Origin: a virus
Length of the DNA stretch: 25,422 nt
Virus record (IMG/VR): IMGVR_UViG_3300025319_000586
Coordinates: 1-25,422 of that record
Reading direction: 5' to 3' (one strand)
Positions within the stretch are counted from its first letter, which is position 1. Each line of letters starts with the position of its first letter. The notes under the pieces were generated by a model that was given only the letters and a program-made list of their open reading frames with translations, searched no databases and was not told the DNA's origin. Both the position numbers and the translations under genes were made by a program. Positions 1 to 25,422 of this stretch are shown piece after piece.

Positions 1-30
1 TATTACAATTTTTATAGATTCAGTAGCCAC
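1..30 (-). CDS. Start of a probable tape measure protein (partial)
   Basis: A GTG codon directly follows the stop codon of the frameshifted chaperone reading (TAA at 33-31, GTG at 30-28) and opens ten codons, VATESIKIVI, before the window ends. The hydrophilic-then-beta opening resembles the start of many phage tail length tape measure proteins, and this gene normally follows the G/GT chaperone pair. An AAGGAG lies about 16 bases upstream, which is farther than ideal, so translational coupling is likely if the start is right. Only ten residues are visible, so the call rests mainly on gene order. Confidence 0.4.
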   Translation of the reverse strand, partial: MATESIKIVI

Positions 31-881
31 TTAATTTAGTATCATACTCCTTGCTTTTTGTCTTAATTGCTGTCTTTCTACTTCTCTTTGTTCTCTCATA
101 TTTCTACTTGCAATAGCTTTTAGATAGCCATTAAAAGTTTTCCATCCCATGTGCATTAACTCTTCATGTGTAAATCCTTCATTTATCATAGCTAAAAATA
201 AAGGTAATATAGTTATATCTTCTTGTTCTTCTCCATCTCCATCTCCGTTAAAGTTTTTTTTTCAATATCTTCATCTTCAGTTATTATTCCGCCAAGAATT
301 TCTTTAGAAACAAAAGTTATTAATTCCATTAATTGTTTAAAACTTAAATCAGCCAAAACGCCAGTCTTGATACCTTCGTTTTTAATCTTGATTATTTCTT
401 CTAATGAATTTATAACCTGTTTATATGCTTCTTGTTTATTACCGCTAGCTAACTGTTCCCCAGCTTCCATAATTGCAAAAGCATGACCAACTGTTAAGTC
501 TCCTGGTAATATCAAACTTTTACTGTGTAATTTTATTTCAACATCTTCATAAGTAGTTTCATCCAAATTAATGGATTTCCTACCTCCTTCTGTAAGAAGA
601 TCAACAAAAACAAAAGGGATGAGTTTTAGGAAACCTCCTTTATACATCATCTTTTTTTCTATCTCGTTATTTCCTAATGTATTTCTTATTTTCAATAATT
701 CTGTACATAATTTTATTACTTCTTTATATGCCGAGATTTTCCCTCTTGTTAGTTCCTCTTGTAATGATATTACAACAAGAGCTTGTTTTGAAGGAAGGTC
801 GGCAGGCAAGAACCAAGTCTTGCCCTGCCATATAATCTCAGCATCTTTTGGAAGTAACAAATCTAAATCTAATACTTTCAT
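31..881 (-). CDS. Frameshifted tail chaperone (GT-like product, -1 shift)
   Basis: If ribosomes slip back one base on the A9 run (plus-strand 254-262) after codon 209, translation continues 74 codons in the -1 frame to a TAA at 33-31, giving a product of about 283 residues. The extension starts NFNGDGDGEE, contains FTHEELMHMGWKTFNGYLKA and ends in a charged helix. It is open across its whole length and has no independent start with a ribosome binding site at its upstream end, so it is best explained as the T part of a lambda-type G/GT pair. In lambda-like phages a few percent of ribosomes make the fusion, whose T part recruits tail tube subunits to the chaperone-coated tape measure. The shift is inferred from the reading frames. 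Transcriptional slippage or a sequencing error in the homopolymer remain alternatives. Confidence 0.68.
213..881 (-). CDS. Tail assembly chaperone (G-like, duplicated domain)
   Basis: This 222-residue protein sits just downstream of the tail tube gene and upstream of the presumed tape measure gene, the standard place for the chaperone that coats the tape measure protein during tail assembly. No enzyme motif is visible. It is about twice the usual length because it contains an internal repeat: residues 15-67 align with 115-168 (shared pattern L-P-x-D-L, E-x-L-x-x-G, AYK-x-VI, E-x-x-KI-x-N), each followed by a helical segment (77-100 and 172-198). The start ATG has a good AAGGAGG site three bases upstream. 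The last 13 codons lie beyond an A9 run that allows a -1 shift into a longer product. The assignment rests on position, the frameshift and predicted helical content rather than on a recognised family. Confidence 0.72.
   Translation of the reverse strand: MKVLDLDLLLPKDAEIIWQGKTWFLPADLPSKQALVVISLQEELTRGKISAYKEVIKLCTELLKIRNTLGNNEIEKKMMYKGGFLKLIPFVFVDLLTEGGRKSINLDETTYEDVEIKLHSKSLILPGDLTVGHAFAIMEAGEQLASGNKQEAYKQVINSLEEIIKIKNEGIKTGVLADLSFKQLMELITFVSKEILGGIITEDEDIEKKTLTEMEMEKNKKI
254..262 (-). promoter_or_regulatory. Slippery A9 run for -1 frameshifting
   Basis: The minus strand reads GAA AAA AAA ACT in the zero frame. A AAA AAA is a valid X XXY YYZ heptamer, allowing both tRNAs to re-pair one base back. 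The -1 frame is then open for 74 codons. I did not identify a clear downstream stimulatory hairpin. Confidence 0.65.
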
Positions 882-892
882 ATAACCTCCTT

Positions 893-1849
893 TTAGTATG
901 CTGAATCTGTTGCATTCTGTATTGTGAATGTTATTGGACTCGCACCCTGAGCAAATCCGACAAAATCTTGAGTTAGAACTTTAATATCGGGGTCTAAATG
1001 GACTGGTGAATTTACATACACAAGTTTATTTATTACAAACCTCATTGACCTCACACCACTACCTGCTCCATAACTTAGTGTAACATCAAAACTACCACTT
1101 GCTACTACTTCAGCAGGATTAACGCCTGCTGATCCACCATAATATATCTGATTGAATTTATTTTGATTATTATAGACAAGTGTAAAGTCAAGTTCTATAT
1201 CTCTATTACCTTCCAAAATATCATTTCGGCATATATCGTCAGTAAATACTTCTTGAAGATTATTATTTATTCTTAGAGAAAATTTCTGTATTTTATTATC
1301 AGGAACTCCATCTATTGTAAAAGCTCCTTGATAGAATATCCAGGGATTATCTGTCTCATAAGTATCGCTAAGAACTTGCGTTCTTCCAGAAGCAGAGATA
1401 CCCATAAGATTGACATTGCATTTTACAGGTTGGCTTGCCTCTGCTGATATTTCAAAACTATTGACCTTACAATCCTGTAATCTTTCTATAATCTGATTAT
1501 TGATATTCTTTTCCACAGATAGCCAGGGTAAAGTTTCTGCACCTGATACTGTATGAGACCAGGGAGAACTTGAGCCAGCAATTGTTGCATTACCAAGAGC
1601 AGCAGCAACAAAGAATCCAGACATATCGGGTCTTGCCTTGAAAGTAAATCCTCCATCATATTTCTGAAATTGCTTTAATGAACTTCCAATATCTCTTACA
1701 TCTCCACCTTCCCTGAATTTCCCAATTTCTTGAGTAGTTTCTATAGTATCAGCTCCATCGTATTTTACAAATTTATTAGGAGTTACAGCAGTTGCTTTAG
1801 ATGTTTGCTTGCCAACTGCTATATATCCTTTTCCAGTTGAAATAGCCAT
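893..1849 (-). CDS. Phage tail tube protein
   Basis: The 318-residue product has the composition and layout of siphophage tail tube subunits: a short N-terminal arm (MAISTGKGYIAVGKQTSKAT), many beta-strand stretches separated by Gly/Ser turns, and a beta-rich C-terminal part ending in SPITFTIQNATDSAY. Tube subunits stack as hexamers around the tape measure protein and form the DNA conduit. The ATG has AAAGGAGGT eight bases upstream. Its neighbours agree: connector and completion genes lie upstream and the frameshifted chaperone downstream. No sheath gene precedes it, which argues for a non-contractile tail even though the head genes are Mu-like. A fused Ig-like C-terminal domain is possible given the length, but I cannot delimit one. 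Confidence 0.8.
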   Translation of the reverse strand: MAISTGKGYIAVGKQTSKATAVTPNKFVKYDGADTIETTQEIGKFREGGDVRDIGSSLKQFQKYDGGFTFKARPDMSGFFVAAALGNATIAGSSSPWSHTVSGAETLPWLSVEKNINNQIIERLQDCKVNSFEISAEASQPVKCNVNLMGISASGRTQVLSDTYETDNPWIFYQGAFTIDGVPDNKIQKFSLRINNNLQEVFTDDICRNDILEGNRDIELDFTLVYNNQNKFNQIYYGGSAGVNPAEVVASGSFDVTLSYGAGSGVRSMRFVINKLVYVNSPVHLDPDIKVLTQDFVGFAQGASPITFTIQNATDSAY

Positions 1850-1851
1850 GT

Positions 1852-2121
1852 TTACTTACCTCCTTTCTTCATATCCTTTATAGATTCACTAATAATAGAT
1901 TCACTAATAGTAGATTCACTAATAATAGATTCGCTAATAATAGGATTTTTTTCTTTTATTATTACTTTTGGCTCTTCTTCTATAACTTTTTCTAAATCAG
2001 CCCTTTCTTCTATTTCCCAATCTGCAATTTTACCATTTTCTATAATATCTCCATGATTAAGTGTTTTCCCAATCTTTGGCATATATACAGAAAAAGAACC
2101 TATATATCTTGCTTTCGCCAT
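1852..2121 (-). CDS. Small tail-region protein with SES pentapeptide repeats
   Basis: This 89-residue protein has two parts. Residues 1-55 form a compact, probably beta-rich region (IGSFSVYMPKIGKTLNHGDI). Residues 59-80 are a repeat of the unit IISES with the variant ISEST, and a lysine-rich tail follows. It lies where Mu-like phages carry a small gp38-type (DUF2635) gene between the tail completion protein and the tail tube or sheath, but I do not see enough to assign that family. The start has GGAGGTGTGAA upstream. The repeat is encoded by four 15-bp DNA units, so copy number can change without breaking the frame. Confidence 0.7.
   Translation of the reverse strand: MAKARYIGSFSVYMPKIGKTLNHGDIIENGKIADWEIEERADLEKVIEEEPKVIIKEKNPIISESIISESTISESIISESIKDMKKGGK
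1881..1940. repeat. Four tandem 15-bp repeats
   Basis: Four consecutive units of the form TAGATTCACTAATAA (second unit ends TAG, fourth has TTCG) fill 60 bp inside the 89-residue tail-region gene. The 15-bp period keeps the reading frame and encodes a serine-glutamate pentapeptide repeat. Confidence 0.95.
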
Positions 2122-2122
2122 T

Positions 2123-2593
2123 TCACACCTCCTCCGTTTTGACTATTATCTCAACTTGCCCTTCTTTAGCAAAGATACCATCTAATGCTTTATTTCGCAT
2201 AAGTGGATAATAGTCCCATCTTCTTAAATCTATATTCCATGCTGTGCTATTCAACGAAACATCTGTCCATAATATTTCAAGAATAGCCCTAATATATCTA
2301 TATATTCTTTTTGTTATTACTTCTTCATCACTATCAACATCTACTATTGAAATTACTACATTCTGATTTGCCTCCAACCAATCGGATGTTTGAATGATTG
2401 TTTCTCCACTATCACCAAGAATAATTATGGAGGGGAAATCAGGATATTCTTGTTTTTCACTAAGATAATAATGAGCTATGTCTCTTAAAATTATCCCATC
2501 TCCGTATGTAGTATTGAGACTAGTCAATTTTGCAGACATATTATTTTGCAATAAAGTCTTAATCTGATTTACAATCGTCTCCATTAAATTCAT
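2123..2593 (-). CDS. Mu gp37-like tail completion/terminator protein
   Basis: The 156-residue protein lies between the gpG-like morphogenesis gene and the tail tube gene and overlaps the former by four bases (ATGA). It begins with a helix (LMETIVNQIKTLLQ), then alternates strands and helices (PSIIILGDSGETI, VVISIVDVDSDEE, ITKRIYRYIRAILEIL) in a pattern common to tail terminator proteins that cap the tail tube and join it to the head. Mu gp37 (DUF1834) occupies the same position. Identity is therefore mostly by synteny and predicted fold. The ribosome binding site is weak (GGAG about 11 bases upstream), which fits coupling to the upstream gene. Confidence 0.65.
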   Translation of the reverse strand: MNLMETIVNQIKTLLQNNMSAKLTSLNTTYGDGIILRDIAHYYLSEKQEYPDFPSIIILGDSGETIIQTSDWLEANQNVVISIVDVDSDEEVITKRIYRYIRAILEILWTDVSLNSTAWNIDLRRWDYYPLMRNKALDGIFAKEGQVEIIVKTEEV

Positions 2594-3099
2594 GTTCCCA
2601 TTGCTCCAAATATTCTTCTTCTTTCTTCTACAATCCTTTTCCTAAACAATTCAATCCATTCTCCTTTAATTCCCATAACTGTTTCGGGAATATCTACAGG
2701 AGGTCTACGAGGTAGTTTTCTTCTTTTACCTGTTGATTGATGATAGATTGCATATGGGACATTAGTTCCTATTTCAAGTCTTGTTGGTGTTAATTTATAT
2801 AGAGATCCCTTGCTACCTTTTTTTATTAAGCTTCCTCTTAAATCTCCTTTTCTAACTAAAATAGGTTGTCCAGGATAGTGCTTCGCTTTCCATATTGCAT
2901 ATCTCGGACTAAGTGCAACCCATCCACCCGAATATCCACCCTGACTATCAAATTGCTCTTTCTCTACTCTATAGAAAATATCGCCAGCTTTTTTTAATGG
3001 TTCAGTCCAATCTGATATTGATTCAGAAAATTGAACAAGATTTCTTTCAAATTGCACATCCCCTAAAACTGAGATTTTAAAATCTATATAACCACCCAT
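2590..3099 (-). CDS. Phage virion morphogenesis protein (Mu gpG-like)
   Basis: The 169-residue product carries the signature of the gpG/tail-completion family: W-x-x-L-x-x-x-Y after a Gly-rich stretch (residues 55-68), PILVRKGDLRGSL in the middle, then YAIYHQSTG followed by LPRRPP. In Mu this protein helps join heads and tails. It starts on the TAATG overlap with the DUF1320 gene and ends on an ATGA overlap with the gp37-like gene, so all three are translationally coupled. Length is normal for the family. Confidence 0.87.
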   Translation of the reverse strand: MGGYIDFKISVLGDVQFERNLVQFSESISDWTEPLKKAGDIFYRVEKEQFDSQGGYSGGWVALSPRYAIWKAKHYPGQPILVRKGDLRGSLIKKGSKGSLYKLTPTRLEIGTNVPYAIYHQSTGKRRKLPRRPPVDIPETVMGIKGEWIELFRKRIVEERRRIFGAMGT

Positions 3100-3572
3100 T
3101 AGAATACCTGCCCTTTCCTGAATTTAGGTTTTAGATGTTCTTCTACTTGCAAACCTGCGTCATCATCATCATCTGGATTATCTACAGCATAAGAAGTAGC
3201 TCCTTGAGACCATGAAGCACGAGGTGCATCATTAAGTATTTGTGGATTTTTCTCTATTGCACTCAATTGTTGGTTAAATATTGTCCAATACCTATTTGGT
3301 GGTTCGCCTTCTGCCGTAGAGACAGCAAGTCTTCTTGAATTCTCAACTAATGCTGCTGCACCTATTGCATTTAGAGTTAATAGCATACCAGAAGCAACCG
3401 AATAACCAGTTCCAACAGGAACTGTAAATCCTACAGCCGATAATCTTGCATCAATAATCCCCGCAATCTGTGAAATTATAGAATTTATTTCGTTCTGGTT
3501 AGGATGAGAAATAGAAGTAAAAACTATTTGACTATTTACAGCTTGAACATCACCTGACGTGCAATAAGACAT
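3099..3572 (-). CDS. Head-tail connector protein (DUF1320, Mu gp36-like)
   Basis: The N-terminus MSYCTSGDVQAV and the helical segment with IDARLSAVGFTVPV match the DUF1320/gp36 family, whose members bind the portal and help complete the head-tail neck. A helix-rich middle (MLLTLNAIGAAALVENSRR) is also typical. The C-terminal part has a run of five aspartates (residues 134-138) and a charged tail. At 157 residues it is normal in length. It starts on a TAATG overlap with the preceding unknown gene and is coupled in the same way to the gpG-like gene. Confidence 0.82.
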   Translation of the reverse strand: MSYCTSGDVQAVNSQIVFTSISHPNQNEINSIISQIAGIIDARLSAVGFTVPVGTGYSVASGMLLTLNAIGAAALVENSRRLAVSTAEGEPPNRYWTIFNQQLSAIEKNPQILNDAPRASWSQGATSYAVDNPDDDDDAGLQVEEHLKPKFRKGQVF

Positions 3573-3937
3573 TATATTTCTCCATCTTCCAAATTAATGC
3601 CTACTAACTTCAATAAATATTCTCTATATTCATCATTAGTAGCTTGTCTAAGAAATTTTTTTAAAGAGCGTGCTTGAGTTTTATAAGTAAAGAATATAAA
3701 ATCCGATTTCTTATATTCTTTATCTCTAATAGACATATTTTTTTTAAATATAAATGGAATTGCTTGACTATCAAGTGCGATAACTGTTTTATTATCAGTT
3801 ATCTTTCTAAATTTGTCTTTATCTTCATTAAGTAAATTTAAAAGAATAGGATGGTTGATATATATTACATCCCCAGCCTTTCTCTTTTCGCCACACCATT
3901 TGGTGGTTTCTGTTACAACAAAATATCCTGCACTCAT
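3572..3937 (-). CDS. Unknown 121-residue late protein
   Basis: I do not recognise this protein. It begins SAGYFVVTETTKWCGEKRKAG, is lysine-rich and mixed alpha/beta, and has no signal peptide, membrane segment or cysteine cluster (one Cys at 15). It overlaps the methyltransferase upstream by four bases (ATGA) and the DUF1320 gene downstream by one base (TAATG), with an AGGAGGTGAT site before the ATG, so it is made together with the connector proteins. It sits at the exact border between the modification cassette and the connector block. It could belong to either: a small structural protein, or an accessory or acceptor protein for the cassette. Confidence 0.75.
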   Translation of the reverse strand: MSAGYFVVTETTKWCGEKRKAGDVIYINHPILLNLLNEDKDKFRKITDNKTVIALDSQAIPFIFKKNMSIRDKEYKKSDFIFFTYKTQARSLKKFLRQATNDEYREYLLKLVGINLEDGEI

Positions 3938-4728
3938 AAAATCACCTCCTTAATTTTCAAAATACATCTTAAATGTTGTTTCCACCTTAAATCATGATGC
4001 CTTTGGTAAAGTTTCTTACTTGTAAGTGTAAAGAAACTATTGCCATATTTCCAATTATTCCATGAATCTTTTATACCTTCAATACAATAAGAGAAATCAT
4101 CAATAAACCAACCTGTTTTTTCAAATAATTCAGCCCACCATATAGCAGGTTTAGCTATTTTGTGTGTTTTATCAATATTATATGCGGGGACATTATAGGT
4201 ATTCCCAACTCCCAATGGAATTATTGCAAATAAGACATATCCTTTATCACTCATTAGATTTAATAATTCATTTATTCTATCTTCTGGTATATGTTCTAAT
4301 GTATCTTTAGATACAATATATTCAAAATGTTCAATATCATCAAATGGTATAGGGTCTTTTTTTGTAGAAAGTCTACAGTATTGTTTTATTTCTTTATCTA
4401 CTTGAGATATTGCATATTCAGATATATCGCATCCCCAAGCCTGCCTATATAGCATCAATCTAAAAGCTCTCACTAAGTAACCTTTTGACGAACCAAAATC
4501 TAAAATTTTATCCTGTCTTCTTATACCAAGATGGTCTACCATAGCCATTGCCATAGGCGTGGTTAATTCAGGTAACCATCTATACATAGAAAAACAGGAA
4601 ATGCCTTTTTCAAACCCTCTCTCAAAATAATCCTCTCCATATTCCTCCTCTGTAATAGAAGGATGATTGAATTCATAGTAATTTAAATTCTCTCTTTTCA
4701 CAATCTCAGCCAAGCTGTTCTGTTGCAT
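3934..4728 (-). CDS. Class I SAM-dependent methyltransferase
   Basis: Residues 75-83 (ILDFGSSKG) form the SAM-binding motif I of a Rossmann methyltransferase. About 30 residues on comes the acidic strand with the Cys-Asp-Ile step, and VSKDTLEHIPED supplies motif II/III, followed by a strand GYVLFAIIPLG. The 264-residue length is usual for small-molecule, sugar or protein methyltransferases, and the motif set resembles methyltransferases found in glycan clusters (Methyltransf_11/23 type). The start overlaps the radical SAM gene by 31 bases. Its stop overlaps the next gene by four bases. A glycan or protein acceptor is inferred from the neighbours, not from the sequence itself. Confidence 0.85.
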   Translation of the reverse strand: MQQNSLAEIVKRENLNYYEFNHPSITEEEYGEDYFERGFEKGISCFSMYRWLPELTTPMAMAMVDHLGIRRQDKILDFGSSKGYLVRAFRLMLYRQAWGCDISEYAISQVDKEIKQYCRLSTKKDPIPFDDIEHFEYIVSKDTLEHIPEDRINELLNLMSDKGYVLFAIIPLGVGNTYNVPAYNIDKTHKIAKPAIWWAELFEKTGWFIDDFSYCIEGIKDSWNNWKYGNSFFTLTSKKLYQRHHDLRWKQHLRCILKIKEVIL

Positions 4729-5651
4729 TTATTACATGGCTCCATTATTTGTTTAGTTTTTTCTTGTGACTTAATTTCATCTCCTAAATAATGCTTTGGT
4801 AATTCAATTCCTTCTGGAAATTCAAATGAATTTTTAAATAAATGTCTGATTCTCGTTAATGCTTCGCAATTCCATATTCTTGTCAAATCCTCTTCTTTTT
4901 CTATTTTCCCAAAAGTGCATTCCCCCTGAACATCATCAGTGCAACATATACATATAGTTCCATCCCATAAAACATGAGGAAGTATGAATGGATAATCACA
5001 TACCGATGGAGTTAGACATCCAGTATCATAGCCATCTTCACCAGCCATCTCTTTAACTAAATCCAACCAGGGATTCATATTCTTAATTACATGAATATTA
5101 TCATCGGGTAACATTTGTCTGAATCTTTCAACAAATTCTTTCTCAATTCCATTATGAACATATTTTGTTTTTATCAATGCTATATGCTTATGCACTCTTT
5201 CTATGCTGCCAAGTTCATGGTATAATTCAAGAAAGTTTTTTATCATTAATTCCATTTTCACTTCCTGGAATTCACCTTTAGAATTAAAGGGATGATAAGT
5301 CATTGCAAGCGTTACATCACATTTAGAATCTTTAATAACCCTTACAACTCTTTTAATTTGTTCAGGATCTGCAACTAAACCTGTAAATAAATCAAAGTGG
5401 ACATCCTTTTTAAGAGAACATAAATATTCAATAAATTCTGGTAAATATGAATATAATAAAGGCTCACCTAAACCATTAAGATTAAATCCTGCATAGTAAT
5501 TATATTTAAGTGTCTCTAAAGCTATAAGTTTTGCAAGTTCAAAATCCATCATTCCAACTTTTCTTGTCATATACCGTCTTGGACATTCGGCACAATCTAA
5601 ACCACAAGCATTAGTTAATTCTAACTGTATTGCTTCAATCTTGTGTTGCAT
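4698..5651 (-). CDS. Radical SAM/SPASM enzyme
   Basis: The CxxxCxxC motif (Cys16, Cys20, Cys23; ACGLDCAEC) binds the 4Fe-4S cluster that cleaves SAM, and LNGLGEPLL at 58-66 is the GGEP-type motif of the barrel. The C-terminal part has the SPASM layout: a cysteine pair region around WDGTICICCTD (231-240), LxxIWNCEA (256-264), and a terminal CNKC at 306-309, which would hold auxiliary clusters. Such enzymes modify peptides or carry out sugar and small-molecule chemistry; the substrate cannot be read from sequence. The gene overlaps both flanking methyltransferase-like genes (by 17 and 31 bases), so the three are co-translated. No precursor-peptide gene is obvious nearby. Confidence 0.88.
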   Translation of the reverse strand: MQHKIEAIQLELTNACGLDCAECPRRYMTRKVGMMDFELAKLIALETLKYNYYAGFNLNGLGEPLLYSYLPEFIEYLCSLKKDVHFDLFTGLVADPEQIKRVVRVIKDSKCDVTLAMTYHPFNSKGEFQEVKMELMIKNFLELYHELGSIERVHKHIALIKTKYVHNGIEKEFVERFRQMLPDDNIHVIKNMNPWLDLVKEMAGEDGYDTGCLTPSVCDYPFILPHVLWDGTICICCTDDVQGECTFGKIEKEEDLTRIWNCEALTRIRHLFKNSFEFPEGIELPKHYLGDEIKSQEKTKQIMEPCNKCNRTAWLRL

Positions 5652-6435
5652 AAGGTCTCCTTTCTATTAATACGATTAAATCGTTTTCCCATAATTTTGT
5701 CTTAATCCATTCAGGATTATTTTCTAAAAATTCATTTAAAGCTTGTTTAATATCAGGAATAGTTGCATCATCAAATATAATTGCATCAGTCATCTTGCTA
5801 CAAATTGCTATTTCCTTTTTTGTATGTTCGTAAGTATGAATAGTATCTAGAAAAATTAATTCATAATATAGGGATAAATTCCCTGAATTAAGCATTGCAA
5901 TATCATCTCCTTGCCAAAAAGTCCACCAACTAACATCTTTATACCTGACCCATGTTTTACCTAATGGGTGCCTATCAACACTATCCAGCTTGCCACCTTG
6001 TGTTTTACACCAATAATGAAATAACGAAGTAGATATACCACTATCTCCACCAACACCAAGTTCTAAGATTGAATATGGTTGCACTTTTGCTAAGCCAGCC
6101 ATATATGCAATAGCAGATGGGTATTTCATTAACGAAAGATGCCAGAATAACTCTATTTCTGATTGAAAATATCTGTTATCCAATGCCTTACCTTTCTCTA
6201 AAATATTCGGTGTATTTTGTTCATAATGAATAAGGTCAGGATAATAAGCATTAATAAGAGAATCATCTACCGTTGATAAGAATGGTAAATCTTGCCAACT
6301 TTCTTTTTCTTGTAGTTTAATTTCATCAGGTATAATAGGGGATTGTTCTTTTAATAATTCATAATGCATTCTTAAACCTGCCTCAAATCCTTCTTGAATA
6401 CTACCATCAGGATATAAGCATTTATAATTAGCCAT
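5635..6435 (-). CDS. Class I methyltransferase-like protein (Methyltransf_24/CmcI type)
   Basis: After about 115 residues of variable sequence comes ILELGVGG (123-130), a Rossmann motif I. It is followed by KLDSVDRHPLG (acidic end of strand 2), LIFLDTIHTYEH and AIIFDDATIPDIKQAL. The D-x-x-H-x-Y-E and I-F-D-D steps are typical of the Methyltransf_24 / cephalosporin-hydroxylase-like group, common in polysaccharide and rhamnose O-methylation clusters. The start has GAGG about eight bases upstream. The end overlaps the radical SAM gene. A sugar methyltransferase role is the simplest reading of the context, but a substrate is not visible. Confidence 0.78.
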   Translation of the reverse strand: MANYKCLYPDGSIQEGFEAGLRMHYELLKEQSPIIPDEIKLQEKESWQDLPFLSTVDDSLINAYYPDLIHYEQNTPNILEKGKALDNRYFQSEIELFWHLSLMKYPSAIAYMAGLAKVQPYSILELGVGGDSGISTSLFHYWCKTQGGKLDSVDRHPLGKTWVRYKDVSWWTFWQGDDIAMLNSGNLSLYYELIFLDTIHTYEHTKKEIAICSKMTDAIIFDDATIPDIKQALNEFLENNPEWIKTKLWENDLIVLIERRPYATQD

Positions 6436-6490
6436 TAATGCCTCGCATATGACGATATTTTTCCATTCTATCTTGCCCTACTGGAATTAA

Positions 6491-7453
6491 TCACTCTATC
6501 CTCTTGTTTAATTGATTTGGATACTTTAATATCAAATTTTCGGTCTTACCCCTTATGTCATCATCTACAACCTGCTTCCATATCCTATCTTCTCTTTCCC
6601 ACCAGAAATTCTCGTATTTCAAGACAAATCCATCATTTACATCGTGTTTAACTCTGTCCCATGCTCTTGTTCCACCCCAAAAATGGATATAATAAGGATC
6701 TGCATAACCTCCATAATAAGTTCCTTCTGGCACATGATCGGGAAATGGGAAGTATCTATGATCTACAGGTGCTTTAATTAAATTATATCCTTGTTCTTCA
6801 AGCCAATAATATAGTTGTTGCCCTGGTTCATACCAACCTGCATTTAATCTACCATTATCAGAACCAGTCTTTTGCTTAAATCCTCGTTTCTCGGCAAATG
6901 CTCCAGTCCACGATAAGTAACTTTGATCCATTTCTCTTATATCCATTGTCTGATTAAATCCTTCTCCAAAATACATTGTATAATCGTGATTATCCATGCA
7001 AAGTTTATTGAATTCTTGTACAGGTTTAGTTCTATATAATGTTGCAGATGGATTAATATAATTATGCACATATCCGCCTTCATCCCAATAATAGCCAACT
7101 GCCACATTCTTTTGCTCTCCTTCTAAGAACGAAAGATACCAATCAAGCCATCCATCTTTACATGCCATACTATCTGTCTCTGCTGTAAATATATATTCAG
7201 TATCAATAAGTTCTATTGCACAATCTAAAGCTGAAGCATGGAATCTATTTGGTTTCCAATTATCTACTACCTTTACTCCTTCACCTAATTTCGTCTCAGT
7301 TATTCCTCTAATACTGTTATGCCATGACGAATTATTAACAATCATAATATCATAATCAACATTATTCTTAGTTTTCTTAAAACTTGACACAACCACTTGT
7401 GTCCATTTCCATGTATGTCCATGTGGTATTACTATTGTTACTTTTTTATTCAT
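6491..7453 (-). CDS. GT2-like (GT-A fold) glycosyltransferase
   Basis: The 320-residue protein opens with a nucleotide-sugar-binding strand (KVTIVIPHGHTW) and has IMIVNNSS at 37-43. It then has an ETDS motif at 92-95 in the place of the metal-binding DxD of family 2 glycosyltransferases. The rest is rich in aromatic residues (Trp and Tyr in the last 150 residues), as often seen in acceptor-binding halves. It begins on a TAATG overlap with the large fusion glycosyltransferase and has AAAGGAGGT before the ATG, so the two act in the same transcript. It has no membrane segment and should be cytoplasmic, consistent with modification of virion proteins before release. Confidence 0.75.
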   Translation of the reverse strand: MNKKVTIVIPHGHTWKWTQVVVSSFKKTKNNVDYDIMIVNNSSWHNSIRGITETKLGEGVKVVDNWKPNRFHASALDCAIELIDTEYIFTAETDSMACKDGWLDWYLSFLEGEQKNVAVGYYWDEGGYVHNYINPSATLYRTKPVQEFNKLCMDNHDYTMYFGEGFNQTMDIREMDQSYLSWTGAFAEKRGFKQKTGSDNGRLNAGWYEPGQQLYYWLEEQGYNLIKAPVDHRYFPFPDHVPEGTYYGGYADPYYIHFWGGTRAWDRVKHDVNDGFVLKYENFWWEREDRIWKQVVDDDIRGKTENLILKYPNQLNKRIE

Positions 7454-9513
7454 TAATTACCTCCTTTTTCTAATGCGTAATTTATTGCTTTTATAACATC
7501 CGCTGGTGGAATAGTGTTAATGCAATAAGGCGGACGGCAATCCATTCTATTACCAAAACAAGGACCCAAAATAGGGCATACCCTTACATAGTCTGGTTCA
7601 ACCCCTATTGTCATACGATAAGGTTGCGTTACTCGTGCTGCACCCGTCCCATAAAGGACTACTGATTGAGTGCCGACACTTGCGGCACAATGCGATATAA
7701 ATGAATCAATGCAGATTACAAGTTTTGCTTGTGCCAGGATAAAAGCAGTTTCTCTAAAAGAGAGTTTCCCTCTTAAATCAAGAGATACTCCTTCTGCATA
7801 TATGTCTCCATTACCTCCAACTTGAACAAAAGGAATATTCTTAAAATGTGTTATAACTTCTGCAAATCTACTATAGACACGGAAAGGATGTCCTCCCGAT
7901 GTATGGATTGCAAAGAATTCTTTGTTACCATATTTAAAATCATTAACGATTTTGGGATATATTTTTGGTTCAGTCCAAGATACATTCAGCATATCGGCAT
8001 ATATCCTATATAATGGAACATCAGCAGTTCCCCAATTTCCCCTCAAAACAGGTTCATGTATCATATACATTTTCTTATATTTATTTAAAAGATTAACATT
8101 CCAATCTACAACTTCATCTATATCAGGGTTACCTTCCAAAATGTCTTTGTATATAGATTTAGTCATGTATACCAATTTTGATTCAGGGAATTTAGCTTTA
8201 ACTCCTGGTATTGCAGAAGTCCCAAGCAAGACATCTCCTGCGGTTTCATCTAAGGCATATAATATATCGTTTTCATTAGTGATTTTAGGCACTACAAAAA
8301 TAGGTTTTATCTTTTCAATATTAAATACTTCCCTAAATCCTTTCATAACATTAATAATATGAAAATCTGTTAATATTAATTTAAAGCCTTCTTCTACTCT
8401 TGGGTTTAGCTTACCATCAGCAATATTTATAGCTTTTTCAACCATGTCATCTATATCAACAATAGGTCTTGCACTGCCATCATTACCAGGGAAATGATGA
8501 TAAGTCTGAATTTTAATCGGCACTCCAGCTTTTTCTAGAGTCTCGCTTAAAGCAGAATGGTCAGGCATTAATACGGGAGTTTTTGTTGCAAAAGCATATA
8601 ATTTAGGTAACCAGAACCCTTCAGCAGTTGATGTAGTTATCAATAAGTCAAGGCAATTATATATCTTATTCATTTGTTCCGTAGTAACAAGATATGGATT
8701 AAAACCCTCAATATTCGGTGATTTAATAACGCCATGCTTCAATACATACCAGTTTAACATTTGCCCTAAGTTATATCCCATTGCCCATCTATCCACCATT
8801 GGATTATCAGCATTTAATCTCGTATGTAAATATAAGACAGATGGTCTTTCATATTTCTTTTCAAATAAGTTATAAAATTGTAGAGTTCTTGGGAAGTTTT
8901 TCCTATAACTATGATGATTAATATTGCCTATTATATAAGAATCAGGATTTACACCCAAAACATTAACTTTAAAATCTGTTAATTGGTCTTTAATAATAGG
9001 ATAATATTCATCAGGATTAACGCCTATTGGTATAATTTTCATTTTTTTCTTCAATTCGGGTGCTACTCTCAATATCTGTTTAAATCCATATTCAGAATAA
9101 ACTAAAATTATATCTACATCTCTTATATAGTCAGCATAATCTCTTAATATTGGTGCATCTATTGCTGTATAAGTAATAATAACAGGATATTTTAAATGTT
9201 CATGTAAACTTCTGATTAATTGAGGCATAAATCCTAATTCAAATATATCTATCTGTAAAAAAATTACATCAAAGTTTGCTCTAATAGCATATTCAAAAAA
9301 TTTAGCTCTCCCTAATGGATCATTGTGGGGGTTAGGTAATGCTGGTATAATAAAATATTCCAAACTTCTATTATCAATATAAAATTCATTAATTCCAAAA
9401 AATGTAAAATCAAATTCTTTCCCTAACGAATCGGCTATGTTTTTCATAACAATACCCCTACCAGTCGGAGCTGTCGGAGTATCGGAATAGCATAAAATCT
9501 GTTTTTTTGCCAT
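7453..9513 (-). CDS. GT4-GT9 fusion glycosyltransferase
   Basis: This 686-residue protein carries two GT-B type glycosyltransferase modules. Residues 1 to about 390 resemble GT4: an N-terminal Rossmann half with a Gly-rich loop (TAPTGRGIVMKNIA) and, in the second half, TTSTAEGFWLPKLYAFATKT with the E-x-G-F-x-L-P motif that contacts the donor. Residues about 410-686 resemble GT9 heptosyltransferases: FPESKLVYMTK, then HTSGGHPFRVYSRFAEVI, and ICIDSFISHCAASVGT, where the donor nucleotide is bound. A CxxxxxxCxxxxC cluster lies near the C-terminus. The start has AAGGAAGG upstream. Two modules in one chain could add two consecutive sugars. Donors and acceptor are unknown. Confidence 0.8.
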   Translation of the reverse strand: MAKKQILCYSDTPTAPTGRGIVMKNIADSLGKEFDFTFFGINEFYIDNRSLEYFIIPALPNPHNDPLGRAKFFEYAIRANFDVIFLQIDIFELGFMPQLIRSLHEHLKYPVIITYTAIDAPILRDYADYIRDVDIILVYSEYGFKQILRVAPELKKKMKIIPIGVNPDEYYPIIKDQLTDFKVNVLGVNPDSYIIGNINHHSYRKNFPRTLQFYNLFEKKYERPSVLYLHTRLNADNPMVDRWAMGYNLGQMLNWYVLKHGVIKSPNIEGFNPYLVTTEQMNKIYNCLDLLITTSTAEGFWLPKLYAFATKTPVLMPDHSALSETLEKAGVPIKIQTYHHFPGNDGSARPIVDIDDMVEKAINIADGKLNPRVEEGFKLILTDFHIINVMKGFREVFNIEKIKPIFVVPKITNENDILYALDETAGDVLLGTSAIPGVKAKFPESKLVYMTKSIYKDILEGNPDIDEVVDWNVNLLNKYKKMYMIHEPVLRGNWGTADVPLYRIYADMLNVSWTEPKIYPKIVNDFKYGNKEFFAIHTSGGHPFRVYSRFAEVITHFKNIPFVQVGGNGDIYAEGVSLDLRGKLSFRETAFILAQAKLVICIDSFISHCAASVGTQSVVLYGTGAARVTQPYRMTIGVEPDYVRVCPILGPCFGNRMDCRPPYCINTIPPADVIKAINYALEKGGN

Positions 9514-9543
9514 AAATCCTTCCTTTCATTTATATTTTAATAA

Positions 9544-9570
9544 GAAGCCCAGTTGTTCAGGCTGGGCTTC
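9544..9570 (-). terminator. Hairpin after the capsid module
   Basis: A perfect 9-bp inverted repeat (GAAGCCCAG / CTGGGCTTC, 9-base loop) lies between the small gene after the capsid gene and the glycosyltransferase fusion. On the minus strand it is followed by TTATTAAAAT, a weak U tract. It probably acts as a partial terminator or 3'-end stabiliser, letting capsid mRNA accumulate above the downstream cassette. Confidence 0.6.
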
Positions 9571-9586
9571 AATGCTAATCCAATTA

Positions 9587-9967
9587 CTAGTTTCCAAATG
9601 CAACATAAGATACATTTGTAGTTCCAGCTTTATATAACTCTCCAGAAGCAAGCACTTGATATATCCAGAATCTACCTGCATTAGAATAATCAGGTGCCCA
9701 TGTATATTTTTCTGGTGTCACACCTGCACTTGGTGCTCCTGATCCTGCTGGTATTACTTGGAAAACATTTGTTAGTGGGGTGCTAAAATATCCACTTCCG
9801 GTTGTTCCTACTTGTCCTCCACCAGAAACTATTATCATATTAGCTCCAGTTGATCTGACAATATTAGGACTTGCAGAGGTAACTTTGGTTGTGCCAGCTA
9901 TTTGAAGAGTTGAACGCACATCTAGTATATCTAGAACTAATTTTCTTCTCTTTCTTTCTGTTCCCAT
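9587..9967 (-). CDS. Unknown small protein after the major capsid gene
   Basis: I do not recognise this 126-residue protein. It has a very basic N-terminus (TERKRRKL), then a Gly/Ser/Thr-rich, probably beta-structured body with the aromatic stretch YTWAPDYSNAGRFWIYQV near the end. It has AGAAGGAG upstream and follows the major capsid gene after about 50 bases, with a hairpin behind it. Position and composition suggest a minor capsid, head-fibre or decoration protein. The Ser/Thr-rich surface would also make it a plausible acceptor for the glycosyltransferases encoded next. Both are inferences. Confidence 0.75.
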   Translation of the reverse strand: MGTERKRRKLVLDILDVRSTLQIAGTTKVTSASPNIVRSTGANMIIVSGGGQVGTTGSGYFSTPLTNVFQVIPAGSGAPSAGVTPEKYTWAPDYSNAGRFWIYQVLASGELYKAGTTNVSYVAFGN

Positions 9968-10016
9968 ATTATTCTCCTTCTAACCATCGTAAGTTATAAC
10001 TTACTTAGGCAACAGA

Positions 10017-10946
10017 TTAAGCTACAATATTCGCAAACATGTAACCACAATCTGCACTTACAACATATTCATCTACACTATGCCATGCCTCATATACATC
10101 CTGAGATTTATTCTCTTCTCTCCAGCTTTTTACATAATCAGAGGGGCCATGACTAAATATATAAGCAGCAGTTGGAGTTCTAAGTCCTGGTTTTGGAGCT
10201 ACATAACCAATCCAACAATGTTTTCCCCATATATAAGCCATAGTTGTTGTAGATGCGCCTTCTACTGAAGTTGCCTTTATTGCTTTTCCAACAAGCAATT
10301 TATCAAATCCAAGTAATGCTGCTGTTGCATCTACTGTTAGTATTCTTTTATCATTGTTTGAAAGTTTACTTAGAAAGTCAGGATGAGTCCTTAGAATATC
10401 CCATACCTGCGCTCCTATAACCATTGTATTGGGGTCTCTCCCTATAAGTCCTCTAACTGTTGATACAGCAGTATAAAGAATATCATAGAATGGGTCAGAT
10501 GCTGCATAATCATTCCACAGATTTGATGGTGTAGAAGTGCTTGTCCAATTTGCAGCAGTAAATATCATTGAAGCAACTCTCCCTTCCATCCCTAATAACA
10601 ATACATTTTTCGCATATTCCGTAGCTTCTACTTCCAAATTAAAAGGTGGATCTGCATTATTTTTGACTTGATCTGCAACTTCTTTTGCCCATGAATAATC
10701 TATGCAAGTATAAGAATTACTCACATCTATACGGTATCCGCCTCTAGGGCCTTCGGAACTCACACCTCTTGGCACTATTTCATCTCTGAACCAGTCAGCT
10801 TTTGAATATAATGGCACTATATCTGACTTTTTCTTTACATCTATTATCGGTGCTACTTTATCAGCAATAAATTCAGTATTTTTGTATAATACTGAAATGT
10901 TAGACATTATTTGATTTACATGAACATCATGTTCTGTTGGTAACAT
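10017..10946 (-). CDS. Major capsid protein
   Basis: The 309-residue product follows the protease/scaffold and decoration genes, and its sequence has the pattern of major capsid proteins with an HK97-type fold: an N-terminal helix (HVNQIMSNISVLY), a region with FIADKVAPIIDVKKKSD, a helix (VEATEYAKNVLLLGMEGRV) corresponding to the spine region, and DPNTMVIGAQVWDILRTHP in the P/A-domain region. The C-terminal strands end in YMFANIVA. The start has AGGAGGTGAAG eight bases upstream, a strong site fitting high expression. It resembles the subset of capsid proteins found beside Mu-like protease genes rather than classical HK97 gp5; no N-terminal prodomain is apparent. Confidence 0.87.
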   Translation of the reverse strand: MLPTEHDVHVNQIMSNISVLYKNTEFIADKVAPIIDVKKKSDIVPLYSKADWFRDEIVPRGVSSEGPRGGYRIDVSNSYTCIDYSWAKEVADQVKNNADPPFNLEVEATEYAKNVLLLGMEGRVASMIFTAANWTSTSTPSNLWNDYAASDPFYDILYTAVSTVRGLIGRDPNTMVIGAQVWDILRTHPDFLSKLSNNDKRILTVDATAALLGFDKLLVGKAIKATSVEGASTTTMAYIWGKHCWIGYVAPKPGLRTPTAAYIFSHGPSDYVKSWREENKSQDVYEAWHSVDEYVVSADCGYMFANIVA

Positions 10947-10962
10947 TTCTCTTCACCTCCTA

Positions 10963-11349
10963 TTATGATTCTTTATGCCCTAAGCCAACAAGAACAACTT
11001 CTATAATCTCATTAGCGGCAGTTGCTACTTCTTTATTTACTCCTACTCTATATTGGTTACCATTGGTCTGAGTTATAACTCTACCACTGGAATCAAAAGT
11101 TAGCATCGTTCCCGCACTTGCTATTGCGTCTCCTGCTACTACTTTGCTTGTTCCTGCCTGCCTTACTGTAGCCTCTTCATTGGCTGCAGCAGGGTCATTC
11201 TGCAATATTCCTACAGGAACTTGTGATGTATTTGTTGCTGCTGTGTTGACAGTATCTGCTGCTGATATTCTCATTACATAATATTGCTTCGCACTTAAAT
11301 CCCCAGCAGCTTTATAACTTATATCATTTCCGTCTGTAGATTTAGACAT
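10963..11349 (-). CDS. Capsid decoration protein (DUF2190-like)
   Basis: This 128-residue protein lies directly before the major capsid gene, the usual place of small decoration or stabilisation proteins. It is rich in Ala, Thr, Val and Gly with regular beta strands: SYKAAGDLSAKQYYVMRI near the start, VPVGILQNDPAAANEEATVR in the middle, and a final EIIEVVLVGLGH. The ILQN-x-P step and the repeated small-residue strands are typical of DUF2190/decoration-type proteins. The start has AGGAGGT upstream. It would bind the outer capsid surface, stabilising the expanded head. Confidence 0.75.
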   Translation of the reverse strand: MSKSTDGNDISYKAAGDLSAKQYYVMRISAADTVNTAATNTSQVPVGILQNDPAAANEEATVRQAGTSKVVAGDAIASAGTMLTFDSSGRVITQTNGNQYRVGVNKEVATAANEIIEVVLVGLGHKES

Positions 11350-11368
11350 TTTTTCTACCTCCTATTTC

Positions 11369-11917
11369 TCATGTTTTGAAGCCTTGAGCTTCTCTATATA
11401 TCTTATAGAGTTCAGGTTTTTCTTTAAATACCATAGTCAAAGCTCCTGCATAATCTATTTTAGCTTCGGTCATTTTCTTAGCTATCTCTTCTTCTACCAG
11501 CTCCATACCTTCTTTTACTTTAACAGAGTCTCCATCTGCACCTCTTATGCCGAGGTCAACAATAGGTGGTAATTCTGATAGTAATTTTGTAGTTCTTTCA
11601 GGATCAATTTTATACCATTCTACATAATGGTCTTTAAGGACTGGAATTATTCTCCCCTCTTTGAGGGCTTTATTTATAACTTCATCCATTTCTTTATCTC
11701 TTAGCTTATCTTCAAGAGTTTTACTCTTTTCTGCGAGTCTTTTTATTTCTTCTTGATCCTTTATAACTAAATCAGATAGCTTTTTGACTTCTTCTTTTAG
11801 TTTATCTGAATTTTCCATGTTTTTTACTCCTTCTTTTAGTTTGCGAATTGCGGTTATAGCAATTTCTATTGCTGAATCTTCTGGCAATTCTAACTCTTGT
11901 AATATTAAATTATCCAT
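11369..11917 (-). CDS. Probable nested scaffold protein (internal start)
   Basis: Codon 301 of the protease-scaffold gene is an ATG preceded by AAGGAGG with eight bases of spacing, as good as the gene-initiating sites in this operon. Translation from it would give 182 residues made only of the scaffold coiled coil. Mu and lambda make their scaffolds this way (Z inside I, Nu3 inside C), in excess over the protease. A second in-frame ATG at codon 334 (11818) also has AAGGAG upstream. The nested product is inferred from the start signal; no expression data exist here. Confidence 0.65.
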   Translation of the reverse strand: MDNLILQELELPEDSAIEIAITAIRKLKEGVKNMENSDKLKEEVKKLSDLVIKDQEEIKRLAEKSKTLEDKLRDKEMDEVINKALKEGRIIPVLKDHYVEWYKIDPERTTKLLSELPPIVDLGIRGADGDSVKVKEGMELVEEEIAKKMTEAKIDYAGALTMVFKEKPELYKIYREAQGFKT

Positions 11918-12817
11918 TGATACTTCCTCCTTCTTCTGTTTTTGTTTAGCTGCAGTCCATTCTGCTAATTTCCACCCTTCAGATAACATAACAGGGGACA
12001 TTCCTTCTAGAAATGGTCTATTTGTAAGAGCAGAGGCGAAAACAGTTTGTCCTTGTTGTTTACCCTGTTTATTTGTATAGGCAAAATCAAATTCTGGACT
12101 TAAGAATCTATATTCACCATTAACAATGTAGTCTACAGCTCTCTTTGTCCAGTATGGGATAGCCCAAAGCCCTTGTTTACCTTTATTTAATAATTTTCTT
12201 ATCCATCCAGCAGCTGGAACAGGTCCCTGTATATTGCCATCGGCTGACAAATGTTCATAATCTATTACTAATTCACGCTTGCCCTTCTCAAAATTTTCTA
12301 CAAATTTTGCTACATCACCTTCTGTAATTGAAAAATCCCCATATTCAGGGTGACTCCATTCTCCTACACACATTATCTGTATAGGGGCACCCTCTGTTAA
12401 GCCTTTTATATCTATTTCCGTAGTATCTATAAGTCTTATGCCATGTAAATCAATAATAGACTTCATTTTGCTTTTAGACCCATCTTTAGGAACCAACATC
12501 ATTCCAGACATTATATTCTGCATCATATCGCCCATCATTTTTTGCATCATCTTCTTCATTTTTTCATCTTCATCACCGTCTGATATACCAGGCACATGCA
12601 CAGAATTAGGAGTTGGTTCCATTGCCTTCTTTACCCACTCCTCACCTTCCTTAGTATATTGCTTCTTAACTGCTGCCCATGCGACAGCAAAACTTTTTTC
12701 TTCATCTCCATCATATTGTTCGTAAGCACTATTAAAGGCACTTTGCCAGATATTCTGAGCATGAGATGGCATTGTCTTCACTCCATCAGGCAAACTATCT
12801 AATGTTGGATATGGCAT
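11369..12817 (-). CDS. ChaB-protease-scaffold fusion (Mu I-like)
   Basis: Three parts can be read in this 482-residue protein. Residues 1-64 match the ChaB domain: LPDGVKTMPSHAQNIWQSAF, then AYEQYDGDEE and VAWAAVKKQY. Residues 87-107 are methionine-rich. Residues about 125-290 match the Mu gpI capsid maturation protease: VIDYEHLSADG (184-194) and FASALTNRPFLEGMSPV (260-276). Residues 301-482 are a charged coiled coil (LKEEVKKLSDLVIKDQEEIK) expected to serve as scaffold. Such proteins assemble inside the prohead, cleave themselves and head proteins, and leave. A ChaB domain at the front of a phage protease is recurrent but its role is unclear. The start has GGAGGT seven bases upstream, and a leader with an attenuator-like structure precedes it. 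Confidence 0.86.
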   Translation of the reverse strand: MPYPTLDSLPDGVKTMPSHAQNIWQSAFNSAYEQYDGDEEKSFAVAWAAVKKQYTKEGEEWVKKAMEPTPNSVHVPGISDGDEDEKMKKMMQKMMGDMMQNIMSGMMLVPKDGSKSKMKSIIDLHGIRLIDTTEIDIKGLTEGAPIQIMCVGEWSHPEYGDFSITEGDVAKFVENFEKGKRELVIDYEHLSADGNIQGPVPAAGWIRKLLNKGKQGLWAIPYWTKRAVDYIVNGEYRFLSPEFDFAYTNKQGKQQGQTVFASALTNRPFLEGMSPVMLSEGWKLAEWTAAKQKQKKEEVSMDNLILQELELPEDSAIEIAITAIRKLKEGVKNMENSDKLKEEVKKLSDLVIKDQEEIKRLAEKSKTLEDKLRDKEMDEVINKALKEGRIIPVLKDHYVEWYKIDPERTTKLLSELPPIVDLGIRGADGDSVKVKEGMELVEEEIAKKMTEAKIDYAGALTMVFKEKPELYKIYREAQGFKT

Positions 12818-12850
12818 TTTATACCTCCATCTTTTTTTTCATATATAATA

Positions 12851-12892
12851 AAAAAGCCTGTTAGAGCCAGTCATGCATGACCCTAACAGGCT
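12851..12892 (-). terminator. Intrinsic terminator in the leader of the protease gene
   Basis: On the minus strand a perfect 10-bp stem (AGCCTGTTAG / CTAACAGGCT) closes a loop that contains a small palindrome (GTCATGCATGAC), and is followed by six T residues. It lies only about 35 bases before the protease start codon and downstream of a promoter at 12956-12984, so it would act as an attenuator as well as ending portal transcripts. Confidence 0.8.
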
Positions 12893-12902
12893 AAATATTA
12901 TT

Positions 12903-12921
12903 GCTCTAAGCTGATCAGGCT
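12903..12921 (-). promoter_or_regulatory. Alternative pairing arm of the protease leader
   Basis: The minus strand has AGCCTG (12921-12916) and TTAGAGC (12909-12903). Both can pair with the GCTCTAACAGGCT that forms the 3' arm of the terminator stem (12867-12855), so this upstream arm competes with the terminator's own 5' arm. The segment can also fold on itself (CTAAGC / GCTTAG). Mutually exclusive helices are a hallmark of attenuators, but no ligand or protein signal is evident. Confidence 0.5.
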
Positions 12922-12955
12922 TAGATTAAATTAATATATTTTTATTATAATTTAT

Positions 12956-12984
12956 ATTATATCATATTATAAAAAACAAGGCAA
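12956..12984 (-). promoter_or_regulatory. Promoter for the capsid protease module
   Basis: Minus strand: TTGCCT (-35), 17-base spacer, TATAAT (-10) with TGA directly before it (extended -10). Transcription should start near 12949, giving a leader of about 130 bases before the protease gene. The -10 region shares TGATATAATATAA with two other minus-strand sites, at 17329-17337 and 18955-18963. Confidence 0.65.
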
Positions 12985-13079
12985 AGTTCTTGGATTTGTT
13001 TGAGCCACATCTGCGGATTAAACAAAACCAATGCAAAATCATAAGGAATGTAATTAAAAAAATGCGTAATCGTAAACAT
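12957..13079 (-). CDS. Possible 40-residue protein in the portal-protease gap
   Basis: An ATG with TTAGGAG four bases before ATAA-ATG opens 40 codons. The product is hydrophobic and aromatic (MFTITHFFNYIPYDFALVLF) and has no recognised family. It lies in the 414-base gap between portal and protease genes, and its 3' end overlaps the protease promoter. The good ribosome binding site is the only positive evidence. The remainder of the gap shows no clear gene. Confidence 0.3.
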   Translation of the reverse strand: MFTITHFFNYIPYDFALVLFNPQMWLKQIQELCLVFYNMI

Positions 13080-13231
13080 TTATCTCCTAAAAATCTTGAT
13101 CTTTTTAAACATTTAGCTTCAAAACTTCACCTTTAGCTGGTGGTAGTTGACATTTCTATTAAAGCAATTTTTTCTATATTGTATGAGCATCACTCAAATT
13201 TTTCGTTTCTTTCTTTTTTCTTGAATCCATA

Positions 13232-15394
13232 TTACCTTACCTCTTTCATCAAATAAACATTAATACACCTACATCTTAATCCACCAGAACATCGGGGGTT
13301 TGGAGTTGCATAGACTGGATCATTTAATTTATGTCTTATTCCATCAAGATTTCGGCAAGGAATACATGATTTTGTATCCATTACTGCTGAATATACCGCA
13401 GTCTCTACTACTTCTTCGTATTGCTGGGCTTCTGTATTTCTTCCTATACCAAAAGCTTCCATTACTGCCATATTTGCAGATTTTTCAAGTTCTCTATCTG
13501 ATAACTCCTGTAAATCTTGAAAGACTAATTTTCGTGTAGTTTCATTGTCTATCCCAGAACGCTTATAATTCATTGCTGAAAAGGTTGCTGTATCAAGATA
13601 TTTCTGGGATAATCTTCTCGCAACTAGCAAAGATTTAGCATAAATATAAGCAAATATAGCTTTTTCGTCTATATTTGATTTTTTATCTTCGTCTTTTAAT
13701 AATCTTACTGGTCTTGCTTGTTTTTCTATCTCATTATTAACTTGTTTTCTTCCAAAATTGTATATAGAGACAAGTACATCTTTGATATTTTCAGCCATTT
13801 GAGATACATATCGTGCTTTTACATTAGGAATATCATCTACTTCTCTTTTTGACACTTCATAGGCAATATTATCTATCTGGTCTTTCTGTATTGATTGCAC
13901 TTTTTGAATGAGAAGATTAACCGCTTCATCAAGCCCATCCTCCATCTCTTTTAAAGCCAAAATATTGCTTTCCAAATCAGTTGGTTCTCTTAGATATTCT
14001 ACTTTATCTTTTTTTTCTTTTCTTTCTTCTTCCGCTTTCTCCCCATGATAATAACCTCCTATTTGAAATTTTGGTTTGATACCAGCTATTTTATATATTC
14101 TCTCTTTCATGTTTTGATAGTTTTCGTTCTTGTCTACTGGTTCAACTTCCCCATCTTCTGATCTGATAGGCAAATCCATCTGAGTTCTTAATGCCGATTC
14201 TGTGCTTATATCGGGTTGTAAGAAACCAGATTTTGCTAAATTTAGCAATGTTTGAGATAATTTTACAAAATCCATAGCTTGTAGTCTTGAACATTTTAAT
14301 TTAGGATATTTATTGACTTTCCAATTAAAATCAACTAATTGCTTAATACCATAAGCATTCATGGTATCTTCAATATTCCTTGCTTGTGCCTGTAATGCCA
14401 TCAAGAAAAAGTCAGACATTGTTTCACCTAATGCCCTTGCTCCTAATTCGGAAATACCATATAATAAAAATTGCTGCAATATACTCGTTGCAATCATTTC
14501 GTTATGGTGTTTTATGAGCCTACTCGGATCTGTTAATTGACCTGTATAACCTTCAATTTTAAACTCCCAACCAGGAGGCTTCATTACATAAGCTCTTTCA
14601 TGTGCTCTTACCGATTCTCCTATGCTTTTTGCGGTGGTTACATCATCGTTTGTATATCCTATTGGTAATGTTATAACAGGTATTCCCATTCCATGCCTTT
14701 CAACTGCCATTGCTCCTATACGGTAAAGATGGCTTTTGTAATACCAATGTTGTCTCATAGCCCTTAAATATGATTTACCTTCATAATTAGAGCCTTCTCT
14801 TTGATTTGTAAATATTAATAATTTATTGATTGGTATAGTATAAGTGCCACTCTGCTCACCTTTCATCACTTTTTGTGTCCATGATTTAATACCTCCAGAA
14901 TCATCAAATTCCCAAGACCACGAAGTTTTAGGTAATCTCGGTGCTAAAGTTTTCCAATAATATTTATTATCATCTCCAACTATAAAAATCTTTTCAAAAT
15001 TACTGAATCCAAAAGCGTTCATTAAAAATATATGTTCCAAAAAAGAATCCCAAGAAATTGACAATCCCTCGAAGAGGTTATCTTTTACAAAATCAGCAAT
15101 CTCTCTATCAATTCCATCTTGTGAAGTAGGCACTATATCCCATTCGGCAGTGCGTAAAGGTAATGAACAGCCCAACAACACTGCTGAAACCATGCCATCC
15201 CCGCTCCTCATTTGTTCATATTCTTCATACTTTTTAGTATGTTGTAAATCAACATTGTATTCATCGTAAATAATACCCGAATAGACAGTTGTTCCAGTTA
15301 CTCCTATTTCTTGCCCAAATGCTCCTGCTGTTGTAGGTGTTTTTTGGCTTTCTTCTTTTTTGAATAATTTTATTTCAAAGGGTCCTAGTTTCAA
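13232..15394 (-). CDS. Portal protein fused to a minor head protein
   Basis: Residues 1 to about 450 match the Mu gp29/DUF935 portal group: TVYSGIIYDEY near the start, QMRSGDGMVSAVLLGCSLPL at about 62-81, YYWKTLAPR, and FLLYGISELGARALGETMSD. The C-terminal 230 residues look like the gp7/MuF head morphogenesis domain: a long helix, then VYSAVMDTKSCIPCRNLDG and a final CSGGLRCRCINVYL with conserved cysteines. In Mu these are separate genes (29 and 30); here one 720-residue chain would place a minor head protein on each portal subunit. The start is a TTG immediately after the stop of the radical SAM gene, with GGAG nine bases upstream; no better start exists before GPFEIKLF. Confidence 0.87.
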   Translation of the reverse strand: MKLGPFEIKLFKKEESQKTPTTAGAFGQEIGVTGTTVYSGIIYDEYNVDLQHTKKYEEYEQMRSGDGMVSAVLLGCSLPLRTAEWDIVPTSQDGIDREIADFVKDNLFEGLSISWDSFLEHIFLMNAFGFSNFEKIFIVGDDNKYYWKTLAPRLPKTSWSWEFDDSGGIKSWTQKVMKGEQSGTYTIPINKLLIFTNQREGSNYEGKSYLRAMRQHWYYKSHLYRIGAMAVERHGMGIPVITLPIGYTNDDVTTAKSIGESVRAHERAYVMKPPGWEFKIEGYTGQLTDPSRLIKHHNEMIATSILQQFLLYGISELGARALGETMSDFFLMALQAQARNIEDTMNAYGIKQLVDFNWKVNKYPKLKCSRLQAMDFVKLSQTLLNLAKSGFLQPDISTESALRTQMDLPIRSEDGEVEPVDKNENYQNMKERIYKIAGIKPKFQIGGYYHGEKAEEERKEKKDKVEYLREPTDLESNILALKEMEDGLDEAVNLLIQKVQSIQKDQIDNIAYEVSKREVDDIPNVKARYVSQMAENIKDVLVSIYNFGRKQVNNEIEKQARPVRLLKDEDKKSNIDEKAIFAYIYAKSLLVARRLSQKYLDTATFSAMNYKRSGIDNETTRKLVFQDLQELSDRELEKSANMAVMEAFGIGRNTEAQQYEEVVETAVYSAVMDTKSCIPCRNLDGIRHKLNDPVYATPNPRCSGGLRCRCINVYLMKEVR

Positions 15395-16369
15395 TTATAC
15401 AAACTCCGCATGTTTAATAGGATATAATGCACTTCTTAATAATCTATTGTTTTCTTCAAAAACGCATTTATCGCAAGTTATACCATTGATTGGTTTTACT
15501 TCTTTTGAATAAATACCCTTAGCTTTTTGCCAGAAATACCATCTATAGGGAGCATTAAATCGGACTTCAGAATCACTATTTAAAACTACAGAAGAACAAG
15601 GGAAAACATACCCGTCTGTATATAAGTAAGGCTTGAAATAACCTACAAGACATTGCCCCCCCTGTTGAGGATTTTTGGCTTGATAGAAAAATCCTATATC
15701 TTTGTGTGGTTCTATAAGCTTTTGTATTCTAAAATGTTCTTCTTTCATTTGCCTTATGGAATTTCTACAGTTTGGCACTACGCGGACATAATCAGGTTTA
15801 TATTGCAGAGTATATTCAACAATCCTGTTTAATCTACCACTTAAATCTATTATATTATCAGCTACATAACTAAAACCAAGCGTAGTATCACGAGGAATTT
15901 TGGGAATTAACAGTTGTTTAGGATATATATAATCAATAGTATTCATTGATATTCTTATCCATATTAGTTTCGGTAGAATATCTTGGATAGCCATCAACAT
16001 AGTCCCATTTGTAATAAGTCCTATTTTTAACCCTTTTTGTTGACAATATGTTACAAATTCTCTAAAGCGACTATAGAGAGTCGGTTCGCCGCCACCTGTT
16101 ATTTCTATTGTTTCTATGCCTAATGCAATAAAAATATCAACCGCCGCAATTAATTCATCATAATCCCATTCTCTGTTTTTATTTCTATTTGCAACAGAGC
16201 AAAAACTACATTTTAAATTACATTTATCTGTTAATGCAACCTGCAAAGTAATAGGGGACGCCTTCTTTGTCTCTTGTAATATTTTCATTCTATCCAAATG
16301 TTTAAGATATTTTATGCCAGTGCTTGTATAAACATCATCTACTTTAATTTTGACTCTATACGCTAACAT
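15395..16369 (-). CDS. Radical SAM enzyme next to the portal gene
   Basis: The SAM-cleaving cluster is held by Cys50, Cys54 and Cys57 (KCNLKCSFC), and TGGGEPTLY (91-99) is the barrel GGEP motif. LKIGLITNGTML follows as expected. Extra cysteines at 240, 258, 299 and 302 (GQC, FPC, CDKC) suggest a SPASM-like auxiliary cluster. The 324-residue length is normal. It overlaps the HTH/zinc gene by 14 bases and abuts the portal start, so it is embedded in the packaging operon, not in the glycan cassette. It shares only the radical SAM core with the second enzyme at 4698-5651. Its substrate is unknown; tRNA, peptide or sugar modification are all possible. Confidence 0.88.
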   Translation of the reverse strand: MLAYRVKIKVDDVYTSTGIKYLKHLDRMKILQETKKASPITLQVALTDKCNLKCSFCSVANRNKNREWDYDELIAAVDIFIALGIETIEITGGGEPTLYSRFREFVTYCQQKGLKIGLITNGTMLMAIQDILPKLIWIRISMNTIDYIYPKQLLIPKIPRDTTLGFSYVADNIIDLSGRLNRIVEYTLQYKPDYVRVVPNCRNSIRQMKEEHFRIQKLIEPHKDIGFFYQAKNPQQGGQCLVGYFKPYLYTDGYVFPCSSVVLNSDSEVRFNAPYRWYFWQKAKGIYSKEVKPINGITCDKCVFEENNRLLRSALYPIKHAEFV

Positions 16370-16988
16370 AAATCCCTTCCTTGTATTTTGTTGTTATTAT
16401 ACTTTGTCCTTCAATAGCTTTTCTTTGTTCTCTCATTCGCAATCTATAATGATAATCCGCACAAGCTTCTGAACAATAGTGTTGTATAGTTTTGTTTGCA
16501 TTGTGAATACTTACTTTAAATTCTTTATGGCAATGTATGCCTATACATGTTCTATCTAATTCGGTAATTCCATGTTTCACTAATACTCTCGTTATAGTTC
16601 TTCTATTCCGCTTATATACCTTAGCCAATTCCCCTATAAGCTTACCTTCTAACGTTAATTTTACAACTTCATCTTCTGGAATAGGTTTATATTTCCCTTT
16701 CCTACGCCCTTTATCCCAATTTCTATTCTCTTGAGACTCTAAGAGAGGATCCTCACCACGGTATATCTCGCCTCTATGAACAGTTTGCATATAATCTAAT
16801 ATTCTTTGTGCGTAATTATGGATTATATGTTCGCAATTTCCATAAACATTATAACCCAAGCCAATAAATTCTGTCAAAACTTTATTAATAGTGATATATT
16901 CACTCCAAGCAGGATCGCCGTATTTTCTGAGACATAATTTCTTAACTAATTTTATTCCGTCATCGTCTATTAGCTCTTTATATTGCAT
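16356..16988 (-). CDS. HTH and zinc-finger protein, possibly DNA-binding
   Basis: The 210-residue protein has a helix-turn-helix-like stretch at about 110-140 (LIGELAKVYKRNRRTITRVL) and a probable zinc-binding region near 148-182 (CIGIHC followed by YCSEACADYHYRLR). It lies between the large terminase and the portal, where a small terminase or a late regulator could be expected, but it resembles no small terminase I know. The ATG has no ribosome binding site; a palindrome (CAGGCAAAT-A-ATTTGCCTG) lies seven bases before it instead. That fits binding by an autoregulatory protein, or translational control. Function is inferred. Confidence 0.7.
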   Translation of the reverse strand: MQYKELIDDDGIKLVKKLCLRKYGDPAWSEYITINKVLTEFIGLGYNVYGNCEHIIHNYAQRILDYMQTVHRGEIYRGEDPLLESQENRNWDKGRRKGKYKPIPEDEVVKLTLEGKLIGELAKVYKRNRRTITRVLVKHGITELDRTCIGIHCHKEFKVSIHNANKTIQHYCSEACADYHYRLRMREQRKAIEGQSIITTKYKEGIYVSV

Positions 16989-16995
16989 AAAAATT

Positions 16996-17014
16996 CAGGC
17001 AAATAATTTGCCTG
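16996..17014. promoter_or_regulatory. Palindrome directly before the HTH gene
   Basis: Nine-base arms (CAGGCAAAT / ATTTGCCTG) around a single central base end seven bases before the ATG of the HTH/zinc gene, in place of a ribosome binding site. On the minus strand AATTTTT follows, so it could be an operator, a weak terminator after the upstream 89-residue gene, or both. Confidence 0.55.
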
Positions 17015-17035
17015 TCATTAAGAACACCAACTTTT

Positions 17036-17305
17036 TTAAACTTTGGCTTCACGCCTTCTTTCTCCTTCTTTCTCATTCTTTATAAGAGCCTCTCTTAATT
17101 CCTCGTCATTATGAATTACTCCCAAACCCATCTGCCCCCATAGATGAAACGGATAGTCGGGATGTCCTTTGGGAAATTCTGGATTATTTATGCATCTCAT
17201 ATTATAATATGGTATGCCTTTAGGGACATGTGGTAAATAATCCTTTCCTTCATAGCCAATGCATTGCTCTCTCATTTCTTCTTCTCCGAATACATTTAAA
17301 GACAT
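17036..17305 (-). CDS. Unknown 89-residue protein
   Basis: This small protein is not recognised. It contains His, Trp and Tyr residues in a Pro/Gly-rich middle (YLPHVPKGIPYYNMRCINN, then YPFHLWGQMGLG) and a basic, charged C-terminal helix (IKNEKEGERRREAK). The ATG has AAAGGAGGT at normal spacing, and an extended -10 promoter lies just upstream, so the gene is convincingly expressed. It lies between terminase and portal genes. A role in packaging is possible but only by position. Confidence 0.75.
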   Translation of the reverse strand: MSLNVFGEEEMREQCIGYEGKDYLPHVPKGIPYYNMRCINNPEFPKGHPDYPFHLWGQMGLGVIHNDEELREALIKNEKEGERRREAKV

Positions 17306-17328
17306 AGTTTGTTACCTCCTTTAATTAT

Positions 17329-17337
17329 ATTATATCA
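17329..17337 (-). promoter_or_regulatory. Extended -10 promoter for the 89-residue gene
   Basis: The minus strand reads TGATATAATATAATT, a TGnTATAAT extended -10, with transcription expected near 17322, just before the AGGAGGT of the next gene. No good -35 is visible. The -10 overlaps the stop codon of the upstream gene, and the sequence is shared with 12956-12964 and 18955-18963. Confidence 0.5.
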
Positions 17338-17602
17338 TACTTTGATTTAATTTGGTCTCATGGACATTAGCCAACAAAAGTTTATCAATTTCTCTCTCTA
17401 ATATATTCCATACCCCAGATTCACCTTTTGATGATAATTCTGAATATAATTCTATGGCTGTTGGACTGTCGCAATATCTATATGAAACGTCCATCTTTAT
17501 TATTATTCCATATTGCACTTTTTTTGTTCCTTTTATCAATGTAAACACTATAGATAATGAATTATCAATACTTTCTATATGTATAACTCTTTCACTATTC
17601 AT
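17330..17602 (-). CDS. Unknown 90-residue protein after terminase
   Basis: I do not recognise this protein. It is a mixed alpha/beta sequence with beta-strand segments (SLSIVFTLIKG, VQYGIIIKMDVSY) followed by a helix (WNILEREIDKLLLANVHE). There are no cysteine clusters or membrane segments. A strong AAAGGAGGTGAT site precedes its start 29 bases after the terminase stop, so it belongs to the same operon. Confidence 0.72.
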   Translation of the reverse strand: MNSERVIHIESIDNSLSIVFTLIKGTKKVQYGIIIKMDVSYRYCDSPTAIELYSELSSKGESGVWNILEREIDKLLLANVHETKLNQSMI

Positions 17603-17631
17603 ACACTATATCACCTCCTTTCAAAACTTAG

Positions 17632-18945
17632 TTAAAAATGTTTTTTATACATATCATGAAATATTAGTTGTTGTTCTGGAACTATATCCTTCCATTCAAT
17701 ATAATCTCCATATTCCATGCGATAGCTATGGAGTGCATACCTACTTGCATCTGCCGAATGTGAATCGGTATCTATATGTTTACCATCTATTATCATTCCA
17801 CTCCTATCTTTTTTATTTTGCAAATATTGCAATGACCTATATGTAGCAATGCAATCTCTGTGAATTCCAATGTCAAACCAATTTACAGTGCTATCCCCTG
17901 CCGAGACATCTTTATAGGCATTTTTTGCATTAAATCCTTTCCTTTCTGCCTCTTTTATTCTATCTGGTTCATGGTCGCAATAAACAGGGAAAGTTTTATA
18001 ATCAATCTGCTTATTTTGCAATATTATTATGATTTCTTCAAGGAATTCATCTGTAATTTTATCCTTTGCCTCTAACTCTGCAAGGCAAACAGCTTTTTTA
18101 CCAACAATTCCCCATAAATTAAAGGCAGAAGTATATCCCCAATCTATACCTCCAACAAGATGGGTAAATGCTCTTATATCATAACTATCAACTTTGACGG
18201 ATGAACTAATATTTTTATAGACAAAATCCCCACCACCTATCCAGAGTCCATCCATTAATCTCAATTTTTCTTGCGGATTTAATGATTTTTCAAGGTTTGT
18301 AATGTAATATTCTGTTAAATTCTCTTTATTATCATAGGTAGTCCACCTCAATCTCGCCTTATCTTTGCTATTTATATCTTCAAAGCGTTTATTAAGATAA
18401 AATTCCCCAAAAACAGGGTTGCAATCAAAAATTAGCTTTGGTTTCCAGAATTGTCCCTTTTTACCTGGTTTTGGCACTTTTTGGGCTAATCTTGTGATAA
18501 CTTTGTCAACCATTTCTTCTTCAATCTCAGGTGCTTCATTCAAAAATGCCATTAGATATTCTCTACCCATTATCTCTGTAATATGTTTACTATCATCAAA
18601 GCCGCCTATCCAGATTTGAGACCCATTTCTAAACCTGATAATCCAATCTGCCTTATTCACTTTGTATAAATGCGATGGCAAAACTGCAAACATTGGCTCA
18701 ATTGTTTGTAAATATAGGCTTTTCCTTGCATGTTCAAAAAACCTTCTACCAATTAATATATATACTCCTGGATTCTCAAGACAAAAAGTAAGTAGAAAAA
18801 AGACAACAAGAGTAGTTTTGCCAGAACGCACTCCACCATCTAGCAATACTTCTGTAAAATCTTCGTTTTTAAGAAGGCGGAATCCTTCTTTTTGCTTTGG
18901 AGTTCTTCTGAAGATAATTTCGTTCTTATTGTTTACTGTGAGCAT
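17632..18945 (-). CDS. Terminase large subunit
   Basis: The DNA-packaging motor and nuclease. The ATPase half has Walker A GGVRSGKT (37-44), a Walker B-like strand LMAFLNEA (131-138) and CNP (175-177) at the coupling position. The nuclease half has GGIDWG (Asp268), CDHEPDR (Asp324) and DSHSADASRYA (Asp399), the acidic residues that bind metal. The 437-residue length is typical. Walker B ends Asn-Glu instead of the usual Asp-Glu. The start ATG has no ribosome binding site; an extended -10 ends only nine bases before it, so the mRNA would be nearly leaderless. It is the first gene of the leftward operon. No clear small terminase gene is next to it. Confidence 0.93.
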   Translation of the reverse strand: MLTVNNKNEIIFRRTPKQKEGFRLLKNEDFTEVLLDGGVRSGKTTLVVFFLLTFCLENPGVYILIGRRFFEHARKSLYLQTIEPMFAVLPSHLYKVNKADWIIRFRNGSQIWIGGFDDSKHITEIMGREYLMAFLNEAPEIEEEMVDKVITRLAQKVPKPGKKGQFWKPKLIFDCNPVFGEFYLNKRFEDINSKDKARLRWTTYDNKENLTEYYITNLEKSLNPQEKLRLMDGLWIGGGDFVYKNISSSVKVDSYDIRAFTHLVGGIDWGYTSAFNLWGIVGKKAVCLAELEAKDKITDEFLEEIIIILQNKQIDYKTFPVYCDHEPDRIKEAERKGFNAKNAYKDVSAGDSTVNWFDIGIHRDCIATYRSLQYLQNKKDRSGMIIDGKHIDTDSHSADASRYALHSYRMEYGDYIEWKDIVPEQQLIFHDMYKKHF

Positions 18946-18954
18946 ATTATTTAT

Positions 18955-18963
18955 ATTATATCA
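18955..18963 (-). promoter_or_regulatory. Leftward late-operon promoter
   Basis: The minus strand reads TTTTGATATAATATAA, an extended -10 (TGATATAAT) nine bases before the terminase ATG. Predicted transcription starts within about three bases of the ATG, giving a leaderless or nearly leaderless message. A convincing -35 is not seen. Confidence 0.5.
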
Positions 18964-18970
18964 AAATTTC

Positions 18971-18998
18971 TTGTTATTTTTTTAATATATGTTATAAT
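18971..18998 (+). promoter_or_regulatory. Rightward early promoter
   Basis: TTGTTA (-35), 16-base spacer and TATAAT (-10) with TG one base before it (extended -10). The -10 is 38 bases from the leftward promoter, so the two are divergent and could be switched by one regulator. Predicted start is near 19005. Confidence 0.62.
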
Positions 18999-19004
18999 TA
19001 ATAT

Positions 19005-19079
19005 ATGGTGGCAATCAAAAAACTTGAAATTTCACAAAAAAATATAGGCAAACAACTCCCCTTTGGGATTATTCATTAA
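19005..19079 (+). CDS. Possible leaderless 24-codon leader peptide
   Basis: An ATG falls at the predicted first base of the early transcript, seven bases after the -10, and opens 24 codons (begins MVAIKKLEIS, ends FGIIH). Its last third runs through the 5' arm of the long hairpin that precedes the first early gene, so its translation would open that hairpin. There is no ribosome binding site; it could only be read as a leaderless message. Plausible but unproven. Confidence 0.3.
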   Translation: MVAIKKLEISQKNIGKQLPFGIIH

Positions 19080-19115
19080 TTCTTCCTGCCATCTTCCCAA
19101 AAGGGGAGAATTGCC
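19047..19115 (+). repeat. Long hairpin in the early leader
   Basis: CTCCCCTTTGGGA (19056-19068) pairs with TCCCAAAAGGGGAG (19095-19108) with one bulged A, and GGCAA (19047) with TTGCC (19115) closes the outside. Read on the minus strand it starts GGCAATTC and ends in TTGCC after GGGGAG, like the hairpin at 24229-24268. It ends just before the AAGGAG site of the first early gene. Confidence 0.7.
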
Positions 19116-19133
19116 TTTAAGGAGAAAAATAAA

Positions 19134-19565
19134 ATGCAAAAAGGTAGAATTAATATAGAAGCATTACTTATCATTATAATAGGAATTATAATAGTATTGC
19201 TCTCCATTTTATCAGAAGAAGACATAAGAGAAGAAAAATCTAATATAATGATAGCAGACGGTGTAGTTTCTGGTAAACAAATATATACTTATAAACATGG
19301 GGAAAACATATATATAACAGAAATTCACATAAATATAAAAGATATACAAACAAAAAATGCAATAATTTACAAAAATTGCGATGTAGGAAATAAAATAAAA
19401 ATTTGCTATAGAGAAATTTATACCACTAGATATAAAATAGGATTGTTACGATCGGTAATAGAACGATATATTTATCGTGTTGATGAAATTAACAACAAGA
19501 AAGTATTAACAGGATACGAATTTGATGAATGGGCAACTATCAAAAATAATAATATGATTAGTTAA
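19134..19565 (+). CDS. Small membrane-anchored protein of unknown function
   Basis: The first gene of the rightward operon encodes 143 residues. Residues 9-27 (EALLIIIIGIIIVLLSILS) form one strong membrane segment close to the N-terminus, after a basic MQKGR, so the rest is probably outside the membrane or periplasmic/extracytoplasmic. The soluble part is beta-rich and lysine/isoleucine-rich (YITEIHINIKDIQTKN). An AAGGAG lies ten bases before the ATG. Being first in the early operon behind a membrane anchor suggests superinfection exclusion or host takeover, but no family is recognised. Confidence 0.75.
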   Translation: MQKGRINIEALLIIIIGIIIVLLSILSEEDIREEKSNIMIADGVVSGKQIYTYKHGENIYITEIHINIKDIQTKNAIIYKNCDVGNKIKICYREIYTTRYKIGLLRSVIERYIYRVDEINNKKVLTGYEFDEWATIKNNNMIS

Positions 19566-19577
19566 AAGGAGGGGAAT

Positions 19578-20381
19578 ATGCCAATAATGTGTGGATTTAG
19601 TAGTGATTATGAAGATCCAGCGTGGTGTAAACAGAACGATGAAGCATGGAAAAGAGTTGATAAAATAAATAGTTATAGAGCCAAAGTAGGTAAAAGGGGA
19701 TTATGTGAATGGGGTTCCCTTAAAATTGGTGTAATTAATAGCAATATAGAGAGCGTGTGTGTTCTTTTATATAACGGAATGATTTTAAATATAGATCAGA
19801 TATATCAATACCAAAAAAATAAACTAATCCATTTAGATAAAATAGAAACTTACAGTGGATTAATATTTGAAGGCAATTCAATTATAACAAACATAGCTAT
19901 ATCTAAAGAATGTATGAATAAAAATATAGGTAAATTCATCAAAGAGACTCATAAAACTTTTTTAATTAATAAAAATCAAAATAATACTTCAAAATTATCC
20001 AAAACAGAAAAATTATATTGTATATCTAATAATATAATTAATATTCGTTCTTCACAATTATATATTGACATCTTTTATAAAATAAGAACAAGAGGCCTTA
20101 AATATATAAATAGTAATAATTATTTTTTTATTAATAATGAAACAATAAAATGGAGATGTGATTTTCAAAATGTTCAACCCATTATATGTTTAATTAAAAT
20201 ATTGAGGATTGTATCTGTCAATATAGATACTGCGGAAACTCTTAAACTTCAAAAAATAATAATCCCTCAATATCTAAAGGATCTCTATCAACTTCATGAT
20301 TATGTCTATTCCCAAACAAACAGAATACTTGATGGAGATTATAATAAAAAAGGAGATATAAGAAAATCGTCAAAACGATAA
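19578..20381 (+). CDS. Unknown 267-residue early protein
   Basis: I do not recognise this protein. It starts MPIMCGFSSDYEDPAWCKQN with two Cys residues in 17 positions, then WGSLKIGVINSNIESVCVLLYNG, and becomes Asn/Ile/Lys-rich with a helical C-terminal third (LKLQKIIIPQYLKDLYQLHD). No membrane segment is evident. AAAAGGAGG precedes the ATG 12 bases after the previous stop. The TnpB element begins about 35 bases behind its stop codon, so the C-terminus could have been altered by the insertion, though nothing shows that directly. Confidence 0.75.
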   Translation: MPIMCGFSSDYEDPAWCKQNDEAWKRVDKINSYRAKVGKRGLCEWGSLKIGVINSNIESVCVLLYNGMILNIDQIYQYQKNKLIHLDKIETYSGLIFEGNSIITNIAISKECMNKNIGKFIKETHKTFLINKNQNNTSKLSKTEKLYCISNNIINIRSSQLYIDIFYKIRTRGLKYINSNNYFFINNETIKWRCDFQNVQPIICLIKILRIVSVNIDTAETLKLQKIIIPQYLKDLYQLHDYVYSQTNRILDGDYNKKGDIRKSSKR

Positions 20382-20416
20382 TCATTAATATTATTTATTA
20401 AAATTTTGCCAGAAAA

Positions 20417-20439
20417 CTCAAGGGTCTTTAGCCCTTGAG
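20417..20439 (+). repeat. Left-end hairpin of the TnpB element
   Basis: Perfect 8-bp stem CTCAAGGG / CCCTTGAG with loop TCTTTAG. IS200/IS605 elements carry such subterminal hairpins, recognised as single strands by TnpA. The loop is identical to that of the right-end hairpin. Confidence 0.82.
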
Positions 20440-20458
20440 ATGAATGGCTAAATAATAC

Positions 20459-20488
20459 TTGACTTTTTACAAATAGGTATGCTATACT
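20459..20488 (+). promoter_or_regulatory. tnpB promoter
   Basis: TTGACT (-35), 18-base spacer, TATACT (-10). The -10 ends six bases before the tnpB ATG, and no ribosome binding site is present, so the message is predicted to be leaderless. Confidence 0.6.
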
Positions 20489-20494
20489 ATAAAT

Positions 20495-21679
20495 ATGATT
20501 AATAAGGCATACAAATATAGGATTTACCCCAACAAAAAACAGCAAGAATTGCTTGAAAAACATTTTGGCTGTGTCCGTTTTGTCTTTAATTGGGGGTTAG
20601 GTGAAAAGATAAAAGCATATCAGCAGGATAAAAAAAGATTAAACTGTTTTGATTTAATAAATGAATTAGCGGAATTAAAAAAAGAAAAAGATTTTGAATG
20701 GTTGAGTAAAGTAAATAGCCAGTCGCTTCAGATGTCATTAAGAAATTTAGACAATGCTTTTACAAACTTTTTTAGAAAACAAAATAAATTTCCTAATTTT
20801 AAGAGTAAAAAGCGTAATATCAATAGTTTCCAAATACCGCAACATTTAAAATTGTCAAATAAATTGGATATACCAAAAGTTAAGGGTATAAATATAAAAC
20901 AACATAGAAAATTAGAAGGTAAGATAAAAACAGCTACTGTCAGTAAAATGCCAACTGGAAAATACTATATTTCTATTTTAATTGAACAAGATAAAGAATT
21001 ACCTAAAAAGAGAAAGATAAAAGAAAAAACTACTATCGGGATTGATTTGGGCATTAAAACATTTGCCACTATTTCTGACGGTAGAAAAATAGATAATCCA
21101 AAGTATTTGAAAAATAGTTTAAGAAAGTTGAAAAGACAACAGCGATGGTTGAGTAGAAAAGTTAAAGGAAGTAATAACAGAAAGAAACAAATTAAAAAAG
21201 TTGCTTTAATGCACGAAAAAATAAGTAATCAAAGGTCGGACTTTTTAGACAAATTTTCATATCAGATAACTCACGAAAAACAAGTGAATACTATCGCTAT
21301 TGAAGATTTGAATGTAAAAGGAATGGTTAAAAATCATTGTCTCGCTCAAGCAATATCAGATGTAAGCTGGGGAGAATTTAGACGACAACTTGAATACAAA
21401 ACTGAATGGTATGGGAAAAATTTGCTTGTAATCGGCAGATTTGAAGCAAGCAGTAAGACTTGTATTTGCGGTCAAGTCAATCAGGAATTAAAACTTTCGG
21501 ATAGAGAATGGATTTGTAAAGAGTGTGGAACAAAACACGATAGAGATGTGCTTGCCGCAAACAACATTAAAAAATTTGCTTTAATACCCGTGGAACGCGG
21601 GAAATTCACGCCTCTGGAGAGAACAGCATTAGCTGGCTCGTTGAAAGAGGAAGCCTCTTGGTCTTTAGCCAAGAGGTAG
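20495..21679 (+). CDS. tnpB: TnpB RNA-guided endonuclease
   Basis: TnpB nucleases use an RNA from the transposon right end to cut DNA and are ancestors of Cas12. This copy is intact at 394 residues: an N-terminal helix-turn-helix-like start (AYKYRIYPNKKQQELL, where most TnpB begin), RuvC catalytic residues Asp184 (GIDLG), Glu270 (AIED) and Asp351 (HDRDVLAANN), and a zinc finger with Cys323, Cys325, Cys341 and Cys344. All key residues are present, so it should be active. The final codons (WSLAKR) are also the right-end hairpin. Translation would be leaderless. It is flanked by the element's hairpins and has no TnpA partner. Its role here could be element retention or guided cutting of competing DNA. 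Confidence 0.94.
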   Translation: MINKAYKYRIYPNKKQQELLEKHFGCVRFVFNWGLGEKIKAYQQDKKRLNCFDLINELAELKKEKDFEWLSKVNSQSLQMSLRNLDNAFTNFFRKQNKFPNFKSKKRNINSFQIPQHLKLSNKLDIPKVKGINIKQHRKLEGKIKTATVSKMPTGKYYISILIEQDKELPKKRKIKEKTTIGIDLGIKTFATISDGRKIDNPKYLKNSLRKLKRQQRWLSRKVKGSNNRKKQIKKVALMHEKISNQRSDFLDKFSYQITHEKQVNTIAIEDLNVKGMVKNHCLAQAISDVSWGEFRRQLEYKTEWYGKNLLVIGRFEASSKTCICGQVNQELKLSDREWICKECGTKHDRDVLAANNIKKFALIPVERGKFTPLERTALAGSLKEEASWSLAKR

Positions 21680-21684
21680 TTCAC
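21580..21684 (+). ncRNA. Probable omega RNA scaffold of TnpB
   Basis: TnpB guide RNAs overlap the 3' end of tnpB and extend through the right end of the element. Here the last 100 bases of tnpB are clearly more GC-rich than the rest of the gene (GAACGCGGGAAATTCACGCC region) and finish in the right-end hairpin. The guide would be the flanking DNA from about 21685 on. The 5' limit is a guess; the assignment follows from the family, not from a recognised motif. Confidence 0.55.
21654..21676 (+). repeat. Right-end hairpin of the TnpB element
   Basis: Perfect 8-bp stem CCTCTTGG / CCAAGAGG with loop TCTTTAG, ending directly before the tnpB stop codon. Same loop as the left-end hairpin at 20417. 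Confidence 0.85.
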
Positions 21685-21721
21685 TGCAATATGCAAATAA
21701 AGATTAAAGGAGGTATAAGAT

Positions 21722-22435
21722 ATGCAAAAACTCGGTTTAGCAAGTAATTTTTTTAACGAAGTTGATAATGTAGAGCCTATATGGGAAAATTTTAAAGATA
21801 TAGTATCTCATTGGTTAGTCGTTGATACAGGTTCTACAGATGGAACACAGAAAAGACTCCAACAAGTTGTTAATGATAAATTAACTCTTGTAGAGTCTAA
21901 TATGATACAAACCCAAGGGTATGGATATTCAAGAACTAAATTGATTGAATTAAGCGAAGGGATGGATTGGGTATTAATAATTGACGGAGATGAAAGAATG
22001 GATTGGCACTATGTGGCACAACTTAAATCTATGATTAATACTTATTATGATTGTGATTTAATCTGGTTGCCTAGATACCAATGCAAATTTATTTATTACG
22101 ATGGAACAACATCTTCTTCTTCTCTTCGAACAAGTAAAGTTATCCTAATGGATTTAGAGCATAATCCAGACTATCAAGCAAGATTGATAAAGAGAACAAT
22201 AATCAATAGTAAGTCTAAAATTCAATTCAAAAATATGGTTCATGAACAATTAGAAGGAATCGAAAAAGATTTTAAAAGTATTCTAAATCCATTAATAATG
22301 CACTTAAAATATTTAAGTAATCCAGAAAGAAAAAAGAGGATAACTAAACTTTGTGCTGATTTATGGGAAAAAGAAGGGCATGATTTGAGTTATAAAGAGG
22401 CTTGTGAGAAAAATGGATGGGATTATGTTGAGTAA
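21722..22435 (+). CDS. GT2 glycosyltransferase (early copy A)
   Basis: A 237-residue GT-A fold glycosyltransferase. The donor-binding DTGSTDGT (35-42) and the metal-binding DGDER (88-92) motifs are clear, and the first strand is LGLASNFFNE. VHEQLEGI and the C-terminal helix ERKKRITKLCADLWEKEG complete the domain. It has no membrane segment. AAAGGAGGT lies ten bases before the ATG. It is the first gene after the TnpB element and is a paralog of the gene at 22760-23407. Acceptor unknown: virion protein, modified DNA base or host surface are all possible, and lying in the early operon makes action on DNA or host components somewhat more likely. Confidence 0.87.
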   Translation: MQKLGLASNFFNEVDNVEPIWENFKDIVSHWLVVDTGSTDGTQKRLQQVVNDKLTLVESNMIQTQGYGYSRTKLIELSEGMDWVLIIDGDERMDWHYVAQLKSMINTYYDCDLIWLPRYQCKFIYYDGTTSSSSLRTSKVILMDLEHNPDYQARLIKRTIINSKSKIQFKNMVHEQLEGIEKDFKSILNPLIMHLKYLSNPERKKRITKLCADLWEKEGHDLSYKEACEKNGWDYVE

Positions 22436-22745
22436 AATATTTCATTGTTTTTACAAATGGAACCGATGGTATAAATTTAAAAATAGGATAAGAAAAAAAC
22501 TTCCTGCTTATCATCCAGTGACAGGTCAACCATTAGATTGGGATATTCGTATTTTATTCCGAAATTCATATTATGATATGCAAACAGGGAAAATTGGAGG
22601 ATTCCCCTATTTGCATATAAACCAGATAAGCCCAAAAGGTATGCGTGTGGATGACCGAATATATGAATTTTCTTGGAAGAAAAAACAAATTATTAATACA
22701 TTTGGAAGCTGGGAGAAAACATACTATAGAGGAAATAGACTATAA
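22404..22745 (+). CDS. Unknown 113-residue (or shorter) protein between two glycosyltransferases
   Basis: Not recognised. Aromatic and basic: FHCFYKWNRWYKFKNRIRKK near the start, then YHPVTGQPLDWDIRI and a final TFGSWEKTYYRG. The longest reading starts at a GTG at 22404; ATG at 22413 and at 22425 are in frame and equally possible, and none has a strong ribosome binding site, so coupling to the overlapping upstream glycosyltransferase is likely. The 22425 start would give an 11-base overlap, the most usual arrangement. Its position between two paralogous glycosyltransferases suggests a shared pathway. Confidence 0.65.
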   Translation: MRKMDGIMLSKIFHCFYKWNRWYKFKNRIRKKLPAYHPVTGQPLDWDIRILFRNSYYDMQTGKIGGFPYLHINQISPKGMRVDDRIYEFSWKKKQIINTFGSWEKTYYRGNRL

Positions 22746-22759
22746 AGGAGGTAAAGATT

Positions 22760-23407
22760 ATGGGAATAATAACAATAGCAAGTAATTATTTTAACGAAAT
22801 TGAATCGGCTGAAGCTATGTGGCGATCAGTAGAACCTATTGCTAACCACTGGCTGGTGGTTGATACTGGTTCTATGGATGGCACACAAGAATTATGTAGA
22901 AGTTTAGGAGCTATAGTTGTTGATGATGATATTATTAAGAGAGAGGGTTACGGTCCCGCTAGAACTCAACTAATAGAATTAGCTCCAGAAGATACAGATT
23001 GGGTATTAATAATTGACGGAGATGAAAGGATAATTGAAGAAGATTACGACAAATTTTTAGGACTGTCAGAAAGTTCTTATGATGTTATATGTTTACCAAG
23101 ACAGCATTATAGAGCATGGGACATGAGTATATGCGAGAATCCAGATATTACATTCCATGCAGATTGGCAATGGCGGTTTGTTAGAAGAATTATGGAAAGA
23201 CAGTCAGACGGAAGTAGAAAAAGTAAAATTAAATTTCAGAAAGCAGTTCATGAACATATAACTGGTTTTCAAAGACCTCTACAAAGTTTTGATAATCCGA
23301 GAATTAGACACTTTGGATGGTTAAAATCACCAGAGAGATTAAAAGAAATAGCTGATTTATGCCAAGTATTGTATGAGAAAGATTTGAAGAAAATGAAAAT
23401 AATTTAG
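22760..23407 (+). CDS. GT2 glycosyltransferase (early copy B, short C-terminus)
   Basis: Paralog of the gene at 21722. The same motifs line up: IASNYFNE at the start, DTGSMDGT (35-42), EGYGPARTQLIEL, DWVLIIDGDER (80-90) and AVHEHITGF. AAAGGAGGT precedes the ATG. It is 215 residues, about 22 fewer than its partner: the shared C-terminal helix (ERLKEIADLCQVLYEK) ends after a few residues, and the stop codon TAG lies at the border of a repeat shared with 24254-24273. The catalytic core is complete, so it may still be active. Truncation by the repeat is inferred. Confidence 0.86.
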   Translation: MGIITIASNYFNEIESAEAMWRSVEPIANHWLVVDTGSMDGTQELCRSLGAIVVDDDIIKREGYGPARTQLIELAPEDTDWVLIIDGDERIIEEDYDKFLGLSESSYDVICLPRQHYRAWDMSICENPDITFHADWQWRFVRRIMERQSDGSRKSKIKFQKAVHEHITGFQRPLQSFDNPRIRHFGWLKSPERLKEIADLCQVLYEKDLKKMKII

Positions 23408-23425
23408 GAGTTTTCTTGCCTGAAA
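23406..23425 (+). repeat. Half copy of the GGCAA-hairpin repeat
   Basis: Twenty bases starting AGGAGTTTTCTTGCC are identical to 24254-24273, the 3' half of the full hairpin copy, and similarity continues for a few bases beyond (CTTTATAA against TTCTATAA). The 5' half is missing. It begins inside the stop codon of the upstream glycosyltransferase. Confidence 0.8.
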
Positions 23426-23433
23426 CTTTATAA

Positions 23434-23916
23434 ATGAACATTCTTGCAGCAATTGACATACAAAACCTGTATTATAAATTTTCAATGAAATCTTCTAAAA
23501 TAGATTTCGGCAAGCTAAAACAAAGAATTATTGATGATGTAGTAACAAAAGAGAATGATAATTTAGAATTATTAGCCTTTTTCTCTATCCACCACAAGGG
23601 AGTTGGTCAGGATTTTAAGATAATGCTTGAAAAGTATGGATATATCACTCACGAAAAAGAGACTTTTGATAAAAATAAAAATATGGATGTAGTAATAGTA
23701 AATGAGATATTTAAAAGGCTTATATGTGATGAGAGTTCTTTTGAAGTTTTTGTATTGGTTGCAGGAGATAAAGATTATCAAACACTATTAGATATGGTGA
23801 AATTCAAAGGAAAATATACAATAGTTTATTCTCTAAGAGATGTATTTTCAAGAAAGTTATTAATAGCTGATAAAATCTTCTTATTGGAAGAAGAAGATAT
23901 AATATTAAAATATTAA
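23434..23916 (+). CDS. NYN-domain (PIN-like) ribonuclease
   Basis: The 160-residue protein fits the NYN/LabA/DUF88 nuclease family. Conserved acidic residues line up: Asp8 and Asn11 in AAIDIQNLY, Asp85 in NMDVVIVNEIF, and Asp112/Asp114 in LVAGDKDYQTLLDMV, the last being the family's usual S/A-G-D-x-D-F/Y motif. These would bind the catalytic metal for RNA cleavage in the cytoplasm. No ribosome binding site lies before the ATG, which follows the half repeat closely, although the N-terminus is surely right since the first strand begins at residue 3. Phage NYN nucleases could process phage or host RNA; which is not known. Confidence 0.85.
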   Translation: MNILAAIDIQNLYYKFSMKSSKIDFGKLKQRIIDDVVTKENDNLELLAFFSIHHKGVGQDFKIMLEKYGYITHEKETFDKNKNMDVVIVNEIFKRLICDESSFEVFVLVAGDKDYQTLLDMVKFKGKYTIVYSLRDVFSRKLLIADKIFLLEEEDIILKY

Positions 23917-23936
23917 GAAAAGGGGAAAGAGAAATA

Positions 23937-24182
23937 ATGGATATTAAAAAACAGTTCTGCATAAGATGTGGGAAAGAACTCATAGAAGAATGGAGAGGGA
24001 CATACATAAAAGAAACGGGAGAAAAGAGCTATAGGTTAATATGTCCCGAATTTCCTTGTGAACATAGTCAAGACCTTTATGAGGGACATATTTTTAAAGT
24101 AATACGAGAAGGTTGGTTTTCTCAGACAGACCAATGTCAAAGATGTGGAAAAACCAGAAGATGGGGTGGATATGAGTTTTAA
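23937..24182 (+). CDS. Small zinc-finger-like protein
   Basis: Eighty-one residues with a CxxC near the start (FCIRCGKEL), CPEFPC in the middle and a final CQRCGKTRRWGGYEF: two probable treble-clef or zinc-ribbon type knuckles. An AAGGGGAAAG lies upstream. Similar Cys-rich small proteins are common in phage early regions as nucleic-acid or protein binders; no family is certain. Confidence 0.75.
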   Translation: MDIKKQFCIRCGKELIEEWRGTYIKETGEKSYRLICPEFPCEHSQDLYEGHIFKVIREGWFSQTDQCQRCGKTRRWGGYEF

Positions 24183-24228
24183 ATTTCATATGTAAGTTAT
24201 CAAGTAAAATCTTTCAAGAAAGGAGGAC

Positions 24229-24268
24229 GGCAATTCATCTCCTGTTTAAAAACAGGAGTTTTCTTGCC
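24229..24268 (+). repeat. GGCAA-hairpin repeat, full copy
   Basis: GGCAA/TTGCC ends enclose CTCCTGTTT paired with AAACAGGAG. Similar GGCAATTC ... TTGCC hairpins occur, as far as I recall, at ends of some IS200/IS605-family elements; related copies in this window lie at 19047-19115 (inverted, larger loop) and 23406-23425 (half). It is in the 125-base gap before the DDDIPF gene. Nothing else is seen there apart from that gene's ribosome binding site. Confidence 0.7.
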
Positions 24269-24307
24269 TGAAATTCTATAATATTAAGTAAAAGAGGTGA
24301 GAAAGTT

Positions 24308-24760
24308 ATGTTCACGATAAATTCAGAAATACAACAAATCATCAAAGAAATCAGGAAAGCACCTAATGCAGATTTCTACTTACGAGATATTAAATATCAA
24401 TGCGATGAAGAAGGTTGTTGGGATACAGGATTAATTAGTATATATAATCCAAAGACAAAATATTCTTTAACTTATGCCTGTCATTGTGAAAGAGGATTCA
24501 ATTATCAATTATCTATTTTACATTGGGAAATAGAGAATTATTACAAAAGACCCTTTTTAAACTTCCCCAGACCAATGGTATGTATCAGAATCTACGATCC
24601 TATATCTGGGAAACATAATTTCGCATGTAAAAGAACTTGTCCTGATGAAAGAAAAGAATTATGTTTAGACTTTAATCAATCTATTGTTCCTATGCTTTAT
24701 AAAAAATATTGGACAAAAACAAAAAAATACAACAAAAAAGATGATGATATACCTTTTTAA
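24308..24760 (+). CDS. Cys-rich protein with an SSB-type C-terminal tip
   Basis: The 150-residue protein ends KKDDDIPF. DDDIPF is the exact acidic tip by which bacterial single-stranded DNA-binding proteins recruit RecQ, PriA, Exo I, RecO and others. The body is not an SSB: it has a probable zinc site (Cys32, Cys37, Cys58, Cys60), a second Cys group (92, 107, 111, 119) and no recognisable OB fold. AGAGGTGAG precedes the ATG. It lies just before the replication-initiator-like gene. The inferred role is to bring host SSB partners to phage DNA, or to block them. The tip is seen directly; the function is inferred. Confidence 0.78.
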   Translation: MFTINSEIQQIIKEIRKAPNADFYLRDIKYQCDEEGCWDTGLISIYNPKTKYSLTYACHCERGFNYQLSILHWEIENYYKRPFLNFPRPMVCIRIYDPISGKHNFACKRTCPDERKELCLDFNQSIVPMLYKKYWTKTKKYNKKDDDIPF

Positions 24761-24776
24761 AAAATTAAATCTCTCC

Positions 24777-24804
24777 TTGACATTAATTAAATAACGGATA
24801 ATGA
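24777..24804 (+). promoter_or_regulatory. Possible promoter of the structured RNA
   Basis: A consensus -35 TTGACA (24777-24782) is followed after 16 bases by TAATGA. GATAAT with a 14-base and TGATAA with a 19-base spacer are alternative -10s. Transcription would begin just before the pseudoknot RNA. The -35 is clear, the -10 is not. Confidence 0.45.
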
Positions 24805-24814
24805 TAAAAATTTA

Positions 24815-24926
24815 GGATGGTATTTATAATATCCAGAGAAAATCAAATACAACGCAGAAAAACACAAATCACCAATATATTTGTGGAAGAGACCAACCAT
24901 CCGCTCGTTTTCTGCGTTGCTTTTTT
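24815..24926 (+). ncRNA. Structured RNA with a predicted pseudoknot and terminator
   Basis: Three helices are seen directly. CAACGCAGAAAA (24850) pairs perfectly with TTTTCTGCGTTG (24919) over 12 bp and is followed by CTTTTTT, an intrinsic terminator. Inside it, CACAAAT pairs with ATTTGTG. GGATGGT (24815-24821), upstream of the stem, pairs with ACCATCC (24896-24902) inside its loop, which makes a pseudoknot. The poly-U ends just before the ribosome binding site of the next gene. It could be a small RNA ending there, or an attenuator that controls the replication gene. No family is recognised. Confidence 0.65.
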
Positions 24927-24937
24927 AAAGGAGTAAT

Positions 24938-25422
24938 ATGAGATACCAAAAAATATATACTCAAATATGGCAGGATGAAAAATTTACAAAATTAGATATT
25001 GATTCTCAAATTTTATTTCTTTATTTGCTTACTTCTCCTCATTCAAATGCAATTGGCTTTTATTCCCTTCCAATAGGGTATATTCATGCTGACTTATATT
25101 GGTCAATAAATAAGGTTAAAAAAAAACTTACCCAACTTATTCAAAAGAATTTTATATTATATGACGAAAAAAATTCTATTATACTTATCAAAAATTATTT
25201 TAAGTTTAATCCGATTGATAATCAAAATCTTTTTATCTGTGCTATTAAAATTTTAAATAGTCTACCAAAAAACTCTTTAATTTCATATATCAAACCATTT
25301 ATTGAACCTCTTTTTAATAAATATCAAAGCCCCTACCCTAGCCCCTTCAAAGCCCCTACCCTAGCCCCCCCGAACTCCGAAGCAGTACCAGAAACAGAAA
25401 CAGAAACAAAAGAATATATATA
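24938..25422 (+). CDS. Replication-initiator-like protein (partial)
   Basis: The gene runs off the window after 161 codons. The N-terminal domain (YTQIWQDEKFTKLDIDSQILF, then SLPIGYIHADLYWS with NKVKKKLTQLIQ) has the pattern of phage replication initiators with a winged-helix DNA-binding start, where W-x-D-x-K-x-x-x-L opens the domain and a dry helix-rich segment reads the origin. The visible C-terminal part is a Pro/Ser-rich linker (from about residue 130), encoded by GC-rich repeats. AAAGGAG precedes the ATG. A C-terminal DnaD or helicase-loader domain would be expected beyond the window. Confidence 0.72.
   Translation, partial: MRYQKIYTQIWQDEKFTKLDIDSQILFLYLLTSPHSNAIGFYSLPIGYIHADLYWSINKVKKKLTQLIQKNFILYDEKNSIILIKNYFKFNPIDNQNLFICAIKILNSLPKNSLISYIKPFIEPLFNKYQSPYPSPFKAPTLAPPNSEAVPETETETKEYI
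25326..25368. repeat. Two 20-bp direct repeats inside the replication gene
   Basis: AAAGCCCCTACCCTAGCCCC occurs twice, 23 bp apart, in an otherwise AT-rich gene. The period is not a multiple of three, so the copies code for different peptides and selection on the DNA is more likely than on the protein. A further GAAACA hexamer repeat follows at 25390-25410. This is a candidate origin (iteron) region. Confidence 0.72.

Follow-up and report, generated by a model that had tools for sequence, protein, structure and literature searches.

The enzyme set in the late gene block

The window that we analyzed is the whole stretch of 25,422 nucleotides of the IMG/VR virus record IMGVR_UViG_3300025319_000586, from an uncultured bacterial virus. 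Coordinates and family matches bear out the proposal of the initial annotation that five enzyme genes lie in it between the capsid block and the connector genes: all five open reading frames are present and apparently intact on the minus strand, with the major capsid protein (MCP) gene on one side and the neck genes on the other. They encode a GT4-GT9 glycosyltransferase fusion of 686 aa (7453-9513), composed of a GT4 half (about residues 1-400) and a heptosyltransferase-like GT9 half (about residues 410-686); a GT2-like glycosyltransferase of 320 aa (6491-7453); a class I methyltransferase of the Methyltransf_24 type, methyltransferase b, of 266 aa (5635-6435); a BtrN-like radical SAM/SPASM enzyme, rSAM1, of 317 aa (4698-5651); and a class I methyltransferase of the Methyltransf_23/11 type, methyltransferase a (MTa), of 264 aa (3934-4728). 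Family matches place capsid genes upstream of this cassette, including those for the MCP (10017-10946, minus strand; PHROG 1005, 1e-72) and a cement protein (10963-11349, minus strand; PF09956), and neck and tail genes downstream of it. Directly downstream lie three connector or neck genes (2590-3937, minus strand), of which the one at 2590-3099 matches PHROG 26 (tail completion or Neck1), while the other two gave no useful family match.

The genes had also been described as overlapping or abutting each other and as coupled by ATGA and TAATG starts. Both types of start are present: one base of a TAATG is common to the fusion and the GT2-like gene, and MTa overlaps the next connector gene by the 4 nt of an ATGA. 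In addition, methyltransferase b and rSAM1 overlap by 17 nt, and rSAM1 and MTa by 31 nt. A 55-nt gap lies between the GT2-like gene and methyltransferase b, and a 73-nt gap separates the ORF at 9587-9967 from the fusion. Promoter-like sites occur in the window at chance level (58 versus a mean of 52.2), the strongest terminator-like site (12892-12855, minus strand) is located between the portal and protease genes, and the stretch from the MCP gene to the cassette contains weak terminator-like sites only. Since these signals are uninformative, operon membership rests on gene order and overlaps; the position of the genes supports the earlier view that they are placed for production together with the virion proteins. 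An Rfam scan of the window and of L033 gave no match at gathering scores.

The enzyme set is larger than first reported. A second radical SAM enzyme, rSAM2 (324 aa; 15395-16369, minus strand), is encoded between the terminase and portal genes, and two further GT2-type glycosyltransferase genes, GT2b (21722-22435) and GT2c (22760-23407), are located on the plus strand, opposite to and outside the late block. Their products are 49% identical to those of genes in the islands of L045 and L046, respectively, described below. Thus, the set is distributed over three places in the window, whereas in other phages the rSAM2, GT2b and GT2c families are co-located with the five cassette families at one junction of the head-to-tail block. 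The cassette is identical in L032, in which two bases of rSAM2 are given as N. Between the window and L032 the only strongly varying ORF is the one at 213-881 (19 silent and 14 changed codons); the ORF at 16356-16988 shows 3 silent and 1 changed codons.

The SPASM, GT9 and Methyltransf_23 assignments lie above the curated Pfam cut-offs, and family matches as well as its adjacency to rSAM2 in other phage groups support that of MTa. As single sequences, the window proteins fall below the cut-off for GT2 (PF00535; 22.8 versus 23.3 bits), Methyltransf_24 (methyltransferase b; 21.6 versus 26.3 bits), Radical_SAM (rSAM1; 24.6 versus 29.5 bits) and the GT4 models; in these weakly scoring families, relatives score better than the window proteins. 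Of the three relatives of methyltransferase b that were aligned, one lies above the Methyltransf_24 cut-off, and the E-x-D block of the GT2-like protein is conserved in an alignment of seven sequences. The GT9 half belongs to PF01075 (37 versus 22 bits), has a PDB profile match, and its model matches 3tov, all consistent with a heptosyltransferase-like module. Its residues Asp427, Asp603, Ser604 and His608 are invariant in 30 of 30 aligned rows; we take the conserved GD near the start and the D-S-x-x-x-H block to be family motifs with the corresponding roles. The GT4 half likewise has a PDB profile match, and its model, with 3oy2 as best match, has a GT-B fold; among solved structures it is nearest to chlorovirus B736L. 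In the EX7E sequence, presumably the GT4 family motif, the second Glu is replaced by Tyr306 in the window; this position is Glu in 25 of the 30 aligned rows, Gln in two, and Asp, Asn and Tyr in one each.

The initial annotation had envisaged a radically modified glycan or peptide. For rSAM1 the sugar alternative is favored: its CxxxCxxC motif (Cys 16/20/23) and later cysteines, those of an auxiliary cluster, are invariant in seven aligned sequences, and its best PDB profile match is BtrN (9e-21, followed by SkfB at 4e-7), which we take to be the radical SAM dehydrogenase of the butirosin pathway. This profile points to a BtrN-like, sugar-type enzyme, although identity to BtrN is low and the substrate of rSAM1 is putative. 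A peptide is conceivable only for rSAM2, whose model matches SuiB and SkfB besides DesII and BlsE; because its profile and fold matches are mixed, we rejected its assignment as clearly sugar- or peptide-specific.

A recurrent accessory island in uncultured phages

The initial annotation had considered that the combination of these enzymes would be an unusual route. The set is, however, found well beyond the window, as a widespread accessory island. Relatives of the GT4-GT9 fusion number 112 in IMG/VR, of which 80 were kept, forming 61 distinct groups with the window included. In the commonest backbone the fusion starts an accessory island between the head-completion and neck genes. Besides the head-to-tail block of the window and the C1/neck position of the PHROG 29 backbone, a third head type is represented by L046, in which the set lies behind the head genes. 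C1 or C2 is found at most four genes upstream of the fusion in 49 of 55 groups, and the MCP gene at most eight genes upstream in 38 of 47. This fixed place partly reflects common descent. As the initial annotation had suggested could be checked in viral databases, the cassette families are also clustered in other viral contigs, which indicates that their grouping in the window goes beyond chance.

The families of the island, among the 25 of 44 listed, are those of sugar chemistry: methyltransferases, radical SAM enzymes and glycosyltransferases, as well as a sugar aminotransferase, a dehydratase and a pyruvyl transferase. In 40 of 48 groups a member of the GT2c family lies no more than three genes behind the fusion, and rSAM1, rSAM2 or the B12-type C17 is present within 12 genes of it in 26 of 48 evaluable groups. 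The partnership of rSAM2 and MTa holds from both sides, the two adjoining each other in 36 of the 44 groups fetched with rSAM2 and in 25 of the 32 fetched with MTa. Radical SAM enzymes are thus a frequent part of such sets, and the genes form a recurring set whose members probably co-operate in glycan modification.

Among phages drawn separately by their capsid gene (29 evaluable groups), six carry the island and 23 do not; in 14 of these 23, both flanking genes are adjacent, corresponding to an empty site. The number of genes in the island ranges from 0 to 11. Such variability and absence would also be expected if the genes were auxiliary cargo: morons consisting of host-like polysaccharide genes, which serve no single target and are kept where a junction of the late genes tolerates them. 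We consider this improbable, because the same families are recurrently partnered across different backbones and their motifs are invariant. Recurrence as an exchangeable island suggests that these viruses decorate their own particles with elaborate sugars.

Among the papers listed by literature searches, no title or abstract opening described such an island. The only match in a genome contig, MNUG01000004.1, belongs to a metagenome-assembled genome labelled Alphaproteobacteria; we rejected it as host evidence, as the contig is phage-like and its ORF sizes follow those of L049.

A putative virion glycan pathway and its alternatives

We put the chances at about even that the set encodes soluble enzymes, expressed late, which build a glycan on a virion protein and tailor it. 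The gene content, motifs, co-occurrence, and occupied and empty sites are observed; the order of steps, donors, radical chemistry and acceptor are our inference. In such a pathway, the GT2-type enzymes and both GT-B modules of the fusion would add sugars, the GT9 half perhaps transferring a heptose or similar sugar drawn from host nucleotide-sugar pools; rSAM1 would oxidize or epimerize a sugar carbon, rSAM2 would carry out another radical reaction, and O-methylation of the product would fall to methyltransferases a and b. In the window we see one version of an exchangeable island carried elsewhere at a single head-to-tail junction.

Several lines of evidence argue for this pathway. Firstly, as in phage virion glycosylation systems, glycosyltransferase genes are located inside the virion gene block of the window, and the island has a head-to-tail position in the PHROG 29 backbone and L046 too. 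Secondly, the rSAM2-MTa partnership, the sugar-chemistry content, and the likeness to BtrN, B736L and heptosyltransferases fit a glycan. Thirdly, multi-membrane proteins, PF13440 and PF00303 were not detected in the samples specified below, and a Ser/Thr-rich protein follows the MCP. We counted against it that the named families of the GT9 half are LPS-core heptosyltransferases, that Tyr306 replaces the GT4 Glu, that GT2b and GT2c lie outside the late block, and that the association of the island with the acceptor candidate C7, discussed next, is largely shared descent and extends to only 32 of the 44 island loci that have an MCP.

The first acceptor candidate, by inference, is the product of the small ORF following the MCP gene (126 aa; 9587-9967, minus strand), which has 20.6% Ser+Thr and no useful family match. 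Ser/Thr content picks out no one protein, since the cement protein (18.0%) and the tail tube (15.4%) are also fairly rich. A Ser/Thr-rich protein after the MCP is found in both backbones, family C7 being its counterpart elsewhere, although no homology between the two was detected. C7 is present in five of the six island carriers versus none of the 23 island-free groups (Fisher 5e-5). In the capsid tree, however, the rows with the island fall almost all into a single clade, so that much of this link is shared descent; moreover, C7 is absent from L205 although the island is present there. We therefore dropped C7 as an established acceptor and retain it as a candidate; in order, the candidates are the ORF 9587-9967 or C7, the cement protein, the MCP and the tail tube.

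The main rival to a virion glycan is that the late enzymes alter the LPS core or another cytosol-facing glycolipid of the host, preventing virions from being trapped on debris or excluding other phages. The likeness of the GT9 half to LPS heptosyltransferases, which require no flippase of their own, fits this explanation, as does the occurrence of the rSAM2-MTa pair among sugar genes in two marine phages. Gtr-type serotype conversion uses a membrane flippase and other multi-membrane proteins. By a simple rule, none of 271 island proteins has at least two predicted membrane segments, and the PF13440 flippase was found in none of 20 phage records, which argues against a Gtr-type system and against lipid-linked export; the location of the island in the head-to-tail gene block also speaks against a host target. 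In favor of the rival, the authors of PMC7029224 prefer modification of the host O-chain as the role of radical SAM and glycosyltransferase genes in pelagimyophages. Taken together, we regard host-envelope modification as rather unlikely here, though a serious competitor.

Two other targets seem much less probable. The product could be, in place of a conjugated glycan, a small aminoglycoside-like molecule that diffuses freely or a modified peptide of the RiPP kind. This would agree with the resemblance of rSAM1 to BtrN of an aminoglycoside pathway and with the SuiB and SkfB matches of rSAM2, which stand beside those to DesII and BlsE, but neither the several glycosyltransferases per set nor the location among virion genes calls for it, and we hold it to be very improbable. 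The least probable explanation is decoration of a modified base in phage DNA by the glycosyltransferases and radical enzymes. Phage glycosyltransferases acting on DNA are known (see Pyle et al. 2024, cited in PMC12619734). Yet the thymidylate-synthase-type hydroxymethylase (PF00303) expected for glycosylation of hydroxymethyl-pyrimidines was found in none of 20 phage records, which may be incomplete, versus nine of 14 controls, and a scan of 35 further proteins of this virus, representing part of its genes, matched no base-hydroxylating family but only DNA methylases. A search for Tet/JBP dioxygenases gave 0 of 20 records, but its controls were silent as well (0 of 14).

Comparison with known systems and implications

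The proposed virion glycan pathway has partial parallels. In mycobacteriophages, as in the window, the glycosyltransferases are encoded by the phage, and glycans have been reported on capsid and tail-tube proteins (Freeman et al. 2023, via PMC12619734 and PMC10877033); the parts of these accounts available to us mention neither a radical SAM enzyme nor a GT4-GT9 fusion, and the virion acceptor in the window is putative. In chlorovirus PBCV-1, multidomain glycosyltransferases and methyltransferases, such as A064R and A061L, build and O-methylate the capsid glycan (PMC9614988). This resembles the window in its virus-encoded multidomain glycosyltransferases and methyltransferases, and B736L, whose function that review leaves unresolved in the portion available, is nearest to the GT4 half; in contrast, PBCV-1 is a eukaryotic virus, the GT9 half is absent, and radical SAM enzymes are not mentioned in that portion.

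Marine phage genes include those for radical SAM enzymes, glycosyltransferases and methyltransferases (PMC7150976). In the sugar regions of the pelagimyophage HTVC008M and the cyanomyophage SynMITS9220M01, relatives of rSAM2 and MTa are adjacent, with glycosyltransferase and heptose genes nearby; the pair is not placed between head and neck genes, and the GT4-GT9 fusion was not found in these regions. A glycosyltransferase of Tetrasphaera phage TJE1 shares 31.6% identity over the GT4 half, and its gene adjoins sugar epimerase and methyltransferase genes. In this case, however, GT4 stands alone without the GT9 half and precedes the terminase genes.

More tentatively, and on balance doubtfully, one junction of the morphogenesis genes in many uncultured tailed phages may hold an exchangeable 'virion glycotype' island, in which the conserved GT4-GT9 gene is followed by a variable assortment of glycosyltransferase, radical SAM (SPASM and B12 types) and methyltransferase genes. 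Related virions might then differ in the radically modified glycans borne by a head protein that is rich in Ser/Thr and dedicated to this role, in a manner that could be likened to O-antigen variation in bacteria.

In the parts of these accounts available to us, virion glycosylation is documented for few phages and radical SAM chemistry is not mentioned. If our view is correct, virion glycosylation would become a general strategy, by way of an island that recurs at a specific site across dozens of uncultured phage groups. Such an island would also point to new sugar-modifying radical enzymes, and would explain the presence of genes for glycosyltransferases, methyltransferases and radical SAM enzymes, which are often classed as auxiliary metabolism. 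The occupied and empty sites would offer a matched comparison for the role of virion glycans.

The enzyme genes of the window and their virus

The initial annotation placed a cassette of glycosyltransferase (GT), methyltransferase and radical SAM genes within the late operon, and the gene map agrees in place, family and coupling: on the minus strand, a small ORF (9587-9967) behind the MCP gene is followed by the GT4-GT9 fusion (7453-9513), a GT2 (6491-7453), methyltransferase b (5635-6435), the radical SAM enzyme rSAM1 (4698-5651) and methyltransferase a (3934-4728), and then by neck and tail genes as far as a tail-tube gene (893-1849). The rest of the late block, also on the minus strand, comprises TerL (17632-18945), an HNH-like ORF between terminase and portal (16356-16988; PHROG 1271, 1e-4), the radical SAM gene rSAM2 (15395-16369), the portal (13232-15394), a Mu-type protease with ChaB (11369-12817), cement (10963-11349) and the MCP of a PHROG 1005 head module (10017-10946). 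The HNH-like ORF overlaps the start of rSAM2, and four of its codons differ from those in locus L032. A strong terminator-like hairpin between the portal and protease genes (12855-12892, minus strand; 15 pairs, then a T-run) may split the late block into two transcripts and would then put rSAM2 on the upstream one and the cassette on the downstream one.

As judged from sequence comparisons, the window's set is larger than five enzymes: rSAM2 and two plus-strand GT2 genes, GT2b (21722-22435) and GT2c (22760-23407), belong to it. The rSAM2 and methyltransferase a queries match the same two named phages, Pelagibacter phage HTVC008M and Synechococcus phage SynMITS9220M01, in whose sugar-gene regions the two relatives adjoin; each query gave one extra weak phage match (Arthrobacter phage DanielleIgnace; an unannotated faecal phage), and rSAM1, methyltransferase b and GT2 had no match in the named-phage collection. 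Among IMG/VR loci fetched with rSAM2 (the best 80 of 351), near-copies and the window's own virus left out, methyltransferase a adjoined rSAM2 in 36 of 44 groups and lay anywhere on the locus in 40; in the 58 loci fetched with methyltransferase a, counted likewise, rSAM2 was its neighbour in 25 of 32 groups and present in 29. In the window, about 11 kb separates the two genes, both in the same block. Such pairs mostly occur without the fusion (51 groups have these two families only), and all seven families (GT4-GT9, GT2, GT2c, methyltransferases a and b, rSAM1 and rSAM2) are found together in four groups, including the window's. The plus-strand GT2 genes share at most 49% identity with island members; a TnpB/IS605 OrfB-type gene (20495-21679, plus strand) lies just ahead of them.

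The window, 25,422 bases long, is itself an IMG/VR virus record, and the same virus is present in four more IMG/VR contigs (99.4-99.96% identity over the stretches compared). When the window is compared with a co-occurring contig, almost all of the variation falls in an ORF after the tail-tube gene (213-881, minus strand), with 19 silent and 14 changed codons. Contig L033 of this virus (IMGVR_UViG_3300002097_000354) encodes a Ro60-like protein at 12536-14107 (TROVE domain, 4e-52; Ro60 vWA, 1e-61), and an Rfam scan of L033 and the window gave no RNA at gathering scores. DNA methylases were also detected by Pfam (N6_N4_Mtase in two and MethyltransfD12 in one of 35 proteins scanned), and a reading of the ORFs places them at L033 11468-12148, 14329-15279 and 16909-17652.

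An accessory island headed by the fusion

The GT4-GT9 fusion is widespread in viral contigs. A profile search of these returned 112 relatives, of which 80 were kept; these and the earlier loci fall into 61 distinct groups, including the window (58 at a stricter threshold). Matches in the named-phage collection covered the GT4 half only, in TJE1 (two records) and S-EIV1 for the window protein, and in TJE1 and a Microcystis phage for a second fusion member.

The commonest backbone reads terminase, portal, protease, C6, MCP (PHROG 29), C7, C2, C1, GT4-GT9, GT2c, more enzymes, C12, neck and tail, the C-numbers denoting protein families. In the evaluable groups, the window left out, C1 or C2 lies within four genes upstream of the fusion in 49 of 55, the MCP within eight genes upstream in 38 of 47, GT2c within three genes downstream in 40 of 48, and rSAM1, rSAM2 or C17, a radical SAM family with a B12-binding-like region at the start of its members (Pfam counts pooled, not by member), within 12 genes in 26 of 48. 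Between the fusion and a downstream neck-type gene (31 loci) there are 0 to 11 genes of at least 100 aa. Six fusion loci have differing surroundings (L063, L072, L156, L192, L203 and L242), and some others end at contig ends. Overlapping Pfam counts for the 121 proteins that lie in between and belong to none of the seven families, with 25 of 44 Pfam families shown, include Methyltransf_24 (16), Methyltransf_11 (14), Radical_SAM (13), B12-binding (12), GT group 1 (8), GT8 (5), and DegT, GDP-mannose dehydratase and pyruvyl transferase (3 each). The conserved protein C12, of about 130 aa and present in 23 loci (e.g. L181, L189, L193, L195, L196 and L197), stands between island and Neck1 and by eye resembles part of a GT2-like domain.

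Sampling independent of the island used the PHROG 29 capsid gene as bait (best 80 of 302 relatives) and gave 79 new loci in 63 groups, of which 28 were too short, six lacked a recognised MCP and 29 were judged. The fusion stood behind C1 in six of these 29 and was absent in 23; the island is therefore accessory. Neck1 directly follows C1 in 14 of the 23 island-free groups, C11 does so in one, and only other or unassigned ORFs are found in eight. In a capsid tree of 68 rows, one clade holds nearly all carriers, and the island-free label requires four changes, at least three of them forced by well-supported branches; L205, with the island, sits amid island-free relatives, and L330, without it, amid carriers.

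The window's MCP belongs to a PHROG 1005 head module, and no match to a cassette family was found on any of the 17 IMG/VR loci retrieved as relatives of this MCP (L015-L031). Thus, the lineage of the window's phage probably acquired the set independently. A third head type, in L046 (PHROG 1357 MCP, PHROG 156 portal), is followed by GT4-GT9, GT2c, rSAM2, GT2 and a cut methyltransferase b.

Candidate acceptors, rival roles and known systems

In both backbones the protein encoded after the MCP is rich in Ser/Thr (20.6% in ORF 9587-9967; median 20.5% in C7) and is the first candidate acceptor, as a candidate only. Of the 44 island loci that have an MCP, 32 also have C7; in the capsid sample C7 occurs in five of six carriers and none of 23 island-free groups, an association for which shared descent accounts in large part, as seen in the capsid tree.

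The main rival to a virion glycan is modification of the host surface. By a simple hydropathy rule, and with the window excluded, none of 271 island proteins had two or more predicted membrane segments, versus 32 of 3,267 other ORFs; the window's own proteins have at most one. In 20 records (contigs of unrated completeness), all with detectable GT9, neither the flippase family PF13440 (controls 14/14 positive) nor PF00303 (controls 9/14 positive) was found. Lipid-linked export and glycosylation of hydroxymethyl-pyrimidines in DNA are therefore both weakened. Modification of the LPS core in the cytosol is untouched by these negatives, and for the GT genes of pelagimyophages the authors of one study favour modification of the host O-chain (PMC7029224).

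Profile comparison with known structures relates the GT4 half of the fusion to chlorovirus B736L and the GT9 half to 3tov, WaaF and WaaC; the fusion model (mean pLDDT 81.5, pTM 0.60) matches 3oy2 first and 3tov at rank 24. The rSAM1 profile places BtrN (9e-21) ahead of SkfB (4e-7), and the rSAM2 profile and model (pLDDT 89.2) match SuiB, DesII, BlsE, SkfB, PqqE and viperins, none of which stands out.

The portion of the literature searched contained no description of the GT4-GT9 island. Chloroviruses build their capsid glycan with viral multidomain GTs and methyltransferases, according to a review that leaves the acceptor of B736L open (PMC9614988), and glycosylated mycobacteriophages are cited in two papers. 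If the island is a virion glycan system, it would work most like the glycosylation of chlorovirus capsids and of mycobacteriophages.
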